A stretch of DNA of 64,000 nucleotides. It comes from Psococerastis gibbosa (Eukaryota > Arthropoda > Insecta > Psocodea > Psocidae). The stretch's first letter is position 1, and each line of letters begins with the position of its first letter. The stretch is from positions 31,981,019 through 32,045,018 of the forward strand of contig OZ020491.1 of NCBI GenBank assembly GCA_963971405.1. The letters run 5' to 3'. A model generated the notes under the pieces. The model worked only from the letters and a program-made list of their open reading frames with translations. It was not told the DNA's origin and searched no databases. Positions 1-64,000 of the stretch are shown here, piece after piece. The position numbers were made by a program, and so were the translations under genes.

Positions 1-283
1 AAAATCCTATTGGCTGGTAAGTTTGTTAGGCGGTTGTTGGGCTGCTACGAATGATTCCAGGACTAATAGCGAAGCATAAATAGGACTTAGTTCATGGGCT
101 GACACAGCTACCTGAGTTAAGTTAAAATGAGAAACCTCAGCTTTGGTTTTAATAAGGCACAAACCAGGTTACAATAAGCCAAAGGCCGCAGTAAAGACTA
201 CCAAAAAACTTGACAGGTTGCGACCGATGAAGGAAAATTAAAAAAAGAACAGTGGGTCACATTATAATCTCGGTCAGAGTTAC

Positions 284-528
284 GTGTTGAAGCAGTAGAA
301 TCCGGGATGATTACGCCGTGGTCGTTCTGAAAGAGTACTTCCAAACGTTTCGGCACCATCTTCAGTGGAACTGCGTTGACTTCTAAAATTGTATCTCGGA
401 GGCTCAGCAGCGACTGTGAAGTCTACGCAGTTCCACTGAAAAGGTTAACCGCAGATGTTGACGAAACGTTTGGAAGTACGCTTTCAGAAAGACCACGGCC
501 AGGCATCCCGGATTCTACTGCTTCATCA
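284..528. repeat. Foldback (palindromic) element, about 245 bp
   Basis: Two arms of roughly 110 bp are near-perfect inverted copies. The left arm runs through GAAGCAGTAGAATCCGGGAT, CGTGGT and TTCCAAACGTTTCG. The right arm has the reverse complements in the opposite order. The centre holds a second inverted pair, GTGGAACTGCG and CGCAGTTCCAC. No coding potential is convincing here: an open frame covers the right half, but it is only the palindrome read through. Pieces of the same family recur near 58070-58100 and 60670-60745. I did not find a clear target duplication, so the class is open. Confidence 0.75.
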
Positions 529-776
529 CAATTTTTAGGACAAACTTTTTGGACCTGGGATACCCAGTGTTCCTTATTAATTTATTATTGTGTAACTGTA
601 GCAGATGGATGTGAGTGTTGGCCATATAATCCACACCAAAATAAAGAGGAAAATTCCTTCTGCTTTATGAGATCCCATTTATAGTTAGTTCTAAGATTTA
701 TATTTCCCGTGAAATTAGAATTTTTACACCCGAGACGCTTTTCCCCATCTGGATTGTCTCTTAGGGAGAATCGTTA

Positions 777-1039
777 GGCGGTTATTCCACCTGCGATATT
801 ACTTCATATTTGATTTTGTCATTGACGTTTGTTTTGTTTTAAGGAGACTATTATGTAGATACTTATCTATTTTAAATTAAGTTATAATATGGTAGCAGGC
901 ATCATTAATAAGTCTCTACCATATTACAACTTAATTTATAATAGATAAGTTAAGTTTCTACATAATAGTCTCCTTAAAACAAAACAAACGTCAATGACAA
1001 AATCAAATATGAAGTAAAATCGCCTGAGGAATACCCGTC
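777..1039. mobile_element. Harbinger-like foldback MITE, copy 1
   Basis: The element starts GGCGGTTATTCCACC and ends with the degraded complement GGAATACCCGTC. It is flanked on both sides by TTA, as expected for the 3-bp TWA duplications of PIF/Harbinger transposons. The arms are long and fold back on each other through TTTGTTTTGTTTTAAGGAG and its complement, and through the interior ATAATATGGTAG. There is no transposase, so it is non-autonomous. Copies 2-6 of the family are at 6128, 24530 (a double unit), 48126 and 48703. The family name is an inference from ends and duplication length. Confidence 0.85.
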
Positions 1040-1042
1040 TTA

Positions 1043-1805
1043 TAAGATTTTGAAAGAGCTAATTCACCGGAAAGGATTAATTTCTCGCTTCAATACCCCT
1101 ATATTGGATAAATCGCTTCGTGAAAGTATGATTCAGCATAAGTTAAAAGTTGGGCCAACTAACTTTAACACACAGAAAATATCTTAGACTACTTCTGACG
1201 TGCTTCGTGAAATAGATTTCTTTTTATTATTTTTATTAGAGCGTATTTTACAGATTGCAATAGTTCAGGCTAGTACGACAAGTCTATTATTGCGTATAAT
1301 GAAATTTATGTGTGTATATACCGTATATCTTAGGACATTTCTGAAAATAATAATAAAAAGTTGAAAATTAAATAAAAGATAAAGAAACTGATTTTTTTTA
1401 AAAATTAGAATTGGCCATTTTAACTGAGTTTGCCACTTAAGCAAAGGATAGTGAATACCCTTGTTATGCCTAGTCGTATGTTAGAATTAGATGTTCACTG
1501 ATGAAAATTAGTTGATAAGTTTGACATTTTTTACGATGATCCTTGTTTCTCATGGTTCCCGCTTATGGGTAGTATCCATGAGGGATATAATGGGTGCCCA
1601 ACGTCTACTCCTACATCATAATCGTATCAGGACCGTAGTGAGAATTAGTGGGCCTCGGGCCGATGACAAATTTTACCTTCCTCCTCCCCCCACCCCCCTT
1701 TCACCAAATAATTGGGGTAGTGCTTTGAATTTATGACATTTTTCTTCCGTTGCAAAAAAAATGCCTGTAATTCATTTTTTTTAAATGCTACCCACGATCA
1801 AATTT
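1043..1805. other. No gene seen
   Basis: AT-rich intergenic sequence with only short open frames and no recognisable protein motif. A C-rich run lies near 1680-1700. Nothing else is supported. Confidence 0.6.
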
Positions 1806-1868
1806 GTAGTATTACATTTGGCAAAGTCCCAGGCCACTGTGAGGGCCCATAGGACACAACCCACGATC
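1806..1868 (-). mobile_element. 3'-end relic of the LOA/R1-type LINE
   Basis: About 50 bases (GGCAAAGTCCCAGGCCAC and the following GTGAGGGCCCATAGGACACA) match the extreme 3' end of the full-length LINE ending at 37279. A short TAGTATTA stretch stands where the full copy has its (TAG)n tail. This is a very strongly 5'-truncated copy, in minus orientation. Confidence 0.75.
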
Positions 1869-2734
1869 TAAAAACTTCTGGACTATTCCATTTTCATTCA
1901 AATGTAGGATTACTTGTTATTAACTTTAATGTCTGTCAGCAAGGAGATGCAGGTCAGCGCGTCACCAAACGGCTAACTTGCCTAGGCTAGTGACTGAGTA
2001 AGTTATTAACTTTATTTCCGTAAGTGAAGTTACCTGGGGTTTATTTAAAATAATTTCATCTTTCTTCCCGGGTTAATTTAATTTTTGAGCGCCATGGTTG
2101 GCCTGCTCAATGGCACGATTCTTGACGAAGCAGTAGAAAGCGGGTTGATAGGCTTGATAGGTTGAATGACTGTACAGCTTCTTCACGTAACTCCAGCCGT
2201 GAAAGTCTTTGCAATTATATGGTACCATTGTTTTTTTTTTGCTTTGTTTTTTGAAAAAGGTTGATAACCTCAAGCCTTATGAATCGGCATTTTATTACTT
2301 GCTATAAGGACCAATTAATGCACCCCCATTTTTTCCAGAAAGTCATACCTTCCATGACATTTGAATAGTAGAGTCATAAATGAGGTGTCATAAAGCAGAA
2401 GACAAGTTCTTCTTCGTTTTTATCCCTATTATATGGCCGTGGCTAACACAAAATGGCAACAGTTTTGGAACTTTGAGTTTTACAATTATCAAGTTCCATA
2501 ACTGCGGCCAATGCAACATAATGATCAGCACAGCGTAGAAAAATGTTTTTTTCTAGTTTATCACACTTTCTTTATTTCTCAACGAATGGTATTTCATGAG
2601 AAATTTGACTATGCGCCAAATTCGATAATGGAGGGCTCTAAGGCAAATTGGGCCTTTAGACACTATCACACTGACAAGAGTTTGCCCCAAATTAGACAAA
2701 GACATTCAGGTGTAGGGCAGGGGTATTTATTTAT
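1869..2734. other. No gene seen
   Basis: Intergenic AT-rich DNA. A minus-strand open frame of 66 codons near 2073-2273 has no family signature. No repeat was matched elsewhere in the window. Confidence 0.55.
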
Positions 2735-2845
2735 TTACTGCATTTTCTGGCTCGGAGGACGTATAAAGCTGGCGGTCTCGGGCCTTCCTAGATGAGTGTA
2801 AGACTGTAACTCTGTTAGGTAGCTTAGTAATAGAACAAGAAGTCA
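2735..2845 (-). mobile_element. SINE-like repeat (family E), degraded copy
   Basis: Carries the family order: ATTTTCTGGC, then a degraded GGAGG..GTA..GC segment, then GAGTGTAAGA, then TTAGTAATAGAACAA. Better preserved copies are at 11250, 24050 and 62240. The copy at 62240 has tRNA-like promoter boxes, which supports a SINE origin. Confidence 0.6.
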
Positions 2846-3764
2846 TTATTTTATTTAATCATAACATCATTACTCTGCTAGGTTAGCTTCGTAGTAAGTC
2901 ATTATTTATTTATTTTTAGGTAATTAAGGTAAGCATGTACAATAATGAACAGAAATTAAATTCTATTAGTAATGGTTATTAGCCCTAAATGCCCCCCCCC
3001 CCCCTCTCTCTCTCTCTACGGCCCTGATCGTACGGGGTTAATTTTTCTGTTACTCAGCAACTGGATATTCAACTTGTCTTGTTCGAACCAATGTAACTGA
3101 GACATCCTATGATTAATTATAACTCTTTTTAGTTCCTATGTAGTATAGAATTCATTCAACCAAAAAATACTTTTTATGGTTACATGACGTGTAAAATATG
3201 TTGAATTCTGTTGCAATATTAGCTTATGCTATTGTAGATTCTTATTTCTACTATTTACTGTGTTTGTAAATTTTTGTACTGTAATTAGCTTTTAAATAAA
3301 ACGCACAAAATACATACAACACTCCATGACGATGCTACGCTTCTTAAAATTAACAAAATGATGACAAATCATGAACTTTACTTAGGGTTCATTTACTAGT
3401 GTAAATGTGTGCCATCAGATCTATAGAGCAAAAGTGGACTTTGTAAGGAAACTGCAAAATAACATGAAACAAGTGTCAACTGTAATTTTATGTTCTTGAC
3501 TCATTATTAAACTACACTGAGAGGTCCGAATGGTATGTTATTGTGCATAAGTTAGCTTACTCATCTATGGCAGTGTTTGAGTATGTAAGTACTTCTGTGT
3601 GTGCGTACTGTCACAATGTTAAATTGTCATTTGATGACGGTACAGTTGATCATATGGCTTGATTTGTTTAATGTTTGTTAAATATAAGTTTTGTGTCAAA
3701 TGACTTTGACTATTGAATAGTTTAAAAGAACAACGATGCTGTTCATTTGCGTTATACAAAGCAA
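2846..3764. other. No gene seen; C/CT microsatellite near 2990-3017
   Basis: A second partial copy of the GCTAGGTTAGCTT motif lies near 2878, and a poly-C run passes into (CT)n at 2990-3017. The rest is AT-rich and without recognisable coding content. Confidence 0.55.
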
Positions 3765-3925
3765 GTGAGACTGGTAGGTGGTTTTAGAGACGCCCACGAT
3801 ACCGCTGGAAGGACGAAGTTAAGACTGAAGTGGGGCAGTCGGCCAAAACGGAGATGACTGGTGTAGAGTGGCGTCTTTTTCTTGATAAGTTCCGGGCCCG
3901 GTTCATACTGACGATTTGGTATTTT
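3765..3925 (+). mobile_element. RTE-type LINE C-terminal relic
   Basis: One plus frame reads RPRYRWKDEVKTEV, then a segment with EWRLFLDKFRARF. That matches the end of RTE-class reverse transcriptases (a GRPRxRW motif followed by a WR block). It is short, 5'-truncated and without an intact ORF. Confidence is moderate because only about 50 residues are visible. Confidence 0.5.
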
Positions 3926-4295
3926 TGTCATTGTAGCCAATGGGTAGTTTGAGAACCAGTGAGTCAACTTCAGAAGATTACTGAGCCACGCCCAGAACAC
4001 GCTTCAAGTTAAAAAATCATCTGAAGATGACTATGTGGTTTTCCAGCTAGCCAACCCATTTGCTACTATGGCAAAAATCGCCTGTTACTCGCGCGCAGAA
4101 TCGCCCATGTGTACCGGGCCTAAATTCATCGATTGGTTTGCATCATATATTTCCATCTTCTCTATTCATCTAGGTGCTGGGCTGTTCTCTTGAAGTTCAT
4201 GCAGGTTCCGCATCTCATATTCATGTATACATCATACAGCATACATCATGTATGCTTGTAACAACACACGTAGGAAAATGGTAAGAATATTTTAA
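3926..4295. other. No gene seen
   Basis: Low-complexity intergenic stretch with CATAC/CATGT repeats near 4220-4250, leading into the (ATA)n tail of the next LINE. Confidence 0.5.
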
Positions 4296-4296
4296 T

Positions 4297-5640
4297 AATA
4301 ATAATAATAATAATAAGCGTCTTATATTTACGGGAGAGACTTAAGACTAGAAAGTCTTTTTCTGCCTAACCCACGTCCAAAAACAATACAATTTACAAAA
4401 TACATACGCTTAACGTAAACAATCTTATTCTAACAATGCATAAAAAGAACTTATTCTAAAGTGACGTGACGTAAAAAAAATCACATACAGTAAATATCTA
4501 GACAGTATTCTTATTCTAAACCTATTCTGTTCCTAGTAATTTTTTCAGCAACTGGCTTTTGAACCCACGAATCTTTGGCTGCGATCTAATTTCCTTATCT
4601 AGGGAGTTCCACTGGCGGCAGACATTTACAAAAAAAGAACTACCATATAAAGCTGTGTTATGTCGGGGTATTTGCAATACAAGTCCATTTCTATGGGAAT
4701 TCAATGGCTTTAGGCGGTCATATAGATATGGAGGAGCTGCACTGTTCAAAACCTTATATACTAATAAAATAGTGAGTGGAAAGTTAGAAGAACTTTCACC
4801 TAATTTCAGCCACTGAGCCCTGCGGTAGAATGGGGTTATGTGATCCCGCCGTTTCACATTGTAAATGAACCGCATGCATGAGTTCTGCGCATATTGGAGG
4901 CGCCTAGCATCGACTTCATTACAACTACTGTAAATCAAATCAACATAGTCAAATATTGGAAATATTAATGATTGGATCAGATTTCGCTTTATAGCAACAG
5001 GAAGTAAAAATTTTAGGCGCTGCAGGGCGTGTAAGGAGTAAAAAACCTTTTTACACACTCTTTTGGTATGATCATTCCAAGTAAGACCCTGGTCAACGTA
5101 GAGGCCAAGATTTTTAATGGCTTGCTCTTCGTAGCGGATATTTCTACCACCTATTATAATCGGAGGTGGGGCACTTTTAATAATTCTGGACACAAGCTTT
5201 CTGGAGCCAAGGATTATTGACTGGCACTTATTTGGGTTTATCATAAGAAAATTACTGCCACACCAACCCTCCACATCCGCTGTAGCAACAAAGTTGAACT
5301 GATTCGTATGCGCGGAGAGCTGCAGATCATCTGCATAAAAATGGTATCTACAGTATTTCAGACTCGATGCTAAATCTGACACATAAATTGAAAAGAGGAG
5401 AGGACCAAGGACAGAGCCTTGAGGCACTCCTGAGCGAATAAGGGAGGCTGCCGATAGTTTTTCGCCAATTTTTACAATCTGTACTCTACCACTGAGATAT
5501 GATTTTGCCCATGCAATAGCTTCCGACGAAAAATTCAAGGCTGATAGACGAGCCAGTAGAACATCATGGTTAACGCTGTCAAAGGCTTTACTTTTAAGTT
5601 TTGTTTTAACCATACCAGGACACATATAATGCAAAATGTT
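4297..5640 (-). mobile_element. 5'-truncated LINE with (TTA)n 3' tail
   Basis: The insertion holds the C-terminal half of a reverse transcriptase, about 225 bp of 3' UTR, and a (TAT)n-like tail visible as ATAATAATA at 4297-4316. Truncation falls inside RT domain 3 (the KAFDSVNHD motif, near 5590). Coding direction, truncation side and simple-repeat tail all agree with target-primed reverse transcription. The clade is probably Jockey/CR1 group. Confidence 0.88.
4522..5593 (-). pseudogene. Reverse transcriptase fragment (LINE ORF2 C-terminal part)
   Basis: An uninterrupted frame of about 355 codons begins at KAFDSVNHD and continues through [13 protein letters not shown], the catalytic YADD box (HFYADDLQL), the thumb motif FLGLYVD-like NLGLYVDQGLTW, and the usual C-terminal block ending in WNSLDKEIR..F. 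The N-terminal endonuclease and the first RT motifs are missing, so the product cannot be a working retrotransposase. The reading frame is intact over its whole remaining length, which suggests a fairly recent insertion. The extra codons upstream of KAFDSV are flanking DNA. Confidence 0.88.
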
Positions 5641-5769
5641 TGAGGCATAGACATAGAGTTACCGTTCGTTGAAGTTATAATTAACATAATATTCTGTTTT
5701 GTCATTTCCATGACATTCACGGTACCGGCGAGTCTACCTAAATAACATTGTTGCTTTCCAATGCTTTCT

Positions 5770-5895
5770 TTCAGCTACTAAGCAACCCTGTCAGCCTGGT
5801 AGCGTTAGTGCGTCTGTTTCTTAACTTGTGACACCCTAAGGATAGACTCCTTCACCTCGGGTAGAAAGGGAGTTGACTGACAGGGTTCTTGGAAT
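5770..5895 (+). repeat. Dispersed repeat family D, copy 1
   Basis: Contains AAGCAACCCTGTCAGCCTGG, a GGCACCCTAAGG-like segment (here GACACCCTAAGG), and GTTGACTGACAGGG. CCCTGTCAG and CTGACAGGG form short inverted ends about 100 bp apart. Other copies are at 17010 and 57385, with an extended right part at 53335. Confidence 0.7.
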
Positions 5896-6127
5896 TGTAT
5901 GAATCAAATCATGCATTTTTATTTATTTACTGTAGATATTGTTTTCTTGTTAAAGATGTGTGAATAATCGAGCAATGGACCAATAAGAGAAAGCATAGGC
6001 CTAGTAAGTCTTATTGTTGCATAATAGTAAACAAAAATATAATATTCATATATGTTATAATTTCGTGGGTTTATACTTGATAATGGAAATGAAAATCAGG
6101 ATACAGATTGAATTGCACTCTGTATTA

Positions 6128-6345
6128 GGCGGCTATTCCACCGACGTCGTTTTTCAATGTGCATGGGCATGACGTGGTAGGAGACATCATTAATAAGTCT
6201 CTACCATATTATATCTTAATTTATAATAGATAAGTTAAGTATCTACATTATAGTCTCCTTAAAATATGGCAGAGACTTATTAATGATGTCTGCTACCACG
6301 TCATGCACATGCACTTTGAAAAAAACCGTCGGTGGAATAGCCGCC
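6128..6345. mobile_element. Harbinger-like foldback MITE, copy 2
   Basis: Best-preserved termini of the family: GGCGGCTATTCCACCGACG on the left and its complement on the right, each flanked by TTA (6125-6127 and 6346-6348). The arms contain CATGACGTGGTAG and CTACCACGTCATG, so the single strand can fold almost end to end. Length 218 bp, with no coding sequence. Confidence 0.92.
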
Positions 6346-6348
6346 TTA

Positions 6349-6870
6349 TGATAATAAATAATAACTCTCCTAAATTAGGATCACCATGGTAACCGAATAG
6401 AATGGAACATAAGCATACTACAATATATTAGGGGTATAAGAAAGGAGCCTCCACGAAGATCGGTTTCATACAGCGGACAAAAAACCGATCGGGCGTACCT
6501 TGGGCAACGTTAAGTGGAAACATCTAGCGGCTAATCCTTTCACCACCGAGAAGAGGCCTTCCTCTTCTTTTGTGTATGCACCGACGATGGCGTCGCTTTG
6601 GCTGAGATCAGAAACAAGAAGTCTCTACCCCGGACACGAAAAAGTAAAGTAAGGATGAAGTATACGCCGATGACAGCGGTACGCCTCTGGATGGCGTGAC
6701 CAATTTCGGGTGTTGTGAGAGGAATCTACTGACAATCGCTGGGAGGGGGGGTATTGGTTGGACACCATTGAACAGTGGTACCCACTCACTGCCAGAGGCC
6801 CATCGTTTGGCCGATTGTTTGTAAATTTTGTTTAAGTTGTCTCTCATGCGGTAAATATACAAATGTTTCA
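6349..6870. other. Upstream region of zinc-finger gene 1; no exon identified
   Basis: By analogy with genes 2 and 3, a short first coding exon of gene 1 could lie here or further upstream. I could not choose one. The plus frame open from 6775 continues into the exon without an ATG until 6922. Confidence 0.4.
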
Positions 6871-6921
6871 TGGCCAAAATCGCAGTTGCTGAACAATGTG
6901 GGTGGCTCGGACCACGAAGAC

Positions 6922-7362
6922 ATGCCAATTGAATTTTTTAAAAATGTACATTTGCTTTCAGATTTAAGCGAAGAACTCATTGTTAAGCGGGAAATCATAT
7001 CAGATGATAAAGAAGCCGCAACTTTCCATAATGACAAGCAATACGATGGCCATCTATCGCCTTTTAACGTAACTTCAGTAAAACTAGAGAACCAAGACGA
7101 AACAAAGATCTATGCCGGAGGAAACCTGAACCGAAATGGTGAGAATTGTGACTGGTTGAATTACAACGCTAAAGAAGAACAAGAAGACTGCCATTTACAG
7201 ACTTATGACTTAATTACCGAGAAGTCTGAGCACGAGGGTGACGAAACGAACTCTACCAGTGAAAGTTTGAACCAGAGTAAGCAAACAAAACTTAAGAACG
7301 GAGAAAAACGGTTTCAGTGTCAGATCTGTTCCAAAGAGTTCACTAGGAATACCGGCTTGCAG
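6922..7362 (+). CDS. C2H2 zinc-finger gene 1, exon with acidic leader and start of finger 1
   Basis: Likely a nuclear DNA-binding transcription factor of the C2H2 class. This exon encodes about 147 residues from the first in-frame ATG (MPIEFF). Two psi-K-x-E motifs (V21-K22-R23-E24 and V53-K54-L55-E56) sit in an acidic leader. The exon ends inside finger 1 (FQCQICSKEFTRNTGLQ) at a consensus donor CAG|GTACGT, phase 0. The finger is completed exactly by the exon at 11013, which proves the junction. The frame is open upstream of 6922, and a possible acceptor CGCAG lies just before 6888, so the true start may be on an earlier exon. With the other two exons the CDS is 1,323 nt (440 aa, 11 fingers). 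Confidence 0.85.
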
Positions 7363-7396
7363 GTACGTTTACAAATAAATAAGTATCGACTTTTTG

Positions 7397-8022
7397 CTTT
7401 CCAATTTATACGGAAAGCTTTGTGACGGTCGAAATTTTCGATTCCGAGATTTCAACGGATTTACACGTTTTGGGGTCCCAGGAACCCAAAAAAGTGTTTT
7501 ATACGAAATGTCTGTCTGTCGGTCTGTCTGTTCGTCGATTTCCGGGCAAACTACTCGGTGGATTTGGCATGTAGGTTCACAAAAATCATACCTCGGGATA
7601 ATTTTTTTTATTTTGGGCTAACTCAATTTGGGGGGTTTTATTCTCAAAAAACTCATATTTCACAAAAACGGCTCCAACGATTTCTTTTAAATTCACATAT
7701 ATTCTAGTCGTTCTTAATGTTGATAAAATGCGGGGGTCGCTTACCCCTTGATAGTTTGCTTCTGGGGGTAAAAAAATAAAAATAACTTCATTTTAATGAA
7801 AAATGACTAAAAAATAATATTTCTGCGAAACTTTCTACCTTTCTACCTTCAGGCATGTTTTATGTGTTAAGTTGAGTAACGAAACCGGACAGTTTGCTTT
7901 CCCAAAAACCTATTTGCTTTTGCGCAAATTTTTTTTTTTGAAAAAATGATAGAAACTTCACGCTGAAATGCATTGCCTGCCCTGCCATTATTACTGTGTT
8001 GTAATGTGTTGATAGATAGCTT
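7397..8022 (+). repeat. Dispersed repeat family C, copy 1 (intron 1 of gene 1)
   Basis: Begins CTTTCCAATTTATACG, then GGAAAGCTTTGTGA, GGTCGAAATTTTCGA, TTCCGGGCAAACTACTCGG and a GGGGGTAAAAAAATAAAAA block, ending near ATTACTGTGTTGTAATGTG. It shares order and length with copies at 61359 and 63235 and a truncated reverse copy at 23640. It starts 34 bases after the splice donor. No ORF is conserved between copies, so it is probably non-autonomous; the class is not assigned. Confidence 0.85.
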
Positions 8023-8025
8023 ATT

Positions 8026-8338
8026 ATGATAACAAACTATATAATAATTAATAATGTCCTGAAAGACTTTTTATGGACCTTATTAAACCTAAAACAACTC
8101 TATACATTTAAAGTAATTAAATATAACTTCTTTGACAAGAATTTTAACATAGAAACAGAAAACAATTCAAATCACAATACTCGAAACCCAAGAAACGTCA
8201 ATTTGAAACCAGCCTACAACAAATACGGGAATAGATTAAATAGTATAACGAAAATTTTTAATGAATTGCCCCATACAACTTAAAAAATTAACTAAAATAG
8301 GAGAGATAAAAACGAAAATTAAAAAATGGCTTTTGAAT
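8026..8338 (+). pseudogene. LINE ORF2 C-terminal relic
   Basis: The frame carries NHNTRN, then LKPAYNKYGNRLNS and KIFNELP. After a one-base frameshift near 8280 it continues LKKLTKIGEIKTKIKKWLLN and a stop at 8338. The NTRN motif followed by a short basic helix ending in a hydrophobic WLL is the usual end of Jockey/CR1-group RT proteins. It is decayed and 5'-truncated. The AG-rich stretch at 8644-8662 may be a tail or an independent microsatellite. Confidence 0.7.
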
Positions 8339-8675
8339 TAAAATACTTCGCTTTAAAACTTACTTTACTTTTTACTTTAATTATTTTACTTTACTATAAT
8401 TACTCTTTACGTTAACTTACAATTTTAAATGGTATGAATTAAACTGATTTGAAATTAAAACTAAGTTTTTTTTTGCTAACACAGACGTGAAATAGAAAAC
8501 ATGTTGCATCATCTACAGCGTTTACTGTGCGAGCCCCCGACAAGTTGATTAACTTGGGGGCCCACAGGTTATTTGTATTATAAGGGTATAATTGTCAATT
8601 TATAAATATATTCCTTCGGCGCAGGGGAGTACCGGCCGAAGAAAAAGAGAGAGAGAGAGAGAATTATACTTATAG

Positions 8676-8793
8676 TGACCAAAATTAGAGGGTATAGAAA
8701 AACTGCTTGCCGGGATAGGAACCCACAATCTGTGCCTAACCGGGGCGTCGTCTTAACCGCTGGAGCACAAGAACAGTTGATGTATATCCTCTA
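8676..8793 (-). mobile_element. tRNA-related foldback element (SINE-like family S), copy A
   Basis: On the minus strand the core reads TCCAGCGGTTAAGACGACGC (A-box-like, D arm), then CCCGGTTAGGC (anticodon-like stem-loop), then GTGGGTTCCTATCCC (B-box-like). It then continues AGTTTTTC and CCTCTAATTTTGGT. It shares at least 40 exact core bases with copy C at 57783, plus both outer ends (GAGGATAT and its complement). It is not a working tRNA gene, because the acceptor stem is not standard. Confidence 0.8.
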
Positions 8794-9243
8794 CCCATTG
8801 GTCTCTTGTCCAATGCCAATGATCCCATGGATTTCAGACATTATTTGTCTTATTTCCGTTTGAACATTGGCAAACTGGTATACGTTCTCGATGTCAACCT
8901 ACACCGGCTACAATCGATAATGGACAAGATGAGACAAGCTTACGATTGACGCAATGGAACAGGTGGGGCTAAGACTTAACCAAGTACAGATACGAGTCAA
9001 CATAGGATATAAATATGTTCCCATTAGCGTGGTATAGCTGAAGGTAGCTCACCGACTTGCAAGTCTTGGTTGTTGCTGTTATTATAGATACTGGTCAAAC
9101 TCTGTCATCAGTCACTAGAGGACTCATCTGAGTATCAGCCGAATTGATACAATTTTCGGTTGTCAACATATGCCTTGGCCAGTGCTGGGCTGTCAGTAAA
9201 AAGGCAAGAGCCAATTTAAATAATCACAATAAGAAATATTTTA

Positions 9244-9327
9244 CCTGTCCAGCGTCCAGGCGTAGATTGTGGGTTCGAATCCCGCCAATTCCAGTTCTTT
9301 CTAAATCTACTGATTTCGATTGAAGTG
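9244..9327 (+). mobile_element. tRNA-related element (family S), copy B, internally deleted
   Basis: GGCGTAGATTGTGGGTTCGA and the following ATCCCGCCAA match the B-box half of copy C at 57783. The A-box half is reduced to CCAGCG, apparently through an internal deletion of about 20 bases. The 3' segment still shows AGTTCTTTC and GATTTCGAT. Confidence 0.65.
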
Positions 9328-10170
9328 AAGTGGTTTAGTTCGTTGGCGTAAATCTTAGCCTATCGAACAGCTCATGTAGATGGTAACGGAAATGCGATGT
9401 CCGAATTTTCCAGATTTTCTCAATTCCCTACTTTCGGATATAATTTCCTTGTCTCCTCTACCTTCTATTTTTCTTCATCTACCTTGCTAATATCCACTTC
9501 AGGGTGTCAAGGGACTCCCAATTCATACATAACATAATCTCTGTCGTTCGCACAATTATTGCTTAGGCATGGGTTCAACTTTGGAACTTTCTTAGCACCA
9601 AGCCTACGTCTTTGAACTTGTTATGATATGAATATCTCCAGATTATAGTGGATTCTGAACCAGTTGGCTATAGCCTTGTTACGGTCTATTTGACCGTGAA
9701 CCCATTAAAATAAATAAATGATTAATGTATAAACTATCAATGTACACTTACCCTCATTACAGCCGCCGTCTCTTTCTCTCTCTTCTACTTCTCAATAGTC
9801 GTCTGGGAGTTGACTGTGAAGTGCCCTCTAAGACGCCGTTACAAGTCTTTTATCACCTCAGAGAGCCTACCCATCAGTAGTCTAAAAGACTTGTAATTAG
9901 CGCTCTGATTGTCTACTAATTACGCACAATTGATGACTGCAGGCTATAGGTACACTGGTACACATGTGTATTACCTTTAGAACTAGATGTCCAGAGAGAA
10001 TCATTATTATGCAATTAAGGATAATTGTCAGCAGAACAGCCTCTAACTTGAATATTATTTCTAATTAGACAGTGGTCAGTAGGAGGCGGAATGACAATCG
10101 TGACTTCCTAATGCGAAAGTCCAGATCGTTATTCACTACAATATGGCTTTCACCGGCTACTCAATAACAT
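9328..10170. other. Intron DNA, no gene seen
   Basis: A piece of repeat family D (ATTATAGTGGATTCTGAACC) lies near 9638-9657. No other feature is recognised. Confidence 0.5.
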
Positions 10171-10630
10171 ACAATTGCCAAATGCAATCCGGCCAGCAAG
10201 GGTGACAAGTCTGGCTGGTTACTGGCAATTCCAATCATGTACACGGTCATTGAGGCCTTCAAACACAGCAGTACTCGTATATTGCTGGATGAGCAATGTT
10301 GTCTGATTGGTCGGACTGCAGGGTACTACAAGTCGAGTACCGATAAGAAGAACTTCATCTCCACAAACTATGCCCAGTGGCACATACAATTGCCAAATCC
10401 AATCAGGCCAGCAAGGGTGACAAGTCTGGCTGGTTACTGGCAATTCCAATCATGCACACGGTCATTGAGGCCTTCAAACACAGCAGTACTTGTATATTGC
10501 TGGATGAGCAATGTTGTCAGATTGGTCGGACTGCAGGGTACTACAAGTCGAGTACCGATAAGAAGAACTTCATCTCCACAAACTATGCCCAGTGGCACAT
10601 ACAATTGCCAAATCCCATAAAACCAGCAAG
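10171..10630. repeat. Tandem repeat, 215-bp unit, two full copies plus a partial third
   Basis: ACAATTGCCAAAT starts units at 10171, 10386 and 10601, giving a period of exactly 215. The units are about 97% alike by eye (for example GTACACGG versus GCACACGG, and CAATCCGG versus CAATCAGG). Because 215 is not a multiple of 3, the open frames across the array shift from unit to unit and are not a gene. The array lies in intron 1 of zinc-finger gene 1. Confidence 0.93.
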
Positions 10631-11012
10631 TGTTTGCTTTATGACAGGTTTAGGCAATCTCTTACATGTACACGGTAATTAAGACAGTTGGACATAGCGC
10701 TCAGCCTTTTCAACCGAAGTGAATTTATTATTCAAAATCGTTCAATTCACTGGTATTTTGTCTGTTTTTACTTGTTCCTCGGTAGGTTCTCTTCCACTCC
10801 TTGCGATTCTATGCTTCGGCTGCATTTGCTCCTTCTTCTTCTTCTTCATCAGCCAACGCCCGTCCTTGGCTGGTAGGTCATGTGACGCCATAGCAGAGCT
10901 GAGCCATTCCCCCCTGTGTCGCAGTTCGGTTTTTTACCTCAATGCCAATGCAGCTGCAGTTGCTCTTACAATTGTTGTAATATCTTGTGATACTTTTAAT
11001 TATTTATTTTAG

Positions 11013-11208
11013 ATCCACCTTAAAATACATACAGGCGAGAAGGGATACCAGTGTGAGACGTGCTCAAAATCGTTCTACAGAAGCGGAGGCCTCAAAAGTC
11101 ATCTAAAAACTCACAATCCTACTGGGGAGAAACCTCATAAGTGCACTGGATGTCAAAAGGCATTCCTCAGAAAGCACCACTTGACATTTCATATGCGAGT
11201 TCATTCAG
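11013..11208 (+). CDS. C2H2 zinc-finger gene 1, middle exon (rest of finger 1, fingers 2 and 3)
   Basis: Acceptor TTATTTTAG|ATCCAC and donor TTCAG|GTATAA bound a 196-nt exon in phase 0/1. Its first residues (IHLKIHTGEKG) complete finger 1 begun in the previous exon. It then encodes YQCETCSKSFYRSGGLKSH and HKCTGCQKAFLRKHHLTFH. The linker between fingers 2 and 3 is extended (THNPTGEKP instead of THTGEKP). The exon is shorter than an ATG-to-stop search would find, so it is easily missed by ORF methods. Confidence 0.9.
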
Positions 11209-11249
11209 GTATAATTAAAGTATAAATAATTACTTTCTCTCTAATATTA

Positions 11250-11420
11250 AGCCAACCTAGCGGTGATACTATATAGACTATAATGAACACTAAACTATGC
11301 AAACCCCGGACCGCTTACTTTACATGCCCTCTAAAGCATGGCCAGCAAATGTAGAAAGTATGGGACTATTCATCAACCTTTCGGGTGAAGATCAGAGTCT
11401 GTACCACTAACCCATATGTC
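11250..11420 (+). mobile_element. SINE-like repeat (family E), intron 2 of gene 1
   Basis: Shows TAAGCCAACCTAGCGG, then ACATGCCCTCTAAAGCATGG, GCAAATGTAGAAAGTATGGG and CAGAGTCTGTACCACTAACC. The same blocks occur in the same order at 62240-62420. Read on the minus strand, the GTGGTACAGACTC and GTCCCATAC parts resemble A and B boxes. Confidence 0.7.
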
Positions 11421-11442
11421 AAGACTTTTGAAACCCCTGAAA

Positions 11443-11521
11443 ATTGTTCTTTTTTTATTTATTTATTTTTATTTTTTTATTTTTTTAAGGCGCGGGACTC
11501 TTTTGAGTATTTGCGCCGGTC

Positions 11522-11556
<35 letters not shown>

Positions 11557-12049
11557 AAGTCATGGGTGTTTTAGAATGGCTTTGTCTACGGTCTACAGGT
11601 GGGGCATGACTCCGGTCTTGCTTAGAAAGCTTAACGTTGCCGTGACCGGCCCATGCTTGTCCCCTAATAAGTTTGGCAGGGTGTGTGGTTTCGGTAACGA
11701 AAATCTGCCCGCTACGTATATAGGGCATTCGGTAATTATGTGTTCCACTGATTGTGGGACTCCGCACCTGCTGCATGTAGGGGGCTGGTCACCAGACATC
11801 AAATGTCGATGGGTAAGGCGGGTGTGCCCTATGCGCAATCTGGCAAGAGCAGTCTCTTCTGATCGATTTAGGCGATATAAGGTTTGCCAATCCCCAATAA
11901 CTGGTTTGATGCTTCTTAACTTATTGTTAATGGTGTCTCGCCATGCAGCCTGCCAGGCATTTTTGGTTTCCCTTTGGATTAAATTGAATACATCTGGTAA
12001 AATGGTTGTGGCCCAAGGGGCGGCAGTCATGCCGTCATGATTCTGTTCA
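11443..12049 (-). mobile_element. 5'-truncated LINE end with RNase-H-side C-terminal domain
   Basis: The insertion consists of a 145-codon ORF fragment and a 3' part. The 3' part includes a (CA)n run (seen as (TG)n at 11525-11552) and ends in an A-rich tail, visible on the plus strand as the T-rich block 11450-11486. It lies antisense in intron 2 of zinc-finger gene 1. The 5' boundary is near 12036, where a shorter insertion begins. Confidence 0.75.
11593..12030 (-). pseudogene. LINE C-terminal domain (post-RNase-H zinc-binding region)
   Basis: The fragment reads NKLRSIKPVIGDWQT, then ARLRIGHTRLTHRHLM, then CSRCGVPQSVEHIITECP. This C-x2-C-x7-H-x4-C pattern after an RIGHTRLTH block is the standard C-terminus of insect non-LTR elements with RNase H. 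The frame is open for its whole length of 145 codons, so the copy is young. The RT, endonuclease and RNase H parts are absent, so it cannot encode an active enzyme. Confidence 0.88.
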
Positions 12050-12109
12050 TTACATTAGTGGCTGAATGGCTCCCCATTGCCGAAGCAAAAAATAATAATA
12101 AAAATAAAA
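12050..12109 (+). mobile_element. 60-bp retro-insertion with 13-bp target duplication
   Basis: ATGATTCTGTTCA occurs at 12037-12049 and again at 12110-12122. The 60 bases between end in AATAATAATAAAAATAAAA, an A-rich tail. This is the signature of a very short, extremely 5'-truncated LINE or SINE copy. It inserted next to, or into the 5' edge of, the preceding LINE fragment. Confidence 0.82.
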
Positions 12110-12179
12110 ATGATTCTGTTCAGACTGCTGTACCAGTAATCAATTATTATTATTATTATTTTTTCTTTAAAAAAAAAAG

Positions 12180-12330
12180 ATTATTCGCATACAAACAATT
12201 CAATGAATGTGTCCGAATAACCTCTTCAGTCGCCTCTGTAGGTAATACCTGTGATTAGTAACGACAGGTCACCGATCGCATGATGTGTAGAGACACAAGT
12301 ACGAACAAGCTACCACTATGCCATCGAAGT
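12180..12330 (-). repeat. Dispersed repeat family F, copy 1
   Basis: Reverse complement of the segment at 45585 and 59607. Shared blocks include GCGACTGAAGAGGTTAT, ACATTCATTGAATTGTTTG and GTAGCTTGTTCGTACTTGTG. No ORF. It is possibly a SINE, since it starts with a tRNA-like GTGGTAGC..GTGC..GAG stretch, but I see no clear B box. Confidence 0.65.
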
Positions 12331-12657
12331 CCTTGAATGTACTATGTTTTTAATGCACGATATATATTTATATATACTATTGCCAAATCTTAATTCTAAT
12401 TATTTATTTGAGATTCTCAGGGTGGTATTTTATACTAGCAATGAATAGACGAGACTCGGACCCAGACTGTGAAAACGTGTTTTTTTATAAACAGGCCCGT
12501 CAGCTGTGAGACAAGCGAGGAAAATAGAAAAAAATTAAAATTTAGTCAGTTATGCAAACAAGGTTTATTATTATTAATTTATTAAATGTTTTTTGGTTGG
12601 GTTTATTACACTGCCGTATGGTTTATTATTGTTAACTTTGTCCTGTTTTCTGCCCAG

Positions 12658-13343
12658 GAGAACGTCCTCACCAGTGCCCTATCTGCGGAAAAGGCTTCAT
12701 CCGAAACGACGACATGCTCAAACACTCCATAACACACAACGGCCAACGACCGCATCACTGCAAAATCTGTTCCAAAACCTTCACCTTTACCAAAGGTCTG
12801 CAATTACACGAAAAAATCCATTCGGACAAGAAACCTCATCAGTGCGCAACATGCCAAAAATCGTTTGTATTTATCGCCAGTCTACGGAGGCACGAAAAAC
12901 TTCACACTGGCCTGAAACCATACGTGTGCCAAATATGCTCGAAAAGTTTCGCGCTATCGGACGGGCTAGATAAACACAGGCGGACTCATGGAGAGTTTAA
13001 AAGGCATGTTTGTAGATACTGTGAGAAATCATTTTTTCAAAGTTGTGACTTGAAGAAGCATGAGCGTACGCATACGGGACTAAAACCGCACAAGTGTGAC
13101 AATTGTGGGAAGTGTTTTGCGCAGAGTAGCGTGTTGGAGGTGCATAGGCGTATTCACACGGGTTTCAAGCCGTTCAGTTGCGCGGTATGTGAGAAACGTT
13201 TCGGACAGAAGTCGGGTTTGTTAACTCATACGCGTAGTCATACCGGGGAGAAGCCTTTCCAGTGTGGAAAGTGTTTGACGAGTTTTTCACATAGCAGTAA
13301 TTTGGTCCGGCATGAGAAAGCCCATAAAGATTATTGCGACTAG
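12658..13343 (+). CDS. C2H2 zinc-finger gene 1, last exon (fingers 4-11)
   Basis: Acceptor TTTCTGCCCAG|GAGAAC joins in phase 1 to the exon ending 11208, restoring the linker HSGERPHQC. Eight more C2H2 fingers follow (HQCPICGKGF, HHCKICSKTF, HQCATCQKSF, YVCQICSKSF, HVCRYCEKSF, HKCDNCGKCF, FSCAVCEKRF, FQCGKCLTSF). All have C-x2-C and H-x3-H spacing, and the protein ends at HKDYCD. Linkers vary (THGEFKRH, LHTGLKP), unlike the uniform linkers of gene 3. The stop codon TAG (13341-13343) is the first three bases of a 14-bp target duplication made by the RTE insertion that follows. Confidence 0.92.
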
Positions 13344-13354
13344 TGTTATCCATC

Positions 13355-13737
13355 TTCGAGAAAAAAATGCTTCGCATTATCTTCGGCGGTAGATGGGGGA
13401 ACGGCGTCTGGAGGATCAGACACAATGCCGAAATACATGCCCTGTTCGACTCCCCGAACATTATTTTAGAACTAAAAGGGCGTCGAATCCAATGGCTGGG
13501 TCATGTACACCGTATGCAAGCGGAGAGGACGCCGAAGCTGGTTTTCGAAGACATTTTCAACCACCCTAGGTGTCCCGGTAGGCCAAGACTAAGATGGAGA
13601 GACCAAGTTCTCGAAGATGTGCACGCCACCGGCACCCGAGACTGGAAGTTAGCGGCGGAAGATCGTCCGAGGTGGCGTGGTGTAGTGGCAGCGGCCAAAA
13701 GTCCCCCGGGCTGGACGCGCCAACCTAAGTAAGTAAG
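13355..13737 (+). mobile_element. 5'-truncated RTE-type LINE inserted at the stop codon of gene 1
   Basis: The 383-bp insert is bounded by the 14-bp duplication TAGTGTTATCCATC (13341-13354 and 13738-13751). It encodes the RTE C-terminus: EKKMLRIIFGGRWGNGVWR, then RRIQWLGHVHRMQAERTPK, then CPGRPRLRWRDQV and DRPRWRGVV. It ends in the (TAAG)n tail typical of RTE elements (CCTAAGTAAGTAAG). Duplication, tail and truncation side all agree. The gene's ORF is untouched, and its 3' flank now starts with LINE sequence. Confidence 0.95.
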
Positions 13738-13878
13738 TAGTGTTATCCATCAACATCTAGAACACTTTGTGAGGCAACCATTAAAAAATAAACTTACCAA
13801 CTGATATTGGTAGGATTAAACTGAGCTCAGCAAAAACTTTTAAAATGTAAAATGTTGCTTTGCTTACTGTCGATAGAA

Positions 13879-14613
13879 GACTCACGAGAAGAAATCGAGA
13901 GTACTCTCTGACTGTGGGCGGAAATTATGGAGCGCTAGGGGCTTAAAGTGAATCGCAAGAAGACAGAGTAACTGGAAACCTGGATCGGTAAAAGTCGATA
14001 ACCAAGACCTTGAGAAGACCAAGGCATTCAATTATCTGGGAGCAACGTTACGGGAGAATGGCTGCTGTGGAGACGATGTAAGAGCACCGGTAACCTCAGG
14101 TTGGGCCAAGTGGCGAGATATGGCGGGAATCTTGAAGGATAGAAGAATGCCGATAAGACTCATAGGCCGCATATACAAGCAAGTGGTGAGTCCGTGTATG
14201 ACCTACGGAGGGGAGTGCTGGCCATTGCGGAAGGACGAAGTGCTGCATGAGGCTGAGATGCGATTGTTGTGTTACTGTCTGGGTTTCCAATTGACAGACA
14301 GGAGGAAAAACAAGGGCATCCGGGCGGATATGCAGGTAGCACCCATCACCGACAAAGTCAGGGAACGAAGGCGGGGGTGGTGGGGCCATACGATAAGAAG
14401 AGAAGATGGACACCTGCTACAACGTGTGAGGGTTTATACGGTGGAGGGTACAAGACCTATAGGACGACCTAGGATGTCCCTTGAAACGAAAGTGAGGGAA
14501 GATCTCAGGACCCTTTGTCTCTTGCCGGACGATACCCTAGACCGAAACACCTGGAAGATCCGTGCCGCTGACCCCGTGAGAGGGATAATAAGGCGCCCTT
14601 AATGTAAAGTAAG
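13879..14613 (+). mobile_element. Second 5'-truncated RTE-type LINE with 11-bp target duplication
   Basis: TGTCGATAGAA at 13868-13878 and 14614-14624 flanks a 735-bp insert. The insert encodes RT thumb and C-terminal sequence: FNYLGATLRENGCC, KDRRMPIRLIGRIYKQVV, YGGECWPLRKDE, EAEMRLLCYCLGF, VAPITDKVRERRRGWWGH and RPIGRPRMS. It ends TAATGTAAAGTAAG. It belongs to an RTE lineage different from the copy at 13355. A frameshift near 14100 and stops upstream show decay. Confidence 0.93.
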
Positions 14614-14625
14614 TGTCGATAGAAC

Positions 14626-14999
14626 CAAACGGTCTCTGGGGGCCACATTTACCCGAAGGAATGTTTTATGGAAGTTTAATAGTCCTCTTCCTGCGATGGC
14701 CCGTATGCAGGCTGAGTAGGACCGTGGCATCATTCCCAAAATCGGCAATGAGATACTACAATGCCCTGCCCATCAGCCTTACTAACATGGATTTTTCAGG
14801 TTTCAAGGCCTTGGCGACAAGGAAAATTAAAGAATGTCCACTGTACAGCTTGGACGAGTTCAGGGAACTAAGCTGGGATGCTTAAGCATTAACCCCCCCC
14901 CCCCCCCCATCTAACGTATGCTTTCGCATGAAATTTTTTTCTTTTGGACGCAGTCCATCCCACCTTGGTGGATCATGGACAAAGATTGATTAATTTATT
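14626..14999 (+). mobile_element. 3' end of a Jockey-like LINE with GATT-type tail
   Basis: Encodes CRLSRTVASFPKSAMRYYN, then LPISLTNMDFSGFKALATRK and a stop. The 3' UTR ends in CTTGGTGGATCATGGACAAA and GATTGATTAAT. The copy at 36540-36943 shares coding and 3' UTR sequence, including a clearer (GATT)n tail. 5'-truncated. Confidence 0.8.
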
Positions 15000-15591
15000 G
15001 CTGATGCCAAAGCTAGATAAAGAAACCGTACCACTGACCTTGAACCGAGCCAAAAACCAGATTGAGGCGGGAAAAATCGGGACGGATGGTCACGTTATTT
15101 CAATGATGTCATTGGTGGCAACTAAAATTATTAAAAAAACACATTTTTGGTAGGAGGCCAATGTTTCGTCTCTCTTTTATAGAACCCTAGCTTACCATTA
15201 TAATAATATGACTTTCCATGGAAATAAACATACGTATTTACTTACTCCCTTTTTCGTCTTGCATATAAAAGTTTTACAGTAACTTAGTCTAGTTAGGTAG
15301 GTAGGGCCTAAGGCCTACTCATTAGGTAGCTTGTGGTCTAATAAAGGAAATTGAGGATATAACCTAGGCTAGTATATTATTTTTATAATATCGATAGCAT
15401 ACGAATTTAATTTTTTTTCTTCATAAAACAACACCATCGCCTTTTTAAAAAACACATTATTTTCATGTGTCGCAATATGGACAATTCAAAATGGCAGCCA
15501 TTGTTAGTGTTTACTAACTAGAAAAATAAAACCCATAATTTACTGCTTTTTTTTAAATTTATTAATTACATAGGTCCTAAGTTCATATACA
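15000..15591 (+). other. 5' flank of zinc-finger gene 2
   Basis: No ORF of note. Near 15472-15500 the motif GTGTCGCAA..TTC..AAAATGGC resembles segments at 35582 and 51228. This could be a promoter-proximal element or part of a dispersed repeat. A possible acceptor (TACATAG) precedes the ATG at 15592. Confidence 0.35.
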
Positions 15592-15619
15592 ATGAGTTTA
15601 ATTATTAAAGAAGAAGCTG
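15592..15619 (+). CDS. C2H2 zinc-finger gene 2, exon 1 (short)
   Basis: ATG AGT TTA ATT ATT AAA GAA GAA GCT G is followed by a consensus donor G|GTAAGT. It encodes MSLIIKEEA in phase 1, with a psi-K-x-E motif at I5-K6-E7-E8. The exon joins in frame to 17231 or directly to 18026, because both acceptors are phase 1. The call rests on donor quality, phase agreement and the resemblance to the leader of gene 3, not on length. No transcript evidence is available. Confidence 0.72.
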
Positions 15620-16138
15620 GTAAGTAGCACTTCATGTGCTGAGTTGCATTAGTTTGTTACAGTGCTAGGCCGCTAGGGAGTAGAGTTGCAGAGTGCATAA
15701 GCAATTCATCAACAAAAGATTTGGCCATATTTGAATTATGTCCTACACACAGAAAGTGTTAAAATTGGTGGTAGTGTTCAGTTTATCACATGAAAATAAG
15801 CCACTGTTCAATGTTATTGCAGCAAGGTTCATGTGGAACCATTGTGGCATTGCGGCCTGTAAATATGCTCGCTACTTCTTGGTAGGTGCTGTAATTAGCC
15901 TACCTCTCGAACTTAGTTGCCTTCAGGAGTGCTCTGATTAAAATTATGGGGAATAGTTAATTGCACGGTTTTTGTGGTATTACAAAATCAACTATACTGT
16001 GATCGATGGATTATTGGCATTAGCTTTTCATGCTACTATCAACAACAAAAAGACCATGGACACTACATGTTTAAAACTACGAAGCAGAGCTAAAACATGC
16101 TTGCATCATACATACTTCAGCCAACGCCTTTCGGCCAT
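15620..16138. other. Intron 1 of gene 2, no feature seen
   Basis: A 67-codon open frame at 15738-15941 has no recognisable motif and is probably chance. Confidence 0.5.
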
Positions 16139-16500
16139 CTAACGCCGTGGCACCCAGTATAAAGAAGCCCGTCCCTCTATCGTTATCTCGCAAGGGACAT
16201 TTCTAAGGCCATCACAGAGGTTTGGAACATGGGGGGTATATTTGTGAGCCACCATCCCCATTAGATGCAAGTGTATATGAATAAAATCATGCCCAGTTGT
16301 TATTCGGAATGTTGCCACTGCCACGTCTCTCGGAAAGTCCTGTGGCATGTTTCAGTTGGCAAACTGCAATGTCTACCTTTCTGCAGCTCTTCTTGCTCTC
16401 TAGACGGAATCCTTGTAAATGCGGTGACAAGCAGTGTGATAGGAGATCGGGTGGGTCGTCTTCAGTTGCAATGCGTAGATAGGTAGAGTTTCTTGGGGCC
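16139..16500 (-). pseudogene. LINE C-terminal relic (TGHD type)
   Basis: Minus-strand frame includes CQLKHATGLSERRG and ATFRITTGHDFIHIHLHLMG, then PNLCD. The A-x-FR-TTGHD..H-H motif is the C-terminal signature of a common insect non-LTR family. A second copy of this family interrupts gene 3 (21725-22190). This copy has frameshifts and stops and lies antisense in intron 1 of gene 2. Confidence 0.7.
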
Positions 16501-16554
16501 GCAGCCGACATTATAAGCTTGGAAGGCGATTAGAAATTTACATACTAAAGGATG

Positions 16555-16767
16555 TTTCGCACGGTCTGAGGAATAGTGGCGACATCTTCCCGAAGAGGTG
16601 TCGTTTGACTAAAGCTCAAACATCTCCCTACCATCTTGGAGCAAAGCTTTCGAAGCTCCTAAGGGAGACTGAGTTATCCTTCAAGTCGTTTAAAGAAAAA
16701 AATCACGACACTCCTCGAGGGATGTCGCTCTATTCTATGTAAGAGTTTTTTGAGGCAAGGCTGGATT
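16555..16767 (+). pseudogene. LINE ORF2 C-terminal relic
   Basis: Reads SGDIFPKRCRLTKAQTSPYH, then LGAKLSKLLRETEL, SFKSFKEK and SLYSM(stop)EFFEARLD. A hydrophobic HLGAKLxxLL block followed by a short basic helix and EFF is the usual end of CR1/Jockey-group proteins. One in-frame stop is visible. It lies in intron 1 of gene 2. Confidence 0.62.
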
Positions 16768-17009
16768 GATAAGTCTAATTTTTCAAATTTGTGCAGGTTC
16801 TATTTGTTTGTACTATGTTTTTTGTTATAATTGACATGTCGAAGCAGATAGAATCGCATTACTGGTTGTTTTTTAAAATGGCAAGTACGCATATCTTATC
16901 TTACGCTTTTAGACAGACCACTACCCTTTAGCATTAGCCGTAGCTATCAGTTTCTCTCCACTGCTGAATTATCTAGTTGACAATCTTTATTACTTTTTTC
17001 CCAACCCCT

Positions 17010-17105
17010 GCTTTCAGCATTTCTTCTTTAAGCAATCCTGTCAGTCTGGCGGGGGGAGTGAGTCTGTTTATCAACTTGAGGCACCCTAAGGCCAGCCTGT
17101 ATTGC
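17010..17105 (+). repeat. Dispersed repeat family D, copy 2 (partial)
   Basis: AACCCCTGCTTTCAGCATTT, then CAATCCTGTCAGTCTGGCGG and AGGCACCCTAAGG match copies at 57385 and 5770. The right part is missing. Confidence 0.7.
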
Positions 17106-17230
17106 CGTTGGTATCTTTCTGTTACTGTATTCATTGTCAAGTTTTAAATTTTGCAACATGCACTTGCGTGATCTACAACGCTTACTTAGCGTTGTTTGCG
17201 CTTGCAAACTAATTGAAATTACATTTCCAG

Positions 17231-17296
17231 ATGATGGTAGCTGGCATGAAGCTGAGAAATTCAATCATACCCCAGATGTTGCAGATACAAGTGAAG
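17231..17296 (+). CDS. C2H2 zinc-finger gene 2, exon 2 (66 nt, symmetric)
   Basis: Acceptor CATTTCCAG|ATGATG and donor GTGAAG|GTATGC enclose 66 nt in phase 1/1, encoding DDGSWHEAEKFNHTP and an acidic end DVADTSE. It is open in the joining frame and inserts without shifting the reading frame, so it could be skipped or included. The exon was inferred from splice signals and phase. There is no homology support. Confidence 0.6.
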
Positions 17297-17566
17297 GTAT
17301 GCAAACGTCAAAACCAGTTTAGTCGTACCTACAATATGTTTAATAGTTTTATTAGCCTATTTTCAATTTTATTATTTACAGAGTGTTCAAAGTAGTAGAA
17401 CGACAATACGACTTCGTATAAGGCAGGACAACCTGCCAATTGATAGTGTCAAGGATCAGATCTCATGAACTTTAAACAGGTACCTACATACCTGTAAACA
17501 CGCATACGATAAAACTATGTTTGTCATACCACGACGTTAATAAATTTATAGCCCTATCTCCGCTAG

Positions 17567-17731
17567 GTTGGCTTAGTAATAGAACAAAAAGTACTTATTT
17601 ATTTTATATAACACCTAAATCTGCCATACAAAAGGAATGTTTGACTTGTGACTCTAAAGAAGAATGGGGGACTAATTAGATTAAATTAAATATTGACTTT
17701 TTTTGTTCTATTACTAAGCCAACCTAGCGGG
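17567..17731. repeat. Foldback element built from family-E ends
   Basis: CCGCTAGGTTGGCTTAGTAA and its continuation TAGAACAAAAAGT recur at the far end as the reverse complement (TTGTTCTATTACTAAGCCAA then CCTAGCGG). The two ends are thus inverted about 165 bp apart. The same sequence is the tail of the SINE-like family E, so this may be two head-to-head copies or a derived MITE. Lies in intron 2 of gene 2. Confidence 0.78.
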
Positions 17732-18025
17732 CTAATGAATTCTACGTGGATTTATTTGGAAACGACAAATGCAGGCCAGCATCTTCATCCTCCGGATTGC
17801 GTTGGTCCCTCCGAGTCTGGTTTCGTCTCTTCGCCCCTGACTCCCGCTATGCAATCCTAGTCCTACCAAGGCTCTCATTATCAGCAGGTCCAACGCACCA
17901 GGCCCGAAGTAGCTCAACCTATCCAGAGGCGTACCACTGCCATCGACTTACACTTCATACCAACATAGACATCACATACGATTTATATATATTTATTTAT
18001 ACTACAATACGTTTTTTTGTTTTAG

Positions 18026-19077
18026 AATCAATACAAGACGTGATTGTAAAATGTGAGCCTTTGTTGGACAATGAAGAAACGTCTGCTAGTGATGGAAACC
18101 AAGATGGTGTGCGAGTGCAAAAGAAAAAACGCAAAAGAAAAACCCGAGAAACATCGTATCAATGCAAAGCCTGTTCGCAAAGCTTCCCCGAATTCAAGTC
18201 ACTGAAAACCCATAGGAAAACCCATAAAGGAGAAAAAATACACCAGTGTGAAGTATGTTCCAAAAGTTTCGCCTTTGCAAGCGGCCTGCGTACACATTTT
18301 AGAATACACAGTGGGGAAAAACCCTATCAGTGTGGGATTTGTTGGAAAGGTTTCTCGGAAAAAGGTGGCTTGACTGCTCACGAAAAAATACACAGCGGAA
18401 TACGGCCTTTTAAATGTGGGATATGTTCAAAAAGTTTCACCCTGAAATGTACGCTAACCACACATACAAGAACTATGCATAGCTCTGAAAAGCCTTACAA
18501 GTGCCAGTCGTGTTCCAAAAGCTTCGTTTTTAACAGTTTACTCGTAGAACATTCGAAAACTCACACGGGGCTGAAACCGTATCAGTGTAGCCTGTGCGGC
18601 AGCAGTTTCAGCAATAAAAGCAATCTGCATGCTCATACGAAAAACCATACGGGAGTGAAACCGTTCCAGTGTGAAATATGTACAAAATATTTTGCGAAAC
18701 GTGACAGTTTGAATAAACATATGCGGTTTCATACAAGGGAGAGACCTTACCAGTGTGATGTTTGCTCGAAAAGTTTTATATTGAGTCAAAGCTTGACGAA
18801 TCATAAGCGGAAGCATACGGGAGAGAAGCCTTTTAGGTGTGAGGTGTGTTCAAAAAGTTTCACGTTTCCCAGTAACTTGATCAGTCACATGAAGATTCAC
18901 ACGGGAGAGAAGCCTTACCGGTGTGAGGAGTGTTCAAGAAGTTTCGCGCGGAATGAGAGTCTACAGCGGCATATCAGGGTCCACACTGGCGAGAGGCCTT
19001 TCCAGTGTAAAAGCTGTGGGAAGTGTTTTAGGTATAAGAGTAATTTGCAGGACCATGAGAAGACGCATAAGGGTTAG
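18026..19077 (+). CDS. C2H2 zinc-finger gene 2, main exon (11 fingers)
   Basis: Acceptor TTTTTTTGTTTTAG|AATCAA (phase 1) opens an exon encoding ESIQDVIVKCEPLLDNEE, a basic stretch KKKRKRKTRE (a probable nuclear localisation signal), and eleven fingers from YQCKACSQSF to FQCKSCGKCF. Finger 4 has H-x4-H (HTRTMH). Linkers are mixed: three TGEKP or TGERP types, several altered (SGIRP, TRERP). The frame is open for another 280 nt upstream, but that part is intronic by splice signal and composition. With exons 15592 and 17231 the protein is 381 aa. Predicted nuclear DNA-binding regulator; target unknown. Confidence 0.92.
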
Positions 19078-19294
19078 AAGTAGTATTTTGTTTCCTCCTA
19101 TCCTCCATCTATGACCACGGAAGAAACAATTAAATTATTGCTTATGGTATTCTACAGTTAAACTTAAACTCTACAGCAAATAGTTTATACGAGTCGGTAT
19201 GTGAAAACTAGTTTGGTGACAGTGGTCACGAACAACAGGCAAGACTCTCAGTTCACTATAAAATGAGATATTCGACCAAATTTTCGACCGTAGG

Positions 19295-19499
19295 TATAGT
19301 CAACGCAAAATGAGAAAAGTATGGACATGGAATGTTTTGATCCTGTGCAACACTATAAAAATATTCTTTGCACCATTTCGTGTTACCTTGTTGCATTGGA
19401 TGCAAGGCATAACAAAAATTGTGCAAAGAATATTTTTACAGTGTTGCACAGGATCAAAACATTCCATGTCCATACTTTTCTCATTTTGCGTGGACTATA
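19295..19499. mobile_element. Near-perfect foldback MITE, 205 bp
   Basis: The left arm TATAGTCAACGCAAAATGAG continues through AAAAGTATGGACATGGAATG and TTTTGATCCTGTGCAACACT. The right arm is its complement with only a few mismatches. Ends TATA on both sides would fit a TA (or TATA) duplication and a Tc1/mariner-like origin. It is non-coding, and the high arm identity suggests a young insertion, 220 bp downstream of zinc-finger gene 2. Confidence 0.85.
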
Positions 19500-19789
19500 C
19501 CAAAAATATTTTTTGTTTATTTATTTCAATGGCTGGTCATGTTGGGGCCAGGATTCAAAAAATATTTTCCCCTCGTGTGAATATTAACATGTCGCCTTTT
19601 CTGGGTGTTATTTTTGTAATAGAGACAATGGATTCCCCCCGTATACTTTTTATCCTTCTTTTTTTCACTATTCCTCTCCTTCTCCATTTAATTTTAATCT
19701 ATAATAGCCTACAATGTTTTTAGTTTTCAAGGTTAGCATGAAAACAAGACTTTATAGTCTTATTGTTCGCCTTTTGTTTGGAATAAAGT

Positions 19790-20362
19790 CGTTTTAGGGA
19801 GATTCATCTACCTATTGAGATGGCGGCCAATGTTCGGCTTTCGGAACATTTCTGCACAACTTTTCATTTCATGACCCCCTGAGCCTAAAACCACCCTCCG
19901 TTCAAAATGTTATATATATATCGATATCGATTTTATTGGTTTTAGGAAACACTAACTTCCGTAAATATAATCCGATTTTGATGAAACTTGCCACAAAAAT
20001 TGATCATACAAATGTCTTGATCGAGTTATAACCAGTTAGTAGATCCACTATATAGTTACAAGATGGCGGCCGGTTGAAACCTTGTATAATTCATATCTCA
20101 GTTAATGTTGGTCGCAGAGGAATGAATTAAAATTTGACTGAAAGTCCGTATTATTATCTACGATAATGGTAATCACCACTTTTTACGACATATCAACCAT
20201 TTTAAGATGGCATCCAGTCAAAGTGAAAATAATTTGATAAATAAAAGTTCATATAGTCGGCATTGTGGTTCGAAATTTGGAACACAATGATGTTTTGTGG
20301 TCGGGAAATTAATAAAGTATTTTCTATTTGTTATTACATAGTACATAGCGTAGGTACCGTAG
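19790..20362 (+). repeat. Dispersed repeat family B, copy 1 (left part)
   Basis: Matches the reverse complement of 47350-47915 over more than 500 bases. Shared blocks include GAGATGGCGGCCAATGTTCG, CCACCCTCCGTTCAAAATG, CAAGATGGCGGCCGGTTGAA and AAGATGGCATCCAGTC. The copy resumes at 20768 after an inserted element. No conserved ORF; class unknown. Confidence 0.88.
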
Positions 20363-20759
20363 CAGTCACGTAGCCAGGGAGGGGGGATTGGGGGATGAAG
20401 CCCCCCCCCCCCAAATGTAAAAGAAAAAAGGAGATTATTATTGCAAATGAGTGAAATGAGTTTTCTGTATATATCATTATGGAGCTGATTTGTTAATAAA
20501 AGTAATTTGTACATTCAATATTCTGTGTTTGGAAGAGATCACACTTTTTTATCCTTGCATTGCTCATCTGTTTCACCTGTAATTTTTTTTTCCTCCTTCT
20601 AAAAACACTAAAACTGTGTGTTTTTGCATGTAAATTCTTAAAATTTTCCGGGGGGGGGGGGCAGACCCGCCGTTTTATAGGGGGTATTCCATACCACCCA
20701 GGACCCCCTGGACGTTAGCCCCCCCCCCCCCCGAAAATAAAATCCTGGCTACGTGCTTG
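20363..20759. mobile_element. Non-autonomous DNA element with CAG-type ends inside repeat B
   Basis: The ends are CAGTCACGTAGCCAGG and, inverted, CAAGCACGTAGCCAGG. It is flanked by TACCGTAG (20355-20362) and TAGCGTAG (20760-20767), an 8-bp duplication with one mismatch. The unoccupied site survives in the sister copy of repeat B at 47.2 kb. Long poly-C/poly-G tracts lie inside. 8-bp duplications with CAG ends fit hAT-like elements. No transposase is present. Confidence 0.75.
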
Positions 20760-20767
20760 TAGCGTAG

Positions 20768-21039
20768 AGGAAAAGCAGGGTCTGCGGAATCTCCCTACTC
20801 CTGATCGGCCAGAGCCGAAAGGGATTTTTTCATTTCATTTCGTAGAGTATGATGGGCTCAAGTAATGGTATTTCCAGATGAAAGTAAAATGATAATATTT
20901 ATAAGAAATAATTATTTTTTTACAAAAAATTAACATAATTCAATTTATTAATTATTACACTATAATTAACCAAAAAGATTTAGTTCTCTTTAATTGTAAC
21001 ATGTTTTGACAAAAATGTCCATTTGTATTGAAATCCCTA
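20768..21039. other. Right end of repeat B and 3' flank of the finger array
   Basis: GTAGCGTAGAGG through CGAAAGGGATTTTTT (to about 20835) is repeat B, also found at 47185-47260. The remainder is AT-rich with no gene. Confidence 0.6.
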
Positions 21040-22166
<1,127 letters not shown>

Positions 22167-22190
<24 letters not shown>

Positions 22191-23578
22191 GGATGCCTTC
22201 TCACATGTTGTACAAATGTGCGGTTTCTCCCCAGAATGTGTCCTGCCGTGCATCTGTAGCTTACTTTTAGTATTGAATGCTTTCCCACATGTACAAATAT
22301 AAGGTTTCTCACCGGTATGTGTCCTGCCGTGCATCTGTAGCTTACTTTTAGTATTGAATGCTTTCCCACATGTACAAATATAAGGTTTCTCACCGGTATG
22401 TGTCCTGCCGTGCACCTGTACCTTATATTTAGTAGTGAATGCCTTCCCACATGTTGTACAAATGTGCGGTTTCTCCCCAGAATGTGTCCTGCCGTGCACC
22501 TGTAGCTTATATTTAGTAGTGAATGCCTTCTCACATGTTGTACAAATGTGCGGTTTCTCCCCAGAATGAGTCATGCCGTGCATCTGCAGCTTCCTTTTAG
22601 TAGTTAATGCTTTCCCACATGTTGTACAAATGTGCGGTTTCTCCCCAGAATGTGTCCTGTCGTGCATATGTAGCTTAGTTTTAGTATTGAATGCTTTCCC
22701 ACATGTTGTACAAATATAAGGTTTCTCCCCAGAATGAGTCCTGTCGTGCACCTGTAGTTCAAATTTAGTAATGAATCTTTTCCCGCATGTTGAACAAATG
22801 TGAGGTTTCTCACCGATATGTGTCCTGACGTGCGCCTTTAGTTGAGATGTAGTATTGAATGCTTTCCCACATTTTGTACAAATGTGCGGTTTCTCCCCTG
22901 AATGTGTCCTGAGGTGCATCTGTAGCTTACTTTTAGAATTGAATGCTTTCCCACATGTTGTACAAATATGAGGTTTCTCACCCGTATGTGTCCTGCCGTG
23001 CACCTTTAGTTGAAATATAGTAGTGTATGCTTTCCCACATGCTGTACAAATATAGGGTTTCTCCCCAGAATGAGTCCTGCCGTGTATCTGTAGCAAACTT
23101 TTAGTAGTGAATGTCTTCCCACATGTACAAATATGAGGTTTCTCACCGGTATGTGTCCTGCCGTGCACCTGTAGTTGAAATTTAGTAGTAAATGCTTTCC
23201 CACATGGTGTGCAAATATAGGGTTTCTCCCCAGAATGAGTCCTGCCGTGTATCTGTAGCTTACTTTTAGTAGTGAATGCTTTCCCACTTGTATAAATTTC
23301 AGGGTTCTCCCCGGTGTGGCTTCCCATATGAACATGCTGATTGTTGTGTCCGAACATAACCGTTTTATCGCAGTGTTGGCACCTGTAAGCTCGCTCCCCT
23401 GTATCAGTTATGCTATTTTCCCACAGATGTTGCTTAGTTGTCAACACTTTGCCGCATACTGGGCAAATGGGTGGCTTAGGCCCATCAAAGGTGATGCTAT
23501 GCGATGTGCTAACCGATGGCTGATCCACTGTCTCATCATGAAATTCCTCTTTCTTTATCCGCACTGACTCCAACAAAC
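22167..23578 (-). CDS. C2H2 zinc-finger gene 3, main exon (about 14 homogeneous fingers)
   Basis: Acceptor TTGCTATTTCAG|GTTTGT (phase 1) joins to the exon ending at 24237, giving G-LLESVRIKKEEF. The leader has I-K-K-E (a psi-K-x-E motif). The array starts with degenerate fingers (first one lacks both normal histidines; another reads IYTSGKAF, losing one cysteine). It then runs in near-identical units of the type [26 protein letters not shown]. Three units read ICTCGKxF, that is C-x-C instead of C-x2-C. The ORF ends CEKASAIRFLAA, where an inserted retroelement supplies the last codons and stop. With the first exon it encodes 510 aa. Function is unknown; zinc binding by the C-x-C fingers is doubtful. 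Confidence 0.85.
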
Positions 23579-23639
23579 CTGAAATAGCAATAAAAAACTG
23601 GAGACACAGAGAGTCTGATGGTGGTCACCAACAGCCGTT

Positions 23640-23905
23640 TTTGGAAAATAATTTTTTTTAGAGTTTTTTGAGAATAAAACCCCCCCAAATTGAGTTAGCC
23701 CCAAATAAAAAAAAAATAGTCCCGCGGTATGATTTTTGTGAACCTACATGCCGAATTTCATCAAAATCGACCGAGTAGTTTCCCCGGAAACCACCACTTT
23801 TTTGGGTTCCTGGGACTTTATAACGTGTAAATCCGTTGAAATCTCGGAATCGAAAATTTCGACCGTCACAAAGCTTTCCTTATACTACGAATATATTGGA
23901 AAGCA
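23640..23905 (-). repeat. Dispersed repeat family C, copy 2 (truncated)
   Basis: Reverse complement of the first 270 bases or so of copies at 7397 and 63235 (CGAAATTTTCGATTCCGAGA, TTTCAACGGATTTACACG, TGAGTTAGC-side ACTCAATTTGG). It lies in the intron of gene 3, about 60 bases from the acceptor, in the sense direction of the gene. Confidence 0.82.
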
Positions 23906-24049
23906 ATAATTGCATGTTTATAAAAAAACTACAATTTCGAAAATTAAAAATATCTTATATAATCTTCAATAGCATGCTTAGTTAATTAAATTACAAATAA
24001 AAAGTATTAAATTTCGGGCTGCCAATTTCCTACGGGCTGTACACTCTTA

Positions 24050-24185
24050 ACGATGGCTACATTTTCTGGCCATGCTTCGGAGGGCATGTAAAGCAGGCGG
24101 TCCCGGGTCATTCTAGTTGAGTGTAAGAGAGGGCTTTATAGCCCTAACTCCGCTAGGTTGGCTTAGTAATAGAAACAATAAAAAG
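24050..24185 (-). mobile_element. SINE-like repeat (family E), intron of gene 3
   Basis: Contains GCTACATTTTCTGGCCATGC, TCGGAGGGCATGTAAAGCAG, GAGTGTAAGAGAGGGCTTTA and CCGCTAGGTTGGCTTAGTAA. The same blocks in the opposite orientation stand at 62240. The head with tRNA-like boxes is missing. Confidence 0.75.
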
Positions 24186-24236
24186 TCCTTATTTATTTAT
24201 TAATTATTTATAATGATCATAAGATGACTGCCTTAC

Positions 24237-24357
24237 CTGTAGTGTCTGCTTCGATGATGACGGCTTTTTGAGCTAGTGTATCAGCTGACTTAAAATCCTG
24301 CTCATATAGGTCGGCATCTTCGGGCTCGACTTCGATTTTAATTAGGTCGCAATCCAT
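24237..24357 (-). CDS. C2H2 zinc-finger gene 3, exon 1
   Basis: ATG at 24357-24355 begins MDCDLIKIEVEPEDADLY, continues through QDFKSADTLAQKAVIIEADT, and ends at donor CAG|GTAAGG in phase 1, matching the acceptor at 23578. It is strongly acidic with a psi-K-x-E motif (I6-K7-I8-E9). The first codons resemble the leader motifs of genes 1, 2 and 4. The exon is too short for simple ORF searches. Intron length is 658 bp. Confidence 0.88.
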
Positions 24358-24529
24358 AGCTAGAATGAATTATAAATGACACTGGGTATTTTATAACCTA
24401 AAAAGACTGACCTTATAATGTCTATACCATTATATATGGGGCATTACCTACTTAGCCCTGATGCACACGGATGATTCAGGCACCAGTGATTTGCTGAGAA
24501 ATGAGAAATTTGTCATTTGTCAAGTCTTA

Positions 24530-24974
24530 GGCGGCTATTCTTGTCATTTTTTCTTCATTTGTGCATTAAAACATTATGAGATTTTTGTTTTAAGGAGACT
24601 ATTACGTAGATACGTAACTCATTTATTATAAATTAAGTAATAATTATAATAGATAAGTTAAGTATCTACATAAAAGTCACCTTAAAACAAAAATCTCATA
24701 ATTTTTTAATGCCAAACGAAGAAAACGTGACAAGTGGAATAGCCGCCATAGACTTCATTTGTGATTTGAGATTTTTTGTTTGTTTTGTTTTAAGGAGACT
24801 ATTATGTACATCTTTAACTTATCTATTATAAATTAAGTTATAATATGGTAGAGACTTATTAATGATGCCCTCTACCATATTATATTTTAATTTATAATAC
24901 ATGATAGTCTTCTTAAAACAAAACAAACAATCTCAAATCACAAATGAAGTAAAATCACCGGTGGAATTGCCGCC
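24530..24974. mobile_element. Double Harbinger-like foldback MITE (copies 3 and 4 side by side)
   Basis: The outer left end GGCGGCTATTC follows TTA (24527-24529), and the outer right end GAATTGCCGCC precedes TTA (24975-24977). A further right terminus GTGGAATAGCCGCC lies inside at 24734-24747, followed by ATA instead of TTA. Each half folds on itself (TTTTAAGGAGACTATTA and its complements). The second half lacks its own left terminus. This looks like a dimeric or recombined element carrying one outer target duplication. Confidence 0.78.
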
Positions 24975-24977
24975 TTA

Positions 24978-25500
24978 ATAGTAATTTTCAGATGTGCGTT
25001 CGGATATAGGCTGTTTTTATACCAAACAATGGCCAATCCTGTTCCCATGACAAATTTCCCGAAGTCGAGTGTTCGAGAACCGGGCATAGAAAATTTCAAA
25101 TACCAGCTTTAATTATGAGATTTTGGCCCGTTCAATTTAAAAGCTGCGCTGTTGTATACACCTACAGCATATAGCAGAATCAGAGGGAATCTTTGCGGCT
25201 CTACACTCGAGTTTTTAATAAAATTGGTAGTACTAGACTTACAAGAACTTTTATACTCGGTGTCTCGGTACTTGTTTCGAATTCACGATGGGTGAATTTT
25301 TGTACAAAAACTAGTTTTATTATACCGGTACTAAAAGTTCTTTGGTAAAAAAAATCGGCCTAATGGTATGTTTAAGGCCAAACCGGAGGGTTGTGACCTT
25401 GAGCGTTGAATACATAGAAATATAAGTCATAAGTCATGTATTGGCCATTTTAAAAATACAATGGTATTCTCGGCGTCGTTACAACTCTATTACGTCAAAC
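24978..25500. other. No gene seen
   Basis: Flanking and possible 3' UTR sequence of the LINE that follows on the minus strand. No ORF or repeat match was recognised. Confidence 0.45.
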
Positions 25501-25541
25501 AGAAACACAGAAACATATAATACGGTACATAACATATAAAC

Positions 25542-27545
25542 TTAACTGTTGTAGTTGTGGTCAAAAAATTCAGGCACGGAGTAAGGGCGGTTCACACCAA
25601 GAAGCCTAATCACGCCCTTCCTAAATTGGGATGGTGTTAAAGTTGGAAGCCTTAGGAGGCTGGGTAGGTGGTTATACAACCTCGCACCTAAGTGGTGGGG
25701 TGAATTTCCCATGGCGGCTGTATGGTATTGCTCCTGGTGCAAGTCACCCCCACTCCGTGTCCGATGGTGGTGAGTTTCTGCATTAAAAGCATATTTGTGC
25801 AAGTGCCTACGAGTATACGTCAGGGTCTCGAGTATAAACACTGATGCCAGAGGGAGGATATCGAGTTTCTCGAATAAGGGTCGACAAGACACTCGTTGAT
25901 CCCATGTCCCAATAAGAGCTCTAATGGCACGCTTTTGGACTTTGAAAACCCGATCGGACTCAGTGGCGCTTCCCCATGTTGCTATCCCATAGCGCATTCT
26001 GGAGTCAAAACCAGCAAAATAAACTATTTTTAGTACGTCTTGGCTAACGAGAAGCTGCAGAGTGCGCAGGAGGAAGACACAGGAAGATAATTTAGCACAT
26101 AACTTGTGAATGTGTGGTCGCCAGGTCAACATATGATCAATATTAAGGCCCAGAAAAGACACGGTAAGAGCAGCTGGAAGATCTATCCCATCGGAAACCA
26201 AGTTAATTGCTTCCTTGTTGAGGTTGGCTAACTGAAATGTCATAAATTCTGTCTTTTGTGCGTTAAAAACAAGATCATGAGCTTTTAGCCAGCCTGAAAC
26301 TGCATTTAAGGTGGAACAACCACGCGTTTGGGCCGTATGGTTGTCCGGCGCTGGAATCAATATGGATGCATCGTCTGCGTATAGGCTGAGAAATAGGTCC
26401 CAAGGGGAAGGCATGGTGTCACGTTCGAAATTATTGATGTACGCGAGGAAGAGGGTTGGCCCAAGGATACTACCCTGAGGAACGCCTGTAGGTACAGGAC
26501 ACCAGGTGTCGCCGTCCAGCACCTTCTGATCCCGGTCGGTTAGGTAAGAACGAAACCAGTCATTTGCTTCCCCTCTCACTCCCATACTTTCTAGGGTGAG
26601 TAGAAGCTTATCGTGATTTAATGTGTCAAAAGCACGGGAAAGGTCACAGAATATGCCAAGTGCTACATTTTTTTCGTCCAAAATTTTCAGGATCTTGTCA
26701 ATAAGATCAATGCATGCGCCGTTTGTGGACTTGCCTTTGCGAAAACCGTGTTGACACGGGGATAAGAGATTGTTATCTTCGAGAAAAGACATCAGTCTAG
26801 AATTTACTACCTTTTCTAAAATTTTGGATAGTGAAGGGAGAATGCTAATTGGACGGTAGCTACTCAGCTGGTCTCGTTCACCCTTTTTGTAAACAGGCAC
26901 AACTATTGCCCTTTTGAAGCAGTCAGGAAAGACACCACTGGACAGGGAAGCATTAATGCACTCTGCCAGGGGTGGTATGATAGCTGGGCATGCCGTCTTC
27001 GCCAGCCACACAGGAATCTCGTCAGCCCCCGCCGCAGAAGAGCCCCTCAATGACTTTACTACGAGCTCAAGCTCATCTGTAGTGATTGGAGCAAGGAACA
27101 GCGAGTGTGGAACCAATGGGGGGTTCGATGGTTGGTTGGTCGTGCCAATTGGTCCATTTACCCTCAATTGCCTAACCAAGTCTGAAACACTACTCAAAAA
27201 GAAGTTATTCAGTTCGTTTGCAATGGCTGTTGGGTCGGATATTATATTACTCCCTAATCTGATGCGATTTACAGCCCGTGGCAGTGAAGACGGGTTTCTG
27301 AATTTATTTATTATTTTCCAAGTCATTCTCGAGGCATTTTTAGACTTAGAAATTTTACGCTCGATATCCTCCCTTTTCCACAAGTTACATTTGTCCCTTA
27401 CAGTTTTAAGGAGGCTTTTATGCTTCGCTTTAAGCATGGGATCAGGGGATGATCTACTGAGAATTTTCAGGTCCCTCAGCTTATTGAACTCGGTTTTGAT
27501 CTCATCTGGGAGGCGGTCTGAATTTTTTTCCCCCCATTCTGTTAT
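25542..27545 (-). pseudogene. CR1-like LINE ORF2, reverse transcriptase part
   Basis: The frame is open for about 665 codons. The first ATG is at 27437, but the same frame continues upstream through RITEWGEKNSDRLPDEI, so that ATG is not the true start. Motifs in order: SYRPISILPSLSKILEKVV, QHGFRKGKSTNGAC, DLSRAFDTLNHD, TGVPQGSILGPTLF, LYADDAS (catalytic aspartates present), FLGLNIDHMLTWRPH and VSCRPLFEKLDILPL, ending FFDHNYNS. The catalytic region looks intact. The ORF as a whole is disabled by frameshifts where it meets the endonuclease near 27560-27640. Confidence 0.9.
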
Positions 27546-27622
27546 CCGTTAAGGGGAAGCATAATTTTACAAGAGATGAAATAGCTGAGTTCATGATTTC
27601 AAATTTCTCATTTACATCCGTG

Positions 27623-28570
27623 CTACGGTGTACGTAGATCATCCCACTGACGAGAACCCAACAGCTCTAGGAAGTTATCAACGTTGTTCTTGTTAAAGTT
27701 GCGCTTTGGTGGCTGCGGATCAGCCACACCCTTGTAATTTCCGGGTAACAAGTTTTGTTCAGTAATAGTAAGCTTCTGAGCGTCGTGGTCAGAGAAACCA
27801 ACAGAAAATGACGAACAATTAAAAAAAGAGCTATCAATATTTACGTAAAAGTTATCTATACATGTAGAGGAATTGGCGCTTATTCTGGTGGGGGTTAAGA
27901 TTGTTGGATAGAAGTTATAACTTTTGAAAATGTTATAAAATTCGCTTACACGAGCGTTGACGTTTAAAGATAGTAAATTCATATTAAAGTCCCCACAGAA
28001 GAGACACATCCTATTTTCTTTGGTCATAATATCACAAATACACTCTACAGCTAAGTATAAGTCATCAGTGTTACACTCGGGCACCCTGTATAAACAAAAA
28101 ATAACAAAAACTTAGAGGTTTAGAAAAACTTGTTATAACAACCCCAATTAGTAAAACCCAAATAATCGTTAAGAAATTAACTTTGTCTAAGAAACCCACT
28201 TGTGTTAGTATAAAACCCTGAGCGCTTTCGGCAAGAGCTGCCATCTACAGAGGGAAACCCACTAGCACAGTTACAACTTATCTGCGATTTGAGACTTGCT
28301 CAACTCGAGGAGAAGATGCAAATGTCTGTATTCCCTATACCCTGCATAGGCAAACAATGGTGATTAGGCTGTCCAAGAGGTCCAGCGCTGTTATTTCTAC
28401 TTTGCGCTCAGTTGATAAATTAATTAAGTCCGTACGGACTTTAAATGCTATATTCGGTTTGAGATAGATACAGCTACCACCATGGCCAAGTTCACCCAAA
28501 TTCTCGTTTATCCTACGAAAGAGCAGGCTAAGTTATAACCTTCAAGTGAGATAAGCTCCTCTGGCCGTAG
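27623..28570 (-). pseudogene. CR1-like LINE ORF2, endonuclease part
   Basis: An open stretch of about 150 codons contains CGDFNMNLL, TPTRIS and the catalytic SDHD (GFSDHDAQ), typical of LINE exonuclease-endonuclease-phosphatase domains. Further N-terminal pieces (LGHGGSCIYLK) continue in shifted frames towards 28570. At least two frameshifts separate this domain from the RT. Confidence 0.8.
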
Positions 28571-28674
28571 ACAATGCTCAGTGAGACAGACTATGTCAAC
28601 CTGTTCTTTCTTTAAGATATGCGGTAATATAGTGATTTTGTTTTTTAGTGATTGGATATTATGGTGGTAGACTG

Positions 28675-29275
28675 TCAGATTCGGTTCGGCTCCCTTCTCC
28701 TTATTGTAGGTTGCTGCATTAGTACGTGGGATAAGTTTTTTAGCGCATTACCAAAAATATATTTCCCATTTAGATTAAGATGTACGCCATCATTAGCATA
28801 GTGATTGGGATTAATGAACGAGGAGACGTCCAAGAAATTTACTCGTAAGCATCTGCACAGCCACTTAATTGACTCATTTATTTGACGAGTAAGATTTATG
28901 CTAACATCACGACGAAAAAGAATAGATGACACGAAAATTTTGGCCCTAGGAAAGGCCCTAATACACTCTTCTATCAGGTACCAATGGTCGCCAAGAATCT
29001 GGTCCAGATTTCGTTTTTGCCGTAGGTTGATGGATCCGACGTGTAGAATGACTGATTTTGGGCACTTCCGGCCTTCCGCCTTCGTAGAGTGTAATTTCCT
29101 GGCTAGACGGTCAGATGTAATTCCCGGAAAAGAACAGCATACTGAGTCTTTGTCACCTTTTAGGATGTCATTGCACAGAAAGTCACCAATAATAAGGGAG
29201 GTAACACCCTTCTTGAGGGGGATCGGGCTTTCCGGTTCGCGTTTGCGGTGAGACTTCCCTACGTGTTCCCTACCC
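28675..29275 (-). pseudogene. CR1-like LINE ORF1, SGNH esterase part
   Basis: Continuous frame of about 200 codons with SGNH-hydrolase blocks in order: LIIGDFLCND (block I), ILHVGSINL (the block normally reading GTND), FVSSILFRRD, and the C-terminal NDGVHLNLNGK with the catalytic D-x-x-H. The usual block I serine (GDS) is replaced by phenylalanine (GDF), so the esterase of this copy should be inactive. It joins the coiled-coil part by a frameshift near 29260. Confidence 0.8.
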
Positions 29276-29887
29276 CGGAGGTTTTAGTACCCGGTTTGCT
29301 GTTTTTTATTATATCGTCAGCTGACGTGGTAGAGCTATCAACATTTACTGACGCCGGTGGCTTGGTTTCGTTCCTGCCCTGCGCATTACGCTGGCTTTTA
29401 GCAGATATGCAACCCCCAGTGCTGACGGTTTCTATTGCCTGAGAGGATCGGTAGCCTTTTGACTCGCATATCAAGTTATTTTGCTTAGTCAGTTTTTCGA
29501 TAGTTGTTAATAATTCCTTATTTTCAATTTCTTTGCTTTCTAGCTTGTCTATAATGGAAGCTAGTTTAGATTGTAGCTTTTTTACTTGCTGATTTAGAGC
29601 TATAAGAACCCCTTGCCAAAATCGGATTCTTTGAGTTCGATCAAGGATGCACGGCAAGATGGGCACATCAAAAAAGGCACATTTACTTTTTTCCCAGATT
29701 TCATGGCCTTTAGCCAAGCCTCGCGAAAGTCGCTGTCATGTTGGGCAGCACAGGCCTTGAAGTAATATTTTTGGCATAGGTCACATTCCACAGCCCCTGG
29801 GATTATAGAATTTGTTGGTGAATGGCCGGTGGATGAGTTTAAAATTAGGTGTGCGCAATCGTTGCAGTTGAGTGTGCTGCTATCCAT
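29259..29887 (-). pseudogene. CR1-like LINE ORF1, PHD-like finger and coiled coil
   Basis: From ATG 29887 (MDSSTLNCNDC) a cysteine-rich domain reads C-x2-C, then CDLCQKYYFKAC, and CPSCR, a PHD-like pattern. After a frameshift near 29620-29650 a heptad-rich segment follows (LNQQVKKLQSKL, IENKELLTTIEKLTKQ). This is RNP-forming ORF1 architecture for CR1-group LINEs. Disabled by the frameshift. Confidence 0.75.
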
Positions 29888-29935
29888 GGCTACCAAGTGC
29901 TATGTCAATAATATTACTCACACTGAATGAATAGT

Positions 29936-30950
29936 AATGCAGGTTTGGACTAGTAGTCGATCAGCTGGTTTTGACATTTAACTTATCACTCGCTTATGCT
30001 TAGGGATTATAGGGAAAGAAATGGGGACAGAGGGCACACCACTGCACTGTTCCGATCGAGATTTCCCAAAAACTTTATGGATAACAAACTCTAGCACTTT
30101 CTATTCGTTAAAACCCACGTTTCAATATTTTGTTAAACTAATACCAAACAAAACGCGTCCGTCCACAATCAGAAATCATCACAATCCAATCCTAATAGAA
30201 CTGGAGCGGCGGGAGCCATAATATGCCTTACGAGGCACCCGTTAACCATAAACCAACTATCAGTACCAAGTACCAACGCAAAATATATCGAAGTCTTACA
30301 CATTGCAGCATAGCAAAGCGGATACCTGGACCCGGTCAAAAACTCTGTAGTTTAGTAGTTAGCTCGTGCAGGCTATTTCCGCGCCGAATGGCGTACTTAT
30401 CTTGTGCAGGCTATACTAGATAACGGTCTCCAGCCACGGGATGGTTGAATATCCATTGTATAAACAAAGCCCCGCATCACGTACCTGTTCCGTATCTGAC
30501 TTGTATTATTTCAAATAATTGCAGTTTTACCTATTTCTGGCGCTTTACTGTCAAATTAAGTGTTGAGCTTCTGACTGAAGTGCATTTCATTTCAAAAGTT
30601 GGAGGTTTTTCTTCCCTGTGGTATGTTTTTAATTGCTTCATGCACAAATTTTAGACCTAATGTAATTGTAATTTTTGGTTCAGTCAATAGTGTAAGCATG
30701 TCTACGCGTACACTATACCCTTCTATCGATTTTTACTATACCCCTGCGGTTAAAAACATATATTACGAACCCTCTGCAAAGACATTTCCAGGCCACTCAC
30801 GTTACCCCCTCCGGTTTGGCCTTGAACGCAAAAACTTGGCATGGTTTGTCACGTACACGGTATAAATAATATTTATTTTATGGCCTTCTTGCTACCGGGC
30901 TACAGCTCTTCAGGACATTAGGTCTCCCACCAAAAAACAACGAATGATGC
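29936..30950. other. No gene seen between two LINEs
   Basis: Open frames of 60-90 codons on the plus strand have no recognisable domain. No repeat match in the window. Confidence 0.5.
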
Positions 30951-31042
30951 TGTTGTTGTTGTTGTATTCCCAAGTAGCGCTTGCGCTAATGTTCAGTTCT
31001 TCTGTGAATAACTATTGTACACACTTTTACTATATCACTATG

Positions 31043-33892
31043 TCACATGTTTTCCATCAATTTAGTTTTTAATTTAGCTCGAAATATAGAAATATTTTGC
31101 GATGTTCTTATTGACGGTTCTATTTTATAATATTCTGCCACGCCTTTATGATACACTGAATTTATTCCTAAGTTCGTTCTTCTGTAATTTCTGTGCAGGT
31201 TGTTCATACTTCTTGTTCCATACTTATGTATGTCACTATTTTTCTCCATTTCCGTAGTCATGTACTCCGGGAGGTTTCCTTTCTCAAGTTTATATACAAA
31301 AGACATCGTGTCTAAGTACACACAATCCTGAAACTTGAGCATATTGGCCGCTCGGTGCAAGTCAACGATGTGGGCATCCTCTTGTTCATCCAGTATGGCT
31401 CGCAATGCTTTGTTTATTAATATCTGTATATCATTTATTATTTTCTGTGGGGCATAATTAAACATTGTACTGCAGTATTGAAGGTGAGGTTTAAGAAGAC
31501 CATTAAACATAGCCATTTTCGCGCTTCTTGTTAGACAATGTCTCATTCTCCTCATAATTGACGTTTTTTTATTTACTTTTTCAATGGTCTTTTGAAAATG
31601 TTTCTTAAAATTTAACTTGTCATCCACTATCACTCCAAGATACTTAATGTCCGAAACCTTATCTATTTCTTCATCACCAATTTTAACCTTCAAATTTATT
31701 TGTTGTGTGTTATTACATCTATTTATCAACATGAATTTGGTCTTTCCAATGTTTAAACTTAGTTTGTTCATATTTAGCCATTCATATACAGCTCTCAGGT
31801 CTTCATTTATCCTTCGAAAGCCTTCTTCTAAAGAGTCTGTTTCTATGTATATTAACGTATCATCCGCAAACAACATGATTTTACAATATTTCAGACATTG
31901 TGGTAATTCATTGATAAATAATATGAATAAGAGCGGTCCAAGTTTACTGCCTTGTGGGACTCCAAATTTATTCTCTATATCAGGTGATTCTTTTTTTCCA
32001 ATCTTGGTTTTCTGTTTGCGCCCTTTGAGGTATTCAACAATCCACTTCTGTGCTTCACCACGTATGCCAATATATTCCAGCTTCTGAATTAGTATTCTCC
32101 GGTCAATTGTCTCAAACGCTCTACGGAGATCAAGGAATACTGTAATGACTTTTTTCTTATTTTCCACCGCGATAACCCAGTCATTTATGACACAGCTAAG
32201 AGCAGTTTCAGTCGAATGTTTAGTTCTGAATCCTGATTGATATTTACTAAAAATTGAATTTTCATCTACAAACTTAAGTATTTGTTTCTTTATAACTTCT
32301 TCTAGTATCTTTTCCGTTGCAGGAAGTACATTTATTGGACGAAATTCATCCATAGAGGATGGTTTTTTAACTTTCGGCACCGGTGTTATTCTAGAAATTT
32401 TTAACTGCATTGGTATATCACAATTTTAAATTGATTTCGTAACTATGTGTTCAATTACAGGTCCAATTTTAGTCCACATTTTTTTAATGACGAAGGCATT
32501 AGGTTGCATAGAATCTTTTCCTTTTATAGTCTTAGCTATGTCCCATAGCTCCTCCGAGTTTGGTACCGTAAACGATGTCAACTGCGTCTCTTTCATAAGT
32601 AAAATATTAACATACTCTTTGATGGGGATTTTTTCCCTTATATCTGCTATAGGCCTTCTCTTTATAAAAAATTTGTTGAGTTTTTCAGACGCATTTTCAC
32701 AATCTAATATGCTATTTCCACTGTTTTCTTTTTTTACATTTAGTGCTTCTTTAATTACTTTCCATAACTTCCTTCCATCATGTCCGAATTCTTCAATTTT
32801 TTGTTTAAAATAATCATTCTTTCTACGCCTTAGTATAGCTACAAATTTATTCCTTGACATCTTAAATGTTTCCCATTTTGTATTCAATTCCACTTGGGTT
32901 GCATGGCCATTATTAAATGCCTCTTTCATTGCTCGAAAATTTCTATAATCAGTAATTTTATTATTTCTTGCTTCTACGACTTCTGTAGTGAAATATTTGC
33001 TGTATTGTTTCTTTCTTATGTTGACATCTGGTCCTCTGGACATTTCAATTGCACTTTCCACTATCTCCGACATATTACTGTAACACTTATCTAAATCCTC
33101 CAACATCACTTTATTGTCCTTTAGTTTATCTTTTATCCTATTTTCACATACATCCCAGTCAACCGGCCCTGGGAATGTTATTTTGACATGAGATGTTTGC
33201 ATAACTCCTATGTTCACAAGTATTGAGTCATGATCTGTTACACTTATTTTCAGTACACTGTGTTTTAGGTCTTCATTATTAGAAAATAGCAAGTCGATCA
33301 TTGTTTGTGAAGACTTTGTCACCCTCGTATTACTTGTCACTAGCTGTTTCAAACCCATCATAGCCGCTAAAGACTTTAGTTTCTTCACATTTATGTCAAC
33401 ATCTAGGCAATTCCAATTTAAGTTAAAATCACCAATTAGGATTATATTCCTATGGCTATCTCTCATCTGATCTTGCAGTTTTCCCATTAATATCTCAATT
33501 TGTTCCAGACATGACTTTGGTGATGAAGATGGTGATCTGTATATTAAACTTATTATTTGTTTCTCTTTTCCCAATTTCACATCAACTGTCAGTATCCATA
33601 CAACAAAGTCGATTTTTACTATATCTATTATTTTATATTCAATGTCGTTTTTTATGTATAGTAACACACCCCCAGTGTGTGCAGAATTTGATTGTAAGTT
33701 TATTTCACAGTATCCGTCTAAGTGAATTTCAGAATCATCGACATCATCAGTCAGGTGCGTCTCCACCAGTCCAATAATATTGGGTTTGTATTCTACTATT
33801 TCGTTATATACATCCAACGGGCTTTTATTGTTTAGTCCAGCTACATTCGCATAAAATATTCTACATTCCATGTACTTATTGATATTTAGCAT
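31043..33892 (-). pseudogene. LINE ORF2 (endonuclease + reverse transcriptase) with one premature stop
   Basis: From ATG 33892 (MLNINKYMECRIFYANVAGL) the endonuclease shows LVETHL, GDFNLNWN and VTDHDSILV. After about 488 codons a single TAA (32428-32426) breaks the frame. The same frame then continues directly into RT: LKISRITPVPKVKK, YQSGFRTKHSTETAL, DLRRAFETIDR, FGVPQGSKLGPLLF and LFADDTLIY, to the stop at 31043. The total is about 949 codons. No frameshift was seen, so one nonsense mutation separates this copy from an open ORF2. Confidence 0.9.
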
Positions 33893-35043
33893 TGATTAAT
33901 TCTGCTCCTTATTGACATTTCCACATCTCTCCTTGCTTTACATTCTTTCGCAGTTGAACCATGATCAGTGTCGTAATCTGTGCCAAATTTTTCGTTCTTC
34001 CATACACAATTAATGCATTTAAGGTTCTGCAAACACTCATTTAATGTACATGTATGCGGGCCTCCGCATTTAAAGCAAGCTTTAAAATTCTCACTCTCAT
34101 TGCAATACTTGGTGGAATGCCCCAACTTCAGACATTTAGTACATTGTCTTATGTTAATGTATTCAAAAAATTGACAACTTTGAGAGCCAATATATACTTT
34201 CTCTTTGTTCATGAGTTTCCTATTTGAAACTGGATCTAGCGCTATAATTGCTGTCCATACGCTATAATTGTAGCCTGCACTACTTTTCTTTTTAACCTCA
34301 TATCTTGTCAAAAGTTCAACATTTGCTTCTTCTGCCAAATCATTTTGTGTTTTTATTATCTTAATCAAGTCTTTTTCTTCATAATTGTTTATCTGCTGTA
34401 TGCCCACAATTTTAATTTTTGGAAGCAGCTTCTTCGGGGTCTTAATATTAAATTTTCCGGTGTCTTCTAAGATTCTCGATAAAGTATCACAGCTGACTTG
34501 ATTTGCGCATTCTATTTTTACATTTCCCTCTTTAAGTGGAATGATTTTATTAACTTTTAACTTTCCAGATGCATTTCTGCTAATGCATTTATTTACTTCC
34601 ATCATTGTGTCCTTAATTGTTGCATTCAATTTTGACTCCACTTCCAACCTTGGGTAAAATTTTATCTTACTTACATGTTCAGTCGGTTCCCTGACACTTT
34701 TACAAATATCCGAGTATGTTGGGGATTTCCCACAGTATAGTTCATCAACTTTTTCTTCGATTGCTGAGATCTTGTTATCAATTTTTTTCAGAATTTGGTT
34801 TTCCTCCTCTTTATTATTTGCGCATTCAGCGCATGACCACTCCACACAAATATTCTTGTCCATGCCTGCATTGTTCTTAAGTTCCTCAATTTTCTTTAAA
34901 AGTTCATATAATTCCACAGTTATCGTATTGTTTTGGCACTTAACATGAAACCATTTTAGGCAACTCCTACATGCAATCCAGTTATCATCTCCATCTTTGT
35001 TTTTGCAGAATGCACATACCGCATTTTCATCTTCACCTTCCTT
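33886..35043 (-). CDS. LINE ORF1 protein (PHD-like finger, CCHC knuckles)
   Basis: The frame is open from 35043, after a TAA, to the stop at 33886, about 385 codons. It begins with a basic acidic stretch and then CAFCKNKDGDDNWIACRSC, LKWFHVKC (PHD-like). A helical region (KKIDNKISAIEEKVDEL) follows, then zinc knuckles CTKCLKLGHSTKYC and CFKCGGPHTC. No ATG is seen upstream of the PHD region in frame, so the native start is either lost or non-canonical. The role would be nucleic-acid-binding RNP protein for the LINE. The ORF2 start lies 7 bases inside its end. Confidence 0.82.
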   Translation of the reverse strand, partial: KEGEDENAVCAFCKNKDGDDNWIACRSCLKWFHVKCQNNTITVELYELLKKIEELKNNAGMDKNICVEWSCAECANNKEEENQILKKIDNKISAIEEKVDELYCGKSPTYSDICKSVREPTEHVSKIKFYPRLEVESKLNATIKDTMMEVNKCISRNASGKLKVNKIIPLKEGNVKIECANQVSCDTLSRILEDTGKFNIKTPKKLLPKIKIVGIQQINNYEEKDLIKIIKTQNDLAEEANVELLTRYEVKKKSSAGYNYSVWTAIIALDPVSNRKLMNKEKVYIGSQSCQFFEYINIRQCTKCLKLGHSTKYCNESENFKACFKCGGPHTCTLNECLQNLKCINCVWKNEKFGTDYDTDHGSTAKECKARRDVEMSIRSRINQC

Positions 35044-35055
35044 CTTTTTCTTTTA

Positions 35056-36261
35056 ATGTACAAAGCGTAATCGTAATACCACATAGAAAAAAAACTTACC
35101 TAATTGATTTTGGAGGTATCTGATTTGAGCAAAACACCGGCAAAAAGTCTGGTAAGTAAAATATTCAATAAACCCCTCTAGTTACTGTAAGTGCAATGTG
35201 CAATTTTACAATTATTATGATGCTCATTCATGTAATACTGCCTACTAGTCACTAGTCACTACTCAGTACTCGCTACTCGCTATACGCTGGTGCAAGTGCA
35301 CTTTGCCATTGCCAGTGCTGAGTGCACTGCTAGGGGTCAGGGGAGGGCACTTACTTGGCTCTTGGCAGCCATATTTATATTTATTTCGGAGACATACATG
35401 CTGACATGCAAATTTAGTTTTTTTTTCGCTATGAATGCTAGGCAAGGCTCCTAATAATGCTAATAACGGCTAATACTATTGATATATATAATATAATACT
35501 ATATAACATATTATAATACAATTATATAAGTTCTTTGGGCTGCAAAGAAGTTCTAATAATAATAATAATTGGGCAGCGCAAGTGTCGCAAACTTGAAAAG
35601 TTAAAATGGCGGTCATGATACTCATGAAAACATTAAATAAAAAATGGCCGATAAAGGAATAGTAAAATATTGAAATAAAATGCAATCACTTTCTTTTAAA
35701 AATAATTTATGAAACCATATTAATGAGTATGGCTTTTATAAAGATTCCGGTACGGTATGTGCGATGTAATATATAAGTTATTTACCCAATAACAATATCA
35801 GTTCAGCACTCAGCAGTGGCGTGTGTTGGTTACGGAACCCATTGACGCGGTCAACCCTGTGAGCCATTAATAAATATATATTTCTGTTAAATTATACAAT
35901 CAAGTAATAAGAAAGGACCGTACTGAAAGGGTAAAGTTGCCCTTTACCTTTACCAGTGGGATGTGGCCTATGTACTGTCCAGTACTGATGGTTATTACTA
36001 TACTTTTCTCCTTATAATTCCATTCATCAGACCATTGTTATTAACATATATTAGCCATAGTTAGTTTGTTTATCCCTCTCCAACTATGCTCCACGCTATA
36101 CCGAGGCGAATGAGCTACCTGTCCCCAGTGGATACGCCCTGTGCTTTACCATACTGTGTGTGCAGATATCTCACAAACAATCAGTCGTAGAGCTATCAAA
36201 AATATTAGGACACGCAGAAAAATTTTTATGGTCATCTATTGAGGGACTGTATTGTATTGTA
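35056..36261. other. No gene seen; promoter-like motif at 35582-35650
   Basis: GTGTCGCAAACTTGAAA and TTAAAATGGCGGTCATG near 35582-35620 are shared with 51228-51270 upstream of TMED2. No coding sequence is recognised. An (AAT)n stretch is at 35552-35569. Confidence 0.4.
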
Positions 36262-36470
36262 CTTTACTTACTGACTTAAGTTGGCACTGTCAGGCCTGGG
36301 GGACATCAGGCCGCATTCACAACACCAGAACACCACGTCAGCGGATCCTGTCCTTCGCCACTCATCGGCCCGAAGGCCAACTTCCTACACATCTCCCTTT
36401 AGCTGGTCACCATAGCGTCGTCTCGGACGGCCCAAAGGTCTTCTGTTGGGACATGCCATCCATACTACTT
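36262..36470 (-). mobile_element. Possible RTE-type LINE 3' end
   Basis: The plus-strand left edge TACTTTACTTACTGACTTAA is the complement of an AAGT-rich tail like those at 13737 and 14613. A minus frame contains EWRRTGSADVVF. Weak evidence: no clear RT motif. Confidence 0.35.
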
Positions 36471-36539
36471 GTGCTGTTCTTTCAGTCAGTATAATGTATT
36501 ATATTATACAGCCAGTACATTCTTTCCTGCTTACTGAAC

Positions 36540-36943
36540 ATTAAAGCCAACATTGAACTGTTCCCTGAAAGAAATGCTGTCCATCTGCATAACACAAGAA
36601 ATGCTCACCGTTTGGATCTGCCCGGATGCAGGCTGAGTGGGTCCGTCGCATCATTACCAAACTCGGCAATTAGATACTACTATGTCCTGCCAATCGGCCT
36701 TACTAATAAGGATTTTTCAGGATTCAAGGCCGTGGTGACAAGGAAAATGAGAGAATGTCCACTGTACAGCTTGGAAGAGTTCAGGGAACTAAGCTAGGCT
36801 GCATAAACATTGAACCCCTCCTCCCCCCTGTCTAACGTATGCTTACGCATGCAACCTTTTGTTTCAGATTTTTTTTTTTTTTTTTTTTACGGCGTCTATC
36901 CCACCTTGGTGGGTCATGGACAAAGATTGATTGATTGATTGAT
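36540..36943 (+). mobile_element. 3' end of a Jockey-like LINE with (GATT)n tail
   Basis: Encodes HNTRNAHRLDLPGCRLS, then SVASLPNSAIRYYYVLP and FSGFKAVVTRKMRECPLYSL, followed by a 3' UTR ending CTTGGTGGGTCATGGACAAA and GATTGATTGATTGAT. It is the same family as the copy at 14626-14999. A T-run at 36867-36889 has expanded in the UTR. 5'-truncated. Confidence 0.85.
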
Positions 36944-37349
36944 ACAGGATTTTAACACAGATTGGCCACAATTATTGAATTTGATTCGTACAAAAGCGAT
37001 TGGTGTGGTAGTCCCGAGGAAGGCGAACAAGAACTGTGGCCAATTTGTGTTCGTGAAGACCAACTGTCATATACCAAACAATTAGAGGAGCATTTCTGCT
37101 AATTGTACGGCTATTATTTGTTGGCTCTACGATCTATTCTTCCTGTGGAAATCGAATTTGCGCAAAAACCGTAGTGGGGGTACTTCGATTTGCTCTTGAT
37201 TACGAAGACGAATAATTAGACGCACAGTATATATGTATGTATTTTATATCAGGGTATATTGTGAGGTATAGTATGGTAGTAGTAGTAGTAGATTTTTGGC
37301 AGAGTCCCAGGCCACGGTGAGGGCCCATAGGACACACGCCCCATCTTGC

Positions 37350-40300
37350 TCACTCGTACAACCCGATTGCGGTCGCGAAGCGCGCCGCCTCCTTTGGGCG
37401 AAGCTGTTTCCCTGCCTGTAGTCCTCCCAAAGCAAAACCGACCGAGGAAAGACGTTTTCGCCAGACAGCCGGGCAGTCCATCAGCACGTGCCACCCGGTC
37501 TCAGCGCCAATCTCGCAGAAGCGGCAATCCTGCGTGGGAACCTGTACACCCAAGCGAGCAAGGTGAACCCGGAAGGGGCCGTGTCCCGTCAGCATAGCAG
37601 CAGCAGCGCGTACTGCTCGTCGACTGCTGGAGATGACATCACGTTTTAGCCGCTCATCCGGTCCGAGCAAACATGCCTTGGAGTGATGCATTCCGCTTGC
37701 ACTGGACCACACCGAGCTCCACTTGTCCCTCATGACGCAGTTCCCCTGGTTAAGGATAACCCTCCATGGGACCGGGAGAATAGGCTCCGGACCAACTGGA
37801 AAAACTGCTGATCCTGCACGAGCTAGTTCGTCCGCTTTTTCATTGCCAAGCACTCCACTGTGACCGGGAACCCACACCAGCGTTACGGAATTATGGTGTC
37901 TCAATGACATGTATGCAGCCTTACAATCCCGTACAACAGCAGAGGTAGCACAGCCCCGTTGAAGGGCTTGAATTGCGGATTTGCTATCGGAGCAAACTGC
38001 AATGGCCTTGCCACTAAAGTCTTCACAGCACTTTATCCCTTCATGTATAGCAAATAGCTCAGCTTGGAAGACCGACGCATAGTCACCGAGGGGGAGTGAG
38101 ATAGCAATGGGAGGGTCCTCACAGAAGATACCTGCACCGGCTTTCCCGTTCATTTTCGAACCGTCTGTGTAGAGAACAATGTCGAACCCTGACACTATTT
38201 CTCCGAGATTTTCATCCCACTCTTCGCGGGTGGGAAAACGCGCCTGAGCCCCAGTGAAGTAGGTTTCTCTGACTATACGATCACATGGCATTTTCTGTTC
38301 GTTGGGCATCTTCAGATGGAATGTTTCTGCATGGCCGTTGCGAGGAGCTTTTCGGCAGAGCAACCCGGTAATTCTCAATCGATGAAGCGAGAGGGATGCT
38401 GTATGTTCCAGATACAGATACAGTGGTTGTAAGTCCAATAACACCTCTAGCGCGGATGTAGGAGTTGATCGCATTGCCCCAGATATTGAAATGCAAGCCA
38501 GTCTTTGTATTTTCGCCAGCTTCTGCTTTGATGTCTCCAACAACGCCCGTTTCCACCACACAACGCAACCATAACTTAGCGCCGGTCTCACAACAGCCAC
38601 ATAAAGCCACCTCATGACTTTGGTTGTAAGACCCCAGGTACTTCCAAAACCAACCCGCAGGCTCCAAAGAACCGAGCGCGCCTTTGCTATTGTTGAATCC
38701 AAGTGACTGTTCCATAGAAGCTTTGAATCGAGATGAACTCCTAAGAATTTAACACATTTTGAGGATGGAATTTCTTGATCATTAAGAAACAGAGTTGTGT
38801 TCTTTAGCTTCTTTCTCCTAGTAAAAAGAACCGACTGCGTCTTACTGACATTAATGTTAAGGCCTTTGGGGCGACACCACTGCGAGATTATATTGAGCGC
38901 GCGTTGCATTAGTTCGGTAATGACAGACAAATCCATTCCTTTCACAGCTACAACAAGGTCATCTGCATATGCTTGGACATACAGTCCGCTACACGACAGT
39001 ATGTACAACAGCTCGTCCACGACAATGTCCCATACGATAGGCGAGGTCACTGCACCCTGTCCGCAGCCTCTAGCTACCCAGGCTCGAATCGTGCTCCCCC
39101 CTCGAGTGCAGACAACCAATCGTTGACGGAGCATACATAATAACCACTTCCTGATTTGTGGGTCAATCTTTCTTTTCTTTAATAATTCATCAATAGCAGT
39201 CAGAATTAAATTTGAAAAAGCTCCATCCACGTCCAGAAATACACAGAGCGCCATTTCTTTACTGTCAAGACTCCCTTCTAGATACGAGACCAGGCTATGT
39301 AGGGCACTTTCTGTTGACCGCCCTGGCCTGAACCCGTGCTGTCCGTCGTGTAGTTCGTTGGTACCGGTGAGTGTAAGCCTGATTTCTCGTTCGATAAGCC
39401 TTTCCAGTGTCTTTAGCAAGAATGAACTGAGGCTGATGGGTCTGAACGCCGACGGCTTGGTGTAGTCTGATCTACCATGCTTGGGAATGAAGATCACACG
39501 TACTTCCCGCCACTTGAGGGGGATGTAGCTAAATCTTACACAACCCTTATAAATCTCTGTAAGGAATTTAGTAAGCTCACGAGTTCCTTTTTGTAGGAGT
39601 ACCGGAAAGATGCCATCTGTGCCTGGCGATTTAAACGGGGAGAACATTCCCAAAGCATACGTCACTCTTTCTTCCGTTAACCAAGTGGGGTCGACATAAG
39701 AAATGGCTGCTGTAGAGACTTCGTCAGGAGGAAAATTACCATCAGAGTCAAACGTACATTCCGGGAAATGTGTCTCTACTAAGAGCTTCAAGGCTTCGGC
39801 ATCACATGTGGTAAATCCATTCGTTCTGGTACAGAAGAGAGGTCCATTGACAATGCGTTTATCTTTAGATAAGGTTTTCTGCAATCTTGTTGCTTCTGGA
39901 AGATTTGCTATCTCTTCACAGTAAGAACGCCAGCATCTCCGTTTGGAAGCCCGTATTTCTCGCTTATATTGCCGTAGCACAACCTTGTAATCAGCAGTAG
40001 CTACTACGTTGTTATCACCTCGTCTTACTCTTGTACGCAATTTGTTGGTTAGCTTTCGGAGCTTTTCAATTCTCCTGGTCCACCAAGGCGTTTTGTGAGT
40101 AGTTTTTGTCGAAGACAAGGGACAACTATCATTAAAGGAGCTCCTCAGGGCTTCCATCACGCGGTTGCAGAGATCTTCAACTTCATGCGTAGTCTCGGGT
40201 GCAGGAGGGCATTCCCCAAGGCGATCTTTTAGAAGCAATTCATACTCAGCCCAGTTTGTTTTCTTGGGGTTGCGAAAAGCTGATGGGGTAGCTTGTGGTA

Positions 40301-40973
40301 TGTTTAATAGTAGAACAAATGCTACGTAGCAGTGGTCGGATGCCGATTCTTCGTCCAGGACTTGCCAGTCTCTAAGACTCCTCTCTATTCTGCCACATCC
40401 AAATGTGAAATCAAGGACTTCTTCCCTTATAGCATTTATAAAAGTCGGTTTCGAACCCCTGTTCATAACCCTAAGGCCGAATTCCATAGTAAACTCCAAA
40501 AGCTCGTCCCCTCTTCCATTGGTGTTGGTGCTGCCCCATGAGTCCACGTGAGCATTGCCATCACAGCCCAACAAAATGGCTAGATTGTTACTTTTGCAAA
40601 ATTCCACAAGGTGCACAACTTCCAGGGGTGGGCATGGTCTATCGTGAGCAAAGTAGGAAGAAGCCACTACAGCCTCCTCATAGCCAATTTTAACTTTCAC
40701 CGCGACTAAGTCCTTCGTTAGAAACTGCGGCAATAATTCACAATGCACTCCTGTAGCTAAAATGCAGGCTCGGGGTTTTTCTTCTGGCGCAGCAGCAAAG
40801 ATATTCCCATTAAACCCGCCGAGACCTTGTAGTCTTCCCTCATTCCCCAACCAGGGCTCTTGAACCAGGGTAATGTTGATGAGTACCCGACTAATAGTTT
40901 TGATTAAAATAGAAGATGCTGCTATGGCATGTTGCAGATTTATTTGCAGAAATTTAATGTCTGTCATTTTCAT
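37350..40973 (-). CDS. LINE ORF2 polyprotein (endonuclease, reverse transcriptase, RNase H), 1207 aa
   Basis: One open frame. Residues 1-225 form the endonuclease: QINLQHA, the catalytic Glu in VQEPWL (about 39), GCDGNAH (136-142), and SDH (212-214). RT spans about 490-740: FRPISLSSFLLKTLE, HGFRPGRSTESAL, DVDGAFSN, GCGQGAVTSP and YADD (669-672). RNase H follows with YTDGSK, an AELFAI glutamate, CSDSKSAI and WVPGHSGVLGNEKADELA. All catalytic acidic residues and the histidine appear present. A C-terminal C-x2-C-x7-H-x4-C knuckle (CRFCEIGAETGWHVLMDC) ends the protein. It nicks target DNA and copies the LINE RNA. It overlaps ORF1 by 20 bases, implying reinitiation or frameshifting. Confidence 0.95.
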   Translation of the reverse strand: MKMTDIKFLQINLQHAIAASSILIKTISRVLINITLVQEPWLGNEGRLQGLGGFNGNIFAAAPEEKPRACILATGVHCELLPQFLTKDLVAVKVKIGYEEAVVASSYFAHDRPCPPLEVVHLVEFCKSNNLAILLGCDGNAHVDSWGSTNTNGRGDELLEFTMEFGLRVMNRGSKPTFINAIREEVLDFTFGCGRIERSLRDWQVLDEESASDHCYVAFVLLLNIPQATPSAFRNPKKTNWAEYELLLKDRLGECPPAPETTHEVEDLCNRVMEALRSSFNDSCPLSSTKTTHKTPWWTRRIEKLRKLTNKLRTRVRRGDNNVVATADYKVVLRQYKREIRASKRRCWRSYCEEIANLPEATRLQKTLSKDKRIVNGPLFCTRTNGFTTCDAEALKLLVETHFPECTFDSDGNFPPDEVSTAAISYVDPTWLTEERVTYALGMFSPFKSPGTDGIFPVLLQKGTRELTKFLTEIYKGCVRFSYIPLKWREVRVIFIPKHGRSDYTKPSAFRPISLSSFLLKTLERLIEREIRLTLTGTNELHDGQHGFRPGRSTESALHSLVSYLEGSLDSKEMALCVFLDVDGAFSNLILTAIDELLKKRKIDPQIRKWLLCMLRQRLVVCTRGGSTIRAWVARGCGQGAVTSPIVWDIVVDELLYILSCSGLYVQAYADDLVVAVKGMDLSVITELMQRALNIISQWCRPKGLNINVSKTQSVLFTRRKKLKNTTLFLNDQEIPSSKCVKFLGVHLDSKLLWNSHLDSTIAKARSVLWSLRVGFGSTWGLTTKVMRWLYVAVVRPALSYGCVVWWKRALLETSKQKLAKIQRLACISISGAMRSTPTSALEVLLDLQPLYLYLEHTASLSLHRLRITGLLCRKAPRNGHAETFHLKMPNEQKMPCDRIVRETYFTGAQARFPTREEWDENLGEIVSGFDIVLYTDGSKMNGKAGAGIFCEDPPIAISLPLGDYASVFQAELFAIHEGIKCCEDFSGKAIAVCSDSKSAIQALQRGCATSAVVRDCKAAYMSLRHHNSVTLVWVPGHSGVLGNEKADELARAGSAVFPVGPEPILPVPWRVILNQGNCVMRDKWSSVWSSASGMHHSKACLLGPDERLKRDVISSSRRAVRAAAAMLTGHGPFRVHLARLGVQVPTQDCRFCEIGAETGWHVLMDCPAVWRKRLSSVGFALGGLQAGKQLRPKEAARFATAIGLYE

Positions 40974-42909
40974 TTATTTTAATATCTGAGTCTTCATTTA
41001 CATTTCCACTGGGAGCATGTTTTTGGTTACGGCAGGCATACACTGCTTTACGAAAGTCCGGACACGCCATGGAGTCCATCCTATGCCCATCGCAGTTGCA
41101 AGCGTAACAATGAAGATTCCCTTGACAATCCTTTGCTCTGTGCCCTTCTGCTCCGCAACGTCTACAAAGTTCTTTACTTTCAGTGCCTTCACACCGCCAT
41201 GATGAATGACCATAACGCTTGCACTTCCGACAAAAATCCGGATTGAATTTCTCGCGGACTTTTGCTCTTGTCCAACCCACCGTAATAAAACCCCTGTCTG
41301 CCGCCAACAATGCTGCCTCTATTGGAAGTGTAACAGAGCTAAAGTACGTAAGATTGCGAGCTTGCCGAATTCCTGCTACCTTAATTTCCTTTGCATCAAT
41401 AGAAAGTGATGAGCTAAAGGCGTCTTGTAATTCGGTCTCCTTAGTAAATTCATCTAAGTTTGATACAAAAAGTACGCCTTCCGAGTTTTTTAAAATAACT
41501 TCTGAGTTTATTTTCTCTTTAATTTTCACTGCGAAATTGTTCCTGCCCCCAGATTTCTTTTCTTTGAAATAAACGTTCAGATTACCATCCTGTTTTTTAA
41601 CAACTCTTTTGATTTCCACACCGACATCGTCAGGGTTAATCTCTGCTCTCAGTTTTCCCACTGCCTCAGCAAAGGTGAGATTATCAGACATTTTGACGGT
41701 TACTGCGTCATTATTACGTCGAGCTCTTCCGCGGACAACCTTCTTAGCTTCACCGTCGGCATGTGGCCCCTTCCTCTGTATACAGATTCTTACCGAAATT
41801 TGGCGGCTGTGCAGAATACTTTCTGCAAGTTTACGAAGCTGGCCATGCTCAATTACTTCATGCGGCGCTGCCATCGTAATTGACTGAACCCCCATTTCTT
41901 GACACTTACTGCCCACTTTTTCAATTAACTCAACAATATGTTCGAAATTTGGAGTTTCACCCACAAGCCCCAGAATTAATTCTTGTGCAGTCTCAACTTC
42001 AGCTTCTGAGAGTTCGTCTTCATATAAGACGTGGTCACTACTCTTTATCAAGACGATTTTTCCCGTTTCCAACTTCGTTGACATAACCCTGTTAATAGCA
42101 GGCAATTGCCTGCTTAATGAGTTCATTAAAAAATTGTCTTCCATTTTATCCACCAGTAAGAAACGCATACCTTCACTTCTGATTATACTTTTCTTTTGAA
42201 GTTTGGTGCACCGGAAAGCAGGTTGAGGCCAGTTCATTAAGATTAACTTCGAAAAATCCGCTGAGTTTTTAGCCTCCAACATGTTTCGGTGGATTTCTTC
42301 GATATTTTGCAGGTCCTTAGCATCACGCTTAGGGTATGTTTGTGTTTCAGAGTCAACGCCCCTAGAAGTCTTAAAAACAGGGTTAAGGCTCTGAACGAGA
42401 AGAATTATTTTGTCTAACAGAGCTAAAGAATCCTCAGTAGTAAGCGACTGCCGGACACATTTGAGATCTGAAACTATTTCCCATACCTTCTGGTGCTCGG
42501 GGGTAGTAGTGAAAGGTATATCCTTACTAACGACCCTAATCGTCTGGTAACGAGGGGTTGAAAACACTTCCGGGCTGGCATCCTGTTCTTCGCATCGCGG
42601 TCTTTTGGAAACAGGAGGAGTCCCATTGGCATTGGTGGAATCTAACAAGTTGCTTTTTGGAGGCGTCCGCCGTAATACCGTCCTCTTAGGAAACATGTTT
42701 GTACGTTCTTGTTGCCTCAGGGCTTCATCTTTATCAAGTAATAGAGAATTCTGTTCATTCTCACCCATTTCGTGGAACCACGCTTTTAGACCTGGACCCT
42801 CCGAATTTGACCTCTCCCGCGTGGGTGAAGTCAATAATTTTGGTTTCCTTCTAGAAGCATCAGACACACCGCTACCCGGGGCTTCATTTCCATCCATAGC
42901 CTCTCCCAA
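40954..42909 (-). CDS. LINE ORF1 (gag-like) protein, 651 aa
   Basis: Open frame from MGEAMDGNEAPGSG to a stop 20 bases inside ORF2. The N-terminal third is polar and probably disordered (KPKLLTSPTRERSNSEG). The centre is unassigned. The C-terminus has three consecutive zinc knuckles: CRKCKRYGHSSWRC, CRRCGAEGHRAKDC and CYACNCDGHRMDSMAC. That arrangement is usual for ORF1 proteins of R1, LOA and I-type LINEs, which coat the element RNA. No stops or frameshifts. Confidence 0.93.
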   Translation of the reverse strand: MGEAMDGNEAPGSGVSDASRRKPKLLTSPTRERSNSEGPGLKAWFHEMGENEQNSLLLDKDEALRQQERTNMFPKRTVLRRTPPKSNLLDSTNANGTPPVSKRPRCEEQDASPEVFSTPRYQTIRVVSKDIPFTTTPEHQKVWEIVSDLKCVRQSLTTEDSLALLDKIILLVQSLNPVFKTSRGVDSETQTYPKRDAKDLQNIEEIHRNMLEAKNSADFSKLILMNWPQPAFRCTKLQKKSIIRSEGMRFLLVDKMEDNFLMNSLSRQLPAINRVMSTKLETGKIVLIKSSDHVLYEDELSEAEVETAQELILGLVGETPNFEHIVELIEKVGSKCQEMGVQSITMAAPHEVIEHGQLRKLAESILHSRQISVRICIQRKGPHADGEAKKVVRGRARRNNDAVTVKMSDNLTFAEAVGKLRAEINPDDVGVEIKRVVKKQDGNLNVYFKEKKSGGRNNFAVKIKEKINSEVILKNSEGVLFVSNLDEFTKETELQDAFSSSLSIDAKEIKVAGIRQARNLTYFSSVTLPIEAALLAADRGFITVGWTRAKVREKFNPDFCRKCKRYGHSSWRCEGTESKELCRRCGAEGHRAKDCQGNLHCYACNCDGHRMDSMACPDFRKAVYACRNQKHAPSGNVNEDSDIKINENDRH

Positions 42910-43224
42910 CGTTGCGCCACTGGCTTATACTTGAGTATGGCCAGATATGTAATCACAACACAGGTTTCAACTTGTTTTGAAGCGTACACTGGATTTAAAA
43001 ACGTATTTTTAGTCAGTAAAACTGCTTTATATTGGATAAACCGATTTAAAAAAAAGGATTTTATCACACTTCTGTCCTACTTAACCAATTATAACCGCAC
43101 TGAAACAGTTTAATTAGGCTTAAAGTCGCAAAAACAGGCCCGTGACATTTACCGCATGTATCACCGCTCGCTGCCATAGGCGTACTCTATAGTATGGTAC
43201 AATACACGCTGATGATTTTTCCAG

Positions 43225-43283
43225 AATCCACGGAAATTACTGTCAAACGCCAAGAGGTAACATCAGATGACGAAATATCGTAA
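43225..43283 (+). other. Relic of the zinc-finger leader exon upstream of gene 4
   Basis: After an acceptor-like TTTTTCCAG, a phase-1 reading gives ESTEITVKRQEVTSDDEIS and then TAA. It resembles the pseudogene leader at 58280 (ETTEEVVIKCEIASDDE) and gene 1 (ELIVKREIISDD). It ends in a stop and is not in frame with the gene 4 ATG, so it may be 5' UTR or a decayed exon. The LINE insertion site is 25 bases upstream of its acceptor. Confidence 0.5.
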
Positions 43284-43339
43284 TCAAAAGATTCAGTAGA
43301 AAAGAAAGACTGCGATTTCCAGGCTGCTTATCTATAACG

Positions 43340-44800
43340 ATGGAGTACCAATACGCGCTTAATCATGAGCCGAGTGTTGTTACTGTAACGGAAGAATGTT
43401 ACTCCGAACAGTTAGATGTGTTTGAGGACCAACAGAGCCAAGTTACGGTGAAGGCAGAGTGTGATAATGAAGAGACAGCTGTGGCTGCAGAACTGAACGT
43501 TATTACTATAAAGAGAGAATATTACGATGGGGAAATAGAAGAAGTTGAGGAGCAACAAAGCGATCTTACAGCGAAGAAAGAATGGTATGATGAACAATTA
43601 GATTTAGTTGGCAAAAACCCGAGCCAAGTTCCTTCGAAGAGGGAATACAATGATGAACAATTAGGTTTCGGTGATGAACCGAGCGTTGTTCCTGTAAAAA
43701 GAGAGTACTGCGATGAGCAATTACATGTGGCAGAAGAGCAGCAGAGCATTTTTACTGTGAAAAAGGAGTGTGGCTATGGGCAATCAGGCATTGCTGACGA
43801 GGCGACAATACAAATAATCGATGCGGAATACGAAAACGAGCAACTAGATTATTTGAAGCAAAAGAGAAAACCTCGTAAGAGAAAAATTATGTCATATAAC
43901 CAGGTCGGGGAATGCAGTGGTGGGCTAAGAGAAGAAGAATCGCCAATTAAAATTGAGAATGCACAGTACGAAAACGAACAATTAGATGATGTAAAAAAGA
44001 AGAGGAAATCTGGGACGGGGATAATGTCACGTAAGCCTAACCAGAGCGAGGAGTATAACAACAGCGGAGACACAGACGTAACTGAAGAACCGACAGTTCA
44101 AATCTTGAATGCTACGTGGGAAAACGACCAACTAGACGATGTACAGAAGACGAAACCTCGTAAGAGAAATGTGGTGCCCAGTAACTGGAGTTCGAGGGTA
44201 GCCAAAACATTTGAATGCAAAATCTGTCACAAGCGTTTCGCGTATAATTGTGACTTAACTAGGCATACAAGAATCCACACTGGGGAGAAACCTTACCTGT
44301 GTGATATTTGTTCGAAAGGTTTCTCCCAACGTGGCAGCCTGATCGAACATCGAAGGAAGCATACGGGGGAAACGCCTTTCCAATGTTTGATTTGTTCCAA
44401 ATCTTTCAGATGCCAAAAAAATTTACGAATTCATGGCCGAACCCATGAGGGAGTGAAACCTTACAAGTGTGAGATATGTTTGCAAGGTTTCACGGACAAT
44501 CGTAACTTGACTGTTCATGTGCGGGTTCATACGGGGGAAAAGCCTTACGAGTGCGAGGTGTGTTCCGAAAGTTTCGTCTCTCGGAGAAATTTGCGGATTC
44601 ATGCTAGACAGCATACGGGGGAGATTCCTCACCAGTGTCAAGTGTGTTTACGAAGTTTCACGCAGAGATGCAGTCTGACTGTACATATGAGGATCCACAC
44701 TGGGGAGAAACCTTTCCAGTGCCCCGAGTGCTTGCAAAGTTTTATTTCAGCTACACATTTACGGTTTCATGCTAAAAAACATGCTAAAGTACTAGCTTAG
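43340..44800 (+). CDS. C2H2 zinc-finger gene 4 (repetitive acidic leader plus 7 fingers)
   Basis: 486 codons from ATG 43340. Residues 1-285 form an acidic leader of two repeat types: a unit like VKREYxDEQLxxxxEQ (about six copies) and a unit like A-YENEQLDDVKKKRK (three copies, with basic KPRKRK stretches that could act as nuclear signals). Consensus psi-K-x-E sites include V37-K38-A-E, I57-K58-R-E, V119-K120-R-E, V140-K141-K-E and I203-K204-I-E. Seven C2H2 fingers follow (FECKICHKRF to FQCPECLQSF), all C-x2-C/H-x3-H. Likely a nuclear regulator; the lysine motifs suggest SUMO attachment, which is inference. The start is the first ATG in frame. A phase-1 acceptor at 43322 could give an alternative spliced 5' end. 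Confidence 0.9.
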   Translation: MEYQYALNHEPSVVTVTEECYSEQLDVFEDQQSQVTVKAECDNEETAVAAELNVITIKREYYDGEIEEVEEQQSDLTAKKEWYDEQLDLVGKNPSQVPSKREYNDEQLGFGDEPSVVPVKREYCDEQLHVAEEQQSIFTVKKECGYGQSGIADEATIQIIDAEYENEQLDYLKQKRKPRKRKIMSYNQVGECSGGLREEESPIKIENAQYENEQLDDVKKKRKSGTGIMSRKPNQSEEYNNSGDTDVTEEPTVQILNATWENDQLDDVQKTKPRKRNVVPSNWSSRVAKTFECKICHKRFAYNCDLTRHTRIHTGEKPYLCDICSKGFSQRGSLIEHRRKHTGETPFQCLICSKSFRCQKNLRIHGRTHEGVKPYKCEICLQGFTDNRNLTVHVRVHTGEKPYECEVCSESFVSRRNLRIHARQHTGEIPHQCQVCLRSFTQRCSLTVHMRIHTGEKPFQCPECLQSFISATHLRFHAKKHAKVLA

Positions 44801-45084
44801 CAACATACTTTAATACTTGCGGATGTCACTATGGATATATCGTACTTCTCCAGCGTCAGTTCATTGCTGCATAAATTAAGTCTGACTGATTATTATTATT
44901 GTTGGAATAGGCTGACGTAGGCTAATGCCTTTTGAACACTTCACAAGTCTGTGAATTTGGTTTTATTGACAAACACAGCCAAGTTCTCCAAGCCGATGGC
45001 CTTGACTTGCAGATCTATGACAGCAGCCCCTGGCACTCGAATCTCCCTGCAGAGAGCAGTCTGGCAGCATACTTGCGGATCCAG

Positions 45085-45240
45085 TGTCTGTTCCTTTCCG
45101 CATAAATGAAGTCTAACTGCAACTGAGAATCCATTGTGGGAGAAACCTTTCCAGTGCGCCGTGTGCTTGCAGTTTTATTTTATGTTACACATGTTCATGC
45201 AAAAGTAATTAGGCTACTTAGCAGCCTATTTTGATAGATG
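45085..45240 (+). pseudogene. Decayed copy of the last finger of gene 4
   Basis: GGGAGAAACCTTTCCAGTGC and GTGTGCTTGCA repeat the final-finger coding region of gene 4 (44702-44745), with deletions and stops after LQ. The surrounding CATAAATGAAGTCTAACTG also matches 44870-44886 downstream of gene 4. It appears to be an old tandem duplication of the gene's 3' end. Confidence 0.7.
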
Positions 45241-45584
45241 AAATTCATAATACAAATACTTCTCACCATTGTCAGTTGTTTTCTCTCCATCTTAACAAAA
45301 CGTCGTATGCTTATACAGTTTTCCTTTAACAGACCTACCATGGAGTTTGAAGATTAAATATCCAGGAATAAGATTAAATTATTCGAAACATACCCCAATG
45401 ATTGTAACTTTACTTACGGGAGTTGATGTAAAATAAATTACCAGCCTATTACCGATTGCTTTATCAACAGAAATTAATTGTCACATTTGCATAACTTACA
45501 GTATGTACGTGTATGTATAACTTTCAGTTGTAGGCACCGCGAAAACAAAATTAATTTCGTCTGCTGAGGGAGGGCAATAGCATT

Positions 45585-45760
45585 ATATAGCGTGGCAAGG
45601 TGGCAGCGTGCTTTTACTTGTGCGAGTCTCTGCATACCTTGCGGTTGGAGACGTGTCGTAACTCGACACAAGTACCTGTTAAATTACTTAGTGAGGCGAT
45701 TGAAGAGGTTAATCGGATGCATTCATTAAATTATTTGTGCGCCATTTAACCTTTAAAAAA
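45585..45760 (+). repeat. Dispersed repeat family F, copy 2
   Basis: Shares GTGCGAGTCTCT, GGAGACGTGTCGTAACTC, GAGGTTAATCGGAT and GCATTCATTAAATT with 59607-59770, and matches 12180-12330 reversed. Non-coding. Confidence 0.75.
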
Positions 45761-45834
45761 AAGTATTAAAATTGTTTAAATAATTCCCGGGGTAAGTTAT
45801 TCTTCAAATGCAATGGTAGGCCTGTAAGTAAGCA

Positions 45835-45915
45835 TTTACAATTTCATGCTGAACAACATAAAAAAGTAATAGGTACCTACTCAACAGTCTATTTTGACAC
45901 TTACGAAGTGTACAG
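45835..45915 (+). pseudogene. Second decayed fragment of the gene 4 C-terminus
   Basis: The frame reads LQFHAEQHKKVIG, matching the end of gene 4 (LRFHAKKHAKVLA). It is followed by a run like the gene's 3' flank (AGTCTATTTTGACACTTAC). It supports at least two rounds of duplication 3' of gene 4. Confidence 0.6.
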
Positions 45916-46499
45916 TTGATGTAAGGATTCTGAGGTAATTTTAAGTTATGAAAATTCTACAAGGAGAATAAGTTTTTCCCCATCCTTAATTATATATGCA
46001 TATTTAAATAAATAGTGTAAAAAGGTCCACCATGACCCCATAGAGTCCATGCATAGCCTACCTTTCTTATGTAAGAGAAAGTGAACAAAACCATACAGTT
46101 AGAAGAAGCCCCTTCTTGTAGGTATAAAGAAGTCAGCTATTTTTTCTGGAAGGAAAATCTTCTACGCATTAAAATCAATTATCTTTTTTATGCTAAACAA
46201 ACATAACCTTAATTTTTCACCCGTAATTCAGTCGTTATTTAAAAAAAGGTCTTTCTCACACTTTATGCATTCATAGACCAACAGTTCTTGTTTACATTAA
46301 GGCTCAACCCTGGGGAAGAATCCAAAAGTAATACTGTGTACTAATGTTCAGCTGTGCCGTGCAGAATTATTTACAGAGATTGGTTAAGAATACTCCACAA
46401 ACACCAGTATATACGTCACGGACACATTTTTAAACAGGGTGGGCACGACCCTTAGAAAGAATCTAACACTGCACTATCCGTTATTTTAAAACAAATTTT

Positions 46500-46700
46500 A
46501 ACGGCAGTATTGCTAATTTAAGATAGTTTGGACACGTTGTAACTATGTCGGAAGACCTCATGCCGATCAAAAGGTACAAAGCAAGCATGCCGGAAAGACG
46601 ACTACAGGCACGAAACCGCTTGAAGGACAAATTATCCGCCAGTTGAGAGTCCGTAGACCGTCGTACAAAACAGAGATGACTGAGAAGTGTTGTTGAGCAG
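46500..46700 (+). pseudogene. Possible RTE-type LINE C-terminal relic
   Basis: One frame reads FGHVVTMSEDLMPIKRYK and RRLQARNRLKDKL, resembling the WxGHVxRM..LP..V..W and GRPRxRW motifs of RTE C-termini. Heavily decayed and low confidence. A GATTGATTGATT run at 46933-46944 further on may be another LINE tail. Confidence 0.35.
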
Positions 46701-46749
46701 GCCAAAGGCTGTAACAAGTCAGTGGGGAAAAGTATTTATTGTAAGAATT

Positions 46750-47184
46750 ATCATTTGGGTGTTAAATAAAATATAGCACTGTGTTTGCGTTGTAGAGTCA
46801 GAAGAATAAGAACGTCACCATGAATTAGGGGAAATAATCGATAGTATATTGAAATGTGTGTTTCTTTCTACGTCGATGTTTTCGTTTTTATTTTTTATTG
46901 TTACCATCAACATTTATTTTGGAAATACATTTTGATTGATTGATTGGACCTGTGTTAGCGACGGATAGAGTTCTGTACAGAACAGATAGGAAATTCGTTC
47001 CCGCCAAGGATATTATTTTTTAATAGCTTCTGCCACGCCACGTCTCCATCGACCAATCAGAGCTTCTACCAATTTACACGTCTTTTTTTGGCCAAACACA
47101 GCACGCCTTGCAGCCAAGACGGGATTTGCTGTTTGGATGAGTCTCGCGCCTGTTCTGCTCTAGTAAGCTGCAGCGGCCTGGAGT
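46750..47184. other. No gene seen
   Basis: AT-rich sequence without recognisable coding content, apart from the short GATT run mentioned above. Confidence 0.45.
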
Positions 47185-47915
47185 AAAAAATCCCTTTCGG
47201 CCCTGGCCGATCAGGAGTAGGGAGATTCCGCAGACCCTGCTTTTCCTCTACGCTACCTACGCTATGTAATAACAAATAAAAAATATCCCTTTCGGCTCTG
47301 GCCGAACAGGAGTAGGGAGATTCCGCAGACCCTGCATTTCCTCTAAGCTACCTACGATATGTATGTAATAACAAATAAAAAATACATCATTATTTTCCCA
47401 ACCGCAACATCAACACATAAAACACTCTTGTGTTCCAAATTTCGAACCAAAATGCCGACTATGAACTTTTATTTATCAAATGATTTTCACTTTGACTGGA
47501 TGCCATCTTAAAATGGTTGATTTTTCGTAAAAAGTGGTTATTACCATTATCGTAGATAATAATACGAACTTTCAGTCAGATTTTAATTCATTTTTCTGCA
47601 ACCAATATTAACTGAGATATGAATTATACAAGGTTTCAATCGGCCACCATCTTGTAACTAAATAGTGGATCTAGCTGGTTAACGAACTCGATCAAGACAT
47701 TTGTATGATCAATTTTTGTGCCAAGTTTTATCAAAATCGGATAATATTTACGGAAGTTAGTGTGTTTCCTAAAATCGATATACATATATGCATAACATTT
47801 TGAACGGAGGGTGGTTTTAGGCTCAGGGGGTCATGAAATAAAAAGTTGTGAAGAAATTTTCCGTAAGTCGAACATTTATCGCCATCTCAATAGGTAGGAG
47901 AATCTCCCTAAAACC
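47185..47915 (-). repeat. Dispersed repeat family B, copy 2
   Basis: Reverse complement of 19790-20362 plus 20768-20835. It carries the empty target site (CTCTACGCTACCTACGCTA) that is occupied by the CAG-ended element in copy 1. The first roughly 95 bases (CCCTTTCGGC to AATAACAAATAAA) are tandemly duplicated at 47190 and 47285 in this copy only. Confidence 0.88.
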
Positions 47916-48125
47916 GAACTATTACGTTGCAGAGAAAGACACTACTATACTATGCAGCACGGCGTCTAATGTCCAATCTGTCGAGGTGTGGGTCGGCTGA
48001 AGTAAGGTTAGCTCTGATTGGCCGAAAATGCGGCGCCTAAATTCATACACCTCTTTGGCCGGAGCGAAGGTTCCATCTCCATATAGAACTCCAGTGACGG
48101 CCACATACTATGAATCAAAATCTTA

Positions 48126-48241
48126 GGCGCATATTGCACCGACCTCGTTTGTGATAGTGATATTGACGTGGTAGCAGACATTTTTAGACTGTCTACCATG
48201 GCAATATCACTATCACAAACGAGGTCGGTGGAATTTGCACC
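48126..48241. mobile_element. Harbinger-like foldback MITE, copy 5 (short)
   Basis: GGCGCATATTGCACCGACCT and its near-complement GGTCGGTGGAATTTGCACC are the ends. TTA flanks both sides (48123-48125 and 48242-48244). The arms (CGAGGTC, GATAGTGATATTG) pair almost completely over 116 bp. The terminal bases differ from other copies, so it may be a subfamily. Confidence 0.85.
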
Positions 48242-48437
48242 TTAGCCAGTGGGAATCGATCCGAAAATCCATGGAATTGTCTGTCAGATTGTCTAGCCGT
48301 CCTATGCTGATAAAAATACTCCCACACTTGTCTTCATCAAATAAACCCAATTCAGCATCTTTACAGATCTCGAAAATGTATCATCCCGTATGGAAATGCA
48401 ATGTATTCTTGCTCTCAACAAAATTATAACTTTATAT

Positions 48438-48670
48438 TTAAACAACCCTTCGAACTTCAAAAAACCGTTTGAGATAATAAACTTGGCCCAACGTCATAGC
48501 AATGAGAACGCTCGCTTCGAAGAAAGACCACAGAACAACACGAGAATTCGTTGACTCGTTGATTTCACGATGAATTCTATCTCGAATTTGCATGTATTCT
48601 TGTTCTCTCTTTACGCTACCCAAAGTCGTTGACAGAGTTTTGATCATGTCGTCCAGTTTATTCTGGTTAG
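48438..48670 (-). CDS. TMED2: TMED2 (p24 beta) exon 3: coiled coil, membrane anchor, cytosolic tail
   Basis: Acceptor TTTTTTCTACAG|CTAACC, phase 1, joins the exon ending 49730. It encodes [38 protein letters not shown], then the membrane-spanning segment [20 protein letters not shown] and the tail [13 protein letters not shown], followed by a stop. The tail carries the FF motif for COPII and the dibasic end for COPI binding. The residues agree closely with animal TMED2. Complete gene: 127 + 246 + 233 nt, 201 aa, the usual family length. Confidence 0.97.
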
Positions 48671-48702
48671 CTGTAGAAAAAATAAAAATAGGTTGTTAGT
48701 AA

Positions 48703-49080
48703 GGCGGTTATTCCACTGGTCAATTTTACTTCAAATTTGATTTGAGATTTTTGTTTTACTCTCTGACATTCTCCATTTTAATTTCATCATGTAAAAATTG
48801 ATCAATTATCACGCGTTGCAAACAATAACAAACTAAAATTAAACAATGGCGTCGTCTAGAGATGAAAAATAATTTAAATTAATTTCTTGAGAACGAACGA
48901 ATTATTTCGTGGTTTAAATTATAGAATTTCTTGTAATTATAAAATTAAAAGAAAGACGGCGGGCAAGCGTACAAATTTGGAAAAAATTGGCAACAAAGTG
49001 GAATGGGGTGTAAAAATGAATAATGCAAAATTGATGACAAAATCAAATTTGAAGTAAAATTGGTCAGTGGAATACCCGCC
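48703..49080. mobile_element. Harbinger-like foldback MITE, copy 6 (in TMED2 intron 2)
   Basis: GGCGGTTATTCCACTGGTCA starts and TGACCAGTGGAATACCCGCC-type sequence (GGTCAGTGGAATACCCGCC) ends it. TAA flanks both sides (48700-48702 and 49081-49083). Arms of about 45 bp pair. The 290-bp interior differs from the other copies, so this is a longer subfamily or a copy with captured sequence. It starts only 30 bases upstream of the exon 3 acceptor. Confidence 0.88.
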
Positions 49081-49254
49081 TAAGGAACAAATGAGAAATT
49101 AGACGAGACTCGAAATCAAGTCTCCATTTTGTGTTGTGTTATGCTAACCCCTACACTAAGCCATTGGCATCGCTTGTAGAGCCACAGTACCTCCAGTAGC
49201 TAGCGTAACTAACAAAATGGATGTCTGAACCGGGCCAAGTTGTCTGTTGCTTTT

Positions 49255-49570
49255 GTAGGTTCACTCTTCTTCTTAAGGTTACAATCTTAGCGATTGGTCG
49301 GCAGCAACTCCCTGCATATCGTCCTCCAGTTTACTCGGTCCTCGATTTTCCTCTTCAGTTCTTGATATGATATTGCTCCTGCGTCTTCTTTTACTTGATC
49401 AATGAATTCCTTCTTCGGCCGTCCTCTTCGGTTATTTCCCTCTACTGTGCCCTCGATAATAGTGTGTACCAGATTTTCGTGCCTTAGCAAATGCCCCATC
49501 CATTTCGCTCTCCTGATTAGTATCTGGGCTACTAACTGGCTTTCTTCCCCGATAGCGTCTAGGTTCACTC
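49255..49570 (-). pseudogene. LINE C-terminal relic in TMED2 intron 2
   Basis: Frame of about 93 codons: RRAKWMGHLLRHENLV, IIEGTVEGNNRRGRPKKEF, IDQVKEDAGAISYQELKRK and DRVNWRTI. The RRAKWxGHxLRH..I.EG..EG..GRGRP pattern is the C-terminus of a common insect LINE ORF2. 5'-truncated, in the same orientation as TMED2, with a short 3' end near 49260. Confidence 0.85.
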
Positions 49571-49729
49571 ATACAGCAAAATTTCGTACTTATCTTGTGT
49601 ACATTCACTAACTTCAGTAACATCGTCATATCTGCAGCCCCGCAATGGTTATCACAAGCTATGGCCAATAACTGGGCTAATGTTACAAAACTGACAATAA
49701 TTAATATTGTTCAAATCAGCAGTGCTTAC

Positions 49730-49975
49730 CATCATCTTGTCCAGCAGGTTGGTGCGCATCGGGCAGTTCTATTTCTAAATTAAACATGACTACTTTGGGC
49801 GTCATCGTCGACATCTTATTGCTGAAGCAGTAGGTGTACGTTCCAGTCTTTTCCGCCGCAAATGTGTACTTGCCGCTGCTCTCACGTTCCCCTTTGTGAA
49901 TTACATTTTGGTCTGGCCCGTAAATTGTGATATCTATGTCTAAGAATCCACCTTCCGCAATTTCGAACATTAGAC
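49730..49975 (-). CDS. TMED2: TMED2 exon 2: most of the GOLD domain
   Basis: Acceptor TTTTTCAG|GTCTAA and donor GATG|GTAAGC, phase 1 at both ends. Encodes [20 protein letters not shown], then [20 protein letters not shown] and [20 protein letters not shown]. These are hallmark GOLD-domain residues of p24 beta proteins. The domain binds cargo in the ER lumen. The second conserved cysteine (YCFSNKMS) pairs with the one in exon 1. Confidence 0.97.
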
Positions 49976-50795
49976 CTGAAAAATAATCGTTTAAATTATG
50001 AATAGCAGAAACACAGTCTAATTACAGACTTCCTTGGTAACATCGTTCAGTGGCCCCGACTCCTTTTGGCGGATAGGTGGAAATAAAAGTGGAACCAAAA
50101 TACACCCGTACATGGAGATTAAGCGTGAAAGCTCAAACTCAAACAAATGAATCTCCACCACCAGTTGTCGCCTGGCCATAACCGATTTTGGACGGTAGAC
50201 ACTGGACAGGGGGAGGGGTTGACTGCGATTATTTAGAAACATGTTGTTGTTGTTGTCTATGATTATAAATAGCGTAGAGACGCTAATTAGTCTTTCCATG
50301 TATCACTATATTAATCACAGATTAACTTTAGTCTATGCACTGTGAACTATTTCGCGCAGGGCCAAACGAAAGGCTCGTATCGACTCAATTTCCTTAATAG
50401 CACCGTTTAGTCTGTTATACTCCATTAGTCCTTTCTGAAGTAACGAATTCCTCCCTGTCTCCAGGGTCCTATGTTGAACATCTCAGAGCATAGTACGCAT
50501 GCTGGAGACGCGCTCGTGTAAAACTTTCCCTAGTGTGTTGCCAAGACTAACGCGACCTAGAGAAACAGCCAGAACACTTGAATCTAAGTTTATGTGCAAG
50601 ACTGCAAGAAGCTAAAAATGTAGACTAGTGCCTAAATTTCAAACAAGAAAACTGAAGTGGAACCCTGTTTTTTTCAGGCTCAGCGTGATATATTCCTGAG
50701 CTTATTTAATTTATAATGTTATACATTTATATGGGCCCAGAAAATATCAATTTCTATCAATAAAAATGTGCAGTAATGTTGACATGTATACATAC

Positions 50796-50922
50796 CCATT
50801 TTTGTTTTCTCAGGAACTTTATCGAAAAAACATTCTTCTGCATCGGCATCTACAGTTATAAAATATGCTAAAGAGCAGTGAAAATACATCAGTAATCCAA
50901 CTAATAATATACAGAAATCCAT
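50796..50922 (-). CDS. TMED2: TMED2 exon 1: signal peptide and start of the GOLD domain
   Basis: ATG at 50922-50920 begins MDFCILLVGLLMYFHCSLA, a hydrophobic signal peptide. Then comes the mature N-terminus YFITVDADAEECFFDKVPEK with the conserved EECFF motif. Donor ATGG|GTATGT is phase 1 and matches exon 2. TMED2 is a type I membrane protein of COPI/COPII vesicles that helps sort cargo such as GPI-anchored proteins and works with other p24 proteins. It is the one clearly conserved housekeeping gene of the window. Confidence 0.96.
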
Positions 50923-51013
50923 TGTAAACCGTTAATTAATTTAAATATTGAATTATTATTATTCCTCCACGCAAGATGAAAAAGACGTCAATATATAAAC
51001 AATAAACATCCGC

Positions 51014-51040
51014 TGACGTGACATATTGCTGCCACGTAGG
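51014..51040 (-). promoter_or_regulatory. Possible ER-stress (UPRE/ERSE-like) motifs upstream of TMED2
   Basis: TGACGTGAC (51014-51022) matches the UPRE core TGACGTGR, and CCACGTAGG (51032-51040) contains the CCACG half of an ERSE. They lie 92-118 bases upstream of the TMED2 start codon. Secretory-pathway genes are known XBP1/ATF6 targets, so this is plausible, but no spacing-perfect ERSE is present. Inference only. Confidence 0.35.
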
Positions 51041-51060
51041 AATGGTGGGAATTTTGAATT

Positions 51061-51507
51061 TACGATTTGTCAAAGTGAATGTTGAAGATAACTAGCATTA
51101 AATAATAATAATTTTATATACTTTGTTTAAATCAAACTGTTTTAAAGCATTATGGGTGCTATTATGCAATTAAAGTTTAAATTTAAAAAGGTAAATAATA
51201 GAAAACACTCCATCAGTGGCATTATCATGTCGCAAACTTGAAATATATAAAATGGCGTAATAATCATAAACAATAAACATTGAAATTCGAAAATAATTAA
51301 TAACGCTGCACTAGTCTACTACAATCAAAATAGCAACAGGCAACAGAAAGATTTTCATTGCTTTGTACGAAAAGAATAATGAATGCCATTAATGTAGACG
51401 TGTCTCGTAAGTGCAATACTAAGTTTTACTCAAGTTTTAGTAACATATTAATAGCTAGTAGTAGTAGTGTTCGTCGGTTTAATAACAACTTAGGCCTCAT
51501 ATTTGGT
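51061..51507. other. No gene seen; shared upstream motif
   Basis: ATGTCGCAAACTTGAAA and TAAAATGGCG at 51228-51264 repeat sequence near 35582 and resemble 15472. No coding potential. Confidence 0.45.
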
Positions 51508-51515
51508 CCCATAGA

Positions 51516-53320
51516 TAAGCCTGCCATACCTCCCGGTTTACCCGGGAGGCTCCTGGTTTTCAGCCCAATCTCCCGGCTCCCGGGTGAATGTAGTCGGGAG
51601 GCCGTATTCTCCTGGTTTTGGAAAATGTCCCGGAAAATCTCCCTATTTTTGAAAGACATGAAATTGAGTGATGTAATTTTACGTTTAAGTATAAATTTTA
51701 ATCGAATTGTGTGCAATTGCATTCATCGCCTGTAAATTCTAATCTCCGCAAAACCCCACTATTTCAGGCCGGTTTTTCACAATTTTTCCACCGGGGGAGA
51801 CCCCCGGGCCCCCTTGTTTCCAACTACCTACTTAATTCCAGAGGCGGACGCAGCGACCGGCACTGCGGGCAATACCCCCCCCCCCCCCCCATCCCTTTGG
51901 AAGGCAGTTATATTCTTTGCCTTTAAAATCCAAGTGTTAACTGAACTCAAAATGCGTAAAACCCCACTATTATGGCCCTATTTTTCACAAAACTGCTCCC
52001 GTGCCCCCCTCGTGCACAATTTTATTATTTCCCTCTAAAATATAAACCTTATTGCTCTGAAAATGACTAAAACCCAAATATTTCAGCCCTATTTTTCAAA
52101 TATCATCTCCCGGTGGAGACCCCCGGGGCCCCCCATCATATCCTCCGAACCCTCTGGCTCATGCGCAAAGGACACTAAGGTCGTTAATGTAAAAGCTGCG
52201 TTCGTCCAAGAGAACGGCTTTCCCCATTTTATACACTTTTATGAAAATGGGTGGAGGGTGCCAAATTATACACCGCCCCTTCGAAAACCTATCGTTACGC
52301 TACTGACAAGTGCCTCCCCCTTTCATGAGGTCTGGGACCGCCTCTGCTTAATTCATCGCATGTAAAACCAGAACGTTACTGCTATCAAAATGAGCAAAAC
52401 CCCACTACATGAAGCCAATTTTTCAAAAAAATTTAACCGGGGGAGACCCCCGGGCCCCCCTATGTCCAATTGTATTTTTCGCCTTTAAAATCTAAATGTT
52501 ACTGCTATCAGTATTCGTAAAGTCCCATTATTTTAAGCCAAGTTTTACAAATTTTTCTACCGGGGGAGACCCCCTAGCCCCCTTGTTTGCCACTACTAAC
52601 TTAGTATATTTATCGCCAGTAAAATCTGAATATTACTGCTAACTAAATGCGTAAAACCACATTAATTTAAGCCAATTTTTCAAAAACAATTTCTACCGGG
52701 GGAGACCCCCGGGCCCCCCTTTTGTGCAATTGTCTTTTTCGCCTGTAAAATCTAATGAATGTAACTGCTATCAATCTGCGCAAAACCCCACTACTTGAGG
52801 CCTGTTTATCAAAAATTTTCAACAGGGGGAGACCCCCGGCCCCCCCTTGTTTCCAACTACCTACTTCATTCATCGCATGTAAAATCTGAACGCTACTCCT
52901 GTCAAAATGCGTTGGAACCACATTATTTTTAGCCAACTTTGCAACAAAAATCCCCGGGCCCCCCTTGTGAGCAGTTGTATTTTCCGCCTGTCAAACTCCG
53001 CTATTAAAATCTGAACGTTACTACTATCGAAGTGCCCAAAACCTAGTTAATTTAAGCCAATTTTTTCAAAAAATTGCTACCTGGGGAGACCCCCGGCCCC
53101 CGGGCCCCCCTTGTGTTCAATTTTATTCGTCGCGTGTCAAATCTAAATGTCTAAAAGCTGCGTACGTCCTTGAGAACGGGTTTCCCCGTGGAGACCCTCT
53201 ATATTTTTGATGCTAACTTATTGCACTTGCCCTAGATGTCGAAAAAAATAGGTATAGTGTATACTGAATAAGCCAAACTGAAACCTCCCGGTTTTTTGAA
53301 AAATAAATCTGGCAGGCTTA
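51516..53320. mobile_element. 1.8-kb non-autonomous DNA transposon with internal tandem array
   Basis: Terminal inverted repeats TAAGCCTGCCA at both ends are directly flanked by the identical 8-bp duplication CCCATAGA (51508-51515 and 53321-53328). Subterminal ACCTCCCGGTTT on the left is mirrored as AAACCGGGAGGT on the right. The interior is an array of roughly 125-135-bp units, each with a GGGGGAGACCCCCGGGCCCC block. No transposase ORF. The 8-bp duplication points to the hAT, P or Merlin groups; the ends do not match any of them exactly. Confidence 0.92.
51790..53120. repeat. Tandem array of about 130-bp units inside the transposon
   Basis: The block GGGGAGACCCCCGG recurs near 51799, 52112, 52440, 52564, 52699, 52828 and 53083, with a partial one near 52945. 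Between blocks the units read like GCCTGTAAAATCTAAATG, ACTGCTATCAAAATGCG and AAAACCCCACTATTT. Unit spacing in the right half is 124-135 bases. Copies are diverged by substitutions and small indels. Short GC palindromes in each unit could form hairpins. Confidence 0.85.
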
Positions 53321-53334
53321 CCCATAGAGCGACT

Positions 53335-53570
53335 CCGACTTGACTGTCCTATGCCAGCCCATAGGACAGTGGACCTCCTGATTATAGTAGATTCCGAACC
53401 ACTTGGGAAACGCAGTGAAGTCACACGATTAGTTTGGAGGTGACCAGGACAAGTCCTACCATGTTTCCCTACCGGCACTGTGCACACGACCAAGTTATCT
53501 GCAGCTTTGAACCTGCTCTGGTCCGCTGGATTCAACTTGGTAATTAGTTGGTATGCCGGCAAGATATTAA
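53335..53570 (+). repeat. Dispersed repeat family D, right part
   Basis: CTCCTGATTATAGTAGATTC, CGAACCACTTGGG, GTCACACGATTAG and GAGGTGACCAGGAC match 57510-57690 in the same order. Non-coding. Confidence 0.78.
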
Positions 53571-53879
53571 TAGCTCTTCAGAACCGACTGCCCAACTTTT
53601 TTTGTTAACCGCTTTAATTTAGACGAATTATTATTTATTAATCATTTATTTTAATTAATTAATTTTAAACCCCTAATGCCAGGATAATAGTTAGTGCAGT
53701 AATTTATAGGAAGTCTTAGCAAGGCAATTATTGCGAAACTGAACTTAGCAATTCAATGGATGACAATAAAGACTGGAATCGGGTTTATTAATATGAACGA
53801 AGCGCACAATGCTTACAGCCTACTCGACGGAGATGGTCTCATTCTAAAAGCAGAGGGGAAAAACTATTAGGTTTATTTT

Positions 53880-56800
53880 TCAGCCGTCCGCTCCTACAAA
53901 AAGTTGGAGCAAACCAAATGCCTGCATCAAACTGAAACTAAGGCCATTTAGACTGTATCATCAAAACGTACATAGTATTCGAAACAAGCGACATTTATTA
54001 GCTATGTTCCTCGATGAGGAAAACATTGACGTTGCATGTATAAGTGAGCACCACCTAGTGGTAGGTGAAAATATTATACTTCCTGGGTATACGTTAGGTA
54101 GCATTTTCTGCAGACGGGATCGCTCCATTGGTTACGGTGGAGTTTGCTTATACTTAAAGTCTGATCAAAAATATAAGGATAGATGTGATATTAATTTACT
54201 AGGCCAGGAATGTGATGCAGAAATAACCGCGATTGATTTGCTTACCCTCAATACCACAGTCATCTGTGTGTATCGGGTGCCAAATGGGGACTGGGTAAAA
54301 TTTTTGACAGTCTTTAGTCAGTCATTGGAACTGGCGTGTGGGTCTACTTCGAACCAAATCTTTGTTTCTGGTGATTTCAATATTAACACTCTCGTTCAAT
54401 CACGGGAAACGGAAATTTTTTTCGACCTCATAATTCATAAATAGCTTTGGTGTTAGCCCCACAATCTTTGAACCCACCAGAATTACCCCCACCACAGCTT
54501 CTTGTCTTGACAACATACTGACAAATATTTCTCCCGTTGATTTTTCTGATACCGTCTGCTGCAGCGGGGTCTCTGACCACCAAGGACAACTTCTCTCCAC
54601 TCAACTTGGCCACCCCTCTACAAAACCTTATATTCCACTAAAATTTCATAGGTCATATAGTAAAAATAATATAAACAAGTATTTATCTATACTTGAAGCA
54701 TCTCAGATGGCATGGTACCATGATGATCACTCAAATATAATTGACCCAAATTTGAGTTTTCAAAACCTTATAGGGAGGATTCCAAGTGTTGCCGGCCTAT
54801 GTTTTCCCCTTGTACGTACTCGGTTGAGTGCAAAACATTTAAGGCAACCAATACACGTTCGAGAAAAATAGCCGTGGCAAATAAGAACCCCGCCCTGCTA
54901 ACCTTGCATGCCAAAATGGCCAGAGAGCTTAATGCTGAATGCAATGCGCTAAAGAGGGCCAACATTGAAAATTGCATAGCATTAGCTGAAAACAAGTGAA
55001 AGGTCTCGTGGGCAATTATCAATGAAATCAAGGGTAGGTCTCCCTCAAACAGAGACATAAAGGAAATTGTTCATCAGGGCCAAACCATAAAAGAAAAGAT
55101 GCATATAGCCGAAACCTTAAATGATTATTTCATTAGTGTAATATCTGACCTCATTTCGGAAATACCGACAGCACAAGCCACAGCCATGGAGTATGTCAGT
55201 CTCTCAACTAAGGTGGATGACACCTTCTCCTTTAGACCCGTGACTGAACATGATGTGGAGGGCATTATTCTATCTCTTAAAACCACCACATCTTCAGGGT
55301 GGGATGGTCTGCCGTCAAAGGTCCTGAAATCAGCTTACAAGCCCTTGTTACCGAAGCTGGTAGAAATGATTAACCCATCACTCAGTACAGGTATTTTTCC
55401 AGATTGTCTGAAGCAAGCAATTGTTGTACCTGTTTATAAGAAAGGCCCAATAACCGACCCATCTACAATAGTTACAGGCCAATTAGCCTATTGCCTACAT
55501 TTTCAAAAATAATTGAAAATATTGTTAATATTCTATTGCTTGATTTTCTAAGGGACCATGAAGTACTTTCTATGAGGCAATTTGGATTCCATCAGGGTAG
55601 GTCTACCTCAGACGCCATTGTCAAATTGTACTAAGACATCATTAGGCACCTAGAATCGGGTGAGCTGTCCCCTGGCGTCTTCTGCGATCTCAGCAGAGCT
55701 TTCGATACCCTAGATCATGAGGCACTCCTAGGGAAACTGAATAGAATCACTATGGGATGCGTGGAGTCGCTGGAGACTGGTTCCGTAGCTACCTATTCGG
55801 TAGGAAGCAAAGGGTTGATGTTGGCAAAAAATCGGGATGGAGGGATGTTGAAACAGGAGTTCCTCAGGGAAGTGTCCTTGGCCCTACATTATTTATCATT
55901 TATATAAACGATTACGTCAAATGCATGAGCATGGCCCGTCTGTAGGCCTTTTTGCTGACGACAACTATTTCGTGTTAAGTGCCACATCAGCAACAGAAAT
56001 AGAGGCTGCCTGTAATGGGGAGCTTAGGGTGGCAAGTGACTGGCTAGCTGCCAACAAACTGATTCATAATATGGGTAAAACCAATTTTGTTGTATTCAAA
56101 ACACTCCATAAGCCCATGGATATAGATCCGCAGTTGCAAATGGGTGGTAGTGTGGTCCGGCGAGGGGTCAAAGTAGGACTGCTGGGAGCTACTATGGATC
56201 CGGCTCTCAACTGGAAACCTCATGTTAACAACCTTTGCGCAAAGCTCACCTCATGCGCTTTCCTCTTGTGGAGCCTATCCTTCCTGGTCAGTACTGATGT
56301 TCTGAAATTGGTCTATTATGGCCTCTTGGAGTCGCACCTAAGATATGGAGTAATATGCTGGGGCAACTTGGTTGACGCCGCCAGGGCATTTCTCATACAA
56401 AAAAGGGCCATTAGGACCATGGCTGGTGTTAGGGACCAGACTGTTTCCTGCAGACCGCTGTTTCGGAGCTCTGGAATCCTGACCCTCCCGGCTCTTTACA
56501 TATTGGAGGTAGCGAAATTTGCCAGGTCAAATCCCAACCTCATTAGATCACGGGACATACATGCCCACAACACTAGAAATCGTAATCGTATAAACAGAGA
56601 ATCATATAGGCTTACCTTAACCCTTAAATCTCCCGCAGTCATGGGAACCAGACTTTTTAACGTTTTACCACCCAGAATAAGGGATATTGAGGACAATAAG
56701 TTGTTCTACAACGTGCTTAAAAAAGAATTGTTAAACATTTGTCCGTATTCTGTCAGTGATGAGTTCTTTGAAGTCTATAGGAATTAGAAATAGCATTCCC

Positions 56801-57060
56801 CACCCTTTAATACACCACACCCCTAACACATACTAACACTCTTAACATTGACCTAATAACTGCCAGTTATCTAACGTTAGGATTTTTTTTAATTTTATTT
56901 AATTATGTATACGCATTTTCGCCCCCTCTAATTCTGACGATGCCTAAAACTAAGACGACATGCCTAGGCGGTTGACTTAGTTAAGACTGGTGGAAATACT
57001 GAAATGTATACACCAGCTACCAGCTTTTGTGTGTCTGAGTCTGCAAAGAAAAAAAAAAAC
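53880..57060 (+). mobile_element. CR1-like LINE ORF2 copy, frame-shifted, with A-tail
   Basis: Related to the element at 25.5-29.9 kb (both encode a WDQRVSCRPLF-like / RDQTVSCRPLF block) but in plus orientation. It contains endonuclease and RT in several frames and ends in a 3' UTR with an A-run at 57048-57059. ORF1 is not visible, so the copy is 5'-truncated or its ORF1 is too decayed to see. Confidence 0.87.
53940..56787 (+). pseudogene. CR1-like LINE ORF2 (endonuclease and RT), several frameshifts and stops
   Basis: Endonuclease pieces: YHQNVHSIRNKRHLL, CISEHHL, YGGVCLYLKS and VSGDFNINTL. After a shift near 54440 come FEPTRITPTTASCLDNIL and GVSDHQGQLLS. RT pieces: SGWDGLPSKVLKSAYKPLLP, VVPVYKKGP, NYRPISLLPTFSKIIENI after a shift near 55470, [28 protein letters not shown] and LFADDNYF (FADD box). 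Further pieces are LLGATMDPALNWKPH and VSCRPLF, ending FFEVYRN at 56787. Stops occur at 54997 and 55634. The sequence is recognisable end to end but disabled in at least five places. Confidence 0.9.
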
Positions 57061-57196
57061 AGTACAAATCAAAGATATAACATAGAATAATACCAAGATA
57101 GAGAGGGAATGAATCTGTCAACTAAAATCTATTAGACCAAAATGGAAATATTTTCTTGCTTATTAGTATATTATTTTTCAAGAAGTGGGAAACATG

Positions 57197-57247
57197 ATGG
57201 ACCAGACCAATTGAGGAGTGATTTTAAAGTTGAACCCAGTAATGATG
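57197..57247 (+). pseudogene. Zinc-finger pseudogene 5, probable first exon
   Basis: ATG GAC CAG ACC AAT opens, and after a one-base shift the sequence reads RSDFKVEPSND and ends at donor GATG|GTAAGC in phase 1. This is the family phase and leader type (K-V-E-P). It joins to 58280 in frame (ETTEEVV). The frameshift at TTGAGG is the first defect of the copy. Confidence 0.5.
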
Positions 57248-57384
57248 GTAAGCTTTTTACTAAAGGATCCTGAATTACGATGGTGTTTTGAGATTACAAG
57301 GGGCCTTAAAGGCTTAAAAGCCATTTTTTTTTACATAGTACATGGACAGTACATTGACAGTAAAATGTTGTTTCCAACGCCTGC

Positions 57385-57690
57385 TTTCAGCGTTTCTGCT
57401 TTAAGCAACCCTGTCAGCCTGGCGGGGGGAGTGCGTCTGTTTGTTAACCTGAGGCACCCTAAGGGCAGACTCTTTCACCTCGGGGGAAAGGGAAGTTGAC
57501 TGACAGGGTGGTCCTCCTGATTATAGTGGATTCCGAACCACTTGGGGAACATGGTAAAGTCACACGATTAGATCGGAGGTGACCAGGACTCGACTTATAC
57601 TGCCTAAGCGCGTTATCATGTCCCACCAGGTTCCCCTGCCAACGCTGTGCACACAACCAAGTTTGCCGCAGTTTGAAACATGCTCTGTTT
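57385..57690 (+). repeat. Dispersed repeat family D, longest copy
   Basis: CGCCTGCTTTCAGCGTTTCT, AAGCAACCCTGTCAGCCTGG, GAGGCACCCTAAGG, GTTGACTGACAGGG, then CTCCTGATTATAGTGGATTC to ACCAAGTTTGCCGCAG. It combines the left part seen at 5770 and 17010 with the right part seen at 53335. It lies in the intron of zinc-finger pseudogene 5. Confidence 0.8.
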
Positions 57691-57782
57691 GACAGTAAAA
57701 TGAATCCAATAACACTTGTGATTACTGATCAGCTTTTTCAGAGAACACTTACACAAAGGCCTCGGTAGTATGACCGCAATTT

Positions 57783-57917
57783 GAGGATATGGAAAAACTG
57801 GGCTTGGCGGGGCCGCTTGTGGGGTCCAGCGGTTAAGACGACGCCCCGGTTAGGCGTAGATCGTGGGTTCGAATCCTGCCAAGCCCAGTTTTTTCCATAT
57901 CCTCTAATTTCGGTTAC
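57783..57917 (+). mobile_element. tRNA-related foldback element (family S), complete copy C
   Basis: A tRNA-like core (A-box region GGTCCAGCGGTTAAGACGA, anticodon arm ACGCC-CCGGTTA-GGCGT, B box GGTTCGAATCC) is enclosed by long inverted arms. GAGGATATGGAAAAACTGGG stands on the left, and CCCAGTTTTTTCCATATCCT followed by C on the right. The arms pair with one bulged base and extend what would be an acceptor stem. Family S copies A and B share core and right arm. Non-coding; likely transcribed by RNA polymerase III in principle (inference). Confidence 0.82.
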
Positions 57918-58279
57918 AATGAGGAGGTTACCTCTTCAACCAAAGTTAATTTAATGTCAGTGTTATATGTACCATATAATGCTACAATGTATTCGGTAGT
58001 ATGGTTTGAACCTACATTTTCATAATTAAACCAAATACAATTACAAAGACTTTCAAGTTACATGATGAAGTATGAGGATCCGGGATGATTAGCCGTGGTT
58101 GTAATAACAGTATAAATGTATAAATCTTATTTTCGGTACTTAAGACCTTAACGTAATAATATAGACTAGGTGGGATTATGCAATTGAGCACAACCCCTCA
58201 CACGCTCCGGCTTGAGGGGACACAGTTTTTGACATCTATCTACATCCTTTTAAAGAGTTGAAATTATAATTTGTTGCAG

Positions 58280-58968
58280 AAACAACAGAAGAAGTGGTCA
58301 TAAAATGCGAAATAGCATCAGACGATGAAACACCACCATCACTGACGACCCGATCAGAACCAAGACTGCAGTTTACCATCTAATGAAACAACCCTTAAAC
58401 TACTCCTGTGGAACAAAAAAAAATCCAGTGCGGGATTTGCCCAAAATTATTATCCTTCAACAGTGCCTTGCAGCGCCATATAAGAAAACACAACAATGAC
58501 AAAGCTATACCGTGCCAGTACCGTTGGAAAAAAAATTTAAAAACCAATTTTTCCTGGATGGGCACATAAGAACCCATGCCGGGGAGAAACCTTTCCAGTG
58601 CAACGTTTGTGATAGAAAGTTTACTGTTAAGAGTGGCTTACAGCAGCATAAGAAAGTTCACCAAGAAGATTGTAAGTCGCAGTTTCCGTTTTGTTTAAAA
58701 TATTTGTTGCAAAGTCGAAGTATGGATAAACATTTCAAGAAGCATACTGGGGCCAGACCGTTTGTGTGTTTGCACTGTCACAAGAATTTTTCTTTGAAGC
58801 ACGGGAATTGCTGCGACATATTGTGCGGATTCATAATGTGGAATATGAGTGTAAAAATTGTAGTTTGGCGCATTTTTCTCGAAAGGTTGATTACAAAATT
58901 CATTTGAAAATGCATGACAAGGAAAATGGCGCAAAATCGAGACCAAAGCATGTGAAAGAGGTTGCTTA
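58280..58968 (+). pseudogene. Zinc-finger pseudogene 5, main exon
   Basis: Acceptor TTTGTTGCAG|AAACAA (phase 1) opens ETTEEVVIKCEIASDDETPP, the family leader with V-I-K-C-E. A stop follows at 58381. Finger pieces then appear in different frames: IQCGICPKLLSFNSALQRH, FQCNVCDRKFTVKSGLQQH, FVCLHCHKNFSLKHG and YECKNCSLAHFSRKVDYK, ending KHVKEVA. At least three frameshifts and several lost cysteines or histidines show it is not functional. Intron position and phase are kept, so it is a DNA-level duplicate and not a retrocopy. Confidence 0.85.
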
Positions 58969-59361
58969 AAGCACTTGAAGGATTTGCAAGGACGACTCTA
59001 GTCGGCTAGTTAAATATTACAATGTTATAATATACAGTATATTATATAATATTATATATAATTGTAATAAAAAATATAATTAAATATTGATGTAATAATA
59101 TTTTAAACAAATATCTAAATATCTTCTGAAGTGATGAAGTGACTTTTTATTTTTTATTAATTTGTCTCGCTAGAGCGTTGAAATACACAGCTGCGCAGGT
59201 TCTGATAGCAAAGCAGAGACCAGCTCTAAGAGGCGTAAAGTTCTAGATTGATGGCGGGGGCAAAACTAAGTAGACCTTATGACGTCATCAGGCATGATAA
59301 GGAAAAATTGAAAATATATGAGCAAAATAGTAGGGTTTTACGCATTTTAATAGTAGTAAAG

Positions 59362-59520
59362 TATAGCTGTAGATTTTACAAAGCTAAAAAAGGAATGCCT
59401 ATATATTCATATTGCTGCAAAGGGGACCATGAAGTATGAAACCACGTCTTAAAATGCTCGAAGCTGGGGGGCGAAACCTCCCCCCCCCCCCCAACTTTAC
59501 GTCCCTGCCCGCTCTACTTA
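59362..59520 (+). repeat. Duplicated segment, copy 1
   Basis: TAGCTGTAGATTTTACAAAG, ATTCATATTGCTGCAAAGG, AACCACGTCTT and ATGCTCGAAGCTGGGG recur in the same order at 60315-60490. Both end in C/G-rich runs and TTACGTCCCTGC. Confidence 0.8.
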
Positions 59521-59606
59521 TTTTTGGTAGAAATTTGAATTTTACGTGAAATATTAAATATTCTTTGGATCATCGGTATTGGAAGAAATATTTCAATAGT
59601 ATATCG

Positions 59607-59770
59607 ACTTCGATGGGAAGGTGGTAGCGTGCTTGTGCGAGTCTCTACACCCCATGCGATCGGAGACGTGTCGTAACTCAACACGGGTACTAACCTACAG
59701 AGGCGACTGAGGAGGTTAATCGGATACATTCATTAAATTGTTTGTATGCGGTTAACCCTTTTAAAAAATG
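59607..59770 (+). repeat. Dispersed repeat family F, copy 3
   Basis: GGTGGTAGCGTGCTTGTGCG, AGTCTCTACAC, GGAGACGTGTCGTAACTC and ATTCATTAAATTGTTTG match copies at 45585 (same strand) and 12180 (opposite strand). Confidence 0.75.
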
Positions 59771-59979
59771 TATACGTATAAAGATAACTGAATAAAATTA
59801 AAGTAAATGAATACGATATTCAAAAATTAATCTAAAGCAGACCATTTACACACCACTTATACACCATGTACATACCTATATAATTTGTTCGCTTGGTGGA
59901 GGAAGAATTTTAGACGTTGCCCGGGGACGCCGACGTTTTATATCACTTTTGACTGATGGCAAAAAAAAAAACGTACGTG

Positions 59980-60067
59980 AGGAGGCTTCTTCCATGTCCC
60001 CAGGAGGCTTCTTCCATGTCTCCAGGAGGCTTCTTCCATGTCCCCAGGAGGCTTCTTCCATGTCCCC
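59980..60067. repeat. 22-bp minisatellite, four copies
   Basis: AGGAGGCTTCTTCCATGTCC with C/T variation repeats at 59980, 60002, 60024 and 60046. One unit has TCTCC instead of TCCCC. An open minus frame across it is only the repeat read through. Confidence 0.95.
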
Positions 60068-60314
60068 ATGGGGATCCACTTTAAATGGAGAACGTGGGCG
60101 GTGCTGATTGAATTGCACTTTCCATTATATAAAATTATCTGTTTGCATTTTTAATACCAGGGAATTAAATAAACCCCGGTATTATAATCGTCATGATCAG
60201 CCTGCACTGGCCCCGCAGGGGTTAAAAACAATTTTGAATAGCACTTTCAATTGTAAAATTATTTTGTTTACATTTTTAATCCCAGGTTAAGATAAAAAAT
60301 AATCGCTATTATAG

Positions 60315-60490
60315 CTGTAGATTTTACAAAGCTAACAAAGGAATGCGTATATTCATATTGCTGCAAAGGCGCCCGAGGGTCTCCATGAACCACGTCTTGC
60401 AATGCTCGAAGCTGGGGGGGGGGGGGGGCGAAGCCCCCCAAAGGAGCCGGGGGCAAGATGGACCGTGCCCCCGCCTACATTACGTCCCTG
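60315..60490 (+). repeat. Duplicated segment, copy 2
   Basis: Second copy of 59362-59520, with an expanded poly-G run at 60415-60428 and extra sequence (AAAGGAGCCGGGGG). Nearby GAATTGCACTTTCCATTAT at 60110 and GAATAGCACTTTCAATTGT at 60236 form another local duplication. Confidence 0.78.
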
Positions 60491-61358
60491 CAAGTTATTC
60501 AAATTGGATTTGAACAAAATGGATTTTCGTTTCTCTGGATGGCCGTACGAAAGTTCTCGATTGCATAACCTTATTATTGCAGAAGTGCTTGGCGAAAAAT
60601 AACTTTCAAGAGGTAATCCCCCACTACGCTACATGTCTTGAATAGAATCGCGGCTTATGTGGAAGCCTAGTGCCAAACGTTTCGTCAACATCTGCGGGCT
60701 GCATCTTCACTCTTCAGGGGTACTACGCTGACTCAGTTCAGTAGAATCTGCAATAGTATTTGTACTAGGAGGGTGGGAAGGGACCAGGGGAAGGCATCCT
60801 GGTTTCTTCTTTGTTCTTGAAATAGTGGAATTTACGCAGTTTGAAAGCAGTTACCCTATGTGAAGAATATTTCAGCCGGGGAATGTTTTTGAAAAAAAAT
60901 ATGCCTGAAATAGTCTGTCGGCAAAAATTCTTGATTAAAAAAAATAATAATAACTGAACAATTTAATTTGCTGTTTTTGTTTACCAATTTATTGTTAAAT
61001 TTGGGAGGGGGGGGGGTCGACTAAATTTCAGCGGACCCCCCCCCCCCTTTGGCTACGCCACTGGATTTTGCACTCAGAAAATCCGGAATTTGGTTTAATT
61101 GTAGAAATATTGCCGACCACCGCAACAGGTGGTCCGAGTAGTTTTGTGCAATGACGCCGCAGTGGCGTATACCTGCATATGGGGCGCAGAAAGATAATAA
61201 TAATAATAATAATAATAATGCGTGTATTTATCAAAAACACATAACAAATTATACTGAACCGGTGCCACAAAGCCAAAAAGGCGCGTTGGGATCACGACAG
61301 AAAGAAGTTCATGACTATACAGGGGCGACCTGGTCTTACCTCCCCCTGAACATTGTTG
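60491..61358. other. No gene; simple repeats and a TIR-like end
   Basis: CAAACGTTTCGTCAACATCT near 60677 belongs to the foldback family at 284. Poly-G/poly-C runs at 61008-61048 end in GGCTACGCCACTG, the type of terminus seen in CAG-ended elements. (AAT)n lies at 61196-61219. No coding sequence. Confidence 0.5.
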
Positions 61359-62148
61359 TTTTCCAATTTATACGTAGTATAAGGAAAACTTTGTGTTGGT
61401 CGAAATTTTCGACTCCGAGATGTCATCGGATTTACACGTTCTGAGGTACCAGGAACCCAAAAATGTGGATTTTACGAAATGTCTGCCTGTCGCTCTGACT
61501 GTTCATCGATTTCCGGGCAAACTACTCGGTTGATTTTTATGAAATATGGCATACAAAATTTATACATCGGGACCATTTTTTTTATTTCGGGCAAACACGA
61601 TTTTTTGGGGGGGGGGAGGGGGGGGGGGGTTTGTTATAAAAAACTCCAAAAATAAGTCTAAAAAAATTATTTCTAAAAAATGGCTCCAACTATTTCTTTT
61701 AAATTCACATACAGTATATTGCAGTCGTTATTAATTTTAACAAAATGCAGTGGGTCGCTGCTTGCCCCTTGATAGTTTGCTTCTGGGGGTAAAAAAATAA
61801 AAATAAGTCAAGTTTGTTTATGAAAAATGACTTAAAAAATATTTTTTCTGTGGAACTTTTCTAATAATGATATCTACCTTCAGGTATGTTTTAGGTGTTC
61901 AATAGAGTAACAAAACCAAACAGGTTGCTTTCCCCCAAAAAATATTTGACTTTGCAAAAAATTATTTTTTGTAGAAATTCTGGAAAATTCACGCTCCATT
62001 AATTACATTGCGTACCCTGTCCTTGTTACTACCGTTACAGTGCATTGGTCTGTTCTTTCCAGAATATGCAATTGAGAATTAAGGGGTTTTAATATATTGA
62101 GGTGCCCCCCCCCCCTCCCCGAGGGATCCGAAATTTAACCATAGGGAG
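61359..62148 (+). repeat. Dispersed repeat family C, copy 3 (complete)
   Basis: Starts TTCCAATTTATACGTAGTAT with AAGGAAAACTTTGTG, includes TTTCCGGGCAAACTACTCGG, CCCCTTGATAGTTTGCTTCT and GGGGGTAAAAAAATAAAAA, and ends CCGAAATTTAACCATAGG after a C-run. Copy 4 (63235 to the window end) has the same end, which defines a unit of about 790 bp. Confidence 0.88.
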
Positions 62149-62239
62149 ATTATTTACTATGAAATTACACATTATGTCTATCTACAAATTTATAAATTGG
62201 TTCGACTAGGACGCCACTGTGATGCCTTATGCCTTAACA

Positions 62240-62420
62240 TTGACTTTTTCGTACTATTACTAAGCCAACCTAGCGGAGTTAGGGCTACAAAGCCCTCTCT
62301 TACACTCAACCACCTGCTCTAGATGCCCTCCAAAGGCCAGAAAATGTAGCAAGTGTGGGACTCGTACCAACTGCCTTTCGTGGGAAAGTTGGAGTCTGTA
62401 CCACTGGCATGGAGCGCTGA
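62240..62420 (+). mobile_element. SINE-like repeat (family E), best copy
   Basis: Plus strand runs TACTAAGCCAACCTAGCGGA, GTTAGGGCTACAAAGCCCTC, GCCCTCCAAAGGCCAGAAAA, GTGTGGGACTCGTACCAAC and TTGGAGTCTGTACCACTGGC. On the minus strand CCAGTGGTACAGACTC (A-box-like) and TGGTACGAGTCCC (B-box-like) stand at the head, so the element is read in minus orientation with a tRNA-derived head. Confidence 0.72.
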
Positions 62421-62469
62421 ATTAAAAAAAAAAAACGAGTTCCCATTGTTGGTTTGGTGTTACTGTTAA

Positions 62470-62721
62470 AGGATGGAATACAGACACGCGCTCTACTATT
62501 TGCAGTTCATTGGCGAACCGCGGAGCCTGTTCTGTTCTCCAGCACTCAGTTCGTCAGTTGTCCGTTAGCCGTGCTAGTGTACACAGTGCTGGTGATTTTC
62601 CGCGTCACAAAGTGTTCAGTGTTTCTCCAGTTCAGTTTTTCCATTCGGATAAAATTTTCCAGTATTTTTCCACTGTCATCCTCCAGTGATATCTCCCGCA
62701 GATTTTCAAATTTCATTCAAG
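62470..62721 (+). other. Possible non-coding first exon of a downstream gene
   Basis: A more GC-rich, CpG-containing stretch than its surroundings, with TCAGTT initiator-like repeats near 62541-62555. It ends at a strong donor ATTCAAG|GTAACT at 62721. An open frame exists but lacks recognisable protein features. This could be the 5' UTR exon of a gene beyond the window. Speculative. Confidence 0.3.
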
Positions 62722-63234
62722 GTAACTTTTAATACTAAATCTTAGGAGGTGACTGACAGTTCGTCGAACCGCAGATTTGTAAACATCATATTTTCAATGG
62801 CGCAGTAGCATGATTTTGGGTTACCTACATCAGATTCAGAAATCAAAATATTCATTACTGAAACAGAAAAATATTAAATTAAAAGCGTAAAAATTGTGAG
62901 CTTTAAAGTTGTAAACTGTAAATAAGTGCCAATAAAATGTAAACAATGGTTTTTGACTAGAACAGGGTTCCCAACAAAAATTTTCCAATGACAATCACAA
63001 TACAGCCGCTGCTTATAGGCTTAGTAGCGAAGGACCTGATCAACATTAATTCCTAAGCTATAGTGAAAAATGTGGTCGCTCCCCCCCCCCCCCTAAGGCC
63101 TTAAGGCCAGCTAACCTAATGTCATACTACACCCGATCACGATAGCATGGCACTCGGAACACTAAGTCACTAAGTTATGTTGTCTATTTATTCGAAAACT
63201 TGCATAAGCGGAACACAGAGTTTTTTCGATTTTT
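62722..63234. other. No gene seen
   Basis: AT-rich with a poly-C run at 63079-63093. No exon or repeat was recognised before repeat C. Confidence 0.45.
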
Positions 63235-64000
63235 GCTTTCCAATTTATACGTAGTATAAGGAAAGCTTTGTGATGGTCGAAATTTTCGATTCCGAGATTT
63301 TAACGGATTTACACGTCTTGAGGTCCCAGGAACCAAAAAAAAGTGGTTTTGACGAAATGTCGCTTTATCTGTTCATCGATTTCCGGGCAAACTACTTGGT
63401 CGATTTTGATGAAATTTAGCATGTCGGTTCACAAAATTAATGCCTCGGGACCATTTGTTTTTATTTTGAGCTAACTCAATTTGGGGGGGGGGGGGGTTTA
63501 TTCTCAAAAACTCCCAAAATAACGTCTACAAAAATTATATCTCAAAAACGGCTCCAACAATTTCTTTTAAATTCACATACTGTATGTTGTAGTCGTTATT
63601 ATTGTTAATAAAATGCGGGGGGTCGCTTGCCCCTTGATAGTTTCCTTCTGGGGGTAAAAAAAAATAAAAATAACTAAATTTCAATTAAAAATGACTAAAA
63701 AATAATTTTTCTGTGAAACCTTTCTATCGTTGATTTCTACCTTCAGGCATGTTTTAGGTGTTAAATTGAGTAATGAAACCGGACAGGTTGCTTGCCCAAA
63801 AAACTATTTGGTTTTGTGCAAAAACATGTTTTTTTGAAAAAATGATAGAAAATTCAAGTGCATTGCGTGCCCCTGCCATTATTACTGTGTGGTAATGTGT
63901 AATGACCTATCTGGAATTTACCTCACCTCCAGCGACGTCGGGTGGACAACCCCTCCTCCGCCCCCCCCCCCCACCGAGATATCCGAAATGTAACCATAGG
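63235..64000 (+). repeat. Dispersed repeat family C, copy 4 (runs to the window end)
   Basis: CTTTCCAATTTATACGTAGT, AAGGAAAGCTTTGTGATGG, AGGTCCCAGGAACC, TGGGGGTAAAAAAAAATAAA-like block, then TGCCATTATTACTGTGTGGT and the terminal CCGAAATGTAACCATAGG at the very edge of the window. Close to copy 3 over its whole length. Confidence 0.88.

Follow-up and report, generated by a model that had tools for sequence, protein, structure and literature searches.

LINEs of the R1 clade insert into rDNA or telomeric repeats, and non-autonomous derivatives of R2 retain a 5' ribozyme module. The 3' UTR of SART1 is described as essential, and tails and 3' stem-loops shared between SINEs and LINEs are well known, in eel UnaL2 and others (both in the accessible part of PMC3747384). 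An RNase H is listed for Ingi, I, Nimb, Loa, R1, Tad1, Loner, and Outcast, and is also named for plant L1, Proto1, and Dualen (PMC4640811, in excerpt).

Here we describe a LINE in a 64,000-nucleotide stretch of the Psococerastis gibbosa genome (the window), together with a class of very short insertions that comprise only the hairpin and tail of its 3' end, which we call minis. Our main reading, to which we assign a probability of about 0.8, is that the window holds a recent full-length copy of a young LINE family that inserts by TA-primed reverse transcription, and that the minis most probably stem from 3' RNA fragments trimmed to the hairpin. Among the titles and opening lines of abstracts listed from the literature searched, which included few subscription journals, we found no paper on hairpin-only LINE copies.

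The window LINE and its relatives

The 12-mer TATAGTATGGTA occurs exactly twice on the plus strand of the window (37267-37278 and 43188-43199) and nowhere on the other strand, and between its two copies lies a 5,909-bp non-LTR retrotransposon on the minus strand (37279-43187; Table 1). The perfect 12-bp target duplication described in the earlier note is therefore real. In the sense of the element it reads TACCATACTATA, of which the first three bases (TAC) are also compatible with the (CTA)n tail, so that 9 bp of the 12 belong to the duplication without ambiguity. That the element is complete, as had also been claimed, is confirmed by 11 places in the genome, the window included, that match it from element base 1 or 2 in one piece. 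The first base of the 5' UTR is common to the window copy and nine other full-length copies, and one further copy (L004) begins one base later. ORF1 and the 1,207-codon ORF2 are indeed free of stops and frameshifts, and in the translation AYADD can be seen by eye, as can residues in the RNase H that match the D-E-D-H-D pattern quoted in the same excerpt of PMC4640811. The z-scores of the predicted hairpin are modest (-2.3 for the 71-nt 3' UTR, -1.7 for the 57-nt unit, and -1.1 each for the 3' ends of the sister family and the relic described below).

Table 1. Positions in the window of the parts of the LINE, its target duplications, and the relic near the window start.
Feature	Position	Strand	Basis
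Full-length LINE, 5,909 bp between duplications	37279..43187	-	duplications and genome copies
Target-site duplication, element 5' side	43188..43199	.	exact 12-mer
Target-site duplication, element 3' side	37267..37278	.	3 bp adjoining the tail also fit the tail
5' UTR, 290 bp, begins GAGTACGCC	42898..43187	-	comparison of full-length copies
ORF1, 647 codons, zinc knuckle (Pfam zf-CCHC)	40954..42897	-	open frame and Pfam
ORF2, 1,207 codons: endonuclease, reverse transcriptase, RNase H	37350..40973	-	open frame and Pfam
ORF1/ORF2 overlap, 20 nt; ORF2 ATG within the final codons of ORF1	40954..40973	-	
3' UTR including tail, 71 bp	37279..37349	-	
57-nt unit (element 5853-5909), found alone elsewhere as minis	37279..37335	-	
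Predicted 3' hairpin, element 5853-5887	37301..37335	-	folding z-scores
(CTA)n tail	37279..37291	-	
Mini-insertion, older (GACTTTGCCAAA) 3'-end type	1806..1858	-	sequence match and shuffles
Direct repeat GATCGTGGGT (sense), 5' side of mini	1859..1868	.	by eye
Direct repeat GATCGTGGGT (sense), 3' side of mini, 6 bp past tail	1790..1799	.	by eye

Pfam matches over the cut-off were obtained for ORF1 (zf-CCHC) and for three domains of ORF2: Exo_endo_phos_2 (PF14529), RVT_1 (PF00078), and RNase_H (PF00075). The endonuclease is of the APE type (aa 125-217 by Pfam, aa 7-221 by the match to TRAS1), and the reverse transcriptase and RNase H span aa 496-748 and aa 932-1055, respectively. The joint presence of endonuclease and reverse transcriptase (PF14529 and PF00078), together with duplications of variable length (9-14 bp in 31 copies) and 5' truncations from base 64 to 4917 among 37 LINE loci, identifies a LINE. 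The RNase H that follows the reverse transcriptase (PF00075) is a mark of the I group and does not separate its clades. Among solved structures, of which few are available as references, the endonuclease matches TRAS1 best (6e-18), followed by R1Bm (2e-4), as is characteristic of the R1 clade; none of its seven matches up to an E value of 10 is an L1 endonuclease. Strict target specificity, which is common but not universal in the R1 clade, was not found, the insertions being dispersed over nine contigs with only TA shared. The L1 clade can be set aside, given the (CTA)n tail instead of poly(A) and the lack of an L1 endonuclease match, even though the best match of the reverse transcriptase among solved ones is L1 ORF2p. 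The earlier designation as LOA/R1-type is supported, with one limit: the RNase H suits a member of the I group and the endonuclease is R1-like, but these features do not separate LOA from R1. Comparison of the domains thus supports placing the window LINE as an APE-type member of the I group with an R1-like endonuclease. Viral contigs yielded no relatives of ORF2.

The assembly that contains the window (409 Mb, 68 contigs) has six matches to PF02949, a receptor family of insects, over its cut-off, against none in 14 control genomes, which points to an insect host. A DNA search of this assembly with the window LINE gave at least 43 matches, covered by 37 loci. Aligning these copies, a check that the earlier note had proposed, showed the 11 full-length places among them; the ten outside the window are 99.3-99.9% identical to the window copy and differ from it by 6-15 substitutions. 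The window copy has a single private variant among 13 aligned copies, and since at least ten further full-length copies are near-identical to it, the proposal that it is recent holds. Two copies (L005 and L006) do not differ by any substitution, though they lie on different contigs and have different duplications. Both ORFs are complete in eight of the 13 longest copies. Twelve copies (L013 was left out as more divergent) carry 57 distinct substitutions, with 14 nonsynonymous and 15 synonymous ones in ORF2 (expected: 24.1, 9.5, and 1.3 for stop) and 16 nonsynonymous and seven synonymous ones in ORF1 (expected: 13.3, 4.9, and 0.7 for stop), a pattern that mildly suggests purifying selection, and this for ORF2 alone. 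Taken alone, the window LINE is an ordinary recent element in good preservation.

Internal stretches are missing from six copies (L017, L020, L022, L025, L033, and L037); by eye, microhomology of 2-3 nt is visible at some of the junctions. Splicing was rejected as their origin, because the six junctions have no consistent GT...AG. At the 5' junction of L007, a partial repeat of the element's own first bases precedes the LINE 5' end.

A sister LINE family with 48% ORF2 identity was found at ten places. It retains the (CTA)n tail and CTATGGGCCC, and all six 3' ends read, two of which have a common flank, end in (CTA)n. Six sister copies with open ORF2 lie on one strand within 93 kb (G000:C14:12305675-12398932), and the common sequence in two of the 3' flanks read suggests that this cluster arose by tandem duplication. 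The genome also contains a SINE, whose head pattern occurs at 4,859 sites and which starts near GGCCGCCATACCAAGTTGAATCC in all seven copies read. In at least two SINE copies the 3' end is that of the LINE family in the window, and other SINEs carry the sister tail. Neither Rfam nor ARAGORN supported a 5S- or tRNA-derived SINE head; an Rfam match to mir-722 in L186 was discarded, being far under the gathering score and upstream of the head.

The window holds further mobile elements. A SINE copy at about 51455-53560 on the minus strand is interrupted by a stretch of about 1.8 kb (51516-53320), which has the inverted ends TAAGCCTGCC/GGCAGGCTTA and shows the 8-bp duplication TCTATGGG; by its anatomy this stretch is a putative nested TIR DNA transposon. 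Four further stretches, three on the minus strand (4930-5511, 25908-26912, and 31460-32416) and one on the plus strand (55843-56502), share 24-26% identity with the reverse transcriptase of ORF2 and are probably remains of other LINEs. A 509-codon open frame (43271-44800, plus strand), in which C2H2 zinc-finger repeats are visible by eye, begins 72 bp from the LINE's 5' duplication, which would place the LINE insertion just upstream of, or inside, a zinc-finger gene.

TA target sites and the (CTA)n tail

The longest direct repeat could be obtained for 33 of the 37 copies, and four have no duplication. The repeats of L011 and L013 are distant from the junction and were judged to be chance; without these two copies, 31 duplications remain. 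Untrimmed, 27 of them start with TA; once leading C or AC bases that are compatible with the tail are trimmed, which changes the start in L004, L025, and L027, the count is 30 of 31. The TA background is 8.2% of flank dinucleotides. A T directly precedes the TA in 18 of the 31.

For six LINE copies (L005, L007, L021, L025, L026, and L030), paralogs of the joined flanks without an insertion lie in other loci of the sampled set, the best matches being 78 to 98.6% identical; those for L020 and L023 are short and weak. No empty site of the window copy was found: when its flanks are joined, every match longer than 60 bases falls on one of the two flanks in the window itself. The TA start combined with the (CTA)n tail is microhomology between tail and target. 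This match, along with the same tail in the sister family, whose ORF2 is only 48% identical, makes a clear case of an endonuclease preference that fits the tail.

These features are compatible with the following mechanism. The ORF2 protein would bind the hairpin of the 71-nt 3' UTR and nick the bottom strand after TA (about 5'-TA^A); the released 3' end (...TA-3') would pair with UA of the (CUA)n tail and prime reverse transcription, and the resulting target duplications would mostly measure 11-14 bp. For the minis, 3' RNA fragments trimmed up to the bound hairpin would serve as templates, and the enzyme would run off their 5' end.

Minis as a discrete class of insertions

We define a mini as an insertion that starts from element position 5845 on and has no LINE body upstream. 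The first 100 exact 3'-core sites listed, made up of 20 LINE copies and seven minis from earlier sets and 73 newly fetched sites, comprise 56 minis, 43 LINE-bodied ends, and one SINE. The newly fetched sites account for 49 of these minis and for the SINE (L114); the other 23 have a LINE body upstream or start before 5845. One mini pair (L125 and L126) is a duplicated locus, and dropping it once leaves 48 distinct minis. All of them start at 5849-5862, and 47 do so within the 11 nt of 5849-5859. A single start (L093, at 5840) falls in the 107 nt just upstream. Minis thus form a discrete class: they measure about 57 bp, begin near the hairpin's 5' base, and exist beside full-length and scattered truncated copies.

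Two 3'-end types can be distinguished among the minis. Those of the modern type (GACTCTGCC) start at 5850-5853 in 31 of 32 cases. They carry A5 in 27, A7 in three, and A8 in three cases (n = 33, duplicate included), and the LINE loci have A5 in 25, A7 in five, A6 in one, and another form in six (n = 37). The older type is mostly GACTTTGCC, and LINE-bodied copies of it exist too. Of 35 older-type minis, 28 retain GTG[TC]CC at the hairpin base.

Duplications of at least 7 bp flank 42 of the 49 minis; seven have none, nor has the SINE. Without the duplicate locus and two ambiguous cases, 39 mini duplications could be used, of which 27 start with TA untrimmed and 34 after trimming, while five lack TA. 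Uninterrupted paralogous sites span the join in L064, L066, and L077 (with little on the left side in L077), and L076 has a weaker one. The paralogous-site matches of L060 were discounted because they fall on the 3' ends of other copies.

Genome-wide, the 3' core at up to three mismatches occurs at 2,719 sites. We rejected the idea that all of these are minis; they are a mixture of minis, LINE ends, and SINEs that carry this tail. LINE body just upstream of the core was found at 139 sites (up to three mismatches), and exact GTGTCC-type 3' ends, minis and LINE-bodied together, number 115. The sister family differs in composition: 40 of its core sites were read, and they comprise 35 SINEs, four LINE-bodied ends, and at most one mini (L132), at which no duplication was seen by eye.

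A short match at 1806-1868 of the window had been described as a tail-only relic showing that the family has moved more than once. It is real: it is 89% identical to the LINE 3' end over 55 bp, and its 32-nt core had no chance match in 100 shuffles of the window. Rather than an ordinary truncation, the relic is more aptly called a mini, bounded by a 10-bp direct repeat of its own; this repeat begins with bases other than TA, and its 3' copy is 6 bp away from the tail. As a same-family 3' end of the older type within the discrete mini class, it is not in itself simple proof of repeated movement, which is instead demonstrated by the dozens of near-identical copies. Forty relic-like sites were listed. 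In the 14 that were fetched with 400 bp upstream, as in the relic itself, the LINE match starts at the hairpin base (5849-5853), and direct repeats are readable by eye at several of the 14. Five more sites also start at the hairpin base.

Origin of the minis and comparison with known systems

We give somewhat less than even odds to the statement that retrocopies of about 57 nt, consisting of hairpin and tail, are roughly as frequent among the sampled 3' ends as all other insertions together, and that a 3' RNA fragment serves as their template, its 5' end being fixed by the footprint of the reverse transcriptase on the hairpin. Were this true, minis would be genomic footprints of the minimal RNA needed for target-primed reverse transcription.

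The rival that survives best, though we consider it unlikely, also draws on the hairpin: the reverse transcriptase would copy tail and hairpin from intact LINE RNA and halt at the hairpin's 5' edge, where part of the same protein would still be clamped. It accounts for minis that share LINE variants and for a start anchored to the hairpin and not to the stop codon. That anchoring is apparent in the older type: in seven of 11 LINE-bodied ends the stop codon is 2 nt nearer the hairpin (a biased share, as these bodies were mostly chosen as near matches to L083), and the GTG[TC]CC start is kept despite the shorter spacing. Two observations hint, weakly, at a template end instead. In L037, LINE base 4544 is joined to the mini start with three extra nucleotides between, a junction that might be a template jump. 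The base before GTG[TC]CC in older-type minis is T in 17 of 28 and C in four of 28, yet C in seven of 11 LINE-bodied ends, and T in place of C fits untemplated addition at a template end. Trimmed RNA templates seem a likelier source of the minis than a halted reverse transcriptase.

An independent, separately transcribed tiny SINE with a borrowed LINE tail is improbable. Its nearly fixed 5' end, its retrotransposed form, and the presence of a true SINE with LINE tails in the same genome would suit this origin, but an internal promoter would hardly fit into some 43 bp, two minis (L062 and L078) gave no tRNA, and one (L062) gave no Rfam family. Moreover, the A5/A7 variants of the LINE recur in minis of the modern type, and the SINE reads CTGTCC or AGTCC where the minis have GTGTCC. 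In the minis read, no head of the kind that a SINE derives from an RNA with a pol III promoter was seen upstream of the hairpin.

We regard as very improbable that the minis record the front of a ribosome that sits on the stop codon of ORF2 and blocks reverse transcription about 14 nt downstream, like an in vivo toeprint; modern-type minis do mostly start 13-15 nt past the stop codon, but the stop-to-hairpin spacing of the older type, with its unchanged hairpin start, disfavours this. Chance 5' truncation of an ordinary LINE is scarcely credible, for although LINEs are usually 5' truncated (PMC3747384, in the part available), the 73 newly fetched sites gave 48 distinct starts within 5849-5862 against one in the 107 nt upstream.

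If upheld, the minis mark within a few bases a very small RNA unit inserted by a LINE, and they span at least two 3'-end types. They hint at how the copying enzyme recognises its own RNA and offer a test of what fixes the 5' end when LINE copies are very short, be it RNA trimming, bound protein, or a reverse transcriptase stop.

Among known systems, the R1-clade LINEs (R1, TRAS1, and SART1) share with the window family an APE-type endonuclease, for which TRAS1 and then R1Bm are the nearest solved structures, whereas the window family is dispersed and prefers only TA. SART1 also differs in its poly(A) tail (PMC3747384, in excerpt), where the window family has (CTA)n. The LOA clade resembles it in the RNase H after the reverse transcriptase and in a CCHC-bearing ORF1; the section of PMC4640811 at hand lists the RNase H for both Loa and R1, and for the I clade. 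The Drosophila I element has a similarly short triplet tail, made of TAA repeats (per the same part of PMC3747384), whereas the triplet here is CTA. SINE/LINE pairs of the stringent type that share a 3' tail, such as eel UnaL2, likewise combine a 3' hairpin with a repeated tail, and the SINE described here carries the sister tail or, in two copies, that of the window family; the minis differ in having no head at all. Finally, the non-autonomous R2 derivatives are also reduced elements mobilised by a LINE, but they arise by internal deletion of R2 (both according to an excerpt of PMC3414825), whereas minis consist of the 3' end only.
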